The notes under the pieces were generated by a model. It was not told the origin of the DNA and did no database searches. It worked only from the letters and a program-made list of their open reading frames with translations. Of a stretch of 64,000 nt of DNA, positions 1 through 64,000 are shown piece by piece (positions within the stretch are counted from its first letter, which is position 1; each line of letters opens with the position of its first letter). A program made the position numbers and the translations under genes. The stretch spans positions 29,253-93,252 of the forward strand of contig JALQPE010002916.1 in NCBI GenBank assembly GCA_030407315.1, given 5' to 3'. This DNA comes from Asparagopsis taxiformis. Its lineage: Eukaryota; Rhodophyta; Florideophyceae; Bonnemaisoniales; Bonnemaisoniaceae.

Positions 1-375
1 AGTTTATTTCCTCTCAAGTCCACTCCACCAGACAGTCTTGTCAACCAATGCACTGTTCTACCCGCAGACAATAAATTTGCTATCTACACTACTGTCTACA
101 GATTTCCCCAGACAGTGCAGTAATCCAATACAATGCATTGCCTCAGACAGTAAAATGTACTGTCTGCACATACTGTCTGGCGGCAACACTTCCGGACAGT
201 AAAATTTACTGTTCTGGACAGTAAATTTTACTGTTTTTGGTACTGTCCAGATTTCGTGCCAGTTTATTGCTGCAGCAGTATTCTGAAATTTCCAGACAGT
301 AAATTTTACTGTCTCCGCGCACTGTCTTGGCCAGACAGTAATTTTTACTGTCTCAGACAGTAAATTTACTGTCTT
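1..375. repeat. GACAGT/ACTGTC palindromic repeat array (left copy)
   Basis: The stretch is packed with GACAGT and its complement ACTGTC, often arranged as short hairpin units of the form CAGACAGTAAA..TTTACTGTCTG. Spacing between units is irregular, so it is a degenerate array of palindromes rather than a clean tandem satellite. The same motif family recurs at about 61975-62640. The stop codon of the neighbouring minus-strand ORF lies inside this array. Confidence 0.75.
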
Positions 376-2372
376 TTTCCATTCCCAACACCGTAGTGGA
401 AGCCGCCGCCACTCGCAAATGCGTAGGGATCGTTGCGACCGCCAACGGGCGGTGCGTAACCACGAGTCGCCGCGGCGAGACGCTCGGAAATCGCGCGCTC
501 CGTCGCCAAGCGGGCAGTCAGGTCCAACGTCTGGGCCCTGAACTCTTCGGCTGCGCGAGCCACGGATGAGATGAGGGAACGAATAACCCAGCCCTCCGCA
601 CGAGGCGGAGCGGCCATCGACGTATACGTCGATATACCGAGAAGCCGACGGGCATCCTCATCGGAGACGCGGTCGTCCAAGCTAACGAAGCGTGGCGCGC
701 GCTCGGCCGGCGTGGCCACATCCGGACGACTGACGTGGGCAACGTTGCCCCCTCCCGTAGCCTCGCGTGGCACGATCTCTCGAGGATCCGGCGCACGCGG
801 CGCTTCGTTTTGTTGGCCACGACGACCAGAACGCGTCCCTCGGGGGCGCTCGTTGCCCCCGAGGCCGCCGAAATAACCGGTACGATTGCCACGACGGCGT
901 TCGGAACGGGAAGCGACCCGCGGCACGTAAGCCCCATCACTTCGTACCTGGACGAACTCTTGGTTGTCCCCGGTCGCGTAATCCGGGCGTACAACGCGAT
1001 ACTCCGGCCCCAACGCAAGGGCGCCGCGAGCCTCAGCCAACGCGCTGGTAACGGAGACAAACGTGTCGGAACCGTCCACCGGGATTGCACGAAGCATCTC
1101 GTAGTCGGCCAGGAAGTCCAACGTGGACTCCGGCAGTAGGCACGCGCGCCCGAACACACGACGTTCCACGAACAGCGAGCATGCGAGCATCGCTGCGTGT
1201 TCGATATCCACGGCCATGAGGAAACGTTCCTTCACGGGGGCAGGCGCGTCCTTCACGGCATCGGTGAAATAATGTACCACGCGTGGTAACAACGTGGACG
1301 ACCCACGGGGGTACGGAAACTCCTCTACTACTTCCGGCAACGGCGGGAAGTAGAGCTCGCTCGGGACGACCCACGGAGCTGACGCGTGCGACACGCGGTA
1401 GTCGTCTGCGTTCACGTGACGGAGCGCGAAGTGGTCGTCGTACGACACGACACTTTTGGAGATGACGCTCAACGAAAGAGCAGTCTTCCATTCGGCACGT
1501 TGCCGTTCGGAAAGTGTCCGCGGACATACGAATACGGACGCCACCGAGATGAACGGCGGTTCCTCGGGCGTCCCCTTCCACAGGAAGGCGTCCATACGAT
1601 CGACGTAGATCGCGTCGTTGACGTCACGCAACCACGAGCGGTCGCAACGTATCGACGCCGGGATCTGGTAACGTTCCGATCCCGGTGGCCCGTTGGCGAA
1701 ACGACGCCCGGCTGCCCGCCCCCACGTATCCTCGGCGGAACGCATATAGTCGACGACCGCGCGGGCGTCCCGACGATCTCTGGCCAACGTGGCGAGATCG
1801 TCATCCGTAATGCCCACGCGGGGCAACGCAGCCCACGCGTGGGTCAGGACGCCTACGTTTAGCGCCGCACCGCCACGTGAGGCGGTGCCGACTGTCCCAA
1901 CGGGGTCACCACCCTCCGGCGAGGGATCCTGGCGAGGGGAACGCGGCGAGCCATCACGACGAGGCACGCCCGTGCGGGCCGCCGCCACAGCACGACGCGA
2001 ACGAGCGGCCGCTGCCATCGCGGCTGCACCCGTCGACGGGGCCGCGGCAGCCGGAATGACGGGTGACGAATTCCCCGAGTCGGACGCCGTTGCGTCATCA
2101 TCACGTGGGGCATCGGCCCTATTAGCCTCGGCAGGCGTCACGGAAGCCACCAGGCGAGACGGAGCCATCGGGCGAGACGAAGAGGCGACGGCCTGCGAAG
2201 CAACGGCTTGACCCGCCCTAACGGATGGGGCGGGAGCGACGGACGCTTCCGTCGCTGGCGGCGCACCGGCCCCGACGAGGGAGGGAGCGCCCTGCGAAGG
2301 GTTCCTCGCTCCACCTCCAGCAGAGCCGGCGGGCCGCGGAGTGTGGTTATCGGTGCTACGCGTAGTGACCAT
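366..2372 (-). CDS. Unrecognised Ala/Arg/Pro-rich protein, possibly gag-like
   Basis: The reading frame is open for over 2.1 kb. Upstream of 2372 it contains no ATG (the frame opens at a TTG at 2516), so I start it at the ATG at 2372, giving 668 aa. The N-terminal ~180 residues are low-complexity Ala/Ser/Pro/Arg. A globular middle part follows (about residues 200-460, Trp- and Tyr-containing), then an Arg/Gly-rich stretch, then a short predicted coiled coil near the C-terminus. The start MVTTRST resembles many retrotransposon Gag starts, and an Arg/Gly-rich tail would fit nucleic-acid binding. No zinc knuckle, protease or pol is nearby, so the gag idea is only inference. The in-frame region just upstream of 2372 would encode a strongly hydrophobic segment; if an upstream spliced exon supplied the start, the protein would be membrane-anchored instead. 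The stop codon is supplied by the GACAGT array, so the natural C-terminus may be lost. Confidence 0.5.
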   Translation of the reverse strand: MVTTRSTDNHTPRPAGSAGGGARNPSQGAPSLVGAGAPPATEASVAPAPSVRAGQAVASQAVASSSRPMAPSRLVASVTPAEANRADAPRDDDATASDSGNSSPVIPAAAAPSTGAAAMAAAARSRRAVAAARTGVPRRDGSPRSPRQDPSPEGGDPVGTVGTASRGGAALNVGVLTHAWAALPRVGITDDDLATLARDRRDARAVVDYMRSAEDTWGRAAGRRFANGPPGSERYQIPASIRCDRSWLRDVNDAIYVDRMDAFLWKGTPEEPPFISVASVFVCPRTLSERQRAEWKTALSLSVISKSVVSYDDHFALRHVNADDYRVSHASAPWVVPSELYFPPLPEVVEEFPYPRGSSTLLPRVVHYFTDAVKDAPAPVKERFLMAVDIEHAAMLACSLFVERRVFGRACLLPESTLDFLADYEMLRAIPVDGSDTFVSVTSALAEARGALALGPEYRVVRPDYATGDNQEFVQVRSDGAYVPRVASRSERRRGNRTGYFGGLGGNERPRGTRSGRRGQQNEAPRAPDPREIVPREATGGGNVAHVSRPDVATPAERAPRFVSLDDRVSDEDARRLLGISTYTSMAAPPRAEGWVIRSLISSVARAAEEFRAQTLDLTARLATERAISERLAAATRGYAPPVGGRNDPYAFASGGGFHYGVGNGKRQ

Positions 2373-3641
2373 CGTGGTCAGTTCGTACGCAACGAAGACG
2401 AACAGTGCAACGAGCACGAAAACGAGAGCCACGCGGGCGAGACGAAACAAGAGAACGAAAGGAACGGAGGTAGTAGTACCCAGCGGGGGAAAGAGGTAAG
2501 GGAGAACGAAAGGCAACGGCCTGGATGACGATGGTGAGAGGAAGGGTGAGCGACGATCGCTATCACGTTAAGCCGCGGCTTAAATAACCTTCGGACGACC
2601 GTTGTCGTAATGCCCGCTGGCAGATTCACGAAAGGGCCGCGGCCTGCGCACGTATCGCGCTGAATTGAAGCACACCCGCGTGGTGGAATTGGACACTGCA
2701 TTCGTTGCAGGGAAACGCCTAAGCGAGGCATTGACGTACGACGCCAACGGGCGGGCCGCGATGATTACGAAAGAGCCGGAGCGCACGCGCGCGCTCCGGC
2801 GCCGTGGCGATTCGATCAGCCAACCGGGCCGCGTACGTTTAAACGAGATTTTCGGGACAACTGCCACGTCCGCAGTTGTACCCGAAAAGGCGCCACGGCC
2901 CCGTGTCTCAGGCGCGTCCTGAAGGGCCTCGCGTGGCCGGGACGTCCACGTGTGGGGGTGGGGCTGTGTAGTATACGTGGCAATTCCGAAATTGCAAATA
3001 TTTACGTTTTTCCGCGGAATTCGAATTTCGGCGGACACGACCGGCGACAGCAATGCACGAACATTGCTGGCGCATGCGCGCGCGCAACCGGCACACGTGT
3101 GCAACGAACGTACTGGCAACGGCCAACGGACCAACGGGTCCCTACGTGTGACCCACAAGGTCCTTTCCCATTCGGGGACGTTACGAGCAGTGTTTACACT
3201 GTAAAGCGATGCCATCGTGGCTATATAGGTATTGGCATCGTGCCGGGAGGGAAATGGGACAATACATCGATGGGGCAACGGCTCTAGTCTACGACTGACT
3301 TCTACGTTTTACGTTTACGTTTTGCCTAGCGAGGCTTCGTCTCCGTCGAGCTGCGTACTCCCTACCCATCGCCGCACGTAAGGCTGATTGCGTGTAGTGC
3401 CTCCGGGCTTGGTTGAGAGCGCCTCCGGTGACGTGCCACCTCGTTCGCTAACGTAATCCTCGCGTGGATTGTTGCGTCGTGACGCTCGTGTCTACTCGCT
3501 AACCATTCTACCTTCTACCGTTCTAACAATACAGTCAAACACCAGCGGGTGGACTGCTCGTTTCGTTTCGTAAGGACAGCGTGTCCGTAGCTCGTACCAG
3601 CTATCTAGAACTAACGTTGTTCCACAGAGACAATTCGCCAC
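2373..3641. other. GC-rich intergenic region, candidate solo LTR or promoter block
   Basis: No credible ORF. A segment at about 2603-3529 begins TGTCGTAATG and ends TTCTAACA, that is TG..CA-like ends, with an internal TATA motif at 3222. I could not find a primer-binding site next to either end nor a second copy in the window, so a long terminal repeat is only a weak possibility. Confidence 0.25.
3207..3240 (+). promoter_or_regulatory. TATA motif enclosed in an inverted repeat
   Basis: CTATATAGG at 3221 is flanked by perfect 8-bp inverted arms, CGATGCCA (3207-3214) and TGGCATCG (3233-3240). It could be the core promoter of the plus-strand gene at 3642 with a long leader, or of a transcript on the minus strand. 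Confidence 0.35.
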
Positions 3642-4577
3642 ATGGAATTCTCCTTGGCCACTCCAACTGGTCACACCCCATCGAACACATTGGGAAACGC
3701 ACGCATGATATCGCCCACAGACGGTGCAGTACTCGTTCGCGACGGATTCACCGTTGCACTGCACGACTTTGCCTCCCTGCTGCCCGATGCAACCCTCCTC
3801 GTTGCAGATATCGACGGACAGCCCGATCCTGCCACTCTTTTGCCTCTGCACAACTCCTCGTTCCCGTCTGGCACCATAACGCTATTCCAGCAACTCGGTG
3901 ACACAGCTGCACAAGCGTTCCTCACCCTCGCTAGACTGCGCGCCACGGCAGAAGGCCCTCCAATACATGACATGGACATTTCCGTCACCGTGGTAAAGTC
4001 CGCCTACGTCATGGGAGGGTACGTCCCAGATGCCGACGACTTTGACCCGCACAGTGGCATGCTTCGCCCCACAAACGTGTCGAGGCACAAGCAGCAGCGC
4101 GTCTTTGCAACTTCATCATTCGGCCCCGCAAAGAGATCGCAGTACTCCTTTGTCGTCATCTCCGGAACTGCCGATGACTACAGAACCATATGGGTAGGGC
4201 GCGTCCTGGCACTGGTACGCCTGCAGTCTGCAAACCTGTTTCAACCTGTAGAACTCGCTTTCGTTCAGTATATGACCTGCTTTGCCCCAAAAACCGCTGT
4301 GGAGAAATCACTTGGGTGCATTTGTTTAAAGTGGTCCACATGGGACCCGGACAACGGATCCGTTCACAGCAATGACACTGCATCCCACAGTGCAGGTGGT
4401 CCTTGGTTTGACCTCATTCCTGCATCTACTATATCTGGCACCGTGCACATCGTACGAAGTAACTTTCCAGTCAAGCCATTTACGAAACAAATGCACTGGT
4501 CGGACCACCGTTTCTATCTCAACCGCTTCTACACCAACACTGATTACCAGTTCACAGATGATAATGAAGAAGAATAA
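3642..4577 (+). CDS. Unrecognised 311-aa protein, element-type
   Basis: The ORF starts at an ATG preceded by CCAC and encodes 311 aa ending in an acidic DDNEEE tail. There is no signal peptide, membrane segment or zinc finger. The second half has a beta-rich pattern: a segment around YRTIWVGRVLALVRL, then VELAFVQYMTCF, then FDLIPASTISGTVHIVRSNF, then a Tyr/Phe-rich end. This spacing loosely recalls the C-terminal BAH-like part of large transposase proteins of the Plavaka/KDZ type, but no catalytic core is present, so this is an impression, not an assignment. It converges on a frame-broken gene at 4655-6937 with only 77 bp between them, which suggests both belong to one mobile or repeated unit. 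Confidence 0.55.
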   Translation: MEFSLATPTGHTPSNTLGNARMISPTDGAVLVRDGFTVALHDFASLLPDATLLVADIDGQPDPATLLPLHNSSFPSGTITLFQQLGDTAAQAFLTLARLRATAEGPPIHDMDISVTVVKSAYVMGGYVPDADDFDPHSGMLRPTNVSRHKQQRVFATSSFGPAKRSQYSFVVISGTADDYRTIWVGRVLALVRLQSANLFQPVELAFVQYMTCFAPKTAVEKSLGCICLKWSTWDPDNGSVHSNDTASHSAGGPWFDLIPASTISGTVHIVRSNFPVKPFTKQMHWSDHRFYLNRFYTNTDYQFTDDNEEE

Positions 4578-4654
4578 ATCTAAATCGCAGCACTCTATTG
4601 ATAATGTACTACATGATAAGCCTTCTAGTCAACGTCACATTTACTGCACTAATT

Positions 4655-6937
4655 TCAACCATCCTCCATTACGCCAAAACCGTTATCAGCAGTGGCTGCA
4701 TGGCGCCGCTCCATGCCCCCATACTGTGGGGCATTGATTTCTACATTCAGGTTTGCACTCAGGTGTCCAGCATATGGGTCAACGACGAAAAGTTCTGCGC
4801 CAATTAGTCCTTGCGCAATCACACAATCCATTACAGCACCGAGGTTTGACGTAATATGCGATTGAATCCAATCCTCGGACACTAGAACAAGTGATGAGCA
4901 GCGGTTTACATCATCAACGACATGAACAATTCCAGACCCCTCTCCGCTTTGCCACACTTCAACAGCCTCTCTCGTCACAGTACGGCTTGCAAACACATGC
5001 CGTGACTGTGCACTAGTCCGCTGTTCGCTCTCGACAACGTCTGTTTCTTCCCTTGCTTGCGAGCCTTGGAGACAAGACATGCAGTACACCACCATACCAA
5101 CTAATTGCTGAAAAGCTACCCCCACATATTGACTGTACCGCCTTGTAAACTCCTTCTGCCGTGCACCTCCTTTCCCCTTCGGTTCATCCAAACACTCCAC
5201 AGTAGTCACTAGCCAAGCATCCAGGCGCGCCAGCGTTAGTATGCTCGTCTCTATGTCCATTACTTGTTCTGGTCGTATCGAATAACCCCTGAAGATGTCC
5301 AGCACATTCACAGCTACTCGGTGTTAAACCATGCATCACCATTCACTTCCATTTCGAAGCTGTCAGGAACCATGCCTTTGCTGTATCGCAGCTCTGAGAA
5401 CGGTGCCGTTCGCCACCTCCCCATATCCAAATCACCGTTGCTTTCCCGTTTCAAAAGCTTCTCAGAAGCTTCGCGCTTTTGATCCTCTCGCTCGTCCATC
5501 TCAGCTCGCGTCGTCAGCGTCGTGCATCTAGACATTAATTTCGTGTACCCCAGCGAACCGAACAATCTGTCCCTCGCATTATGCTTCCGTGCACTCATCA
5601 CGTCTGACAGTTTCTGCGTCACCTTCACTTTCAATGCCTTGCTCCCCGCCACAGCCTCTTGACAGCACACACGCTGCTCCTCATCGGAAAACACATCACA
5701 CCACGGACTTTGACGCAGTACGTGTCGCACCAAGTCATTCAGCAGATCACTCTCGTCCCTGTACGAAGGTGTATACCACTGCAGATTCTTGATGATGTAG
5801 CCCGGAGGGGTAGCAATATATCCTACACCGTTTTCGCTCCAAAGTGTCCCTTCTACCGGCTCTACCTCGATGGTACGTCCAGTCCAACGTCTCTGCGTTT
5901 GTTCCGCTATAGGGTCCAGCTCCATAGTCTCGTTCTTGCACCACTTTGTCAGGTTTTCCTCAACCGCCCTAAGAACTCCAAGGTATTTCACAGGAATGGC
6001 TCTCTGTATTTTCGACTTACCGCCACCGTGATCACTGATTCTACCTGTTCTCGCAATTGCAGTAAGGCTGGCATTTTCCGCCTGCAGAGTCTTCACCTTA
6101 GCCTCCAACGCAACTATCTCCGTGGTGAGCGCCTTGTTTGCTATGTCCTGGCTAAACACTTTTTTTCCAGCTCCGCGATCTTCTTCTTCTGCGCATTGAT
6201 GCGACTCGCCATTAAATCGATGGATTCCGGCGGATGCAACCTCTCTGCCCTCACCGTCCCCCATCTCGCACGCTATCGGGAATATGATGTCCTCCATCGG
6301 CAATATCCTGACGTCACGGGGGCGTTACGCGCATATTTGGCACCAATGACAGTCTGTTGTGACGAGGCCCGCACTCCGGCTGCTCTCTCCCCTCAGTACC
6401 ACCTGACCGCCGATGATAGTTGGCATCCTGTGAACGTTGCTCAGAAACAACATCCCTTGCCGCTATCCTCGGGTCCCTGACTGCATTACCTGCTGGGGCT
6501 GATGTACTCGGCATAGTTGGCGCAGTGGGGGTCACAGCCTCCAGTGTGTCGGAAGCCCCCGGCTGGGACTCCGTCTGCAGCACCTCCGCATCTGCCAACC
6601 CGGGAGGAACTACCTTTGCCATAGCACTCTGCCGCAATTCCAACATGTTTTGAGCCACTATCATGTCATCATCATGATGTTCACTGTCCCTGCGAGCACG
6701 CTTGCCTCGGTCAAGCCCCATCTCTCTCCGCGCCGTTCCTCCTTCCTCACTTTCTCGCTGCGGATCCCCAGTTCTGCGCCGGTCCGTCTTGCGACTACCG
6801 GACCGCGGTTCAATGCTGCCGGTAGGCCCAGACCGCTTCTTCGCACGGGATTGTCGGGCACTCGATACAGCAGCTGCTGACCGGGTTTTCTGGAGGCCCG
6901 GAGGCTTTGGAGCTTTCTTCGCAATACGCGGCGGCAT
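4655..6937 (-). pseudogene. Frame-broken unrecognised gene with coiled coil
   Basis: Three consecutive minus-strand frames look like one gene. The first (6937-6314) opens with a true ATG and encodes a basic, Ser/Arg-rich N-terminus with a Lys/Arg cluster. The second (6303-5314, first ATG at 6297) holds a leucine-zipper-like coiled coil (around IVALEAKVKTLQAENASL) and a globular part rich in Trp. The third (5311-4655) begins without ATG and would be the C-terminal ~218 aa. The gaps between frames are 10 and 2 nt, too small for ordinary introns, so frameshifts are the simplest reading. Short unusual introns overlapping the coding ends cannot be excluded. The family is not recognised. The position opposite the 3642 gene suggests a two-gene element. 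Confidence 0.45.
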
Positions 6938-7170
6938 AATGAAGCTTTCTCCGAAGCGATGGAACGATTGAGTTGCACGAGATACTAAAAAGGTTGCTGT
7001 ATAGTGTCGGTACCCACAACGGTCTGCGATGAACGTTCAGGTCAGGTCAAGTACCGGAGAATACGCCAACAGCCCAGATTGTATACGGTAGGCAGTCATC
7101 AACAGTATTTAATGAGGTACAATTACAGCTGTCGAGCTAGGCCGCGAGCACCCCTATGTCCGGAAGACGT

Positions 7171-7363
7171 CCTGATTTGAATTAAAATTTGGGCTATTCT
7201 CAAAAACATGCACATGTGAACATGTTTTTGAGATGGGGGTGTGCCATACGGCACAATCGACCCGCTGGAATCGATGTTTTTCGCAATATTTTTTTCTGCC
7301 CTGAATTTTAGAATTTCTGGGCTGGACAGCAATGCAACTGAGCTGGACATCCACCGGGCGTCC
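7171..7363 (-). repeat. 192-bp palindrome-bearing repeat, copy L1
   Basis: This is the only copy on the left of the methyltransferase gene and is inverted relative to the copies at 11.1-17.9 kb, so the gene is bracketed by inverted copies. It runs from CCTGATTTGAATT to the GGACGTCC-like end (here GGGCGTCC). It contains the stem-loop arms CTCAAAAACATG / CATGTTTTTGAG around CACATGTG. Its 14-bp palindrome has one change (GTGCCATACGGCAC). The ~45 bp outside it (from about 7125) match the ~70 bp outside copies L4 and R4. Confidence 0.8.
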
Positions 7364-7597
7364 ATTTCAACTTGGTCGTGTATTTTGCATCTGCACGCAT
7401 AACAGCATCCAAGCAGTCAGGTTCACTGCTCGGACGAAGTGCACCTGGAGTGTGAACGATTGGTTTTTGACAGGCGAGTACTGCTGAGTAGGTTTCACCC
7501 TGGACTAATGGTGGCTGGACATGCTGCATTATATGATATACTTCAACTCTGGAATGTAGCTTTATTTGTAGTCGAAATGGAAACATCTTTCGTGACC

Positions 7598-10500
7598 CTA
7601 ATTCCATGCTCTAAACGCTGTCCCATAATGAACGTAGAGCTCCTGCCCTGGACGGATATCGCGGATTGCACGTACTACAATGATCTTCGGATTTTCTAGG
7701 TCCTTCGCCTTGAGCTTCTTCCCCGTCGAACCGCTGCTGTAGTTCTCGACAAACTCGACGTTGGCCATCCGCCTGGTGTCTTCCGCCGGAGTGTCCTCAC
7801 CTCGCAAATACCGCGGGTCGTTGATGAACTGCGCCGAACAGAACAGAGCCGGAACAATCCAAATTGTATGGTCGATGTTTTCGTCGTCCTCCGCTGTTGT
7901 ATACAGCTTGATGGCATACATCAAGAATGTTTCCTTCGTTATCGCCATGTGACCCTCTCCGTACGCGAACCTCATCGACTCCTTGCTCATATCAGAGTAC
8001 ACAACAGTTCCGTAGTATGCACATACTTCGTCGCCAACATTAAATGTCTGTTCAGCGAAGAGCCCTCTTCCTGCATTTGGATGCTTAATCAGCGATGGTC
8101 GAACGCTCAATTTTTTCGCAACACAATCGTGTGCCCGCATCACGCGAGGGTTTTCAGTTTGCAACCAGCGGCGCAGGGAAGGTGGCCAATAATGTACCGG
8201 TTTTTCCATGTGCTCGTGCGACGCAATCGACTCTGGGCACAGCTGCCAGAGGTACTGCCGAATATATTTCGGGAACCTCTGGTACAGGGGAAGGCCAGGT
8301 GGGGGTTCGATGATCCTGCGTTCCCTCTGTGTACGCATCGTGACAGAGGGGGACGCCAAGAACTTCTCAGCACTCTGTTTCGCTTCTGTCGTGACCCTCA
8401 TGTCAGTGTTGTTTGAAAGAATTACACGTGACATGACTGCACACAGCTTTGGAAGCGATCGTGCCACACACAATTTGTCCATGTCACTGCCGACGAAAAC
8501 ACGGTGCTCAGGCAAGCTCATAGCTGCTTTTCCCGTTGCGAAAGTGCCAGAGAATGGATCGACAACAATATCACCAGGCTGTGAATGCTGGCTGATCAAC
8601 TCCATCATGAGAGCGACGCTCTTCTGCTCTGCACGAACTCTGACCGTAGCACCGGTTGTGCTCCTTGTTCGCCACACCATCTCATTCGAATCGATGGCGG
8701 GCATATTGATGGTGACGTTGCACCACGCCGGGTACGTGCCGTCCATGTATCCGTGGTTCCTATAGGCCACCATCTCGCTTCCGGTCTTGAACGGAACACC
8801 TCGCTTCCAGAAGTGGATAGCGACCTCTGCCATGTTCATGCGTTGGTACCTCTTCCGCCCCGGCATTTGATAGAGGTGCCCAGGTAGTCGGACAAACAAC
8901 AGAGGTACCTCGTCAACGAAGAAAACTGAATTCCGAACGACGTCCTCCTCCTCCTCGTCCTCCTCCTCATCCGCACTTTCTTCGCCACTGTGCTGCGATG
9001 CTTCGGAGTCCGAATTCATGGACGTAACCTCTTCTTCATCCGACCCGTCATCACTGGCAGCATCATCGGTTGGGCCTTCTGACTGCGGTCCTTTGTACGT
9101 TTCCAAGTAATGGAACCATTCGTAGAACTGCAAAACGGAGCAGAACACGATGCCGTGGCCACCGGGGCGCAACAGCTCGTCAAACACTTCGATGCTAGCC
9201 TGCATATCTTCTGCAGTTAGCCTGTCGTACGAAGAGTTGGAATCGTTCCTCTTACGACGAACATTGTAGGGCGGATCAGTCAGAATGAGCTGAACGTTGC
9301 CCGTGATGGGCACGTGTTCTCGGCTCTCGTCGGCACTGACCAAATCTTCGAAAGGGACGTCGTACACCCGGCAATACTGACTCATTTTCGAAAGAAAGTC
9401 CTTTGCGAGAGCCTGCCCTTCACTTTCCTGCTCTTCTGTCGCATGGGGTGACGGTGACGGGGGAGACGGCCCTTGGGCAGTAAGACTGGTCCTACCAGGC
9501 CCAAGTTCAAGCTTGGTTGTGTGTCTTGTCGACGGAACCAAACCTCTCCCTCCTGTGTTGCGACGAGTGGGAGTGCCATCAACCGGCTTGGCGACCTTTT
9601 CTGCGTCCGCGGCTTGTGGTGCCGGGCGGAGGACAGCCATAACGTCTTCGGCGAGGGTGTCAAAGTACGCTGGCAGCTTGTCCGGATTTCCGCTTGACAA
9701 GTATATTTCCAGCGCCCCCCAGCGGTCGGACTCCGGCCAGGTGTACAGGTCCGGGTTGACGATAAGAAACTGCAACCGGTCGAAGAACTTCCTCACAAGG
9801 TCCCTAAATGCACTGTGCTGCGCACTGGTTCTTGTCTCTACTTTTCCACCATATCCATCAGGATGAGATAGGGGAGCTTTGTCGTGGTAGAGATCTAGCT
9901 TCTGCTCCATCGGTGCGAATAGACCTTCATCGAGCACGTCAAACCAATGCTCACTGCTGTCGAAAATGATGTACGGCGCCATCAACTCTTCGAAGCTGGA
10001 AAACTTTGCGGCGTAGGCCACATCGGTCCAAGCATGGTATAAAACTTGAACCACGTAACAAGCTCGATTAGTGCTTTTTCGATGGGCTGGGACGCGTGCG
10101 GCTTCGTTCCCCTCTTCGGCCGCATCGCCTATTCGGCGACGCGGCAGGTTCTTGTTGTGATTTCGGATGATAGACAACGCTTGGAAATACATCAATACCT
10201 CGAACGTTTCCGGTGGAGCAAGAACGAAGGCGCTTGGTTCCCCGCGCTGCGGCGCCTGTAGTGGCGAAGGAAGCATGTTACATCCAATAAGGAAGGTCTG
10301 CGGCACGATCCCAGAAAGGATGCAGTGCTCAACCCATTGCCCGATACGCTCATCCTGTCTTGAAAACTCGGCAATGGGTAATGCCAGACGAACAATCTGC
10401 TTGGCTCGCTCAACGTTCATCTCTGCCATGACGATTTCGGCAACATCCGCCTCGACTCCAGCATTCTTCGAACGACCGCTGAAGGACATGCTGAGTCGAC

Positions 10501-10795
10501 CTTGCAGTGCCACAAATTGTTCTTCCGTGCCCTGCGCAACCCAAGCGCCAAGGTCCGCGTATGTGAAACCTCCCGGCTTGTCCGTCAAGTCTGCGAAACT
10601 TGAGTGGGCGAATAAATCCAGCAAGAGGCGGAGGAAGTCTTTGCCAGCGAGAGTAGTTTCGCGGGCGGCGCGACCTACGTTTCGACGTGTACCCATGTCA
10701 CTAGAATCCTCCCAAGGGCTAGCGGGTTCGCGCAGAATTGGCACGGTTGCGTCGTCAACTATCGGATTGCTGTTGCGCCTGCGCTTATTCGTCAT
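7598..10795 (-). CDS. Beta-class amino DNA methyltransferase fused to SET domain
   Basis: Predicted 1065 aa. The frame extends upstream to 11053 only through a TTG, whereas the ATG at 10795 is kept as the start in the second copy at 60796. The N-terminal ~420 residues are helical and unrecognised. A Pro/Ser/Thr linker follows. The catalytic motif DPPY is at 507-510, preceded by LILT. A long Asp/Glu-rich insert comes next, then the AdoMet-binding motif DPFSGTFATG starting at 746. Motif IV before motif I defines the beta class (N6_N4_Mtase family); DPPY usually goes with adenine-N6, less often cytosine-N4. From about 895 to the end there is a SET-like domain: AGRGLFA near 908, QFIND in place of the usual NHS motif, and ELYVHYG near the C-terminus. 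It is divergent from the ParB-dioxygenase gene at 13499. No frame damage is seen. The combined DNA- and protein-methylation role is inferred, not shown. Confidence 0.8.
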   Translation of the reverse strand: MTNKRRRNSNPIVDDATVPILREPASPWEDSSDMGTRRNVGRAARETTLAGKDFLRLLLDLFAHSSFADLTDKPGGFTYADLGAWVAQGTEEQFVALQGRLSMSFSGRSKNAGVEADVAEIVMAEMNVERAKQIVRLALPIAEFSRQDERIGQWVEHCILSGIVPQTFLIGCNMLPSPLQAPQRGEPSAFVLAPPETFEVLMYFQALSIIRNHNKNLPRRRIGDAAEEGNEAARVPAHRKSTNRACYVVQVLYHAWTDVAYAAKFSSFEELMAPYIIFDSSEHWFDVLDEGLFAPMEQKLDLYHDKAPLSHPDGYGGKVETRTSAQHSAFRDLVRKFFDRLQFLIVNPDLYTWPESDRWGALEIYLSSGNPDKLPAYFDTLAEDVMAVLRPAPQAADAEKVAKPVDGTPTRRNTGGRGLVPSTRHTTKLELGPGRTSLTAQGPSPPSPSPHATEEQESEGQALAKDFLSKMSQYCRVYDVPFEDLVSADESREHVPITGNVQLILTDPPYNVRRKRNDSNSSYDRLTAEDMQASIEVFDELLRPGGHGIVFCSVLQFYEWFHYLETYKGPQSEGPTDDAASDDGSDEEEVTSMNSDSEASQHSGEESADEEEDEEEEDVVRNSVFFVDEVPLLFVRLPGHLYQMPGRKRYQRMNMAEVAIHFWKRGVPFKTGSEMVAYRNHGYMDGTYPAWCNVTINMPAIDSNEMVWRTRSTTGATVRVRAEQKSVALMMELISQHSQPGDIVVDPFSGTFATGKAAMSLPEHRVFVGSDMDKLCVARSLPKLCAVMSRVILSNNTDMRVTTEAKQSAEKFLASPSVTMRTQRERRIIEPPPGLPLYQRFPKYIRQYLWQLCPESIASHEHMEKPVHYWPPSLRRWLQTENPRVMRAHDCVAKKLSVRPSLIKHPNAGRGLFAEQTFNVGDEVCAYYGTVVYSDMSKESMRFAYGEGHMAITKETFLMYAIKLYTTAEDDENIDHTIWIVPALFCSAQFINDPRYLRGEDTPAEDTRRMANVEFVENYSSGSTGKKLKAKDLENPKIIVVRAIRDIRPGQELYVHYGTAFRAWN

Positions 10796-11110
10796 AATGG
10801 AATGAGTGGAAAACTCGGTACAGGATGGCGACCGCTCGGCGAGACAGTCAAATTTGACGACGTATCTCGTGACGTTTGCACTCTTTCGTGAGGAACACTG
10901 GTTGATATCGAACGGAACAGAGTATACGGGTACACAGCACTGGAAAGGTCTTGAAACCCGTAACCGGTGTAGGTAATAAGTTGTGACGCATACGTGGTAG
11001 AGAAAAAATTTTAAAAAGATTGTGATTCCCTGCCTTTGAGTGTTGTACTGCAAGGCCGCCAGTCACATAGGTTGTCACAGGTGCCTCACGCTTACCAGGT
11101 GAGCGACATC

Positions 11111-11310
11111 CGGACGGCCACTGGACGTGGGGATGTCCAGCTCAGATGCATTGCTGGCCAGCCCAGAAATTCTACAATTTCGGGCAGAAAAAATATTGCA
11201 AAAAACATCGATTTCGGCGGTCGATTGTGCCGTACGGCACACCCCCATCTCAAAAACATGTTCACATGTGCATGTTTTTGAAAATAGCCCAAATTTTAAT
11301 TCAAATCAGG
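11111..11310 (+). repeat. 192-bp palindrome-bearing repeat, copy L2
   Basis: Contains the perfect 14-bp palindrome GTGCCGTACGGCAC followed by the stem-loop arms CTCAAAAACATG / CATGTTTTTG, and ends CAAATCAGG. It lies about 320 bp upstream of the methyltransferase start, in opposite orientation to L1. Confidence 0.85.
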
Positions 11311-11599
11311 ATGCAGATATTCGTCTTCTACCATTGTCAGAACACATTCGTATAACCACATTTGGAGAACCTGAGCCCAGAGCTATCGGTTTTGGCGGGA
11401 GCTAAGCCATATCTCATCCAATCAGTAACTACTTCCCGCCAGCTGAGTGGTGGAACCCCTGCTATTTCTACCAACGACACATACGGAGTGTCAACTCGGC
11501 AATCGTATATGATTCGGGTGCTAAATTTATTCAAGAGACGAATGGGCTTCGAAAAGGAGCCCAACAACGTTTTCTTGTGATCCATGGGTATAGGACTAT

Positions 11600-11950
11600 T
11601 CTATTCTTCTCCAGGCTTCCACCATAGCCTCCTCCACCACCTCCGTTAATGGATCGATTATCCGAACCGCACCTCAACATGCTTTTCTTCTCACCCATGG
11701 GTACTGACATCTCCGAGATGTGAGTCACATGTTCTGCAGGCTTCCACCGTAGCCGCCTCCTCCGCCTCCGTTAATGGCAACAATATCCGAACCGGACCTC
11801 AACATGTTTTTCTTCTCATCCATGGGTACTGACATCTCACATGTTCTCAACATGTGAGATGTTAGTACCGGAGAAGTTCTCCAGGCTTCCTCCGTAGCCA
11901 CCTCCTCCACCTCCGTTAATGGCAACAATATCCGAACCGGACCTCGATCA
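11600..11950. repeat. Tandem ~130-bp units with a Gly-rich reading frame and a long hairpin
   Basis: Three diverged units each contain TCCTCC-rich sequence, CCGTTAATGG and TATCCGAACCG. On the minus strand each would read as a glycine-rich peptide (INGGGGGGYGGSL). Between units 2 and 3 lies an inverted repeat at 11825-11869: arms of about 21 bp with one mismatch, core ACATCTCACATGTT, 3-nt loop. No long ORF joins the units, so I treat them as non-coding repeats. The counterpart in arm B is at about 59720-59990. Confidence 0.65.
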
Positions 11951-12164
11951 CTCGCTCGCGGAGGGATCTGTGGGAATCAACACGACATCACCACTGCGTC
12001 TTACCTGACATCCACATCTCTCCGGGCTGAAAACGGAAGGACGACATTGGGTTCGTTCCGCTGCGTAGACGTTTAGAATCTTGTTAGAAAAAAGTAAACG
12101 AAAGAGAATGACATCTCATCTCTGTCGCAATATGTTCCATTTTCAATTTCTCGGGTTGCACACC

Positions 12165-12250
12165 CATCAAGGCCTGGATCGAACCCTCTTCGATGGATAG
12201 GACAAATAGTGGAAGGCTTTTAAGCCTTTGACCAAGCGGCTATTGATTGG
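12165..12250 (-). repeat. tRNA-like A-box/B-box sequence, possible SINE head
   Basis: On the minus strand TAGCCGCTTGGTC resembles a pol III A box. About 50 nt later GGTTCGATCC (12176-12185) is a perfect B box. Between them AAGGC-TTAAAA-GCCTT could form an anticodon-like stem, but its loop has six nucleotides and acceptor pairing is poor, so it is not a functional tRNA gene by eye. A copy is in arm B near 59430-59520. Confidence 0.3.
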
Positions 12251-12482
12251 TTGGAGGAAAGAAATTACAGAGGAAATATAGCTGAGTACGGTGCTCGCGA
12301 TAGCTGTTAGGTTAAAGTCAAATATTTGTTTCGATTATTTTTCGTACGGAAATGCCTTGGAAAAGACGATGCTTTGTCGTTCTCTTGGAGGGAGACCGTT
12401 GCATTGCACTCCATTCGAGAGCATCGTCATGAAGGAGAGGATTCTTTCTGCTTGTTAGAATCGGTTTAGAGCAGATAGCTAT

Positions 12483-12650
12483 TGCATTGCTGGCCAGCCC
12501 AGAAATTCTAAAATTTCGGGCACAAAAAAATTGTAAAAAATCATCGATTTGGGCGGGTCGATTGTGCCGTACGGCACACCCCCATCTCAAAAACATGTTC
12601 ACATGTGCATGTTTTTGAGAATAGCCCAAATTTTAATTCAAATCAGGGTG
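12483..12650 (+). repeat. 192-bp palindrome-bearing repeat, copy L3 (5' end lost)
   Basis: Contains the 14-bp palindrome and the full stem-loop but lacks the GGACGTCC end. Its left flank matches the flank of R3b (59071) and its right flank matches that of R3a (58683), so it looks like the product of recombination between two direct repeats still separate in arm B. Confidence 0.8.
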
Positions 12651-12958
12651 TCTAATTTGGCCACAACGGCCCCAGGAACCGGAGCCGCCGCCCCGAGCGG
12701 GGTCATCACTGGCTTCTGTAAGCACTAACTGTAAGGCTAAATGGCGCCGAAAGATGGGTCGATTCCAGGCTTCAAGCCTAAGTTATGCTAGGGTGACATC
12801 GTTTCCCCTGTTCCATCATGGTCCCGCCTTACTCCTCCACGACAAACACTACTCACCCATCACGTTACTCATATTCCGTGCACTTTGTATGAGTAGTGAA
12901 CTCGCCTGCTTAGTTGCTGCAATGCGTGGATGTAGGCAGCACACGACCAACCTGGAAT

Positions 12959-13150
12959 GGACGTCCGGTGGATGTCCAGCTGAGATGCACTGCTGGCCAG
13001 CCCAGAAATTGTAGAATTTCGGGCACAAAAAGTATTGCAAAAAACCTTGATTTCGGCGGGTCGAATGTGCCGTACGGCACACCCCCATCTCAAAAACATG
13101 TTCACATGTGCATGTTTTTGAGAATAGCCCAAAGTTCAACTCAAATCAGG
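12959..13150 (+). repeat. 192-bp palindrome-bearing repeat, copy L4
   Basis: A complete copy from GGACGTCC to CAAATCAGG, about 350 bp upstream of the ParB-dioxygenase start codon. The next ~70 bp (CCCGGATAAAGGGGTG to the CAGCTGT motif) are shared with the flank of L1 and of R4, so the full repeat may be about 270 bp. Confidence 0.85.
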
Positions 13151-13498
13151 GTGTCCCCCGGATAAAGGGGTGCTCGCAGCCGCCCCAAAAGCCGTCTAGC
13201 TTGACAGCTGTAATTTTAACACATTACACATCAAGGACACTGCCTGCTTCACGCCACCTCGTCAGGTTTCGAGAGCCCGACTCGGGCCCGTTCCGAACGG
13301 ACACTCACATCTCGATTGCCTCTCTTGCATTCCAGCGGTCACGATAGGTGTGTACCTAACAAAATTTCGGTTCTATTGTGTTATTATTTCCAGCGATTGG
13401 CGTTCACGACCATTCTTCAACGCAACGTGAAACATACCATCCACATCACTCCAATACGTCAACGTCAACCATCTCTTTTCCTTTCCAACTCAACAACC

Positions 13499-16400
13499 AT
13501 GGCGGATACGCATTTCAGCAGCTTGTTTTCAACGGTTTGCGGCGATCAAGTGAGCGCGTCAGCGGAGTCGCGCGGACTCAAGCGCGGCGCCGATGTCAAT
13601 TTGTTTGCGGACGTGGACGGTGCGGCTGTGCATATTGGGACGGCTTCGGTGAGCACTGCTGGTGGCGATGTTGGCCTTCCGCGCACGCTGCACAACCACA
13701 AGCTGCCGGAAACCGACGAGGCGGACTATATCGTCGTGCGCAACATTGCGACTAAGGACAAGTTCAAGGACCTCCCGTTCCCGTACATGTTTGATGGCGC
13801 CGAGGGACCGCCGGAGACGATGGGTGGAGCATACGCCGCGGCGTTTTACCCTTGGGATACTCGTATGATGCGCCCCGCTGCGGAGGATGGCCCTAGCGAC
13901 ATTCGTACCCCTGCTGCAGCGTCAAACTTCAACGCAGCGACGAACCAGGCCAGCTCGGGACGGATGCCCAGTACCGGTCCAGCAGGCGAAATCACTGGTT
14001 CGGGGGGTACGAAGCATCCAGCACGCTCCGTCCCGGTTTCGGGAGGCACGAAGCGCCCTGCTCGCTCTGCTAGAGCCTCCAGTGGAGGCACGAAGCACCC
14101 TGCTCGCTCCAACGTCACCGAAGCTACTACGCAGGACGTAACCGAGGTGGACGACGAACCGGAGGTGGCGGAGAGCATTCGTGAGCAGCAGGGGACGCAA
14201 ATTACGGTGCCCAAGTTTGTGACGTCGGATTACGTCGGAGAAGGAGCGACTGTGTTGGTGAGGCAGCTAGTGGAACCGGCCGTGACCCTTCGGGATGTGA
14301 AAGAAGACCACGTGGAGGACGTGCGCAACAATATGTTGGCTGTGGGGTATGTGAGCTCTTCGCGTATCACTGTGACGGTGCTGAGGTCGCAGAACACGCA
14401 TCTGCCCGCCGACACGCGTCTGTTCCAGAATGGCAAATTCCATGCCAATGCGAACGTGACCGTGATCGACGGACTGCATCGTCCCAATGCTATGCATAGC
14501 ATTGCGGATGACTTCACGCGCCTCACCCGTATGCACAGAACCAAGCTGCCACAGGACGCAAACCGCTTGCGCTGGGTTACTCAGCTTCTGGATGTGTACT
14601 ACCTTCGCCGCAAGGACGACAGTGATCTTCAGCCTCATGAGATCATCCATAAGAGTGCAGAGTCGAACCATACGACTGGGACGCAACTGACGGAACGCTC
14701 CCTGGTTCGAATCTTGTCGTCCATCCAGCAGTTCATCCGTACGATTGCTGTTGCAAATAACGTGGAAAACGCTGGCGACTTGCGTGAGTCTGATGTCATC
14801 CGAACATTGTTCGAGGCGCAGTTCATGGGGATGATGAATTCGACGAACACGGCCCGGCGGTGGACGCGTTTGGCTATAGCAACGCTGAAGCATCCTGTTC
14901 TCGACGAAGTTTTGCGTGAGCTGAACAATTCCGAGCGCCGCAACGAGATTGGGATAACGCACCTGGACCACAAGATAGTGCGCGAGTTGCTGGAAGAAAA
15001 CTTTGTCTTCGTCTTGCGTGGTCTTTCGGAGTACTTGAACCCTGCTCATGGTGGACGTCCGGATGGACGCTTTGACGTGAACGACTTCTATACATACGTC
15101 CGTCGCGTGACTGCAATAGCAAATTCTCTGTACGCTGCGTATGGGCGCCCAAAGAGTATTATGCGCAAGTCATTTCTGAGCACAGAGATGGCAATTGGGT
15201 CGGTTAAGCAGCCGAAGGAGTTGCAATGGCATCTCACCAATGCCATTGCAATGTATAGAGGGGACGACCGGAGCAGTGAGGCTCGAATGCGACGGAGAAC
15301 CACGCGTTTACAGGATTTGGAAACGAACTTGAAAGAGTTTTTCAATCCGACATTGAAGAAGAAGACTAAGGCTCGACGCAAACGCCGCCCTTCTGCTGCC
15401 AATGTGAGACTCACTCACAAGAAGCAGCGAAACGTCGAACACGAGCCTGCTTCGCATGGCATCCGCCGCCGTTCACAGCGACTTCGCTCGACGGGAAGCA
15501 CACGCCTCGAGGAAGAACAGCCGGTTGCGGTACAACAATCCGCCGGGGAAGAAGAGCAGGCCGTTGTTGATAAACCCACCGATCAACAACAAGCCACTGC
15601 TTCCGGTGATGAGGGTGAAGAAGACTCCGCCCGTTCCCCCCATTCTGCCGTTGAGATTGTCCCCCAAGATAACCAACGTGCTGGTGCGACTCCCTCCAAC
15701 CAAGAATCTGTCCATAACGTTTCGGACGAGGAAGAAAACAACAGTGCAGATGAGGGCCATGTCAAAAGCAAGGGGGTCCGCGAAGTGACAATTACACTCA
15801 CTGTTCCGGAAGGAGTGGAAGTCGATGAAGACGGTTACATCGTTCGTGACTCTCCTTCTGAAGACGACCTACTGTTCGACGACCGTATGCCATCTATTCC
15901 TGACGATTTCGAAGCCAAAGACCGAGCCGAAGGGCATCATCTGGCGCAGCGTCCCGCGGACGTCATCGCATCGGTGAGGGTTGGCTGTCTGCCCCCGATT
16001 GAGCTCAGGTTGTTATTGGAGAGTGTGGAAATCGATGAGGAGGGCAGAGAGGTGAGGTATTTGAAGCAAGTGGCGATGGACCCTGTGTTTGAGGGGCTGC
16101 ATATTCCGGAAGAACATCGGGCTCGTGTGCTATTCGAAATCTATCACGTCTATCCGATGTTCTTCGCAGCGTGGAAGATGGCTGCCAAGGCGATGTGTGA
16201 GCCTACATCGACGTTTCTACCCTCGAGACTGGACTTCGCTCAGGTTGCGCGAATGTCTACAAGCTGGAAGGATTCGTATGAGGCCGGCACTGGTATGGCG
16301 TACTTCCACAATTGCCGAACGGAAATCAATGAGCGAGGGTATACGGTGATGCACAATTTCGCGGATGTAAGCTACCTCGATGCGTCGGACAAGTTCCCAT

Positions 16401-17452
16401 TTGACTTGGGTCTCATGGAAGAAATTCCTAACCAGGAATTGTTTGGGTACTTTTTTGGAACGTGGGAGGGTGAGGAGGTGCACAAGGACCCTGGGAACCG
16501 GCAGCTGTGGAGTCCCATTGTCAATACAGGGGGCGATGAAACAGATGAGAAGAACCGGAATGAGGGGAGGGCTCGCTTCACGTCTACACGCCAGTGCCTG
16601 GTTGACTATGCCGAGAACGACGAGTCGCGTACCGACCGGTTCAAGTTTGTGACGCGACGAGCCCTGCTGGATGTGTGGTTGGGAATCCTCGTCCGGCTGA
16701 TAGGACTGGAGGAGTGCGGTTTACCGGGAGAAAAACTTGTCATGCCGGCATCTGGGGGACGGTTTTTGATAACGGGAAAGGGGTGTCCTCGGCAGGTCCC
16801 ACACAATGATTTCCCTGTTCCTCCTCGCGACCGCAAAGATCAACTTCCGGGTTACTTTGTTATTGCCAACGGAGATGACCCATTCCCTATCTGGGTGTGT
16901 CCAGGGTCTCACAAGTACGTCTTTTCCAAAGCGCTGGAATTAGATATGTACGCCAAGACGATGAAGCTGAAGAAGGTAATCGTTCCGCCACGTTCAGTCT
17001 TCATCGGTCACGGCCATGTACAACATGCCGGGGCAGGGCATGTCGACAGAGTTGTGTCACACACGACAACGAGGTATCACACGTATTTCAGGAATGCGTC
17101 GTATCTGATTCCCGACAATGTTTCGTTTGGTTTTATCAGGCGGTTGGGATTCGAAGAAGAAGTAATCCCCAATGCTCCGCGCCGATCTGCCAGGCAAAGT
17201 CAACCGGCACCTGTCAATGTTCGCCACAAGACAGTTGTTCCCATCCCGGTCAAGAAAGATCGTAGGCCAAAGACAGGGCAGCTCGGAATCATGCGGATGA
17301 AGACGACAGAAGCTCCCAAGAAGAGAACCCTCACAGCGGGTGAAGAATTCATCTTGAGCAGATCAACTCCACAGTTGCCGATAACGCCTATTCTGCCGGG
17401 AGATCCTGAATATAGTGGGGACGAAGAGGAAGAACAATTTTCCGACGGCTAG
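13499..17452 (+). CDS. ParB-like domain fused to 2OG-Fe(II) dioxygenase
   Basis: Predicted 1317 aa. The ATG at 13499 has a strong context (CAACAACCATGGCG) and is shared with the second copy; the frame further upstream opens only at TTG. Residues ~90-230 are low-complexity with KHPARS/KRPARS-type repeats. A ParB/Srx-like domain spans about 280-420, with the motif VIDGLHR around D324-R328, matching the DGxHR signature of ParB nucleotide-binding folds. Helical and basic regions (KKKTKARRKRR, a likely nuclear signal) and an acidic linker follow. The C-terminal dioxygenase shows the iron triad H1102-x-D1104 (PHNDFP) and H1176 (VQHAGAG), with R1192 as likely 2-oxoglutarate ligand. The layout GYFVIANG..VCPGSHK is typical of PhyH-like oxygenases of protists. 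Substrate unknown; DNA or histone demethylation is an inference from its methyltransferase neighbour. No damage is seen. Confidence 0.8.
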   Translation: MADTHFSSLFSTVCGDQVSASAESRGLKRGADVNLFADVDGAAVHIGTASVSTAGGDVGLPRTLHNHKLPETDEADYIVVRNIATKDKFKDLPFPYMFDGAEGPPETMGGAYAAAFYPWDTRMMRPAAEDGPSDIRTPAAASNFNAATNQASSGRMPSTGPAGEITGSGGTKHPARSVPVSGGTKRPARSARASSGGTKHPARSNVTEATTQDVTEVDDEPEVAESIREQQGTQITVPKFVTSDYVGEGATVLVRQLVEPAVTLRDVKEDHVEDVRNNMLAVGYVSSSRITVTVLRSQNTHLPADTRLFQNGKFHANANVTVIDGLHRPNAMHSIADDFTRLTRMHRTKLPQDANRLRWVTQLLDVYYLRRKDDSDLQPHEIIHKSAESNHTTGTQLTERSLVRILSSIQQFIRTIAVANNVENAGDLRESDVIRTLFEAQFMGMMNSTNTARRWTRLAIATLKHPVLDEVLRELNNSERRNEIGITHLDHKIVRELLEENFVFVLRGLSEYLNPAHGGRPDGRFDVNDFYTYVRRVTAIANSLYAAYGRPKSIMRKSFLSTEMAIGSVKQPKELQWHLTNAIAMYRGDDRSSEARMRRRTTRLQDLETNLKEFFNPTLKKKTKARRKRRPSAANVRLTHKKQRNVEHEPASHGIRRRSQRLRSTGSTRLEEEQPVAVQQSAGEEEQAVVDKPTDQQQATASGDEGEEDSARSPHSAVEIVPQDNQRAGATPSNQESVHNVSDEEENNSADEGHVKSKGVREVTITLTVPEGVEVDEDGYIVRDSPSEDDLLFDDRMPSIPDDFEAKDRAEGHHLAQRPADVIASVRVGCLPPIELRLLLESVEIDEEGREVRYLKQVAMDPVFEGLHIPEEHRARVLFEIYHVYPMFFAAWKMAAKAMCEPTSTFLPSRLDFAQVARMSTSWKDSYEAGTGMAYFHNCRTEINERGYTVMHNFADVSYLDASDKFPFDLGLMEEIPNQELFGYFFGTWEGEEVHKDPGNRQLWSPIVNTGGDETDEKNRNEGRARFTSTRQCLVDYAENDESRTDRFKFVTRRALLDVWLGILVRLIGLEECGLPGEKLVMPASGGRFLITGKGCPRQVPHNDFPVPPRDRKDQLPGYFVIANGDDPFPIWVCPGSHKYVFSKALELDMYAKTMKLKKVIVPPRSVFIGHGHVQHAGAGHVDRVVSHTTTRYHTYFRNASYLIPDNVSFGFIRRLGFEEEVIPNAPRRSARQSQPAPVNVRHKTVVPIPVKKDRRPKTGQLGIMRMKTTEAPKKRTLTAGEEFILSRSTPQLPITPILPGDPEYSGDEEEEQFSDG

Positions 17453-17737
17453 ATAGCTTAACAACTACTACTTTGGTAAACAATTATCGAGAATATAATC
17501 ATCTCCTTTATCACTTTCAATCTATGAACCTACTATAATGTACTTCCGTTCCATGCTTTCAAACTAGATTGTCCATTCCCTCGTGGGTTGGAGCATGATT
17601 TCCAGGACGATTCCCTCACATCTCTAGACTCGATGGTCTATGCTAGAAATAGCAGAACAATTGGGTTTGTACGTGCTTCATCGCCTACTTGCTTCCGGTA
17701 ATGGGTGGACGTGCACGATACACGATCAACCTGAAAT
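17453..17737. other. 3' flank of ParB-dioxygenase gene
   Basis: AT-rich sequence with several AATATAAT/TTTATC motifs that could carry the polyadenylation signal. It is conserved in arm B (53584-53868). No ORF or repeat of its own. Confidence 0.4.
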
Positions 17738-17930
17738 TGACGTCCGGTGGATGTCCAGCTCAGATGCATTGCTGGCCAGCCCAGAAATTCTACAATTTCG
17801 GGCACAAAAAAATATTGCAAAAAACATCGACTTGGGCGGTCGATTGTGCCGTACGGCACACCCCCATCTCAAAAACATGTTCACATGTGCATGTTTTTGA
17901 GAATAGCCCAAATTTTAATTCAAATCAGGG
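17738..17930 (+). repeat. 192-bp palindrome-bearing repeat, copy L5
   Basis: A complete copy with the 14-bp palindrome and stem-loop, downstream of the ParB-dioxygenase gene and in the same orientation as L2-L4. It is followed by two diverged copies of a ~70-bp segment containing GATCGGGGCTATCACTGGC. Confidence 0.85.
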
Positions 17931-18187
17931 TGTCTAATTTGGCCACAACGGCCCCAGGAACCGACCGCCGCTCCGATCGGGGGCTATCACTGGCGTCTGT
18001 AAGCACCAACTGTAAGCCGGAACCGGCCGCCGCCCCGATCGGGGCTATCACTGGCTTCTATAAGCACCAACTGTGAGCCAAAATCGCGTCTGACGAAGGG
18101 TCGATTTCAGGCTCAACACGTCAGGGACAGGTCTTGGTCCTTGTTTCATCATGGTCCCGCCCCACTCTCTCACGACCAACCTGAAGT

Positions 18188-18250
18188 GGACGTCCGGTGG
18201 ATGTCCAGCTCGATTGCATTGCTGGCCAGCCCAGAAATTCTAAAATTTCC
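18188..18250 (+). repeat. 192-bp repeat, truncated copy L6
   Basis: Only the GGACGTCC...CCAGAAATTCTAAAATTTC third is present; the palindromes are absent. The identical truncation in arm B (52571-52633) shows it pre-dates the duplication. Confidence 0.75.
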
Positions 18251-18559
18251 GAAAAATCAATTTGGTGGCCCAGCATCTCCTGTGCCGAAAATTCCCGCAC
18301 TCACTTCTGATATACTATATCGTAATAGTGGTAGTCTAGACGTGTTTCGCACTTGTACGCATCAGGGAAGGCGTCACAGAAGGTTGAGACTACGCTACTT
18401 GTGTACCGCGTCGTCTGAAATAGCGAGTAGTGTTTGTTGTATAGTTGTGGAGTATGCGTCTAATGGTTTGTAAAGCTTGCAGAACGGGATAGGGATGTGG
18501 GTGGCCCTATTTTATGAATACATGAGTACCAATATTCAGGGGTGACAAAGCGGAAAGGC

Positions 18560-19560
18560 ATAGGCTCATACATGTTTGAGATTGCATAGTGGAGAAAATA
18601 TTTACATCGAAATTTACATGGAGCTGATGGAGGTTTTAAGGATGAGGTATGAGAGGAAGAAAATTCTTCTGTGGTATGAGGATGTGTTCTGTGGGGGGTG
18701 GATGGAATCTTGGGATGGGATGGTACAGGGGGAGGTGGAAAATGTACGGAGTGCGGGTTTAGATTGGAGTGTGATTCGGAGAGGAGTGCCGACGAGCATA
18801 TTATGGGGATTGGGGAGACGCTGCGGGGTGTTGGGGTAGTGAGGGCGGAGGAGGTGTTTAGGTGGGACCGTAGGAGGGTGCGGTTGAAGGCGCCGAGAGG
18901 AGGGGTTTTAGGAAAGTGAGGAGAAAGTGGCGGGAAGGGGGTGGCCGTCTGTTCTGGCTGTGGTGAGTGGGGATGTGATGGAGAAGAAGGGGGTTATTGT
19001 ATTTGGGGAGGGAGGGGAGTGGGAGGATGGGTGCGAGGTGGGGGGTTGATATGTGGTTCAGAGCGGGGAGGTTTCTGGGGAGACGGCGGGGGAGCGGGAG
19101 CGTGGGCCGGTGGTGGTGGTGTATACGGTATCGAAGATGCGGATGGCGTGGGGGCATGGAGCAGCTGAGGGAGGGAGGGGTGGAGCAGGTCGGGTATGGG
19201 ATGGGGAGTGAGAGGTTTTGGAAGAGTAAGCTGCAGGGGAAGTTTGTGTAGAGGGCGAAGGAGAGGGGTTGAAGGTACAGGAGAGAGGGTATTGAAGACC
19301 AATACGTTTCAAAGGTGTTGGGGGAGACCATGGTCGAGGAGATAGGGGGTGTTTTGCCCTATTCTGAGGTAGTATGAGGACTGGTTATACGAAATCTGTA
19401 CGGTAGAGCAGAAAAGTAGGTATGGAATGGAGGTGTGCACCGTGGAAGCGGGGATAGGTAGCTGAAAATGCGTGCTAGAGTGGTATTGGGGGTGTTTGAG
19501 GTACAGTACGGGGGAGGTGAGCTCCAACTGGAAGGGGGTGTGAGCGAGAGGATGAAAAAA
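18560..19560 (+). other. Strongly G-rich strand-asymmetric segment with ORF remnant
   Basis: The plus strand is rich in GGG/GGGAGG and poor in C for about 1 kb. Around 18740-18920 a frame with CTECGF...CDSERSADEHI is kept with conservative changes in arm B, which hints at a decayed short coding region with a Cys/His motif. The frame is interrupted upstream in both copies. I do not recognise it. Confidence 0.4.
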
Positions 19561-19599
19561 TTAAAGACAAAATTGGAGTCGACAGACAAGGAAAAACAG

Positions 19600-19912
19600 A
19601 GTGGTCGCCGTGATGGATGCGGACATCCATGTCGAGCACGGCGGCAGAAATTTCTGGGGTCGAAATTTTTGAATTTCTGAACCGGCGCCCGTCCTAGGTT
19701 GACATAGACATGGTGGAAGTCCATCCCGAGGGGGACATCCGTGGTACTAGAAACAATGAATGTCGTCCTAGTAATACTAGACGTACTAGACCGCATGGAC
19801 GTCCGGTTCTAGGCGGACATCCAAAAATACTGGAGAACATGGACGTCCGCCTAGTAATACTAGGTGTACTAGAGGTTGTGGACGTCCGCGTCCATTTCCG
19901 AGAACACAGACG
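19600..19912. repeat. GGACGTCC / CTAGTAATACTAG palindrome-rich element end
   Basis: At least seven copies or near-copies of GGACGTCC (GGACATCC, GGAAGTCC variants) and two copies of AGTAATACTAG occur within 310 bp. The same motif marks one end of every 192-bp repeat. Homology with arm B ends exactly at 19912, so this is a candidate terminus of the element. Confidence 0.6.
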
Positions 19913-22740
19913 AATATCGTCCGAGGTAGCCAACGATGAATGCAATATCTGGCCTTGTGCAGTCAGCAAGATATCGCAATGAACCTATAAGTCCAGTATA
20001 GTCGCATTTGGTCTTGTCGAGGGGTTGGGAATGTTGGTTACCTGACGCAAGAAGTTCCGATGCAATGGGGGAGGGGCTTGGCTTGGCATCGCAATGGCGA
20101 TATTTCTCAAGAATGGACTGTATATAACCTGGTTGAGATATGGAGATGCTGTCTTCACTGTGTGTGACTTTCCAGCCGAGGATAGTGGAGACTTGACCGA
20201 TGTCTTTGATAACATACTTTTCGGACAGCAGGGTTTTGATGGATTCTGTAAGTGCCATGGAGTTTGATATAACAAGAAAATCGTCTACAGTAATGATTAG
20301 TAGAACGAAGTGAGTAGAGTGCGAGGGGTCGCGGTGGATGAAGGAACAGGGGTCAGAGTGAAGGCGAGTGAAGTTATTGCAGGTGAGGAATGTTGCAAGA
20401 CCTTCAGTGAAGATACGACATGCTTGTCTACTTCCGTACATGTTGCCGGAAAGTCGTGCAACGTGGCCAGGGTATTGGAGGGATCCGTCGAAGCGAGACG
20501 GTTGGTGGACAAATATGTCGTGAGTGTCAGAGAATTTCTCATGCAGAAAAGCTGCTTCAAGATCCCAGTGTAACGTGTGGTAGGAGTGCGAAGCGGCAAG
20601 GGCTAGGGCAGATCGGACGGTGTCACGATGTGTCACGGGGCTGGATAGGTGGTCAGGATCGAAGTGTATGCCAGGAACTTGTTTGTCGCCGCGGACAGTA
20701 CATCGCACCTTGCGTACAGAGGGAGTACCATCACTGTCGTGTTTAAGTTTGAAAACGGTAGTAAGAGGAAGGATTTTGGCATCAGGGGGAACATCGGAGC
20801 GTGGAATATAACTGAGAATGCCTCGAAATTCTAGGTTATCCATTTCAGTGTTCCAAGCCTTTTCCCATTCATTGGCGTCCGGTGAAGCGCGGGCCTGTGA
20901 CAGTGTTTTAGGCTCTGTGAATATCTGATTGATAGACTGGATTGTGTAAGCCGAGTCAGATGAGGGCAGCGTGCGAACGGGGTCTGCGGAGGGAGAGTAT
21001 TCATGGAAGTCACCAGTACGACAGCGGTGGACGCTGCTATTGGATGGATCAAAAACGAAGTAGTGGCGATAATCGCATCGTGAAAGGTAATACATAAGTT
21101 TTGCTCGCGCCTCGAGTTTGTTGTGGGGTGTGCGATCATGCACATAACCTGCAGTACCGAAAGGCAGGAGGGTGTCAACCTCAGGAGCATCGTTGTACCA
21201 TAGCGCGGCGGGCAGGTTTCCATGTGCTGTGTGCGGTGTATGATTGTACGCATCGGTTGCGTTCATTATGGCATAATCATATAGGGTATGAGGGAGTCCA
21301 GAGCTAAGGAGGCTTGAACGTGTGGCGTCAAGTATGGTACGATTAATGCGTTCAGATAGTGCATTTTCCTGTGGCGTGTGTGGCACGGTTGGATGCGTGG
21401 TGATGTGTTCAGTATCGTAGAAACGTTGCAGATCCGAAGAGTAATATTCGCGTGCGTTATCAGATGTGAGGTGTTGTATGACGTGGGGTGTGTGATGGTG
21501 TGTATGTGTTATATGGGTCTTGATGTGGGCAGCAGCGTCGGATTTCGTGGGACTACAATATACGACAAGGAAGCGGCTGCCTTCATCGAGGAAGGTTGAA
21601 AAGTATTTGTTTCCGTCTAAGGAAGTACATGGAAATGGTCCAGAGATGTCGGTGTGTAGGTGTGTTCCGACGTCCGTAGTGCGTTGGCGGCGGTGGAAAG
21701 GTGCAGCACTGGTTTTGCCGACAGCGCATCCCGAGCAGGAAAGTTTTGGCGGTGAACGGAGGAGGGTGGCTGGCAAATGTGGTACGAGTTTGTTCTTTGC
21801 CATGTGATGTATTTTAGTGGGATGCGCGTGGTTGAGTTTGAGATGCCAGTGGTGGTAGTCACGTATGACGTTTGACATGGATACCTTAATTTTTGGTTTT
21901 AGTTTTGAGATTTGGACGCGTTTTGTCTGGTTTGTTTTGCGTGATGGTTTTGTTTTCATGTGAGAGTTGGATTGAGGTTGTTTGTTGATTGGCCGAGCAA
22001 GAGCAGTGAGAGGGCTTCGCATTGTGGCTTGGCGACGTGTGGATGCATGCTTGCGTCGCTCGAGATTGGAGGGGATGGCACGGGCTGCAGTTGCCAAATA
22101 AGGGCGACGTGCTTTGCGGGGCGGGCGAGAGCTGGAGAGTCTGTAGAGTCCTTTACGTTTTGGGGCAACAGCAATGATACAAGCTTTAGGGGGAGGCGGA
22201 GCCGGTTTGGTTATGTACGCTTTATCTTGCTTGAAGATTATATCGTGTGTCGCCGTGATCTGTGATACAGAGAGCAGGTTCGAGTGTAGATTTGGGCCGA
22301 CCACTGCAGTGTGAGGAGGCAGTTGAGTGTCATCATCAGTCGGAATGATAATTTCGTCCCGATGAGTAATCTTGGACAGTGTTCCGTCAGCTGTTCGAGT
22401 TTTGGAGGGGCTCACTGTCATGCCAGGAGTGGGTTTCGTCAGGTGCGAAGGGTTAGCGCCAGAGTCAAGGATGTAAGACGTAGACGGGGATGAGGGGTGA
22501 CGTACGACTGTTGACTCATTGTCATCATCAGAGGCCTCAATTTCATCGTATTCGATGAGGCGCTCATCTGCAATTGCAGATTGTACTTTGATCTTGGATC
22601 GAGAGTTGGACGGTTTCTGTTGTGGGGCTGGGAGGGAGAGGAGTCGACGGAGGCGGCACTCAGAAGTAGAGTGAAAAGGAGATCCATGGACTGTACACCA
22701 GGGTCCAGTGTGACCTGTAGGAGGGGTTATGTTTGTGTTA
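19913..22740 (-). pseudogene. pol: Copia pol polyprotein, C-terminally truncated
   Basis: The frame is open well upstream of its first ATG (22421). It includes a zinc-knuckle region (WCTVHG...HSTSEC, near 22690) and the aspartic protease site ILDSGA near 22460. Next come the pre-integrase HHWHLKLNH region, an integrase core with DISGPF, TSDN and PQENALSE (D-D-E residues visible) and a reverse transcriptase with AFLHEKF. The catalytic box reads TVDD (about 20280-20291) instead of YVDD. The frame ends shortly after the LGRYSS motif by running into arm A. RNase H is lost. Otherwise the frame is undamaged, so truncation seems recent or the coding part is conserved. Gag lies upstream in another frame. 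Confidence 0.85.
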
Positions 22741-23645
22741 GGATTGGTGTGTCGGGAGGGGGGTGCGTTTCGAGAACGTGTACTCTGCGGTTGAATCGCA
22801 TGGTGTTGTGACTTCTATTGGGTGTTGATGCACGTTTGGAAATGGCATCATGTTTTGCCATCATGGAAACAATAGTGTTCATGGGCAGGGGGCGTTGTGG
22901 TTGGATGGTGTTGTGAGCTGCTATACTTTGTAGGAACACGGTCCAATCAGGATGTTGTTCCAATCCTTCAAGGATGAACCGGATTGTGGTTTGATCGTTC
23001 GAAATTTCCGGGTAGTTGGCGCGGATCATGAGTGCTCGTACGTCATTGTGTTTCGCGATATATTCCGATACAGTTAGTGAGGATTCCCATTTAATCGATT
23101 GGGCTTTAGCTCGTAATTTTTCATCGGTGTGCTCTGGGTTACGCGCAGTTAGACGGGTCTTGATCTTGTCGAAAAGCAGGTGGATTGGACCTTCGAGCTC
23201 AGCATCGGTGAAGAGAGCAATCACTTCAGGCGAGAGGGAAGGAACCACGAGGAGCTGCGCTTGACCATGGTTGCGGAGGTGAAGTTCGGATTCGGCTGCT
23301 GTAGTTGCTGCGGGAGGGGCCTGAAGGAGGTAATGTAGAACATTTTGGGAACGAGCGAAGTGTTGTACGCTGATGTTCCATGCAATGAAATTGGAGAATA
23401 TAAGAGGAGGTATTTCCAGTTGGTGCTGGATGGAATGGGGTGGATGAGACATAGTAGAGGTGTTGGCGGTAGGTGTCGTCGCCGGATTGCGGATGGGGGC
23501 GGGAATTGTCGTCGCCGGTAACTGACGCTGCGGGTGGCAATGAAGGCGAGGACGCGGAGTTGGCCGATTGAGTGGCAGGCGTGGTTGTGAGACAGAAGTG
23601 GATGTGGGTGGGTGGGTTTGTGGCGCTAGGTGCGTCTGGGTCCAT
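22727..23645 (-). CDS. gag: Copia Gag (UBN2-type)
   Basis: The main gag frame runs from an ATG at 23452 to a TAA at 22727 (241 aa). It has the helical Copia Gag layout (FIAWNISVQHF, KWESSLTVSEYIAKHN, FILEGLEQHP). An overlapping frame starting at the ATG at 23645 encodes a Pro/Thr/Ser-rich leader typical of such proteins. Either that is the true N-terminus followed by a frameshift near 23440, or the start is 23452. The zinc knuckle lies downstream in the -1 frame, so Gag and Pol are offset by one base, either by programmed -1 frameshifting or by mutation. Confidence 0.7.
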
Positions 23646-23652
23646 AACCTGT

Positions 23653-24463
23653 GGAAAGAACTGTCGTTCCTTAATCGTTTTACTGTGAAGATGGACGGAC
23701 GACGGAGATTAAGTACTAGTCATGTCCTGTAATTACAATGGTGTAAAGTAAGTTATTTGTCACGCCGCATTTCTTCCACAGACTGCGATCTCAATAAACG
23801 GCCAACAGCAAGAAAGAATCTCCGAACAAATTTGAATAAGTCAATATATTGATTTTTGGATACAAACTTCTGGATTTCAAAGGCATTTGCTAGCCGAGGA
23901 CACCCTTCAATTTTTGAAAGATTTCTATTAGCTGGCTCACAGCGGTAATCCACAACAGATGGTCCGGATCGGACACGAAACACGTCAACTGCTTCATTTC
24001 ATATCAACCTTCGGATGCGTATGTAATTCGTCCGCTGAACAGCTATCTCGTCAAGTTCAGCATGTGTGCTATTCAGCAGAGATATATCCGTCAGCGAAGG
24101 AGTGAAGACATCGCACGTAATCTCCCCGTCCCAGCGAAACTCAAACCAACTCGAAGCTGGAACGTAATCAACGCTCAAGTCAAACGGTTCACGAGATGAT
24201 AACACGAAATGGGTGCGTGGGATAAACCATCACTTCAGTCCTGTTATTTGGTGGATACCACGGCTTCGTAGGATCTACACATTACCTGTAGGCACACCAG
24301 CCATAGTCTATCCACTGCAAGGTCATAACAAATTACACACCAACACTATGGCGGGGAAATATTCGGTGATTCATGCACTATAAATGTTGTTCACCAGCAG
24401 CGTACCCGCCAGCATGGCTAAAGATCTGATCCCTACGTTCATAACCAATTTGCCTTGGAAAAC
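23653..24463. other. Intergenic region with an unassigned minus-strand coding-like stretch
   Basis: Minus-strand frame pieces at 24205-23999 and 23983-23753 are in the same frame, separated by a single TGA and both lacking an ATG. The peptide pattern looks protein-like (Trp/Phe/Asp-rich, then an amphipathic basic end), so a decayed or spliced gene is possible, but no family is recognised. No retrotransposon LTR could be confirmed here. Confidence 0.3.
24379..24385 (+). promoter_or_regulatory. TATA box (TATAAAT)
   Basis: Lies 85 bp upstream of the ATG at 24464, the same spacing seen for three other genes in this block. Confidence 0.6.
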
Positions 24464-25258
24464 ATGAGATGCACATTTTTCTTCCTCTATGGTGTACTGT
24501 GTGCGTTAGCCCCTGCAAGTATATGTTCTCAACTAAAGGTAGGGAACCAAATGGTTCCGCCGAAAGCGCTATTTCATCACACCTCATCTCCGGGGATGGA
24601 GAGCTCTTCCCATTCAAGCTTACCGCTAGTGACTACCCGAGTGAGCAACGGAGTTGAAACCAAAGAAACAAACATGGGTGTCGTTCTGTCTTTGCAATCC
24701 TTATTGTACAGCATTTTCTGTATTGTTTCTCCTCAAACCGAAGTGTGCTCCAACTCGACTACCTATTCTAATTCCACTGGAACCGCATCTTCGAATTTTA
24801 CACACAACCTCACCCAAATAACTCTGGCTGCGAACGAAAGCAGAAGAGTTTCTACACTTGGGATCGCCACATTAGAAATTCCCGCTCCAGTAATCCATGG
24901 TGAAACCCCAGCACAGCACCCCGCAGAAGAAAATAACGTTGCACAGTACCAGAGGAATGCGTCGAAGGGAAAGAGGTCGACAAGATTACCGCGATTCTGT
25001 AGATGTCGCAAGAGCAATGCTCCGAGAAGCGTTTGTTACTACAGGACTAAAAGTAGTCGTAGGAATTGTCGCGCACGATATTGCGACGCGAAATATATGT
25101 GCGTGAACGGCGGAAAACGTCGTGGGACAACTCTCTGTATCCGCAGACGCGCGACGAGACTAACGGTGAAGAATCCGCGACGCATCGGCCGGTGCGTCAC
25201 GATTCGCATTAACAGGACTTTCTATGTGCCTTACCACCGGGATTTGAGAAGAGTTTGA
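24464..25258 (+). CDS. Secreted 8-Cys basic protein, long paralogue
   Basis: 264 aa starting at the ATG at 24464; the frame upstream opens only at a TTG. The first ~22 residues form a signal peptide (MRCTFFFLYGVLCALAPAS). A middle section rich in Asn-X-Ser/Thr sites (at least seven) suggests heavy N-glycosylation in the secretory path. The C-terminal ~95 residues are very basic with eight cysteines in the order CxC, CYY, C, C, C, C, C, and end in FYVPY. The same Cys spacing and end occur in the protein at 25960, so the two are tandem paralogues. The basic Cys-rich module could bind sulfated wall polysaccharide or be antimicrobial, but no family is recognised and no function is claimed. Confidence 0.75.
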   Translation: MRCTFFFLYGVLCALAPASICSQLKVGNQMVPPKALFHHTSSPGMESSSHSSLPLVTTRVSNGVETKETNMGVVLSLQSLLYSIFCIVSPQTEVCSNSTTYSNSTGTASSNFTHNLTQITLAANESRRVSTLGIATLEIPAPVIHGETPAQHPAEENNVAQYQRNASKGKRSTRLPRFCRCRKSNAPRSVCYYRTKSSRRNCRARYCDAKYMCVNGGKRRGTTLCIRRRATRLTVKNPRRIGRCVTIRINRTFYVPYHRDLRRV

Positions 25259-25879
25259 TGTAGTGCTAGACGAATATTGCAATCTTAGATGACGTCCGAG
25301 GCGGGGAATAGTATGTCGTGTTACGGTGGATCAGTGCTTGGCTGCGTTGAGACGTACGAGTAGTAAAGACGATTCGAGGCTTTCTCGATGGTAAAAAATT
25401 CTGATGGAAACCCCCGCAGTAACGAAGCGCTTGAATGTAGAATGAAAGCCACCGAAAACATCGGCGGTTGATTGCAGGTGTTGGTGAATGCCTTTGCAAG
25501 TTGCCCACCGCCGCTATGAAGCAAGCGGAGAAATTTCCGTCGAACATGCAACCCGACAGTACGTCAGCAGTTGACGCCATGTCGCTCGCGCCCAGTTCCC
25601 CAATTCGGTGCCAGAGAGGCGATGCGGGCAGTCCATTGCGGACAAGTGGACGAGTAGGATTGCTTCGGATTTTTCAAAATTTATTTGGAAAATTATGTTT
25701 CAGAATGAAGAAAAGCTTTTTGTAGGACAAGCTGTCCATATCCAGACAATGTGCAATATACCGGGAGATGCTGTTGTCATCATTGCAACAAGAGCTAACC
25801 ACGCAAGTTTAGAGTAGTCCCCTTCGATTTTATCGCCTGCTGAGTAATTATCATGAGAGAGATCCAAACCACTCGCTGA
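25259..25879. other. Intergenic spacer
   Basis: Only short overlapping frames on both strands without supporting features; nothing recognised. Confidence 0.4.
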
Positions 25880-25886
25880 TATAAAG
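25880..25886 (+). promoter_or_regulatory. TATA box (TATAAAG)
   Basis: 80 bp upstream of the ATG at 25960. Confidence 0.6.
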
Positions 25887-25959
25887 CAGTGCCTTTGCAG
25901 CGAAACCAAGTTACTTTTCTGCATCTCAGACTCTGTCATTGTAATGCACTACAACAAGC

Positions 25960-26421
25960 ATGAAACTTCTTCTGACGATCCTGCTCGTAATTTCTGTGGC
26001 CAATGCTCAGAAGGTAATTCCAGCTCGAGGTGGAAAACAGCAACTCAATCATTTTACCATTAGAGATGCTTCGTCAATACAGGACCGATCTCCACGTTTG
26101 TCAAAGCCGTTCATCCGCTTCCCAGATTATTGCTCCTGTAAACAAGTGAAGAGTTTGAAAGGGATGTGTTACTACTTTCTGAAAGGAAAGGGTTACAAGT
26201 GCAAGAAAAGGAGGTGTGTGCCGAGATATGTGTGCGTCTCGAAGGATAACCGCCGAACGAAGAAAGGAAGGCTCACTGTTTGTATTAAACGTGTCACCAA
26301 TAAGAAGATCGTACCATGGGTGACGAAGCAGAGGGGGAAGAGAAAGGGGTACTGCAAACCTATTTTGACAAGGAAGAGAGTTTTCTACGTGCCTTATGTA
26401 GGAGAGCTCAGTACACGTTGA
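25960..26421 (+). CDS. Secreted 8-Cys basic protein, short paralogue
   Basis: 153 aa with a clear signal peptide (MKLLLTILLVISVANAQ). A short spacer follows, then a Lys/Arg-rich module with eight cysteines: CSC, CYY, C, C, C, C, C, and the end FYVPYVG. It aligns with the C-terminal part of the protein at 24464 but lacks the Asn-glycosylation-rich middle. The mature protein is strongly cationic. The arrangement as neighbours in the same orientation, each with a TATA box at similar distance, indicates tandem duplication with later divergence. Function not known. Confidence 0.8.
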   Translation: MKLLLTILLVISVANAQKVIPARGGKQQLNHFTIRDASSIQDRSPRLSKPFIRFPDYCSCKQVKSLKGMCYYFLKGKGYKCKKRRCVPRYVCVSKDNRRTKKGRLTVCIKRVTNKKIVPWVTKQRGKRKGYCKPILTRKRVFYVPYVGELSTR

Positions 26422-27052
26422 GTACCTTGATAGACTTTGTTGCAATCACAGGAATGGTCACACTCTTGCCGGAAAAGAGTAGATGGACAGTGTGTGCAAA
26501 CACCATTCTCTTGTTGCATACTTGTTGGAACTAGACTGTTCTCAACGAGAACTGGTGAACTTTTCTGAGTAACGCTGCGCACTTCTTTTCGTTGTGATCG
26601 TCGCAACCTTTATAAATTAAAAAAAATTCTTTGGTTCAAGAAATTCTAAATCTGTCGACGTAATCAGCTACTCGAAATCTTGTTAGTGACAGTAAGGTGT
26701 AGCCTTTTTCAGATGATGAAAGATACGGGGCAAACAGCAAACCGACTATGCCATTAACCATTCAGCTGTCTAGGAACTGCATTAAATCAGTTGCGTTCGA
26801 TTCTTCATTTTGTTTCGGAGACTACATGGTGAACTCCTCTGCATGGCGTCAGCATTACCATCGTTGCTTCCAAAGTTATGTATCTATTTGTCCCCTCCAC
26901 TTCCTCCTTATCTATTAATATCTTGTCTTCTTACCATGGCTTCTTGTTTACACGCATTCACTTCTCTCATTATTGCCACCCCCTCACTGACTGACGAGAT
27001 ATCAACGGCTAAAAACCTGCTGGACATTATCCTCTCTCCCTTTATAACTGTC
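26422..27052. other. Intergenic spacer
   Basis: AT-rich, with an A-run near 26610 that could follow the 3' end of the preceding gene. No gene seen. Confidence 0.4.
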
Positions 27053-27057
27053 GACTG
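27053..27057 (+). promoter_or_regulatory. TATA box (TATAA)
   Basis: 84 bp upstream of the ATG at 27137. Confidence 0.55.
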
Positions 27058-27136
27058 CTATCACCAGCTGTTCACAACTTCATCAACCCAACCCATTCGT
27101 TTATCATTCAACTTCTTTCCTTCACCACCCATCGAC

Positions 27137-27556
27137 ATGGCACTCTCTCAAGTATTCGTTGTCCTTTTCGCCCTTGTTTGCGCTCAGTACACAAACGGAG
27201 CAGTTGCCCCAGGTACCCTAACTCTCCCTAAAGTTGAAGATCAACTTCTCGAATGCGAGATTTCTGTGAAGACAATGGGCACTCGACTGCCAAGATGTAT
27301 AAACAAAGATGGTTACTTCTACACGGTCAATGTAGAGGTAAACACATGCGGACGCCACATCATACCGTGCACAGTGACCACGGAACATTGTACATCATTG
27401 TCTGAAGCCCAGAGTCGATGTGCTAAAGTCCTCGACTGTTTGAATACTGCCCACCCCCCCTGCGACAGACTCCCTTCAAGAACTATGGCTGAACAGTGTG
27501 CACGAAGAGTGGTCAGCAACTGTGCATCTAAAGGAGATGGTGTTGCCAGGCTGTAA
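27137..27556 (+). CDS. Small secreted Cys-rich protein
   Basis: 139 aa from the ATG at 27137, chosen because it begins a good signal peptide (MALSQVFVVLFALVCAQYTNG) and has a TATA box 84 bp upstream; the frame continues further upstream without these marks. The mature part has ten cysteines spread over about 110 residues, with pairs such as CGRHIIPC and CAKVLDC, and ends shortly after NCAS. Its pattern differs from the two 8-Cys proteins upstream, so it is not an obvious paralogue. Extracellular, probably disulfide-bonded; family not recognised. Confidence 0.7.
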   Translation: MALSQVFVVLFALVCAQYTNGAVAPGTLTLPKVEDQLLECEISVKTMGTRLPRCINKDGYFYTVNVEVNTCGRHIIPCTVTTEHCTSLSEAQSRCAKVLDCLNTAHPPCDRLPSRTMAEQCARRVVSNCASKGDGVARL

Positions 27557-28828
27557 TTTGTTCAAATGTCAAGAAAAGTTGGGTTGTCAGCAAGGTAGCA
27601 CATGCTGGGTTACGTTCCGCATAGCTTGGGGAATGAAACTATTTTGAAGCAGCAGAGTTTCTTAGTACCATGTGACTTTTCATTCGTATTGTGAAATAGA
27701 TTTTCACGTCTTCCGGACCGATTTCAAGATTGCCGCCTTCTCTGCTACCAAAAGCAACTGCACACGTTTCGGAGAATTTCGACGGAAAAAGTGTGACTGC
27801 TACACTGACAAATGAAGACGGTGGCATACCTGAGAGCAGTTCCTTTCTTCGGTTCTTATTTTTTGTTTTCTCGTCACCTTCCAAAGATGCTAGAGGGATG
27901 TTTCTTCGTGCCGTCATCTGTTTACAGAACCTCATGTCACAGATCTGAAATTCCCCTTTTAAGTCATGTCCGGTGTTTTTTTGGTACTGTAATTTATGCT
28001 AGTGGACGAGGTAGCGGAGGTCAATAAGCATCAGGACAAAAGTGAAATTAAACACAGTCATCTCGGTTGATATGACTTTAGCATTATCTTGTAAACACAT
28101 GAAATTGGGATTTAAAATGCCAACCCTTACAGTTTACTCCAAAGGGACCACGAACGGATTTCTTTGAGAAGATTTGAGTTTTGAACACAATACTAAAATA
28201 AATGTAGACGTTGATGACATGATTATGTTTCGTCTAGGACCATTTGCTTGTTCAAGCGATAGATCCACTTTACTTTGCCACGGCAACAGTCACGGAGAGG
28301 CACTACTATTGATAGTCAACAATTCATCTTAGAAAAAATTTACTCGTGGGTGTAATTCGTTTGTTCGTGTCGCCCAATAATATGTCTCCCATCGCCGCAA
28401 CTCCAACATCTATTGAGGTCTTTCATCATTCTGCTCATAATTGCTGTCTTCCTTGAAACAAGCGTGGATTGATTTTCTTCTATAGATTTACTCTTTTCTT
28501 GTAGAGCCTCTAACAATAGTATCAATTCAAAACAAGTGAGCAGTAGAAAGAGAAGATCAAAATACCATTTCAACTGCTTTCTCCGAAGTGAACTTTGCTC
28601 TAGGAACTAACAATCTGGCGTGGTGGGGCTGAATGAATATGGGAGTATCGCAAGACGAATAACATTGAACCATTGTGTGACCCTCATATATTTTTCACTT
28701 TTAAAAACATAACTATACTCGTACAAATATACATACATAGTCCATCTTCAAGTCTAACTTTTGAAGAAAAGCACCTTAGACTCGAATCTGGAAGAGAAAT
28801 TTTCATTTCATACTCACTGATAAGCCGA
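27557..28828. other. Gene-poor 1.3-kb spacer
   Basis: A 98-aa minus-strand frame with ATG at 27935 and a minus-strand hydrophobic-plus-coil frame near 28573-28340 exist, but neither has a promoter, conserved motif or partner, so neither is called as a gene. Confidence 0.4.
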
Positions 28829-30507
28829 TCATACCATATCGGTTGCGCTAGAAGCGTCTGATTCCACTTCTCTTGCCGGTTTCACCTCTACAGGAACATC
28901 GCCATCGACGCTTTCCGTAGGTCCATTTGCTTGTAGATCGCCAGTGCTCTTCTTTTCGGTTTTTTTTGGTGGGCGCCGGTCGAAAATGATCACCAAGAAC
29001 ATGAAAAATCCGGCACTATATGCTAATATAAAGAAGAGACGCAATCGACTGAAGGTAATCACGACAGGATCATCGACAGAACATAAACCACGATCCTCAA
29101 AGTACTGTTCCAGTGTCCGAAGAGCGCCTCTCTTCTTGAGCGCCAACGTAGCATTTCCAAATTCCAAAGAAAGTGGAGAACCTTTCGGAAGAAGGAAAGA
29201 GCCACCACTTGTGAAGAAAGGTTTTCCTGTTGTTTGAATGTCACCACAGAATGGTCCATTGGCAAAATCTTCCGCTGTTCCACCCGAGAGAAGAAAGAAG
29301 TTGCAGGTGCCAGACATGAGTTTTTCAATCCCTTCCCTGACCTTTTCGACTAAGATCGCGTCATTGTTTTTCTCTTGCTGTTGGCAGTTCCTGTGAAGAT
29401 AATGGCGCAAGGGTGAAGTTTATCGTCAGCCTTTGTTAACATTTAGCTCGATAGGACAGAGCTGAAATCAGAATACGTACGATTTTGCAATAGCACTGTT
29501 CCAGAAATCCTCTATTGCTCCACCACCCACAACACACACTTCCCTTGCCATAATTCGACATTCTGCGAAGTCTTCGATCGATCTGAACCTTGATTGATTT
29601 TGCTCCACAACGAGCGATGCACTACGGGAAATAGGTGATAGGAGCTGTTAGCAAAACCAAAAGAATACAAACGTAATGACACAGAGCGATTAACTTACGT
29701 CATGGCTGCCTCATAAATAAGAAGAAGAAAAAGACCACAAAGAAATATTATCAAGTTGACTGTCCACTGGCGGGTAGAGTCACTATCGCCTGGAGCGGCA
29801 CGGCCGGACTGATTGACCATCTTGGAAAGAACGCTTTGACAGGCCTTTCTGATTCTGTACAACACGGGTTCTTTCACGAGAACAGAGCGAACCGTGCGGC
29901 GTAGATTGGATTCTTCCCCTTCTTGCGGCCGAGGGGCCGGTGCAAATCGTCTATCGAACAGTTTAAGGATGACGAACATGGCGAAAAGACCTAAAAGTGC
30001 GAGCCATACATCCCATTTGAATGCTCTGATGAAGAAGGAGTGGTTGGCGTCATTTCCTTCGAGTGAATCTTTGCGAACAAGGATTCGAAAATCATCAATA
30101 ACAAAAGGTGGAAGAAATTCAACCCTTCCAAGGCGCTCTTGGTTTGGTAGCCAACAACCAACGCCAATATCACAGTTACACTCTGGCGCGTCTCGCACTC
30201 CGCCTTCGTCCGTGGTGCAGTTTTCAAGCGCTCTCACAAAGCCGGTGAAACCTTTGAATTCTTCCTTGGTGGCGTTGTAGATTTGCAGCGGGTTGCATGT
30301 GAAGCCGAGCTCCCGTTGCAGATGCTGGATGTAGTCCACTGCGATTCCATCGAGGTTGTTGAAGTTTGGTGCGAGAGAGCTCTGGAATAATGTGGGCCGT
30401 TCGATGAGCGCGCAACAGCGGAGTTGTCGACCTCGCACACTATCCTGTTGTGCACAGACGGACAAGGAGAGGAAGGAAAGGACAAACAGCTGGAAGAGCA
30501 TAGTCAT
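28829..30507 (-). CDS. Ionotropic-glutamate-receptor-like membrane protein, three exons
   Basis: Exons 30507-29699, 29621-29481 and 29390-28829 join in frame to 503 aa. The donors are GTAAGT and GTACGT, the acceptors CCCGTAG and TTCACAG. It starts MTMLFQLFVLSFLSLSVCAQ, a signal peptide. The S1 ligand-binding lobe follows (FNNLDGIAVDYIQHLQRELGF). The first membrane helix is WDVWLALLGLFAMFVILKLF and the second is WTVNLIIFLCGLFLLLIYEA, running into AAMTASLVV where receptors have the SYTANL-type gate. The S2 lobe (FFTSGGSFLLPKGSPL) is next, then a last helix (FFILAYSAGFFMFLVIIF) and a cytosolic acidic tail. Between the first two helices there is a ~70-residue basic loop with no hydrophobic pore segment, so ion conduction in the usual way is doubtful. 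Ligand unknown. Confidence 0.8.
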
Positions 30508-30591
30508 TAAACGCTCGGAATCGTTTAGGAGGCACTCGAGGGATGGCGCACATCTCTCTTCATAGATCTGATGTAGTGAAGAGCAAAACAA

Positions 30592-30597
30592 TTTATA
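30592..30597 (-). promoter_or_regulatory. TATA box (TATAAA)
   Basis: About 90 bp upstream of the receptor-like gene's ATG on the minus strand, within CATATAAATTG. Confidence 0.55.
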
Positions 30598-30867
30598 TGC
30601 ATATGACACAACGCATACTCAGGTGTAGGCAGCAATGATGACAACGTGATGTGAGGTTTTTGCTGCGATGGACCACGAAGCAATGCATCGTAACCGTTTT
30701 TTGCAGTTGAAATTCAGGGCTCGTATGATCGACGACTCGTGTAGCCTACACAGCACGTGTGCGTTATCAAGTTTGCGATTGTTGGATGTCGCAACAACAT
30801 ATATATCAGATGGACACGTACAACTTTTAGGAAATAAACCCCGAAAATAAAAAGTTTTAAATGTTTT

Positions 30868-32982
30868 CTAAAGTTTTTCACCATCACCCGTCAATTTATG
30901 GACCTTGGCCATGTGTCGATTGAGCGTGCTCCGTCTGGCGAAGCACGACTTGCAAACCTCACATTCCAGCTTGTCCGTCAAATTGTCATGCGCTGACCGC
31001 ACATGCAACGCAAGATCCCTCTCCGTTTTGAACGTCCTCGGACACTCGGCGCATGCGAACGGCCTCCCGAGATGCACCGCATTGTGGTGCCGTTCCAGGT
31101 TGAGTCGCGTCTGAAACTTGCGCCCGCAATTGTTTTCGGTGCATTCAAAGTTTCTGATCTTATCGTGTTTGTTCGCAATATGTCGATTCAAGTTGCCCTT
31201 CTTCCCGCGAATCAGCACCCCGCATTGGTCGCACGCCCACATCGTCGTCGTCGATGCGCCGGTGGAGCACCCGGCCGCCGCCGCCGTGGAGCCGTTTCGT
31301 GATGACGGCCCGCCAGATACGTTCCCTGAATCCAGACCTGTTGTAACTGTACTGTTTGTGTTCACGCCGGTTTCAGATTGGACGCTTGCCATGTTCGAGC
31401 CCTGAAATGATGTCGGGTGTGATGAGGACGCTCTATGCGAGTCAAATGTGAAGAGTGGTGATCCTAAGACTCGCTGCGGCACGTTGCATGGCCAGCAATT
31501 TTGTGCGTATTGCGATACTGTTTGTGGCGGTGTGGTTGTAATATCCTGCCCGGGCTGTGGCGCTTGAAATTGCACAAATTCCGAGAATGATGTCTGTCGT
31601 TGTCGTTTTGGCAATGGTAGGTTACGCGCTTGTTGAGCACTGCTCTTCTGCATGCTTCCCGCTCCGGTTATGAAAGAAGCTGACACAGATAATCGCTCGG
31701 GTGCAACGCTGTTGGAAACGTCACCTATCTGTAAATCATCCTCGTCGAAAAACGGAATCACATCTATTTGTTCGTTTCCACTGAACATACGTGGATCAGG
31801 GTCTGCTGTATTATCGAAGAGCTGCGCCCCCTGCCCAACTTGCTCGCATATACTGTGCCACTCATCAAGGTCGTCATCCTCAAAAAATTGCTGAAACGGG
31901 TTATCGAGCAACGGCGACGCATCAAGAATACCTAGTTGCGAGCAGAGGTGTTGGATCCGACCATATGTATTAATGCCCGTCGTCGAAAGTATGGTGTACT
32001 TCACTATGCGGTCGTAAACCAAGGTTGGCTGCACACGTCGGCCTCCAAATCTCTTGCACAAGTAGGAATAATAACTGCCGGTGCGGTCAGATTGGGCAAC
32101 CATCTGTGAATATGGGTTCCAAATTTGCACAGTGCCTGCTTCAAGGCCAGGCACCATATCACGGATATTGTTCGCTCGTGGCCTCTTGAGCACTGGAACT
32201 GTTGCGCGGGGTTCGCTCGGCAGTTGGATATGCTGCTCCACGGTGAATTTGGGGCGCGGCGATGAATTTGACGAGGGCGTTGCAAGGGCGGTACCATCAG
32301 CGGAATCGATCGGTTCGCGCAAAGTATAAATGTAGCAATCATCAGGGGGGTCTAGAAAGTGTGCTGGCAGCTTGTTGAACGGCGGTTTACTGGCATATCT
32401 GTAGCGATGATGTGTTTGCATGAGTCTTTCGGCGGAGGCACTCGAGAAGACTCTATAACAGAGACATCTGAAAAACGGGGCGGAGATTTGGTCGCGGTCG
32501 CGCGAGGCGACAATGGGATGCAGAATAGTGGAAACGACTAAAACGCCCGACTCGAGCCAATTGAACTCGAGCGCGAGAAAGCAATCGGCGTCTGACAAGT
32601 TGACACGCTGTTTAACGGCTCGTCGACTGGTGACCCTGGAGTTGCGCAGCAATGGGTCGCCGGAGATTTGGTAGAGCATGGGAACGAGCGGCTGGACACT
32701 CTGATAGCCATAGTGCAAGCAGAATACGGTGTCGCCGGATCTGTGGTGCACGCAGAGGAGATCGCCAATGTCCGGGTAGGAATGGTTGGGACGCACCTCG
32801 TCGCCGAATATATAGCCCACGAGAACGGGGTTGGAGAGCAGGGAATTTACGGTCTGCGAGATGGGCGGCGGCTCGCGTTGGAAGAGCCAGTCGCGAGCGG
32901 CGGCGTTGCGCATGAAGAAGGCCCAGGTGGAGCGCCAGGAGTCGGCGTGGGCGGACGAGCGTCTGTTGTCGAGGAGAGACAT
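30868..32982 (-). CDS. C2H2 zinc-finger protein, intact copy 1 of 3
   Basis: 704 aa from an ATG at 32982. Four C2H2 fingers sit at the C-terminus, at about 584-606, 614-637, 644-665 and 674-695. The second has a four-residue Cys spacing (CTENNC). The N-terminal ~240 residues form a conserved globular part with WAFFMR, PPPIS, LVGYIFGD, HHRSGD and PPDDCYIY motifs shared with the two other copies. The middle is low-complexity and acidic. Likely a nuclear DNA-binding regulator, as judged by the fingers; the N-terminal domain is not one I recognise. The neighbours at 33749-35900 and 38068-39712 are paralogues with broken frames, so this is the only copy that looks functional. Confidence 0.8.
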   Translation of the reverse strand: MSLLDNRRSSAHADSWRSTWAFFMRNAAARDWLFQREPPPISQTVNSLLSNPVLVGYIFGDEVRPNHSYPDIGDLLCVHHRSGDTVFCLHYGYQSVQPLVPMLYQISGDPLLRNSRVTSRRAVKQRVNLSDADCFLALEFNWLESGVLVVSTILHPIVASRDRDQISAPFFRCLCYRVFSSASAERLMQTHHRYRYASKPPFNKLPAHFLDPPDDCYIYTLREPIDSADGTALATPSSNSSPRPKFTVEQHIQLPSEPRATVPVLKRPRANNIRDMVPGLEAGTVQIWNPYSQMVAQSDRTGSYYSYLCKRFGGRRVQPTLVYDRIVKYTILSTTGINTYGRIQHLCSQLGILDASPLLDNPFQQFFEDDDLDEWHSICEQVGQGAQLFDNTADPDPRMFSGNEQIDVIPFFDEDDLQIGDVSNSVAPERLSVSASFITGAGSMQKSSAQQARNLPLPKRQRQTSFSEFVQFQAPQPGQDITTTPPQTVSQYAQNCWPCNVPQRVLGSPLFTFDSHRASSSHPTSFQGSNMASVQSETGVNTNSTVTTGLDSGNVSGGPSSRNGSTAAAAGCSTGASTTTMWACDQCGVLIRGKKGNLNRHIANKHDKIRNFECTENNCGRKFQTRLNLERHHNAVHLGRPFACAECPRTFKTERDLALHVRSAHDNLTDKLECEVCKSCFARRSTLNRHMAKVHKLTGDGEKL

Positions 32983-33748
32983 TTTCGGTGGCGCAGTGTG
33001 GGCGGAACGAGCGGGGCAGGATACGAGATTTAGCGAGGTTGCACATGGATGCCGGTCGGTCGGGTGTGCAGGGAGTCGCGAGGCGTTTGGACATGCGCGT
33101 TTAGATTGACATTGAGAATGGATATTTGCGTTAACGACAGTTACTAGTCGTATTGGGCGACCAATGGTGGTCGCGGAAGCGGTGACTGACTTGGATGCGC
33201 GCGTGGTAACATAGCGTCACACAGTCACAGGTCGGCCTAAAAATACGAGTGTAAGGATGGTTGCAAACGAGGCTGGCGTCGCGGTAACGGGATGTAGCGG
33301 CGAGCGTGCGCTCGCTGCGCGACAGCAATGATCGCCGACGCACGATCATATCGTCATGCGATGATTGAAACGGATGCAGACGCGTGGCAGCACAAGATGT
33401 GTTTCTCGGCGCGCGGGCAGCGAGTTGTTCGCGGCGGATCTGGAAACAAACACCGGCGATGTATGGACGACTGATGTGACAACAACACCCACCACGTAAT
33501 AACCAAACCGGACGCGAGCTAACACGCGCTGTAATCCGGATACTCTCGAGTCGATTGCATCTGCCATGTCTGGCCGCTCGTCGTGTACATCCACGTTTAA
33601 AAAAACTCTACGCTGGCGAAATAAACACATCCTCATTGGCGTATTCATCGCCCACTCACTACACGTCCCACGCGTGTCACAAACCAATCATACAATTCCA
33701 CCCAACGACCGCCAGCCTGTCCGACGTGCCCCCACCCCGTCCAGCCCT
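32983..33748. other. Spacer between zinc-finger copies 1 and 2
   Basis: Holds the 5' flank of copy 1 and the 3' flank of copy 2. No TATA box at the usual distance and no supported ORF. Confidence 0.4.
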
Positions 33749-35900
33749 TCACCTCATCCGCTCTCCGCCGCCGCCGTCCGGACGCACATGGTGCACGCGC
33801 ATCATATGCCGCTTGAGCGTGCTGCGTCGCGAGTAGCAGCGACGACACACCGCGCACGCAAGCGCGGTCGCCGCGTCTTCATGCGCCTGCCGCGCGTGCG
33901 CCGCGACCGCAATCGGCGTCTTGAATGTGCGCGGACACACGCGACAGGCAAACGGCCGGCCGCGATGCACCTCGGCCACATGGCGCGCCAGATTGGGACG
34001 CGTTTGAAACCGTCGGTTGCATCCCGTCTCTGTGCACGCAAAGTTGCGGATGTTATCGTGCGTGTGCGCGATATGTCGCATCAAATTGCCACGTTTGCCG
34101 CGGATTAACGCCCCGCATCGATCGCACATCCACACCGTCCCGTTCCGATCCGTCGCACACCCGTCCCGCGCTGCCGTCCCTTCCGCTCCCGTAGTTACAA
34201 CGCCCCGTTCCCGTCCCGCATCGCCCCCCATGTCCGCGGACGTCGCCGCCACCCACCCGCGACGCGCCCCGCTATTCCGCGTGCCGAGGCGGCAGCCGCT
34301 GCGGGGGACGCGTGCCGCGTCTGTAATGTGTGCGCGTGTGCATGCGGGATCGCAATCTCCGGGACGTCTTCTGGTGGCGCAGATGGGGCAAGTCGCTGCC
34401 GTTTTGGTGATCGCACTTGTGCGTGCCGTTGTGCGGTTGTGTTTGGTGTTGGGTGATTTAATGTGTTGAAGGTGGTGGTCTCGGTTTCGTCCCCTTGAGA
34501 AGTTGACTCGGATTCTTGGCTGTCGGAGAGGGGTGCTTGCTCGGTTGTCGCGTTCGCGGATGGATTTGGATTGACCGCGTCGGGATTGTATGTGTCGAGT
34601 ATGAGAAAGTCGGCTTCGTCGCAGAAAGGAATCGCATTGGAGTCTTCGTTATCGTTCAGCAACGTCGGCTCACTCGCAATGCTTGCGTCGAAGAGCTGCA
34701 GACTTTGGCCATCGGGCTCAAACTGCAGGAATTGGCCATTGGGCTCGAATATGCTCTGCGACTCTTCGATGAGGTCATCCTCAAAGAATTGCCGAAACGG
34801 TCTATCGATTAACGGCGATGATCTGTCAATACCAAGTTGCGAACAGAGATGTTGTATCCGACGACCAGTATTAAGGCCCATTGTGGAGAGAAAGGTGTAT
34901 CTGACGGTGGGTCTGGCAAGCACTTCCGACTGCGCGACTCTACCACCGAATCTCTTGTACAGTCTCGCGTAGAAAATGCCATTGCGCCTCGATGAGGTCG
35001 TCATTTGAGAAAAGTCGTTCCACAGCGTGATAGCGCCCGCTTCGTGTCCTGGCACCGGTAAACGATTGCTGGACGCCCGGGCCTCTTCGACGTGCGCGTT
35101 GCACGAGAAGTGCTGCTCGGCTGCTGGAATTGCTGTTCCGTTGATTGAGCTTGCGAATATGGCTGCGATAGCGGTTGAGCAGACGCTTGATAGAGTAGAG
35201 AATCGATTGGTTCGAAAGTGCTATAAATGTAGCATCCATCGGGCGGGTCTAGAAAATCAGCCGGCAAACTAGTGGATTGCATTTCTTGGTCCATGGCGTG
35301 ACGCTGTTGAATGAGGATAAATCTTTCGGCGGTTGTCGGGGCAAACGTTTTATGGGTGATAAAGTTGACAAACGGCGCTGGTGATTGTGCGCTTGCCAAT
35401 GGCGAGGCAATGGGATGAACATTTGTCGAGACATGCAAAACTCCAGATTGAAGCCAATCAAATTCAATAGCAAGAAAATAATCACCATCCGGAAATGATA
35501 CACGCTGCTTCACCGATCGCCTGACAGACACTTTGGGATCGTGCAGAAGCGGGTCACCGGAGATTTGGTACAACATGGGCATAAGCGGCTGGATGTTCTG
35601 ATAACCATAATGAAAGGCGAAGATAGCATCGCCAGATCGATGGTGCGGACAGATGAGATCACCAATGTCAGGATACAAATGTTGAGAATTTTGGCCGGGC
35701 GACGCGTGGATATCGCCAAAGATATAGCCGACGAGGAGCGGACTCGAGAGGAGAGAGGCGGCAATTTCGGAGATTGGGGGCGGTTGGGAGCGGAAGAGCC
35801 AGTTGCGCACGTGAGGAAAGCGCATGAAAAAAGCCCAGATAGCCTGCCAGGAGAAGCGATGGGAGGAAGTGCGCGGATGCGAATCGTGAAGAGTCGACAT
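33749..35900 (-). pseudogene. C2H2 zinc-finger gene, broken copy 2 of 3
   Basis: The frame opens at an ATG at 35900 and carries the same N-terminal block as copy 1 (WAFFMRF, PPPIS, LVGYIFGD, HHRSGD). It shifts frame within 35001-35055, continues to 34195, and shifts again within 34195-34252 to a frame that contains four C2H2 fingers (CDRC, CTETGC, CRVC, CAVC). Overlapping frames without splice signals favour frameshift mutations over introns. The third and fourth fingers are complete, and the finger frame even has an ATG at 34252, so a short 167-aa finger-only protein could still be made. Ala/Gly-rich and very GC-rich finger region compared with copy 1. Confidence 0.75.
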
Positions 35901-38067
35901 TTGTGGCGGGTTTGCACACGAGCAGTTGTGGCTGTGCGATGTGGACGCAAGTCATGTCAGTGATGGGCGTTTTAATGCGTCTGGCGGTAGATCAATGTGG
36001 TGGCTTTTTGCGACATGTCGCTTCACGCACTCGACCACCTGAGCCGAAATGGACGGCTGTGCAGGCGACGGGTATCTCGACGTTTGCGTTGATGTCTGCA
36101 AAATTGAAAAAACTATGATTGCTCGCCATGAATTCTGTGCGCCCCCAGATATTATCCGCAAATATACATTTGATACATTTGCGTCGCGTCGGTACACGGC
36201 GCCCGTTGCTCGCCGTGCTGCGGCTGGATGTGTCATACCGCAGACGCGCTTACATCGTATGACATTGTCACGTGAGTCGTCTTGTGTCGTTTATCAGCGG
36301 CGTTGATCGACGCCTCATCGATTGGCGGATATGTCGGGCGAATTTGTACAACATGCAAATATTGTGATTTACGCCACGCACGCATCGTACCGAGACGGTT
36401 CATTCCTGCGTTATCGGCGGCGTTGTTTCCTCGATACACAGGTCTGGCGACGATGAGACGCGCTCGCTGACGAACAAACGATCAGTTTGTTGACGCGTTG
36501 CTTGCATGTCTCGCCGCTTCATCAACGGCCGGATTTGCGACATCGACGCGAAACGTACGGTATCAAACTTCGTTTTGTTTCCGCTATTTGTACTGGCCGT
36601 ACGTGCATGGTGTCGTCCAATGTCGCCATGACAAGTGTTGGTGACGTAATTTTTCCGACGTCCGAGAAATAAATTGCGTGCCATACGCATATTACAACCG
36701 CGATGCGCTTTGGGCATGTGTTTCCCGTCCCATTGCGCCGCATCGCCGCGTAAACAGACCGCCCGTTGCGCTACTTGCATCTCCGAAGGTACCGGGTGCT
36801 GCGGTCTCGGATTACATCTTCCGCACCGCATCGCGTATATCGTGTCGCTAGATCTGCACCCGCGTTCTCGGTACGCTCGTCCCACTTCTACTAGACGTCT
36901 GTTCTATCTGCTAGATATTGTTGTTCGACACACGCCTGTGGCATCGTATGAGCCTCGGAGCGGTTCGAGGCGTCTCTGTGGAAGCATTCCAGAGCTGGGC
37001 GTCGGATTGTTGCTTTGCGAGCCGCGCGAGCAGACGGCCTCGTACTGTACATCTATCTGGAATCATTGGAATAGAACGGCGCCAGATATGGATGCTCGCG
37101 TCATGGCGGGGAAAGTGCTCTGCTGTACGGGTGGCGGATGTGCAGTTTGAAAAGGTACAGACGGGAGGAGGGCATCGTCGTTCATAATCGGGCCATGTGT
37201 CGTTGACGAAGAACACACAAGCAATCAAGCGCAAGTATCCCGTCCGGAAAAAACGGCAATCGCCAGCAAACAAACCGTACAGTCGAGCTGGAAGGGCATC
37301 TGCCACATCACTACGTAGACCAGCGCGCAAACAAATCCAACGGGCCGTATTTGAAATATCAAAATCCGTCACGATAGTCGCCTACATATTTTAACGGCAT
37401 ACGCCAAACATACAGACAGCTGTCCATACCCTATCTCGCGCGAGACATGTACAACCGACCAATCGCTCTCACACTATTTCGCCACCGTAAATTGCACCAT
37501 TCACGTCCCGCATATCTCGGTCTGTTCCACACAACTATTCCGCATATATTCTGCGCGCCACGCGCCGCCCCGTTCACATACCCCTCCGATAGGGCCGTGT
37601 CCGTTAGGGTTACACGCATCGCACCGCATAACACCCGTCGTCACTTCACACGATCATACCCCCGCCCGATATACTGTCATCCCACCGCACAGCGAGCGCT
37701 GCAACGCGTTTCAAAACGCACAATCGCTATGACAATTTATTCACTTACATCTCGTCATCCACCTCCGCAGCTCATGTTACATTTCCTCAACGCCTGCCTG
37801 CCAGCCGTCCCCGTCTCATTGGCCGTTAATTTATCAAAACCAGTGTCAAAAAATCCTCCCCACCCTTCGTCACTCATCCCAACCCATCAATGCAACACCA
37901 ATCCCACCCATTAATGCTCCTCCTCTCCCAACCCGTCACCATCCCCGTCCAAATGCCCATCCCCCACCACCCAGCCCCAGCCCCGCCCGATTTCTCCTGC
38001 CAGTCCGACCCCGTTAGCCAATTTCGTCACACACATCACGTTCGCACCCGCGACCGCGCAAACACCC
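35901..38067. other. Gene-poor 2.2-kb region between zinc-finger copies
   Basis: Several 100-160-codon frames overlap on both strands around 36400-37400 and 37450-37910, but they are mutually antiparallel, lack domain signals and have no promoter motif. I see no supported gene. The part just before 38068 is C-rich and may be the eroded N-terminal coding part of copy 3. Confidence 0.4.
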
Positions 38068-39712
38068 ATGCGCGTCCAGCAGCGCTTTCAACTCTGCCCG
38101 CAATCGCCGCCAAATCCCCTCCCCGAAGACTTGTTCAACCCCCCCGATGATTGCCATCTCAATGGCATCGTCGAACCGCGCGAGTCCGGCGTGCAATACA
38201 GCGCGCCGCAGTCGCAGCACGCGTACCCGTCCGCTCAGCGAGCCATTCAGCGGCACTTCCCGACGCAGACCACGCAGTTGTCTAAAATACAGCGAGCTTC
38301 TACAAATGATAATGCACTGCAACCAGTCGCGGCCCGTACCCAGCCGTTATGGAATGTATACACGCAAATGGCCACCATGTCTAGGCGTCACGCCGTTTTG
38401 CACGATACCGTGTACAAACGATTCGGTGGCAGAGATGTGCCGCCTGTAGAGTTGGCCAAACTTGTCGCAAACTATACATTTCTTTCCGCCGCTGGCTTCA
38501 ATCCCCGCAATACCATACAAAACCTCTGCTCTCAGATGGGTATCGATTTATCATCACCGATGCTCGACGCTTCCGTACAGCATTTTTTCGACGATGACGA
38601 CGTCAATGAGCAGCCGCACGCTTTTGTCGATAACCATCAGCATAGCATGCAGCTGTTGCATGTTCCCGCCGAGCCTTGTCAGGATCTACTTGGAGAGGAC
38701 GATGCCTTCAATGTTATTCCTTTCTGTGACGAGACAGACCTTCAGGTACTCGACGCTTCCAATCCAGTAGTCGCCAATACGGCCCCCTCTTCCCACGCAG
38801 CAGCTCAGGACGCTCCACCCTGTGAGGCCGAAAACTTTAGCATAGCTACTCCAGCTGACACAGCAGACTTCCAGACACTTCAAATGTCTCAACCCATCGC
38901 TTACAACACGTCCTCTGCACCATCTTCCTGTACTCATGGAAATGTCGCCGTGCCAGACAGTATTGCGCAACACCACTCACACTCCCCAAAACGACAAAGG
39001 TGTTCGTACCCCGCTCCCCTTTTGCAACCCAATACCCCAGAACATCCAATGCATCGACCATGCACACCCCCAAGAACAAAACCAAAACACGACCATCACT
39101 CATGGCCATACAATGCACCACCAAAGGTTCTTGTTTCTCCACTCTACACCTTTCCCTCCCGGCGAGCGTCATCCAACAGCAAAAACGCCGATACAAACGT
39201 TCCAAGCCAATCAGCATCTATTGATACCAACGCCTGCAGTGCCACAACAAAAGGGCTGGAATCAGAACATCTCACAGCCCAATCACTTCCACAATCGGGC
39301 CACACTGCATCCAGCGCGTCAACAACGACGAACAAATCAAACACAGTCTGGGTATGCAATCAATGCGGTGCCCTCATTCGCGGCAAGAGAGGTAATTGAA
39401 CAGACATGTTGCAGCCAAGCATCATCATATCCGCATTTTCACTGTCGGGAGCCGAATTGCGGACGTAAATTTCAAACGCGCCTCAACCTCGTCCGCCATT
39501 GCCGGGAGGTACATCTCGGCAGGCCGTTTGCTTGCACCGACTGCCCCAGAACGTTCAAGGCCGAGATAGATTTGACGTGGCATGTACAAACGGCGCATGT
39601 TGGAATGTCGGAGAAATTTGAATGTCAAGTTTGTGGGTCATGTTTCGGGCGACGTAGTACTTTGCATCGTCATTTGACCAAGGTACACAAGATGCAGATG
39701 GAGAAAGCGTGA
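38068..39712 (+). pseudogene. C2H2 zinc-finger gene, broken copy 3 of 3
   Basis: Plus-strand paralogue, inverted relative to copies 1 and 2. It starts at an ATG at 38068 but lacks the WAFFMR...HHRSGD N-terminal block; similarity begins at the PPDDC motif. The frame is open through acidic and Gln/Ser-rich middle parts to the first finger, where GKRGN is followed by a stop. Comparison with the paralogues shows a single missing base near 39395, after which fingers two to four continue in the next frame to 39712. Truncation plus one frameshift indicate a pseudogene, though the break looks recent. Confidence 0.75.
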
Positions 39713-40078
39713 CTAATCTTGAATGACAGTAAACATGACCTTCTCAACTACACTTTACTGAAAACTTGAAATTCTTTTTAGTTTCTATCGGACAAGTGGC
39801 CTCATATGAGGCAATTTTGTACTTCTAAGATTAAATCAAAACAAGGGCCTTTTGTGGTGAGTACTAGGAGCTCTGGCTCTGTTTATTTGTTGTGGCGGCG
39901 CCGGCCGTCAATTTGTCCGGGATGTGATACTGTAAGTATGAAAGTTATTCGTCACCTTTGAGCGTTGTCGCGCGCACTTTACGCACGCGACGGGTCAGCG
40001 TTTCTGCAGTGGTCAAAGTAGACATTTGGAATTTTTCATACAAAAAGGAAACGACAATTTATTTTGAAACGTGGTAAC
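39713..40078. other. Spacer left of the Harbinger element
   Basis: No ORF or repeat recognised. Confidence 0.4.
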
Positions 40079-40100
40079 ATAGGAGGAGTTTGGCAATAGC

Positions 40101-40108
40101 CATATGGC
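40101..40108. repeat. hAT target site duplication, left
   Basis: CATATGGC, identical to 42690-42697. Confidence 0.85.
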
Positions 40109-42689
40109 TAGGGGTGATCATAGTCCTTGGTCCAGCGCGCTCAGGACCGGTCTTGCGTTACATACGCTGGTCTTTCCTCTCCTCTGGAAGAATCAGTCCG
40201 GTCTGAAATTGATTCAATTTCTCTCTTTTCGTGGACCGTACGCCAGAGCGGTCCTAGTCCTTGCCAAGAAGTTTGATTGGCTGTGGTTCGGTCCGCTCTC
40301 ACCACGTGCGATCCAAACGGTTCAATCCAGTTCATAATTTCAAAGATGGTCCGGACTACGAAGACCGACTAGATTTGATATTTGCCGCAGAACAGGGAAG
40401 CGGTGTTGAAATCTGAAAAGATTGACAGCTATACAGGCTTGTGTTGAACTCCTTCATTTCGGAAGAGTATTACAGCTACGCCTTTTACCCGAACCATACA
40501 CACCTGCCATTCTCTGTCTTACCAAAAACATGGAAGAAGTAAATCTTTTCTGCTCGTGTATCGCAAGGATCATCACAAAGCCAGAGCTTGTCCTCTGCTC
40601 GTCTGCGAAGAAGCAAAAAAGCGATGTGTGGGAATATTTTAACAAGATCGAGAATGGTGGAGATCTGCTCAATAAGTGTTTGATCTGTAATCAAACTTTC
40701 AGCTCGCGAACGGGAGTTAGTACACTGCGGCGACATGCACAACGTAAGCATAACTTTCTTCTAGATGAACGGCAAGCAACATTTTCGACCGACGGATACA
40801 TGCGCAGCGGAATAGTTACACCGCGAGCCGAGCTTGATGAGCGCTCTACTAAATTGCTCTGCCAATGGATTGTAGACTCTTGCCTTCCATTCTCAATCGT
40901 CGAGAACAAAACATTTGTTGCATTAGTGCAAAATCTGGACTCAAGATATTCTGTACCTTCAAGACATACAGTCAGACGCGAATTGTCTCTGAATGCAAGG
41001 AAGCACGAAAATACTTGACTCACTTTAGCAAAAGTACCAAACAAGATCGCGCTGACATGCGATGCCTGGTCATCAAGAGTATATAGGGGATACATGACTA
41101 TAACGGCTCACTGGATCAACAAAGAATGGGAATTGAAAAGCATGCTCTTGATTTCAAAAGATTCCCTACACCGCACACAGGTGAGTCGGCTGCAACATTA
41201 CTGACTGAAGTTATCAGTGACTTCAACATATCTGGAAAAATTAGTTCTATTACAACGGATAATGGAAGAGATATTGTATCTGGGATACATCGTTTAAGAA
41301 CTATGATGGAATCATCTCCGGATCACAGATCTTCTACTCAGTACGCGTTTCACACGCGATGTGTTGCACACGTTATAAACCTGGCTGTAAAGATTCATTC
41401 AAAGTTGTGCATGAACATGTTTCGGCAATACGAACATTGATTTCGTCTATACGGTGTTCTACTAAACGTAGAGACTTATTTGAGGCGGTGAAAATGAGTT
41501 AGGAATGAATGGGGCTCAATTACCATCTATGGATGTAGAAACTAGATGGTCCTCGACATATCAGATGCTCAAATGTGCATACAAGTGGCGTAATGTCTTG
41601 AACGCAGTGGCACATCGTACAAGGGAGCTTCATGAACGCGTTGTTGGTGAAGGAGAATGGGAAAATGCAAAGAAGATCGCTGATTTTCTGGAAAACAGCA
41701 GCAAGTATCACCGAAAATCAGTCGGGATCTTTGTATGTTACCCTCAGCGTGTGCGCTTTTGCGTTCAAAAAGCTAATCCAGAAAATGTGCGAATGTTGTG
41801 GAATCTAATGATGCAGTACTGGCACAGATAGCTTCGGCAATGTTGAAGAAGTTGGAGAACTACAAGGAGCTAATTTGTTCCGATACTGCCGAAATTGCAA
41901 GGGTTCTAGACCCCAGATTTTCAAATGACATTCTAGTGGATGAATCGACGCTACGGCACTACTTGAATATGGCCAGTGATGTTAGTACTGCTGCTATTCC
42001 TGAAGAACATCGTACAAGAGAGGTTTCAGTTTTTGAAAAGCTGTTGAGCGAAGATAGACACCCTCTCTCTCAGGACCGTACGATGAAATAACGCGATACA
42101 TACAATGTACAACAATTGGGGAGATGTCCGTTGATCCACTGCTATGGTGGAAAACAAATGAATCACGGTTCCCCGCTATTGCAACTCTAGCCAAAGATGT
42201 GTTGTGTATACAGGCGTCTTCTGTGGCAAGTGAGAGTATATTTTCTATTAGCGGCAATATAGTTTCAGAAAGTAGAACAGGTCTAGCGGATGATGCAATA
42301 ACTTCCTGCGTGCTTCTGAACTCATGGAACAAGGTGCTCTGCAGTAGGTAATCGTCATCTTGTATCGCATTTACAATAAAGAGTACAGGTTGTCTAAATT
42401 GCAATTGAGTCGTTTACGTTCGCTAACCGCCAGCAATTCCGGTTCTGCAGCGGTCCTAGCGCTTCGGACTGGTCCAGTCCTATTTGACCCACCGCGGACT
42501 CGGTCCGGACAACAAGGGCTCCGTTCGGAGAGTCCAACAGTCCATTGATATAATGGGGACTGGGCTGGCGGTTCTAGATGGCTTTATTCCTTCTCGGTGT
42601 GGTCCAGGCAGGGCTCGTAGCGTGTTTTGCGGTTCGATTCTAGGTATTTGAGATTTTTTTGAACCAGTCCGGGACTATGATCACCCCTA
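40109..42689 (+). mobile_element. hAT transposon, 2.6 kb, degenerate
   Basis: Terminal inverted repeats are TAGGGGTGATCATAGTCC (40109-40126) and its perfect complement (42672-42689). They are flanked by an 8-bp duplication CATATGGC on both sides, the hallmark of hAT insertion. The sub-terminal regions are rich in GGTCC/GGACC repeats, probable transposase-binding sites. The element sits inside the left terminal repeat of the Harbinger element, so it inserted later. Confidence 0.9.
40530..42351 (+). pseudogene. hAT transposase, multiply broken
   Basis: First ATG at 40530. A BED-type zinc finger is visible (CLICNQTFSS...LRRHAQRKH). Then, in successive shifted frames: SSITTDNGRDI and RCVAHVINLAV (catalytic-core segments, 41126-41440), VETRWSSTYQML (41505-41831), RVLDPRF (41798-42091), and the C-terminal dimerisation region DPLLWWKTNESRFPAIATLA...SVASESIFS (42124-42351). 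At least four frame breaks occur between these blocks, so no full-length transposase can be made. The order and motifs are those of the hAT family. Confidence 0.85.
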
Positions 42690-43156
42690 CATATGGCTAT
42701 TTTGTGACTCATTTGTGACTAATTTTGCGCAGCGGCGGTGCTAGCACGGCACAGGCATTTGGCCTACTGCGTTCGAGGGAGAGCAAAGAAGACTGTTAGT
42801 GAAGATACTACATTTTAGCTTACAGATAGTTGGAATCGAAACATCTACAGCATTTTCGGAAAACCCTAAAGGAGGAAGTTACTCGACTTCGTCACCGTCA
42901 CCATCACGATGAGACTCAAAACGTCACGGCAGAGTGAAAAGACAGTTGTCTCTCTTCGTTCAAAAGAATGCAAGGCAGTAATCACTCGCTGAGCTCTCAA
43001 ATTGATGTTGCACATCAAAATTTTTCTTGTTGAGGAGCGGTGCTGATGAAAAGCACTTCACTGCAAATCTATTACATTTCTTATGGGCTTTGCCGAGCTG
43101 GAAAGCATCGTCAGACAAAAATAGAATTCTGCTAGACGGATCTGGTGCCTCGGGAG

Positions 43157-44290
43157 ATGCACGTAGCTAGAATTTACAGCAATGGAGGACTTGAAGAGGC
43201 AACGAGACTTCATCGTTTCACGAGCCGCAAAGAGGACACTTGTGCAATTTGCATGCTTCCGCTATACTTACACACTGGTGATTTTATCCTCTCCTCAATA
43301 TTTCTCCGGGAGGCATGTGATAACTATTATGAAGGACTATTAAGAGAAGAACGAAGGAGAACATTACTTTCAAATGAGTTTAATTTGGGCGTCTTGGATG
43401 AGTTTGAGTGCTTCAGACGCTTTTGACTGACAAAATGAAACATAGTACAGGTCATTGAAGGTATTAGATGGGCTGATTATACGTGGAATACCGGAAGACG
43501 ATGATATAAAACTAGTGATACAGAAGCGTTTTGCATCTTGACAAGGAGATTGGGTGCACCATGCGTGTGGATTGACTTGGAGCAAGAGTTTCATCGGACG
43601 GCGCCTGTTCTTTGCGAGATATTTCAAGACGCACTGGATGCATTTGTTGACCATTTCGAAAATTTGCGAACAACTTTTAACGCTGATTGCATTCAATCCC
43701 GAGCAAAAATGTACGCTCGTAAAGTTCAAGAATATGGTGCTCCTTTAGACAGCTGTATCGGATTTATTGACGGAACTAACATTTATATCAGTAAACCAAA
43801 AGGAATCATGCAAAGGGATAATATAACGGGCACAAGAAGAGTAATTGTCTAAAGTTCCAAGGTGTTTCGCTACCGGATGAAATAATTGGAAACATTCATG
43901 GACCCGTAGAAGGCAGACGTCATGATATGGCTCTGTTTAGGGAGTCTGGACTAGAGAATGATTTGAGAAATCATTTGGTTGTGGGAAAAAGGCAGTTCTA
44001 TCTTTATGCAGATTCAGCGTACTACCTAAGGCCCTTTCTAATTTTAGGATAAAAAGGAGGCATTATGGAGCAGGAGCGGGAATTCAATAAGAGGAAGTCA
44101 TCAGCGAGGTCTACAGTGGAATGGGCGTTTAAGGACATTAAGCAGCATTTTGCTCATGTCAATTTCACTCGTAAAATGAGAATCGGAAAGTCCCAGTTGC
44201 ATCCTGGTATCAAGAATTATGTATCCTGACAAATATACGTACTTGCTTCTATGGGACGCCAACTTCGAGGTACTTCAATTGCGAACCACC
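43157..44290 (+). pseudogene. Harbinger DDE transposase, degenerate
   Basis: Blocks of the DDE_4/HARBI1-type nuclease are scattered over frames. A short N-terminal piece starts at the ATG at 43157. The block with GFIDGTNIYISKP (first Asp, near 43770) stops at 43852. A following frame carries GPVEGRRHDMALF (second Asp, near 43925) and YADSAYYL, and a later frame has STVEWAFKDIKQHF (Glu, near 44120). Several stops and shifts separate them. The spacing of the acidic residues fits PIF/Harbinger and the terminal repeats belong to the same element. Confidence 0.75.
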
Positions 44291-45469
44291 CAAATTTGAA
44301 GAGTACTTATCAATTGGTACATATAAATTGAAGGAAGGTGCGTAGATAAAAAAGTAGAATGACTTGTTTCATTTGAGATAAGGCATGCTAATAGCTGAGA
44401 GCAAAAATTTCTTTATTAAACTGAATTCATTTCTTTCATGCCTAGTATAATATACTAACCAAGAAATACGAACAACAAAAGAGCCAAATAGGGGCGTGGT
44501 TTAGAACGGTTTCAGTGAGACACTGCTCCCTTACGTAGCCCTGTTCGGTTTCTGCCTCGCTAAAGGCGAGAAAATCATTCCAGGTGCTGCCCTGGTGTCG
44601 AAAACTTCCGGTCCTGTTGGTGTCACATCGTCGCAATCATGGCTTCATACAGATTACATATCGAATCAACTATTGCCCATAGATGACTGATCTACTTGCT
44701 TCGAGCCATGAGGCTCAACAGTTTCAGGTGCAAAATCTGTGTCCTCAAGGAAAGCTCTGATATGGGGAACAATTTCTCCAGCACTATGGGAGCTTGTGAC
44801 CACAGCCGCCTTCGGAGGTACACAAAATCTTTTGTTCCACTGGTGAAGCGCAATGAATTGCGTAATATCTCGTTAGGATTCGTAGTTTTCATAATATTCA
44901 CCACGGAAGCGTCACAGCAGAGCAGCTAGGAGAAGTAATGGTTCACGCTGCGGAAGAACTTGGGGGAATCATTGCTGTAGCCGATATTGAACATTGGCAA
45001 TAGCCAATACTTGAGAATGCTAAGGAAAGGGGTGGATCCAAGCGGGCTGAATGAAATGAGATCTTCTATAGCGAATGTGTTACCTGATACGAAGACACGT
45101 TCGCTCGCAGGGTATGGATGGGTGCGATAGTTGGCTTCATGAATACAAGATTGGAAATCGTCCAGTTTACGTATTTTACTGTTTTTACCACCTCACAAAG
45201 ATGTATTATCGTTTGTACTACCACCGCCGTATGCACTACCACGGCACATAGACGCCACAATATCACGACGCATGTTGTTCCAAACCTATGCAGATGCTCT
45301 ATCCTTTTCTGCTTGCGCTCTCTGCTGAGCAGCAGGAAGCTCCACCTCCGCCTTTTTTTATATCCAACTCCTTTGCAACATTTTCCGCTGCTTTCGCAGC
45401 CTCATCTCGTCTCGCTTTGGCATCCTCTCGCTGCGCTTCAAACATGTAACGCTTCATTTGGAAAGCCCT
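44291..45469. other. Non-coding interior of the Harbinger element
   Basis: No supported ORF. The stretch at about 45300-45470 may be the eroded 3' end of the minus-strand Myb/SANT gene. Confidence 0.4.
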
Positions 45470-46666
45470 CTACGCATTAACGTTCTCATGTTCAACCTTC
45501 TTCCTTTTTACCTCAAGCTCGTTTCCGTGCCGCTCATTTTCTAATTTCGCCTGTTCCATCCTTTGGTCCTCTACTCGCTGCATTGAATTGGAAAGTGGAT
45601 GTAGGTTCGATTCCCTTCCCCTCCTTCCCAGCTGTGTGATCGGTGCCGGCGATGGAAAAAGTTCCGTGACCGGAACAACTCTGCCTTGTGGGTGAGTGGT
45701 TTGTGTATCACAAATATACACCATGTTCTGCGGGGATAAAGAAATAGAACGAGTGGACAGCCTGCGCACCTGGGCACCAGCCGCTACCAAATTCTCATCA
45801 TGACGACGCTCCTCGTTCCTCCTCGTCTCGCTTTCATCCTTCTATTCAGCTATTTCTTTGGAAATCTGGACACAGAGACCAGTGTACTTTTCCTCTTCCT
45901 CTGCTTGTTGGTCAAGAGGCGGCCGTTCCCCTCTATCAAAACGATCCATAATAAATTTGAACCTGTCCATGCAAGTCTTTGCTGTCGCTTTCCATATCCG
46001 AACGTCCTCAGTTTCTCTTCCAGTCCTATTTGCAATTTCTTCTTTCATGGCATCGACAAATTCCTCAGATTCGTTCAGATACGTCGCAATGCAATCGAAG
46101 GATATGAGTCGTGTTCCGTGTCTAGCAATATGAAACTTTTCGTTAACGATTTTGGAGAGGAGAGTGATGTCCATTTCGCCTGTATACTTCCTTCTGATAT
46201 ATGCTCTCATTGCTCCTCTCTGTCTGCTAGGTCTCGTTCTGCTCACTATTTATCCTTCTTGTTCTGTTGCTGCTTTTTCGCTCTCCTCAACATTTCCGCC
46301 ATCCAATTCACCCATTCTCCCAACAACACCAGATTCGTTTATGTTTTCCAGGGATCTTGCACTATGTGTGCGACTGTTGTCCTCATTTGCATCTGGTGAT
46401 GAGTATAGACGACGTTCTGTGATTGGCCTTTCAGCTCTTTTGCAAACGACTGGGGGGTCTGGATGAAACGTTTGTACCTGATCCTGCGTCTGTGCATTTC
46501 TGCCGATTAAATCGTTTCTTGACGTATTCAAACTGTTTCGAACAGTCTTTCGGTTACTAATCGTCTGGAAATAGTCTCCTGAATCACCAGAAGTATTTTC
46601 GGCTTCTGGTAGAGGCTCATTCATGAGCTCCCAAATGGAGCTGCGGTAATCTGGGAAAGGTCCCAT
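45470..46666 (-). pseudogene. Myb/SANT-like second protein of the Harbinger element
   Basis: One minus-strand frame from an ATG at 46666 to 45470 (about 400 codons) is interrupted by only two in-frame stops, TAA at 46250-46252 and TAG at 45842-45844. The middle section has DITLLSKIVNEKF...WKATAKTCMDRFKFI, the tryptophan-spaced helical pattern of trihelix/Myb-SANT proteins that Harbinger elements use to bring the transposase to DNA. The C-terminal part is a charged coiled coil. The two stops alone disable it. Confidence 0.65.
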
Positions 46667-47639
46667 TCTGTTTCGAGTTCAAAGTTCTAGTGCCGGAAAC
46701 AGTTCAACCATCACCACCAGTGATATATTTACATATATCCTGTTAACAGTTCCCGTAAGCCTTTGACGAATTCCCGCATTTCTCACCTCGCACTCTTCTG
46801 TTCCCTCCAAAACGCATGTTGCACTCACCGCTCATCCAATTGAATTCATAGAATGTGTGGTCTCCTAGGTAGAAGCGGTGGCGCGAACGCAGCACCGAAA
46901 AGAGAAGTGGTAGAGCTTGTAGTGGTAGTTGGATCGTCACTAGAACCTTGAAGGTCACCGGCACAGAGCCGCCGGAGCTAACGCTGCCCTCTCGCTCCGC
47001 GCTGGTGTTCCACACCTTTATTCAGTAAAATTCCGAAATAGTTCGGCGCCGCGCGAAAAGGCTAAAAGTTTCAAATTATCTCTAAAAGTCCAATTACAGC
47101 AATACTAGAGAGCTTACATGGCCAGCCTACACTGTAAGGGTGATACAGGCTTACCGTATTCCCTGTTCTGACGTTCACTATACTACAGAATGAAGGTGTC
47201 CCCATGTCGACTGATCTAAACGCCCAGATTGCAATTGTGCTGCATTTTCGTGAATCGCAACAGGGCCATTTATGATTGATCTAGACACGACACGAGGTGC
47301 GCACAAAGTGATAGACTTTTTCTGATCATTGTGTGTTGCGAAAACCCTTTGTCTGCATCGCCATGATCTGTTAGAACAAAGTGTTCGAAATCAAATTCCA
47401 TGTCTTTCTATGCATAGCTGTCTTTGTTGTTTGAACATATACGTACAGATAGCCGAGACAGGTGTCCAGTGGATAGACATGTCACGCTTCGAAACCCAAG
47501 TAAATATCCTCTAAAGTTTGCACAAAGCTTGTACTTTATAATAAACTTTCATGACTGCGAGCTCGTCGGTTGTAATTCAGCATCCAAGTTATCTATTTCT
47601 CCAAGTTCCTCCCCGGACACAAGAAGTCCCAGATAGTGC
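46667..47639. other. Right interior of the Harbinger element
   Basis: No ORF of note; leads into the right terminal inverted repeat. Confidence 0.4.
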
Positions 47640-47719
47640 GCCGTGCCAGCACCGCCGCTGCGCAAAAATTAGTCACAAATTAGTCACAAGTAGTCATATG
47701 GCTATTGCCAAATTCCTCC
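47640..47719 (-). repeat. Harbinger right terminal inverted repeat
   Basis: 80 bp, complementary to 40082-40108 plus 42698-42750. Includes a doubled motif TTAGTCACAAA. Confidence 0.85.
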
Positions 47720-48081
47720 ATAGAAGTATGCTTCTGGTAGATGGGCTCAACATATAGGAGAGGAACTTCATTGAACGAAACGTGAACACGTATCATCCAT
47801 GTTCATAATAGTGGGTCAAACAGAAATTTAAAGAAAAAAGGTTTGAAGACTCGCTCGACCTTGTTTTTCAACGATACAGTTCTCCGTACGATTGTACGTC
47901 GTTTTCATCTCTTTTTCCTGCTAGAAAACCTCAGGAACTGGCTCATTTCCACCACAGAAGTTTGCATCCAATATCCCACTGGTGATCATCAGTGTAGCAA
48001 TAATGGTTCATAGTGGGTGCGTGCAATGCAAATGTTCTTTATTTTCTGCTAATTCTGAATAAAGAGAGCGTAACGAACCGT
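47720..48081. other. Spacer right of the Harbinger element
   Basis: Nothing recognised. Confidence 0.4.
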
Positions 48082-48342
48082 TTAATGTACATTAGATCCT
48101 AGCCGTACCCGCATCCTACGCAATTCCCTCGTCTCGTTCAGTAACCGAAGACGTGAATGTCTGAGTACTAACCACTTCTCATCTCTCTCTTTATCCTCCT
48201 CCTCCCTTTGCCTGCTAGTCCTCCGATGGTTTGTTTCCGCTGACCTCTGCTGACGACGTTGCACGGCATCCTTCGCCCGCGCCGCTCGTGCCTCCAAATT
48301 AATGACCCTCTGTCGTACACGATTCCGAAGTGAATTCATCAC
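48082..48342 (-). pseudogene. Short coiled-coil ORF remnant
   Basis: 86 codons rich in Arg/Glu with heptad-like repeats and no good promoter. It lies directly downstream of the pogo-like remains and may be the end of that or another element protein. Function not known. Confidence 0.3.
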
Positions 48343-48344
48343 AT

Positions 48345-49052
48345 CTATTCCAGTGAGAAAAAAATGCTTGCACTGTTAATTGTGCCGTTATGCAGTACCT
48401 CTCCATCCGATCGGAGTAATTTACGACTGCTTTTCATCTCCGTAACTAACGATTTGATTGATATAAATGCATCCTGTTGATCATTGTACCCATCATAGTT
48501 AGATATGTCTGAGCAGGATATTAAGTCATATAAAACATATTTCCTTGAGCGCTGTAACCGTCCAATGTCAGTAAAATATAGCGATATCGGCGTAGGAGTG
48601 ACTTTGTTTCGCCAAAAAATTGCATTGCCCATATGAAGAATATATTGGAATCCATTTCAGCGGGATCCCTGTAGCACACCATAGCATTATATGGGAGGAA
48701 GTCTGTAGGAGTTAGTTTTGTACAGTCTGGGAGTACACGAAACTTTGTCCTTTCCTTGGAGAAGAACGATTGGGCTCTATGATTTGACATCTGCAAAAAC
48801 GACCGGCATGATAGTGACATGTCGTGCGTTTGCAGCCCACTGAAGTTCAATGGAGTTACTTCTCGACCCTTTAGAATGCTCGAAAATAGCCTTTCCCCTT
48901 CCCCTTTTCCGATTCTGGGTGCTAATCCCGCTCTCGCCTAGGTTGAATGTCTGCTTTGCACTACAAATATGATATTCTTTGCACACAGGATAAGCAAAAA
49001 TAGAGAATATTCCATGGAAAATGCCGTATTGTACAGTAGAACTAGTCACCAT
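48345..49052 (-). pseudogene. Pogo/Tc1-like DDE_1 transposase fragment
   Basis: Two overlapping minus-strand frames give successive parts of a DDE_1-type nuclease: TFNLGESGIST (the position of the first catalytic Asp, here Gly), HVTIMPVVFADV, then RDPAEMDSNIFFIWAMQFF and ILLTLDGYSAQ (second Asp). The end, SDISNYDG, is in a third frame. Frame shifts near 48780-48850 and 48521-48632, plus the Asp-to-Gly change, make it inactive. No terminal repeats were identified. Confidence 0.6.
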
Positions 49053-50623
49053 ATTTTAGCGGAACGCCCATCCCCAACGTTTGGATAAGGCCCATCGAAA
49101 AAAATGTAAAAAATCATGGGCTGAGACCAGCACGGCGATTTTGTTTTACAGTAGGCAGGAACCAAGCAGAACTATGGTGTGGCCGTGAGGTGATGGCTGA
49201 ACCATGTACGGAAGGACACGTAGGGATGGAAATGAACCACGTCCATATATGAGCAGGACGGCGGGTTGACTAGAACGGGCCAAGTCACGCAGGCACGGAC
49301 TGTTGGAATGGAACCAGTACTGTATATGGGTATAGTTAGATATGGGGTGCACCGTGACTGCGATATGTGGTGGAAGGTGCAGAGAGATTCGTAGAAATAA
49401 ACTATAAAATATAATGGGCACACCGTGACGGTCCGGTGTCTGAAACCAGGCGTAAGCAGCACTCGCTGAATGGACGGTGACCAAAGTATGATTATTGTAT
49501 TCATTGGAATAATTCCAGAGTAGGTGACTTTTTGCTTATGGGACATGACCAAGCTGACTTGTGGAACTGGTCAAACGATAATCTGGAAAGGGACCATTGA
49601 CTGGGCATGTACGGCCCAAGGCAAAGCGCGGTTAGTTTCCAAACTACAGTACTGTGTAAAGCCCGGATATATTCTATTATAACACCTGCTCGTGACACTG
49701 GTATTATTCCACCGTGGAGCACTGTAATGGGTACGGTTCACTTCCACTGGATGTAGTGGTTGTACCGTCGGGTTGGCGTGGACCATGTTCACTGGGTAGA
49801 GTAGTTGTACCGTCGGGTGGGCGTGGTCCATGTCCACTGGGTAGAGTGGTTGCACCGGTGGGCGCTCTGGGTAGAAACTGAAAGGTAGAATGGGCGGCAC
49901 ATCGCACTTTTGCGGAGAAACTGCAGGACGGATAGGTCTGACTGAAACGATATCTAGGTAGAATGGAAATCGGCATAGGGACAATGAATTAGACTAGGTT
50001 GCAGCCTATAGCGGGTACGCAAGATTTACGATATGGTGTAGTGGATATGGAATAGGTAAATGGGCAGCTAACGCCAAAAGTTTAACGACATGAAGATCAT
50101 CTGTACACTGCACTACGGAACTATGAACTATGCCACCATGGCAGATACTAAACGGCAAAACACTAGCTCTACATAAAGTAACTACAAATACATATAGGCA
50201 TAAAAAGAGAGATGAGGGGAAGCCAGAAATTTCTGTTGGCACCTGGAAGGAAAATAATAGATGAATCAATGGTTAGTGCTAGGAATGTAACTTCATCAAC
50301 GCTAGAAGCATGGTTAGAAGCGAGAGAACATACCGTTGATAGTGGAGCCAGAGCTTGAGTAAGCGGATTGTAGAGAACCCAGAAACTTCTGCTGGCACAT
50401 AGATGGAAAGAAGTGGATGACACAGTGGTTAGTGCTGGAAACGGTATGCCAAAAGCTCGATTAGAAGTGAGAAAACGTAGTAATGACAGTAGCCCTGGAG
50501 AAAGACGAAACAGAAAGTAGGAAAGGCAGAAAAGTATGTTAGCAGAAGAACAACGAAGAACCGCAGAAAAAGACAATGGGAGGAATGGCTAAAAGACTAA
50601 ATGAGCTGGAAAACCTTATCGTA
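49053..50623. other. Repeat-bearing intergenic region
   Basis: No supported gene. It contains a ~48-bp tandem repeat at about 49745-49860 (units with GTACCGTCGGGT and CACTGGGTAGAGT). It also contains two diverged ~165-bp direct repeats at about 50220-50385 and 50385-50520, sharing CCAGAAA.TTCTG.TGGCAC and GGTTAGTGCT. Confidence 0.5.
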
Positions 50624-50686
50624 GGATGGAGGCGGCGGGGCACAATCACATCCGTAGGGATGTGGTTGCACTCCGCCGCCCCATCC
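50624..50686. repeat. Imperfect hairpin, ~29-bp arms
   Basis: Arms GGATGGAGGCGGCGG...CACATCC and complement around a GTAG loop, with a few mismatches. GC-rich; neither a terminator nor an RNA gene can be assigned. Confidence 0.5.
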
Positions 50687-50853
50687 TGCGTAGGTGGTGT
50701 GCTCCGAGCGACAGGTGCTGGCGATGTTGCCCAGCGTGACGCAAGGCTTAAATACTGCTGCAGAGTGAGCCCAGAGGTCGCGTATTTCACTTGCGTAGTG
50801 AGAAAGTGCGCGCTTTTCGTACTGACAAATCAGAAACAAATCATCGATGATCT

Positions 50854-50908
50854 ATGAACACGTCATGGACACGTCATGGACTCGAGATGGACTCGTCATG
50901 AACACGTA
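50854..50908 (+). repeat. 11-bp minisatellite, five units
   Basis: Units follow ATGRACWCGTC (for example ATGGACACGTC). It lies 17 bp outside the end of arm B. Confidence 0.65.
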
Positions 50909-50924
50909 ATGAAATAGAACACTA

Positions 50925-51240
50925 CGTCTGTGTTCTCGGAAATGGACGCGGACGTCCACAACCTCTAGTACACCTAGTATTACTAGGCGGACGTCCATGT
51001 TCTCCAGTATTTTTGGATGTCCGCCTAGAACTGGACGTCCATGCGGTCTAGTACGTCTAGTATTACTAGGGCGACATTCAATGTTTCTAGTACCACGGAT
51101 GTCCCCCTCGGGATGGACTTCCGCCATGTCTATGTCCACCTAGGACGGGCGCCGGTTCAGAAATTCAAAAATTTCGACCCCAGAAATTTCTGCCGCCGTG
51201 CTCGACATGGATGTCCGCATCCATCACGGCGACCACTCTA
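50925..51240. repeat. GGACGTCC-rich element end, arm B
   Basis: Mirror of 19600-19912, with GGACGTCC and CTAGTATTACTAG palindromes. Starts abruptly at 50925. Confidence 0.6.
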
Positions 51241-52270
51241 TTTTTCCTTGTCGGTCGACTCCAATTTCGTCTTTAATTTTTTCATCCTCTCGCTCACACC
51301 CCCTTCCTGTTGGTGCTCACCTCCCCCGTACTGTACCTCAAACACCCCCAATACCACTCTAGCACGCATTTTCAGATACCTATCCCCGCTTCCACGGTGC
51401 ACACCTCCATTCCATACCTACTTTTCTGCTCTACCGTACAGATTTCGTATAACCAGTCCTCATACTACCTCAGAATAGGGCAAAACACCCCCTATCTCCT
51501 CGACCATGCTCTCCCCCATCACCTTTGAAACGTATTGTTCTTCAGTACCCTCTCTCCTCTACCCTCAACCCCTCTCCTTCGCCCTCTACACAAACTTCCC
51601 CTGCAGCTTACTCTTCCAAAACCTCTCACTCCCCATCCCGTACCCGACCTGCTCCACCCCTCCCTCCCTCAGCTGCTCCATGCCCCCACGCCATCCGCAT
51701 CTTCGATACCGTATACACCACCACCACCGGCCCACGCTCCCGCACTGCGGGGTGGCTCCCCCGCCGTATCCCCAGAAACCTCCCCGCTCTGAAACACATA
51801 TCAACCCCCCACTTCGCACCCTTCCTCCCACTCCCCTCCCTCCCCAAATACAATAAACCCCTTCTTCTCCATCACATCCCCACTCACCACAGCCAGAACA
51901 GACGCCACCCCCTCCCCTTCTTTCTCCTCACTTTCCTAAAAACCCCTCCTCTCGGCGCCTTCAACCGCACCCTCCTACGGTCCCACCTAAACACCTCCTC
52001 CGCCCTCACTACCCCAACACCCCGCAGCGTCTCCCCAATCCCCATAATATGCTTGTCGGCACTCCTCTCCGAATCACAATCCATTCTAAACCCGCACTCC
52101 GTACATTTCCACCTCCCCCTGTACCATCCCAAGATTCCATCCCCCCACAGAACACATCCTCATACCACAGAAGAATTTTCTTCCTCTCATACCTCATCCT
52201 TAAAACCTCCATCAGCTCCATGTAAATTTCGATGAAAATATTTTCTCTACTATGCAATCTCAAACATGTA
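51240..52270 (-). other. C-rich (plus strand) segment, arm B copy of G-rich region
   Basis: A Pro/Ser/Thr-rich plus-strand frame of 236 codons results from the base bias and is not kept in arm A, so it is not called. The Cys/His remnant (CTECGF...CDSERSADKHI) is on the minus strand near 51970-52110. Confidence 0.4.
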
Positions 52271-52570
52271 TGAGCCTATGCCTTTCCGCTTTGTCAACCC
52301 TGAATATTGGTACTCATGTATTCATAAAATAGGGCCACCCACATCCCTATCCCGTTCTGCAAGCTTTACAAACCACTAGACGCATACTCCACAACTATAC
52401 AACAAACACTACTCGCTATTTCAGACGACGCGGTACACAAGTAGCGTAGTGTCAACCTTCCGTGACGCCTTCCCTGATGCGTACAAGTGGGAAACAAGTC
52501 TAGACGTATATCAGAAGTGAGTGCGGGAATTTTCGGCACAGGAGATGCTGGGCCACCAAATTGATTTTTC

Positions 52571-52633
52571 GGAAATTTTAGAATTTCTGGGCTGGCCAGC
52601 AATGCAATCGAGCTGGACATCCACCGGACGTCC
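52571..52633 (-). repeat. 192-bp repeat, truncated copy R6
   Basis: Same truncation as L6. Confidence 0.75.
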
Positions 52634-52892
52634 ATTTCAGGTTGGTCGCGAGAGGGTGGGGCGGGACCATGATGAAACAAGGACCAAGACCTTTCCCTGA
52701 CGTGTTGAGCCTGAAATCGACCCTTCGTGAGACGCGATTTTGGCTTACAGTTGGTGCTAATAGAAGCCAGTGATAGCCCCGATCGGGGCGGCAGCCGGCT
52801 CCGGCTTACAGTTGGTGCTTACAGACGCCAGTGATAGCCCCCGATCGGGGCCGGCGGTCGGTTCCTGGGGCCGTTGTGGCCAAATTAGACAC

Positions 52893-53083
52893 CCTGATTT
52901 GAATTAAAATTTGGGCTATTCTCAAAAACATGCACATGTGAACATGTTTTTGAGATGGGGGTGTGCCGTACGGCACAATCGACCGCCCAAATCGTTGATT
53001 TTTGCAAGATTTTTTGTGCCCGAAATTTTAGAATTTCTGGGCTGGCCAGCAGTGCATCTGAGCTGGACATCCACCGGACGTCC
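52893..53083 (-). repeat. 192-bp palindrome-bearing repeat, copy R5a
   Basis: Complete, with the perfect GTGCCGTACGGCAC. Separated by ~310 bp from R5b in the same orientation; no separate counterpart in arm A. Confidence 0.85.
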
Positions 53084-53391
53084 ATTTCAGGTTGGTCGTG
53101 TGCTGCCTACATCCACGCATTGCAGAAACTAAGCCAGCGGGTTCACTACTAATACAAAGTACACGGAATATGAGTAACGTGATAGGTGAGTAGTGTTTGT
53201 GTTGAGGGAGTAAGGCGGGACCATGATGAAACAGGGAAAAAGATGTCACCCAAGCATAACTTAGGCTTCAAGCCTGGAATCGAACCTTCGTAAGACGCGA
53301 TTTTGGCTTACAGTTAGTGCTTACAGAAGCCAGTGATGGCCCCGCTCGGGGCGGCGGCCGGTTCCTGGGCCGTTGTGGCCAAATTAGACAC

Positions 53392-53583
53392 CCTGATTTG
53401 AATTAAAATTTGGGCTATTCTCAAAAACATGCACATGTGAACATGTTTTTGAGATGGGGGTGTGCCGTACGGCACAATCGACCGCCCAAATCGATGTTTT
53501 TTGCAATATTTTTTTCTGCCCTGAATTGTAGAGTTTCTGGGCTGGCCAGCAATGCATCTGAGCTGGACATCCACCGGACGTCC
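53392..53583 (-). repeat. 192-bp palindrome-bearing repeat, copy R5b
   Basis: Complete; counterpart of L5, next to the 3' end of the ParB-dioxygenase pseudogene. Confidence 0.85.
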
Positions 53584-53868
53584 ATTTCAGGTTGATCGTG
53601 TATCGTGCACGTCCACCCATTACCGGAAGCAAGTAGGCGATGAAGCACGTACAAACCCAATTGTTCTGCTATTTCTAGCATAGACCATCGAGTCTAGAGA
53701 TGTGAGGGAATCGTCCTGGAAATCATGCTCCAACCCACGAGGGAATGGACAATCTAGTTTGAAAGCATGGAACGGAAGTACATTATACTAGGTTCATAGA
53801 TTGGAAGTGATAAAGGAGATGATTATATTCTCGATAATTGTTTACCAAAGTAGTAGTTGTTAAGCTAT

Positions 53869-56800
53869 CTAGCCGTCGGAAAATTGTTCTTCCTCTTCGT
53901 CCCCACTATATTCAGGATCTCCCGGCAGAACAGGCGTTACTGGCAACTGTGGAGTTGAATAGCTCAAGACTACTAGTTCATCGTGTGTGAGGGCTCTCCT
54001 CTTGCGAGGTGCTGTCGTCTTCATCCGCATCATTCCGAGCTGCCCTGTCTTCGGCCTACGATCTTTCTTGACCGGGATGGGAACAACTGTTTTGTGGCGA
54101 ACATTGACAGGTGCCGGTTGACTTTGCCTGGTAGACCGGCGCGGAGCATTGGCGATTACTTCTTCTTCGAATCCCAACCGCCTGATGAAACCAAACGAAA
54201 CATTGTCGGGAATCGGATACGACGCATTCCTGAAATACGTGTGATACCTCGTTGTCGTGTGTGACACAACTCTGTCGACATGCCCTGCCCCGGCATGTTG
54301 TACATGGCCGTGACCGATGAAGACTGAACGTGGCGGAACGATTACCTTCTTCAGCTTCATCGTCTTGGCGTACATATCTAATTCCAGCGCTTTGGAAAAG
54401 ACGTACTTGTGGGACCCTGGACACACCCAGATAGGGAATGGGTCATCTCCGTTGGCAATAACAAAGTAACCCGGAAGTTGATCTTTGCGGTCGCGAGGAG
54501 GAAACAGGGAAATCATTGTGTGGGACCTGCCGAGGACACCCCTTTCCCGTTATCAAAAACCGTCCCCCAGATGCCGGCATGACAAGTTTTTCTCCCGGTA
54601 AACCGCACTCCTCCAGCCCTATCAGCCGGACAAGGATTCCCAACCACACATCCAGCAGGGCTCGCCGCGTCACAAACTTGAACCGGTCGATATGCGTCTC
54701 ATCGTTCTCGGCATAGTCAACCAGGCAGTGGCGCGTAGACGTGAAGCGAGCCCTCCCCTCATTCCGGTTCTTCTCATCTGTTTCATCGTCCCCAGTATTG
54801 ACAATGGGACTCCACAGCTGCCGGTTCCCAGGGTCCTTGTGCACCTCCTCCCCCTCCCACGTTCCCAAAAAGTACCGAAACAATTCCTGGTTAGGAATTT
54901 CTTCCATGAGACCCAAGTCAAATGGGAACTTGTCCGACGCATCGAGGTAGCTTACATCCGCGAAATTGTGCATCACCGTATACCCTCGCTCGTTGATTTC
55001 CGTTCGGCAATTGTGGAAGTACGCCATACCAGTGCCGGCCTCATACGAATCCTTCCAGCTTGTAGACATTCGCGCAACCTGGGCGAAGTCCAGCCTCGAG
55101 GGTAGAAACGTCGATGTAGGCTCACACATCGCCTTGGCAGCCATCTTCCACGCTGCGAAAAACATCGGATAGATGGTGTCGATCTCGAAAACAAGATGAC
55201 GAGCCCGATGTTGTTCCGGAATATGCAGCCCCTCAAACACAGGGTCCATCGCCACTTGTTTCAAATACCTCACCTCTCTGCCCTCCTCATCGATTTCCAC
55301 ACTCTCCAATAACAACCTGAGCTCAATCGGGGGCAGACAGCCAACCCTCACCGATGCGATGACGTCCGCGGGACGCTGCGCCAGATGATGCCCTTCAGCT
55401 CGGTCTTTGACTTCGAAATCGTCGGGAAGAGATGGCATCCGGTCGTCGAACAGGAGGTCGTGTTCAGAAGGAGAGTCACGAACGATGTAACCGTCTTCAT
55501 CGACTTCCACTCCTTCCGGAACAGTGAATGTAATTGTCACTTCGCGGACCCCTTGCTTTCGACTTGGCCCACGTCTGCACCCTGTTTGTCTTCCTCGTCC
55601 GAAGCGGTATGGACAGATTCTTGGTTGGAGGGAGTCGCACCAGCACGTTGGTTATCTTGGGGGACAATCTCAACGGCAGAATCGGGGGAACGGGCGGAGT
55701 CTTCGTCAACCTCATCACCGGAAGCAGTGGCTTGTTGTTGATCGGTGGGTTTATCAACAACGGCCTGCTCTTCTTCCCCGGCGGATTGTTGTACCACAAC
55801 CGGCTCTTCTTCCTCGAGGCGTGTGCTCCCCGTCGAGCGAAGTCGCTGTGAACGGCGGCGGATGCCATGCGAAGCAGGCTCATGTTCGACATTCCGCTGC
55901 TTCTTGTGAGTGAGTCTCACATTGGCAGCAGAAGGGCGGCGTTTGCGTCGAGCCTTAGTCTTCTTCTTCAATGTCGGATTGAAAAAACTCTTTCAAGTTG
56001 GTTTCCAAATCCTGTAAACGCGTGGTTCTCCGTCGCATTCGAACCTCACTGCTCCGGTCGTCCCCTCTATACATTGCAATGGCATTGGTGAGATGCCATT
56101 GCAACTCCTTCGGCTGCTTAACCGACCCAATTGCCATCTCTGTGCTCAGAAATGACTTGCGCATAATACTCTTTGGGCGCCCATACGCAGCGTACAGAGA
56201 ATTTGCTATTGCAGTCACGCGACGGACGTATGTATAGAAGTCGTTCACGTCAAAGCGTCCATCCGGACGTCCACCATGAGCAGGGTTCTACTTGAAGTAC
56301 TCCGAAAGACCACGCAAGACGAAGACAAAGTTTTCTTCCAGCAACTCGCGCACTATCTTGTGGTCCAGGTGCGTTATCCCAATCTCGTTGCGGCGCTCGG
56401 AATTGTTCAGCTCACGCAACACTTCGTCGAGAACAGGATGCTTCAGCGTTGCTATAGCCAAACGCGTCCACCGCCGGGCCGTGTTCGTTGAATTCATCAT
56501 CCCCATGAACTGCGCCTCGAACAATGTTCGGATGACATCAGACTCACGCAAGTCGCCAGCGTTTTCCACGTTATTTGCAACAGCAATCGTACGGATGAAC
56601 TGCTGGATGGACGACAAGATTCGAACCAGGGAGCGCTCCGTCAGTTGCGTCCCAGTCGTATGGTTCGACTCTGCACTCTTGTGGATGATCTCATGAGGCT
56701 GAAGATCACTGTCGTCCTTGCGGCGAAGGTAGTACACATCCAGAGGCTGAGTAACCCAGCGCAAGCGGTTTGCGTCCTGTGGCAGCTTGGTTCTGTGCAT

Positions 56801-57832
56801 ACGGGTGAGGCGCGTGAAGTCATCGGCAATGCTATGCATAGCATTGAGACGATGCAGTCCGTCGATCACGGTCACGTTCGCATTGGCATGGAATTTGCCA
56901 TTCTGGAACAGACGCGTGTCGGCGGGCAGATGCGTGTTCTGCGACCTCAGCACCGTCACAGTGATACGCGAAGAGCTCACATACCCCACAGCCAACATAT
57001 TGTTGCGCAGGTCCTCCACGTGGTCTTCTTTCACATCCCGAAGGGTCACGGCCGGTTCCACTAGCTGCCTCACCAGCACAGTCGCTCCTTCTCCGACGTA
57101 ATCCGACGTCACAAACTTGGGCACCGTAATTTGCGTCCCCTGCTGCTCACGAATGCTTTCCGCCACCTCCGGTTCGTCGTCCACTTCGGTTACGTCCTGC
57201 GTAGTAGCTTCGGTGACGTTGGAGCGAGCAGGGTGCTTCGTGCCTCCACTGGAGGGTCTTGCAGAGCGAGCAGGGCACTTCGTGCCTCCCGAAACCGGGA
57301 CGGAGCGTGCTGGATGCTTCGTACCCCCCGAACCAGTGATTTCGCCTGCCGGACCGGTACTGGGCATCCGTCCCGAGCTGGCCTGGTTCGTCGCTGCGTT
57401 GAAGTTTGACGCTGCAGCAGGGGTACGAATGTCGCTAGGGCCATCCTCCGCAGCGGGGCGCATCATCCGAGTATCCCAAGGGTAAAACGCCGCGGCGTAT
57501 GCTCCACCCATCGTCTCCGGCGGTCCCTCGGCGCCATCAAACATGTACGGGAACGGGAGGTCCTTGAACTTGTCCTTAGTCGCAATGTTGCGCACGACGA
57601 TGTAGTCGGCCTCGTCGGTTTCCGGCAGCTTGTGGTTGTGCAGCGTGCGCGGAAGGCCAACATCGCCACCAGCAGTGCTCACCGAAGCCGTCCCAATATG
57701 CACAGCCGCACCGTCCACGTCCGCAAACAAATTGACATCGACGCCGCGCTTGAGTCCGCGCGACTCCGCTGACGCGCTCACTTGATCGCCGCAAACCGTT
57801 GAAAACAAACTGCTGAAATGCGTATCCGCCAT
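53869..57832 (-). pseudogene. ParB-like/2OG dioxygenase, decayed copy
   Basis: Homologous over its whole length to 13499-17452, with the same ATG (57832). Against the intact copy it has a 6-bp insertion creating an in-frame TAG near 56288. It also has an extra T in a T-run near 55985, a missing G in a G-run near 55552, and an extra T near 54510, just after the PHND iron-binding motif. The ParB motif here reads DGLHRLN. The dioxygenase residues (HND, QHAGAG, RYHTYF) are all still present but split over frames. Several in-frame differences exist too, such as the altered last ~30 residues. The protein cannot be made in full. Confidence 0.85.
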
Positions 57833-58179
57833 GATTGTTGAGTTGGAAAGTAAAAGAGATGGTTGACGTTGACGTATTCGAGTGATGTGGATGGTAGGTT
57901 TCACGTTGCTTGAAGAATGGTCGTGAACGCCAATCGCTGGAAATAATAACACAATACAACCGAAATTTTGTTAGGTACACACCTATCGTGACCGCTGGAA
58001 TGCAAGACAGGCAATCGAGATGTGAGTGTCCGTTCGGAACGGGCCCGAGTCGGGCTCTCGAAACCTGACGAGGTGGCGTGAAGCAGGCAGTGTCCTTGAT
58101 GTGTAATGTGTTAAAATTACAGCTGTCAAGCTAGGCGGCTTTTGGGGCGGCTGCGAGCACCCCTTTATCCGGGGAACAC
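57833..58179. other. 5' flank of the ParB-dioxygenase pseudogene
   Basis: Mirror of 13151-13498; nothing of its own. Confidence 0.4.
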
Positions 58180-58371
58180 CCTGATTTGAGTTAAAATTTG
58201 GGCTATTCTCAAAAACATGCACATGTGAACATGTTTTTGAGATGGGGGTGTGCCGTACGGCACAATCGACCCGCCCAAATCGTTGATTTTTGCAAGATTT
58301 TTTGTGCCCGAAATTTTAGAATTTCTGGGCTGGCCAGCAGTGCAATCGAGCTGGACATCCACCGGACGTCC
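58180..58371 (-). repeat. 192-bp palindrome-bearing repeat, copy R4
   Basis: Counterpart of L4 with the same extra ~70-bp flank. Confidence 0.85.
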
Positions 58372-58682
58372 ATTTCAGGTTGATCGTGTGCTGCCTACAT
58401 CCACGCATTGCAGTAACTAAGCAGGCGGGATCACTACTAATATAAAGTGCACGGAATATGAGTAACGTGATGGGTGAGTAGTGTTTGTGTTGAGGGAGTA
58501 AGGCGGGACCATTATGAAACACGGAAGAAGATGCGTACCTAGCATAACTTAGGCTTGAAGCCTGGAATCGACCCATCTTTCGGCGCCATTTAGCCTTACA
58601 GTTAGTGCTTACAGAAGCCAGTGATGACCCCGCTCGGGGCGGCGGCTCCGGTTCCTGGGGCCGTTGTGGCCAAATTAGACAC

Positions 58683-58874
58683 CCTGATTTGAATTAAAAT
58701 TTGGGCTATTCTCAAAAACATGCACATGTGAACATGTTTTTGAGATGGGGGTGTGCCGTACGGCACAATCGACCCGCCCAAATCGATGATTTTTTACAAT
58801 TTTTTTGTGCCCGAAATTTTAGAATTTCTGGGCTGGCCAGCAGTGCAATCGAGCTGGACATCCACCGGACGTCC
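58683..58874 (-). repeat. 192-bp palindrome-bearing repeat, copy R3a
   Basis: Complete. Its inner flank matches the right flank of L3. Confidence 0.85.
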
Positions 58875-59070
58875 ATTTCAGGTTGGTCGTGAGAGAGTGA
58901 GGCGGGACCATGATGGAACAAGGACCAAGACCTGTCCCTGGCGTATTGAGCCTGAAATTGACCCTTCGTCAGACGCCATTTAGCCTTACAGTTAGTGCCT
59001 ACAGAAGCCAGTGACAACCCCACTCGGGGCGGCGGCCGGTGCCTGGGGCCGTTCTGGCCAAATTAGACAC

Positions 59071-59239
59071 CTTGATTTGAATTAAAATTTGGGCTATTCT
59101 CAAAAACATGCACATGTGAACATGTTTTTGAGATGGGGGTGTGCCGTACGGCACTTTCGACCGCCTAAATCGATAAAATTTTGCAATTTTTTTCCTGCCC
59201 GAAATTCTACAAGTTCTGGCTGGCCAGTAATGCATTAGC
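59071..59239 (-). repeat. 192-bp palindrome-bearing repeat, copy R3b
   Basis: Lacks the GGACGTCC end, like L3, and its outer flank matches the left flank of L3. The loop and the 14-bp palindrome are intact. Confidence 0.8.
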
Positions 59240-59429
59240 TATCTCCTCTAAACCGATTCTAACAAGCAGAAAGAATCCTCTCCTTCATGACGATGCTCTC
59301 CATCGTCTTTTCGAAGCCATTTCCGTACGAAAAATAATCGAAAAACATATTTGACTTTAACCTAACAGCTATCGCGAGCACCGTACTCAGCTATATTTCC
59401 TCTGTAATTTCCTTCCTCCAACCAATCAA

Positions 59430-59520
59430 TAGCCGCTTGGTCACAGGCTTAAAAGCCTTCCACTATCTGTCCTATCCATCGAAGACCCTCGGAGGGTTCG
59501 ATCCAGGCCTTGATCACCCA
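59430..59520 (+). repeat. tRNA-like A-box/B-box sequence, arm B
   Basis: Plus-strand copy of the element at 12165-12250: TAGCCGCTTGGTC then GGTTCGATCC. Confidence 0.3.
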
Positions 59521-59719
59521 TGATGGGTGTGCAACCCGAGAAAATGAAAATGGAACATATTGCGACAGGGACGAGATATCATTCCATGAAAGAGAACTTC
59601 TCTTTCGTTTACTTTTTTCTAACAAGATTCTAAACGTCTACAAACCCTATGTCGTCCGTCCGTTTTCATCCCGGAGAGATGTGGATGTGAGGTAAGACGC
59701 AGTGGTGATGTTGTGTTGA

Positions 59720-59990
59720 TTCCCACAGACGGAAGTGGAGGAGGTGGCTACGGAGGAAGCCTGGAGAACTTGTCCGGTACTGACATCTCACATGTTGCCA
59801 TTAACGGAGGTGGTGGAGGAGGCTATGGTGCAAGCCTGGAGAACATGTGACTCACATCTCGCAGATGTCAGTACCCATGGATGAGAAGAAAAGCATGTTG
59901 AGGTGCGGTTCGGATATTCGATCCATTAACGGAGGTGGTGGAGGAGGCTATGGTGGAAGCCTGGAGAAGAATAGAGTAGTCCTATACCCA
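59720..59990. repeat. Tandem Gly-rich-frame units, arm B
   Basis: Mirror of 11600-11950 with GGAGGTGGTGGAGGAGGCTA units, rearranged: the long hairpin of arm A is reduced here. Confidence 0.6.
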
Positions 59991-60264
59991 TGGATCACAA
60001 GAAGACGTTGTTGGGCTCCTTTTCGAAGCCCATTCGTCTCTTGAATAAATTTAGCACCCAAATCATATACGATTGCCGAGTTGACACCCCGTATGTCTCG
60101 TTGGTAGAAATAGCAGGGGTTCCACCACTCAGCTGGCGGGAAGTAGTTACTGATTATATGAGATATGGCTTAGCTCCCGCCAAAACCGATAGCTCTGGGC
60201 TCAGGTTCTCCAAATGTGGTTATACGAATGTGTTCTGACAATGCTAGAAGACGAATATCTGCAT

Positions 60265-60464
60265 CCTGATTTGAATTAAAATTTGGGCTATTCTCAAAAA
60301 CATGCACATGTGAACATGTTTTTGAGATGGGGGTGTGCCGTACGGCACAATCGACCGCCCAAATCGATGTTTTTTTGCAATATTTTTGCTGCCCGAAATT
60401 GTAGAATTTCTGGTCTGGCCAGCAATGCATCTGAGCTGGACATCCCCATGTCCAGTGGCCGTCC
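60265..60464 (-). repeat. 192-bp palindrome-bearing repeat, copy R2
   Basis: Counterpart of L2, upstream of the truncated methyltransferase gene. Confidence 0.85.
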
Positions 60465-60795
60465 GGATGTCGCTCACCTGGTAAGCGTGATGCACCTGTG
60501 ACAACCTATGTGACTGCAGTCACAGCCGCCATGGCGGCCGTGCAGTACAACCCTCAAAGACAGGGAATCACAATCTTTTTAAAATTTTTGTCTACCACGT
60601 ATCCGTCACAACTTATTACCTACACCGGTTACGGGTTTCAAGACCTTTCCAGTGCTGTGTACCCGTATACTCTGTTCCGTTCGATATCAACCAGTGTTCC
60701 TCACGAAAGAGTGCAAACGTCACGAGATACGTCGTCAAATTTGACTGTCTCGCCGAGCGGTCGCCATCCTGTACCGAATTTCCACTCATTCCATT

Positions 60796-62151
60796 ATGAC
60801 GAATAAGCGCAGGCGCAACAGCAATCCGATCGTTGACGACGCAACCGTGCCAATTCTGCGCGAACCCGCTAGCCCTTGGGAGGATTCTAGTGACATGGGT
60901 ACACGTCGAAACGTAGGTCGCGCCGCCCGCGAAACTACTCTCACTGGCAAAGACTTCCTCCGCCTCTTGCTGGATTTGTTCGCCCACTCAAGTTTCGCAG
61001 ACTTGACGGACAAGCCGGGAGGTTTCACATACGCGGACCTTGGCGCTTGGGTTGCGCAGGGCACGGAAGAACAATTTCTGGCGCTGCAAGGTCGACTCAG
61101 CATGGCCTTCAGCGGTCGTTCGAAGAATGCTGGAGTCGAGGCGGATGTTGCCGAAATCGTCATGGCAGAGATGAACGTTGAGCGAGCCAAGCAGATTGTT
61201 CGTCTGGCATTACCGATTGCCGAGTTTTCAAGACAGGATGAGCGTATCGGGCAATGGGTTGAGCACTGCATCCTTTCTGGGATCGTGCCGCAGACCTTCC
61301 TTATTGGATGTAACATGCTTCCTTCGCCACTACAGGCGCCGCAGCGCGGGGAACCAAGCGCCTTCGTTCTTGCTCCACCGGAAACGTTCGAGGTATTGAT
61401 GTATTTCCAAGCGTTGTCTATCATCCGAAATCACAACAAGAACCTGCCGCGTCGCCGAATAGGCGACGCGGCCGAGGAGGGGAACGAAGCCGCACGCGTC
61501 CCAGCCCATCGGAAAAGCACTAATCGAGCTTGTTACGTGGTTCAAGTTTTATACCATGCTTGGACCGATGTGGCCTTCGCCGCAAAGTTTTCCAGCTTCG
61601 AAGAGTTGATGGCGCCGTACATCATTTTCGACAGCAGTGAGCATTGGTTTGACGTGCTCGATGAAGGTCTATTCGCACCGATAGAGCAGAAGCTAGATCT
61701 CTACCACGACAAAGCTCCCCTATCTCATCCTGATGGATATGGTGGAAAAGTAGAGACAAGAACCAGTGCGCAGCACAGTGTATTTAGGGACCTTGTGAGG
61801 AAGTTCTTCGACCGGTTGCAGTTTCTTATCGTCAACCCGGACCTGTACACCTGGCCGGAGTCCGACCGCTGGGGGGCGCTGGAAATATACTTGTCAAGCG
61901 GAAATCCGGACAAGCTGCCAGCGTACTTTGACACCCTCGACGAAGACGTTATGGCTCACTACGGTGTGAAAGGGGGCCTCAGACAGTACTGCGAGACAGT
62001 GATTTTTACTGTCCAGACAGTAAAAATCACTATGCGGCAAATGAAATTAATGCCACACTTGGAGACAGTGATTTGCACTGTCTGGCAGACAGTACGGAAC
62101 ATGTCTGCAGACAGTAAAAAACACTGTCTCACAGTACTGTCTGAGGCATGA
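60796..62151 (+). pseudogene. DNA methyltransferase-SET gene, truncated copy
   Basis: Starts at the same ATG as the intact copy (MTNKRRRNSNP) and is nearly identical for about 387 residues, up to EDVMA at 61956. Beyond that the frame runs into the GACAGT array and ends at 62151 with an unrelated tail of repeated TVxxTV-like residues. The DPPY and DPFSG motifs and the SET domain are all missing, so no methyltransferase activity is possible. The undamaged N-terminal part could still be translated. Confidence 0.85.
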
Positions 62152-62640
62152 ATGGAGACAGTAAAAATTAATGATTTATTCAATAGTTGGATATGATGTA
62201 ATTCACTGTACTGGGCAGTGTTGGCGGATAGTGTTTTGTTTGGCCAAGGCAACATGGCCGGATAGTGAAATACGCTGCCTGGGACAATAGATGGAACCAA
62301 CACGGTGCACTGTCCTGGGCAAACCTGGAGACAGTGATTTTCACTGTCCTGGGGCAGTACCTGGAGACAGTGATTTTCACTGTCCTGGGCAGCACCTGTA
62401 GACAGTATTTTGTGCCGCCCTGGGTAGCACTTGTAGACAGTACTTTGTGCTGCCCTGGGCAGTACCTGGCAGTACTTTGTGCTGCCCTGGGCGGCCTGTA
62501 GACAGTGGTTCGTGCTGCCCTGGGCAGCACCTGTAGACAGTACTTTGTGCTGCCCTGGGCAGCACCTGGAGACAGTTTTTGTGCTGCCCTGGGCAGCACC
62601 TGGAGACAGTAAAAGTAGTGTCCTGATATAGTAAAATTCA
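61957..62640. repeat. GACAGT/ACTGTC palindromic repeat array (right copy)
   Basis: GACAGT..ACTGTC hairpins dominate at first. Then come ~35-45 bp tandem units of the type CTGGGCAGCACCTG-(G/T)AGACAGT, about ten units from 62330 to 62610. The motif family is that of 1-375. It directly abuts the truncation point of the methyltransferase gene. Confidence 0.75.
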
Positions 62641-64000
62641 GTGTCTGGGAGTGGTGGATGAGATGGAGCGTCATGCTGTCGTGGCATCTTTTTGGGGTAG
62701 AGGGGGCAGTTCTAGTGCTACGAGGATGGGTAATGTGGTATCTTCGTGGAATGGTCACAATTGTACGGCTAGGAATTTTTATTTCGTAGTGACTATGAGC
62801 TAGAGATATGTAGCAATCTAAGAGGGTGGCAATATGGGAAGCTTTCACTCTGGATTTGTTTATTTGCGCAGGCTACATTGAGAGTAAATATCCCTATGTT
62901 AAGAACTGCTACTACAACCACACTATTATGAAGAGTAAACTAAAAAGTACCAGAAAGTCTACAAATCTATCAACTGTTGCGCTGCATGAATAAGCTAGGA
63001 AATGAAGAGAAAGAGAAAAAAGATGTAGTGAAAGGAAACAGTTAGTGACGTTGAATTGGAATGGGAAACTGATGGTTCTGGAGACTAACGTACCTTAACG
63101 AATACCATTGCATCCCAAATCGAAATCTGTACTCACAGGCAGAGCAAACAAAAATGGAGGAGTGAGAGAGAAAGATGAACGAAAGGAGAATTGGAAACTC
63201 GCCGACTGGAAAACCTGAGAAAACGAATAGAAAACTGGGTTAGTGGCGTGAAATGTAGTGACGTAACATGTACACTGCTCCGGAAGCGTAAACGCTTCCG
63301 GAGCAGTAATTATAATTACTGATGCTTTTTCTTCCGACGGATATGGAGATGGAAACAGGGATTTCCAGAATCTGTCGTTTAAGTAGCACTCTGCGGCGGA
63401 AAAGACGTGTAGGACAACAATAGAGGGATGAATTTGAAACGGAGCGGGGGGAGGGTGCGATGGGAGGCCCAAAAAAACGATACCTAGGCTGCGAATTACG
63501 CTTGGAAGCACATATCTGGCAGAGGAGGCCACATTATCGTATGTTCTACCGCCTTTTATTGTCCTAGAATGACGTCATCACTACAGAAATATAGGAAAAA
63601 CACTAGCATATGGGGCCTACAGCACAGGCGGAGGTGAAGAGTAAGAAAAATGGCGCACTTTCCTGGACGAGAGTCCGCGCTTCCATTGATGATGTGGATG
63701 TTATATATCGATAACGTCATTGTATGCTCCGAGTACACTTGGCAGGCAGTCAAAGCGGGCCACGTGGATGGTGGCGGTTTAGGAAACAGCAGTTGTCGAA
63801 GAATTTTTATAATTTTCATGTTGCAAGCGAGCAGTGAGTCTGCATTGCAATATATAATGTATGCTAATTTAAGATATCACACCGAGTACGATTCAACGAG
63901 ACATCGTGTTTTCACCTCGTGAATAGGCCGAGAATATGGTAGAGTATACGAGTAGGAAGTACGTGCATGAAAAATCAGATTCAGTATTAGTGCTTAGAGC
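62641..64000. other. Gene-poor right end of window
   Basis: Short frames on both strands with no domain, signal or promoter support. Only a hairpin (63274-63307) stands out. Confidence 0.4.
63274..63307. repeat. Perfect 15-bp-arm hairpin
   Basis: Arms ACTGCTCCGGAAGCG and complement with loop TAAA. A terminator-like shape but no gene ends here; it could be a remnant of a palindromic element. Confidence 0.6.

Follow-up and report, generated by a model that had tools for sequence, protein, structure and literature searches.

A Plavaka-type DNA transposon carrying a predicted DNA amino-methyltransferase-SET gene in the red alga Asparagopsis taxiformis

In fungi, TET/JBP genes have been captured by Plavaka, Kyakuja, Dileera and Zisupton transposons, for which an escape from silencing was proposed (Kojima 2025, PMC12730594); CcTET, a close relative of the Kyakuja-borne TETs, is described in the respective part of that article as oxidizing 6mA. 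Plavaka is, following the published classification, a CACTA-related DDE lineage. The section on Plavaka/EnSpm transposases gives their residue order as D, D, then C(2)C and H(3-4)H ahead of the last E (PMC12730594). Retrotransposon-borne DNMTs are reported in the hundreds for Symbiodinium (de Mendoza 2018, PMC5890265), and the account of the N6_N4 enzyme of bdelloid rotifers states, in the relevant passage, that it has no eukaryotic homologs (PMC8885841). For the Plavaka giant repeats of Amoebidium, many genes are said to match dinoflagellates or red algae in the part of the study that describes them (PMC11244446).

Here, we analyzed a 64-kb stretch of DNA from Asparagopsis taxiformis (64,000 nt, in the following the window), for which a mobile element carrying a DNA methyltransferase-SET gene and a second long gene had been predicted between positions 7125 and 19912. 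This prediction is supported. We consider it reasonably probable that a Plavaka-lineage DNA transposon of complex, cut-and-paste type resides in the nuclear genome of the red alga and is equipped with an anti-silencing or self-marking module. Its features are collected in Table 1.

Table 1. Features of the element and its surroundings (positions within the window; C1953, C68 and C2435 are contigs with further copies).
Feature	Position	Strand	Basis or remark
Copy A of the Plavaka-type transposon	3626..19912	+	left end missing, right end exact; comparison with the C1953, C68 and C2435 copies
C-terminal fragment of Plavaka DDE transposase (residues 702-1012, 311 residues)	3642..4577	+	BLASTP 99.4% to C2435:41991-45029
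Second element gene, coiled-coil protein	4655..6937	-	split here over ORFs 6314-6937, 5314-6303 and 4655-5311
Internal repeat (~185 bp), inverted relative to the other repeats	7165..7380	-	left border of the methyltransferase module
DNA amino-methyltransferase-SET gene	7598..10795	-	first ATG 10795, ORF open to 11053; PF01555 and PF00856 over cut-off
SET domain	7622..8071	-	PF00856, residues 995-1144
Methyltransferase domain	8474..9316	-	TDPPYN (residue 592) ahead of GDIVVDPFSGT (residue 827), i.e., beta-class order
Internal repeat separating the modules	11122..11313	+	
Two internal repeats upstream of the large gene	12481..13155	+	
Large gene, possible ParB-like and 2OG-dioxygenase-like protein	13499..17452	+	ORF open from 13316; motifs only
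Internal repeat with strong hairpin, downstream of the large gene	17682..17935	+	
Right terminal inverted repeat	19880..19912	+	outward end AACACAGACG
Copia-type pol ORF	19913..22421	-	RVT_2 E 5.3e-36, rve E 1e-7; insertion target, outside the element
Copy B	50925..61956	-	right end at 50925, interrupted at 61956

Both predicted long ORFs are present (1065 and 1317 codons from the first ATG), and the unit indeed occurs twice within the window. Copies A and B face in opposite directions and share long blocks of 95-99% identity, with 79% identity in the stretch 11732-12847. With regard to the predicted sharp ends, the right one holds, i.e., position 19912 is common to five copies with a different flank in each, and the frame of the Copia-type pol ORF continues into element sequence there. 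Position 7125, on the other hand, is internal. It lies next to an internal repeat, past which four other copies (C1953, C68, C2435 a and C2435 b) extend to the counterpart of window position 3626, from where they continue for a further ~4.8 kb until an inverted terminus is reached. We also rejected position 61956 as an element end of copy B. A sequence starting CACTACGGTG begins there, and since three further junctions join it to other DNA, it is most likely an inserted, nested element of CACTA type. Read from the left terminal repeat, the gene order is Plavaka transposase, coiled-coil protein, DNA amino-methyltransferase-SET, large protein and right terminal repeat. Rfam gave nothing at gathering score within the window.

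The original prediction saw no transposase and suspected a recombinase within the N-terminal regions of the cargo proteins. We find instead a separate Plavaka gene left of the predicted unit, and there is thus no reason to look for the recombinase within the cargo. While the window retains only the fragment listed in Table 1, the intact gene is a 1012-aa ORF in C2435 (41991-45029) that matches PF18759 with an E-value of 1.6e-24 (87.2 bits, cut-off 26.3). It shows the residues in Plavaka order, i.e., D (YSDK 257), D (CCDFPE 372), C2C (CHRC 394), H3H (HLLDH 650) and E (665), which we chose by eye after the description in PMC12730594. When searching the genome with PF18759, all 123 scored places were over the cut-off (best 123 of 1208 candidates), and no such place was found in the control genomes (0/14). 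The neighboring coiled-coil gene matches a C2435 ORF (40051-41913, 620 aa from an inner ATG) and likewise shows two overlapping frames there; its coiled-coil Pfam matches are below cut-off. The transposase would bind the terminal and subterminal repeats and move the whole unit.

As proposed along with the original prediction, we searched the genome for copy number, ends and target duplications. Three internal probes each found at least 40 places with 97-100% identity, the window's own included. These are the best 40 of 1042, 40 of 1083 and 40 of 1204 candidates, respectively, and the copy numbers are thus lower bounds; the last probe gave 42 rows, 35 of full length and 7 partial. One further genome search scored the best 4 of 2762 candidates. 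The element termini are CGTCTGTG..CACAGACG, and terminal inverted repeats are found at both ends of the C2435 copy at 24610-47700. Genome-wide, the terminal-repeat pattern has 2810 matches (1418 + 1392) compared to 7 (5 + 2) for the reversed control pattern. Together with the number of places per probe, this is beyond what chance or a single segmental duplication would produce. A duplication of one locus lacking consistent ends is therefore excluded. The near-identity of so many copies suggests recent activity.

Of the family's 11 pairs of facing termini, 7 show exact 2-bp target duplications and four do not; by chance (1/16 each), the probability of this is about 1e-6. The set covers every adjacent facing pair within the first 100 terminal-repeat places listed. 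Its first eight pairs were chosen by eye, followed by the C20 pair and finally by those of C88 (without duplication) and C100 (with duplication), which moved the count from 6/9 to 7/11. No target duplication is seen for C2435 24610-47700, the only cargo-bearing copy whose two termini are both flanked by ample sequence on the contig, nor for C2435 b, where only 3 bases separate the left terminus from the contig end.

The genes keep their distances. In the same-contig pairs of methyltransferase-SET and Plavaka genes, the two are spaced by 6.0-6.4 kb in the same orientation (11/11 pairs). The respective spacing is 7.9-8.1 kb between methyltransferase-SET and large gene (4/4, including the window's own pair) and 14.4-14.5 kb between large gene and Plavaka (6/9). 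This constant spacing indicates that the three genes travel together. A left-type terminus lies 3.1-3.6 kb beyond the N-terminal side of Plavaka for 8 of the 12 places entered, and some of the four places without it are close to a contig end. Of the 13 places listed for contigs C1 to C100, these are all but C100:271908, which lies beyond the end of the terminus list. Downstream of the large gene, a right-type terminus was found in 2 of 3 cases. The best 150 PF01555 methyltransferase places, which are mostly from other families, show no constant Plavaka spacing (19 same-contig pairs, two of them sharing one spacing).

The predicted identity of the fused enzyme was confirmed by Pfam, i.e., both PF01555 (E 3.8e-15, 56.9 bits, cut-off 26.7) and PF00856 (E 9.8e-7, 29.6 bits, cut-off 22.4) are over their cut-offs. 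PF01555 and a DPPY motif located before the AdoMet motif place it among the beta-class DNA amino-methyltransferases. DPPY is found in 9 of 11 aligned methyltransferases, P0001 included, and is missing in P0006 and P0011. Within the SET domain, IND replaces the usual NH motif. The fusion of a DNA N6/N4-methyltransferase with SET is genuine and also present in distant relatives: SET matches with E 0.004 or better occur in 7 of the 8 scanned, for four of them over the cut-off. Among named relatives, adenine enzymes score best (DpnA E 5e-8, CcrM E 0.002), and there is a match to the phage DNA-methyltransferase family phrog_67 (E 5.7e-17). Given the DPPY motif, the predicted target is probably N6-adenine. 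Several N6_N4 methyltransferase families are amplified in the genome, where PF01555 exceeds its cut-off at 150 places or more (best 150 of 2605), among which there may be contaminating contigs.

For the large protein, the predicted ParB and 2OG-Fe(II) labels are reflected in short motifs, but neither profiles nor structures support them. The motifs DGLHR (residue 385), HNDFPVP (1163) and QHAG..VDR (1236), i.e., the patterns DG.HR and HxD...H...R, are all kept in the relative P0014 (34% identical). No Pfam family, the TET/JBP dioxygenase domain included, matched the protein, whether searched whole (up to E 1) or as two pieces (up to E 10), and profile and sequence searches of NCBIfam, PHROGs and the PDB likewise yielded nothing noteworthy. 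Nothing useful resulted from searching viral contigs with the protein or a protein database with a profile of its two-sequence alignment. AlphaFold models of two segments, each computed from two sequences, have a mean pLDDT of 29.4 and 40.1, and Foldseek found no match for the low-confidence model. P0014 and the methyltransferase relative P0006 are from the same source, apparently one contig of 13551 bases, and thus the gene pair is probably linked elsewhere too.

By analogy with transposons that carry TET/JBP, SET or DNMT genes, the role of the cargo is most likely anti-silencing or self-marking. The methyltransferase would mark DNA and its SET domain would methylate lysine on histones or another protein, while the large protein would bind DNA and may oxidize a methyl group; the two would then act as writer and eraser. 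Together, the cargo proteins would keep the element's chromatin open for transcription or transposition. A bolder version, which we put forward only tentatively, is a transposon with its own two-layer epigenome: the fused enzyme would write 6mA (or 4mC) and methyl-lysine, a DNA-bound dioxygenase would edit the mark, and the high copy number would set the amino-methylation landscape of the red algal nucleus. An amplified element encoding a bacterial-type amino-methyltransferase joined to SET would connect 6mA/4mC with histone methylation in one transposon protein.

The cargo might instead be part of the transposition machinery, such that methylation of the ends times or limits transposition and the large protein binds the internal repeats. 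Dam methylation acts in this way on Tn10/IS10. The constant spacing to the transposase is consistent with such a function, as are the subterminal repeats GGACRTCC and CTAGTA, which contain adenines and are dense at both ends. However, some family members lack the cargo: a C14 element of 11.1 kb shares these ends and shows a 2-bp duplication, with no listed ORF over 145 aa. Spread thus does not require the cargo in cis, which speaks against the anti-silencing reading as well, and we regard a machinery function as unlikely.

Passive cargo, i.e., genes captured once and amplified with the element that have little or no present function, appears quite unlikely to us. In its favor, parts of the copies in the window are damaged (coiled-coil gene, copy B). 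The dN/dS between differing methyltransferase copies ranges over 0.06-0.58; pairwise values of up to 0.41-0.58 would fit passive cargo, but are weakly informative given the few changes. On the other hand, all five other methyltransferase copies that were read keep the 1065-codon frame without gap or early stop, most relatives retain the catalytic motifs at 24-35% identity, and the two genes are probably linked in a distant relative.

Still less probable is a cargo directed against the host or competing elements, i.e., a self/non-self marking by which other mobile elements are silenced or excluded. Such elements are all around (e.g., the CACTA-type insertion in copy B, Copia), and the amplification of several N6_N4 families would fit, but Pfam scans show no restriction-like partner and the element itself is hit by insertions. 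Finally, an endogenous virus would account for a large, gene-bearing unit with inverted terminal repeats and for the phrog_67 match, but is hardly credible given a DDE transposase with matching terminal structure and scanned element ORFs that include neither a capsid nor a viral polymerase family.

The preferred reading, i.e., a Plavaka-lineage transposon with an anti-silencing or self-marking module, is closest to the fungal TET/JBP transposons as far as these are described in PMC12730594. Common to both are a Plavaka-type transposase, terminal inverted repeats, short target duplications and a captured, predicted DNA-modifying enzyme for which an escape from silencing is proposed. They differ in cargo and host, since the alga's element carries an amino-methyltransferase-SET writer and a large protein with no TET/JBP profile match, and in their termini, which match neither PlavakaA (TGT..ACA) nor PlavakaB (CATCA..TGATG) as given in that source. 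HarbingerS and MuDR elements with SET genes, reported there for Phytophthora, are likewise DNA transposons with a captured SET methyltransferase, but belong to other transposase superfamilies. The elements of Symbiodinium and charophytes also encode their own DNA methyltransferase; according to the pertinent part of PMC5890265, these are C5-cytosine DNMTs in retrotransposons, in contrast to a bacterial-type amino-methyltransferase in a DNA transposon. Rotifer N4CMT similarly joins a bacterial N6_N4_MTase (PF01555) to a eukaryotic chromatin domain, but is presented in PMC8885841 as a host gene with a chromodomain that silences transposons, while ours is transposon-encoded and fused to SET. The statement on absent eukaryotic homologs in that article contrasts with the many PF01555 places of this genome, contaminating contigs possibly included. 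For the Amoebidium giant repeats, the section of PMC11244446 on their genes names many tyrosine recombinases and mentions no methyltransferase-SET. In our searches of the open-licence literature, we found no Plavaka element with an amino-methyltransferase. The element is a new form within the known class of transposons bearing DNA- or chromatin-modifying genes: where the cargo described in these sources consists of 5mC erasers (TET/JBP), histone SET enzymes or C5-DNMTs, it is here an amino-methyltransferase fused to SET and amplified.

The unit at window positions 7125-19912, originally read as a mobile element with two cargo genes, is the right-hand portion of a larger element, a Plavaka transposon with co-mobilised genes. 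The host assembly comprises 141 Mb in 3156 contigs, and querying it with 7125-19912 yielded additional copies on contigs C1953, C280, C2435 and C68 (best 4 of 2762 candidates scored). The two long genes and the inverted second segment in the window (copy B besides copy A) are present as predicted. Of the proposed sharp ends, the right one is exact, i.e., AACACAGACG at 19912 is common to five copies and is followed by five different flanks, whereas 7125 is ruled out as the left end: four other copies reach the point matching window 3626 and extend ~4.8 kb further, where they end in the corresponding inverted terminus. Copy A is truncated at 3626 within the window, and its right end sits inside a Copia pol frame, which enters element sequence at 19912. 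Copy B is truncated at 61956, where sequence starting CACTACGGTG begins. Since this start abuts other sequence at three further junctions (C1953:17873, C280:10748, C280:20189), a CACTA element has most likely inserted there.

While the original prediction saw no transposase, an intact 1012-aa ORF at C2435:41991-45029 matches Plavaka in Pfam (PF18759, E 1.6e-24), and its C-terminal end remains in the window. Its D, D, CHRC, HLLDH and E residues, chosen by eye, follow the order D, D, C/C pair, H/H pair, E that PMC12730594 describes for Plavaka and EnSpm transposases. At least 123 places in the genome exceed the Plavaka cut-off (123 of 1208 candidates scored), and the profile search was positive in 0/14 control genomes.

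Allowing one mismatch, the terminal pattern TTCCRNRAACACAGACG occurs 2810 times, compared to 7 times for the reversed pattern. Termini fall into two classes: the left type lies 3.1-3.6 kb past the N-terminal side of Plavaka in 8/12 places entered, and the right type 2.7-3.6 kb downstream of the big gene, i.e., the second cargo gene, in two of three. Target duplication was assessed on the first 100 places listed, for all 11 pairs of adjacent facing termini that they contain. Seven show identical flanking dinucleotides (AA, TG, GA, TA, TT, AT, CT; chance probability ~1e-6), and four show none that match (C11, the second C12 pair, C67, C88). C2435 a and C2435 b, which both bear the cargo, also lack a target duplication; this could be explained by recombination between copies. 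Both ends are richer in the subterminal repeats GGACRTCC and CTAGTA than shuffled sequence is; such repeats are expected in Plavaka's clade as putative transposase binding sites. The C67 pair (84276-111495, 27 kb) encloses another N6_N4 methyltransferase place (101990-102802). CCCCTAA-type repeats adjoin an element copy at C68:640-733 and may represent either a telomere or a telomeric tract of the interstitial kind.

The cargo genes move with the Plavaka transposon. Three DNA probes, one each from the methyltransferase region, the big gene and the left arm, match at least 40 places apiece with 97-100% identity (the window's own included), which, together with the exact right end in five copies, excludes a single-locus duplication. 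On contigs with two modules among the matches listed, the methyltransferase lies 6.0-6.4 kb from Plavaka in 11/11 pairs and 7.9-8.1 kb from the big gene in all four pairs, one being the window; the big gene and Plavaka are 14.4-14.5 kb apart in 6/9. The best 150 PF01555 places, mostly other methyltransferase families, show no regular spacing to Plavaka among 19 same-contig pairs, of which C178 and C206 alone have a spacing in common with each other. The methyltransferase module is flanked by ~185-bp repeats inverted relative to each other, and is oriented one way in copy A, C1953 and C280 and the opposite way in C68, C2435 a and C2435 b. The repeat may be a terminator, promoter or recombination site; its copy at 17840-17960 forms a hairpin (14-bp stem, z -4.4). 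At least one family member, the 11.1-kb element on C14, is without a listed ORF above 145 aa.

Both PF01555 and PF00856 exceed their Pfam cut-offs in the methyltransferase-SET protein, and the catalytic TDPPYN stands ahead of the AdoMet motif, i.e., in beta-class order, which bears out both assignments made earlier. Among solved structures, it matches adenine enzymes best (DpnA, E 5e-8; CcrM, E 0.002), and a second search was concordant. Ten protein-database homologs were found, one at 98% identity and nine distant (25-33%). Among eight distant homologs scanned, PF01555 is above its cut-off in all and SET reaches E 0.004 or better in seven, four of them above cut-off; the fusion is thus probably old. 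DPPY is missing in 2/11 aligned sequences. The 1065-codon frame has neither gap nor early stop in all five further genomic copies read, and dN/dS between differing copies is 0.06-0.58, given few differences. Genome-wide, N6_N4 methyltransferase places above the cut-off number at least 150 (best 150 scored out of 2605 candidates; contaminating contigs may be included). They fall into several amplified families whose members score identically, with ORFs of ~1186, 943, 1106 and 1080 aa, and not all belong to the Plavaka element of the window.

For the second protein, predicted as ParB-dioxygenase, one relative was found (P0014, 34% identity), in which the motifs DG.HR and HNDFPVP...QHAG...VDR are kept. 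These short motifs speak for the predicted identity, for which profiles and structures gave no support: Pfam, NCBIfam, PHROGs and PDB gave no outstanding match, AlphaFold segments have a mean pLDDT of 29.4 and 40.1, and Foldseek with the latter returned nothing at E 0.001 or better. Since P0014 and the methyltransferase-SET relative P0006 share their listed source and a longest contig of 13,551, the two cargo genes probably lie next to each other in another organism as well. Two further methyltransferase-SET relatives (P0008, P0010) carry, at about residues 1-110, a DGAHR segment that is ParB-like by eye, without Pfam confirmation; the two functions may be fused there.

Features of the window and of the complete element
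Feature	Location	Strand	Remark
Copy A	window 3626-19912	+
Copy B	window 50925-61956	-
Transposase C-terminal remnant	window 3642-4577		last 311 residues, 99.4% identity to C2435 ORF
Coiled-coil gene	between transposase and methyltransferase genes
Methyltransferase-SET gene	window 7598-10795	-
Big gene	window 13499-17452	+
~185-bp repeat	window 7165-7380, 11122-11313, 12481-13155, 17682-17935		borders methyltransferase and big gene
Element copy with both termini	C2435:24610-47700		23.1 kb
Probable CACTA-type element	window 61957-64000		inserted in copy B; has ~35-bp repeats and the terminus CACTACGGTG
716-codon ORF, GC-rich DNA	window 366-2516	-	no Pfam match up to E 1
704-codon C2H2 zinc-finger ORF	window 30868-32982	-

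The region of the 716-codon ORF is probably another mobile element; window 5-398 is found again on C1953. Stretches ~65-67% similar to the zinc-finger ORF occur at window 33803-34139 and 34743-35853. Contig C469 holds 11/13 of the genome's phycobilisome-domain places (up to position 210907) and resembles the plastid genome of a red alga. Given these and 10 light-harvesting places in the genome, we take the host to be a red alga, with an assembly that may include contaminating contigs.

Going by family knowledge, the DDE transposase would move the element by cut-and-paste, the fused enzyme would carry out DNA amino-methylation plus lysine methylation, and the second protein would bind DNA and oxidise. 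The combination of Plavaka, amino-methyltransferase-SET and second protein did not appear in searches of open-licence papers; transposons with captured chromatin enzymes are already known. Self-marking or anti-silencing would be the best-supported role of the cargo, since transposon-captured TET/JBP and SET enzymes are so interpreted in PMC12730594, as are retrotransposon DNMTs, which may self-methylate, in PMC5890265. A further reason is that 6mA is oxidised by CcTET, which PMC12730594 describes as closely related to the TETs borne by Kyakuja.
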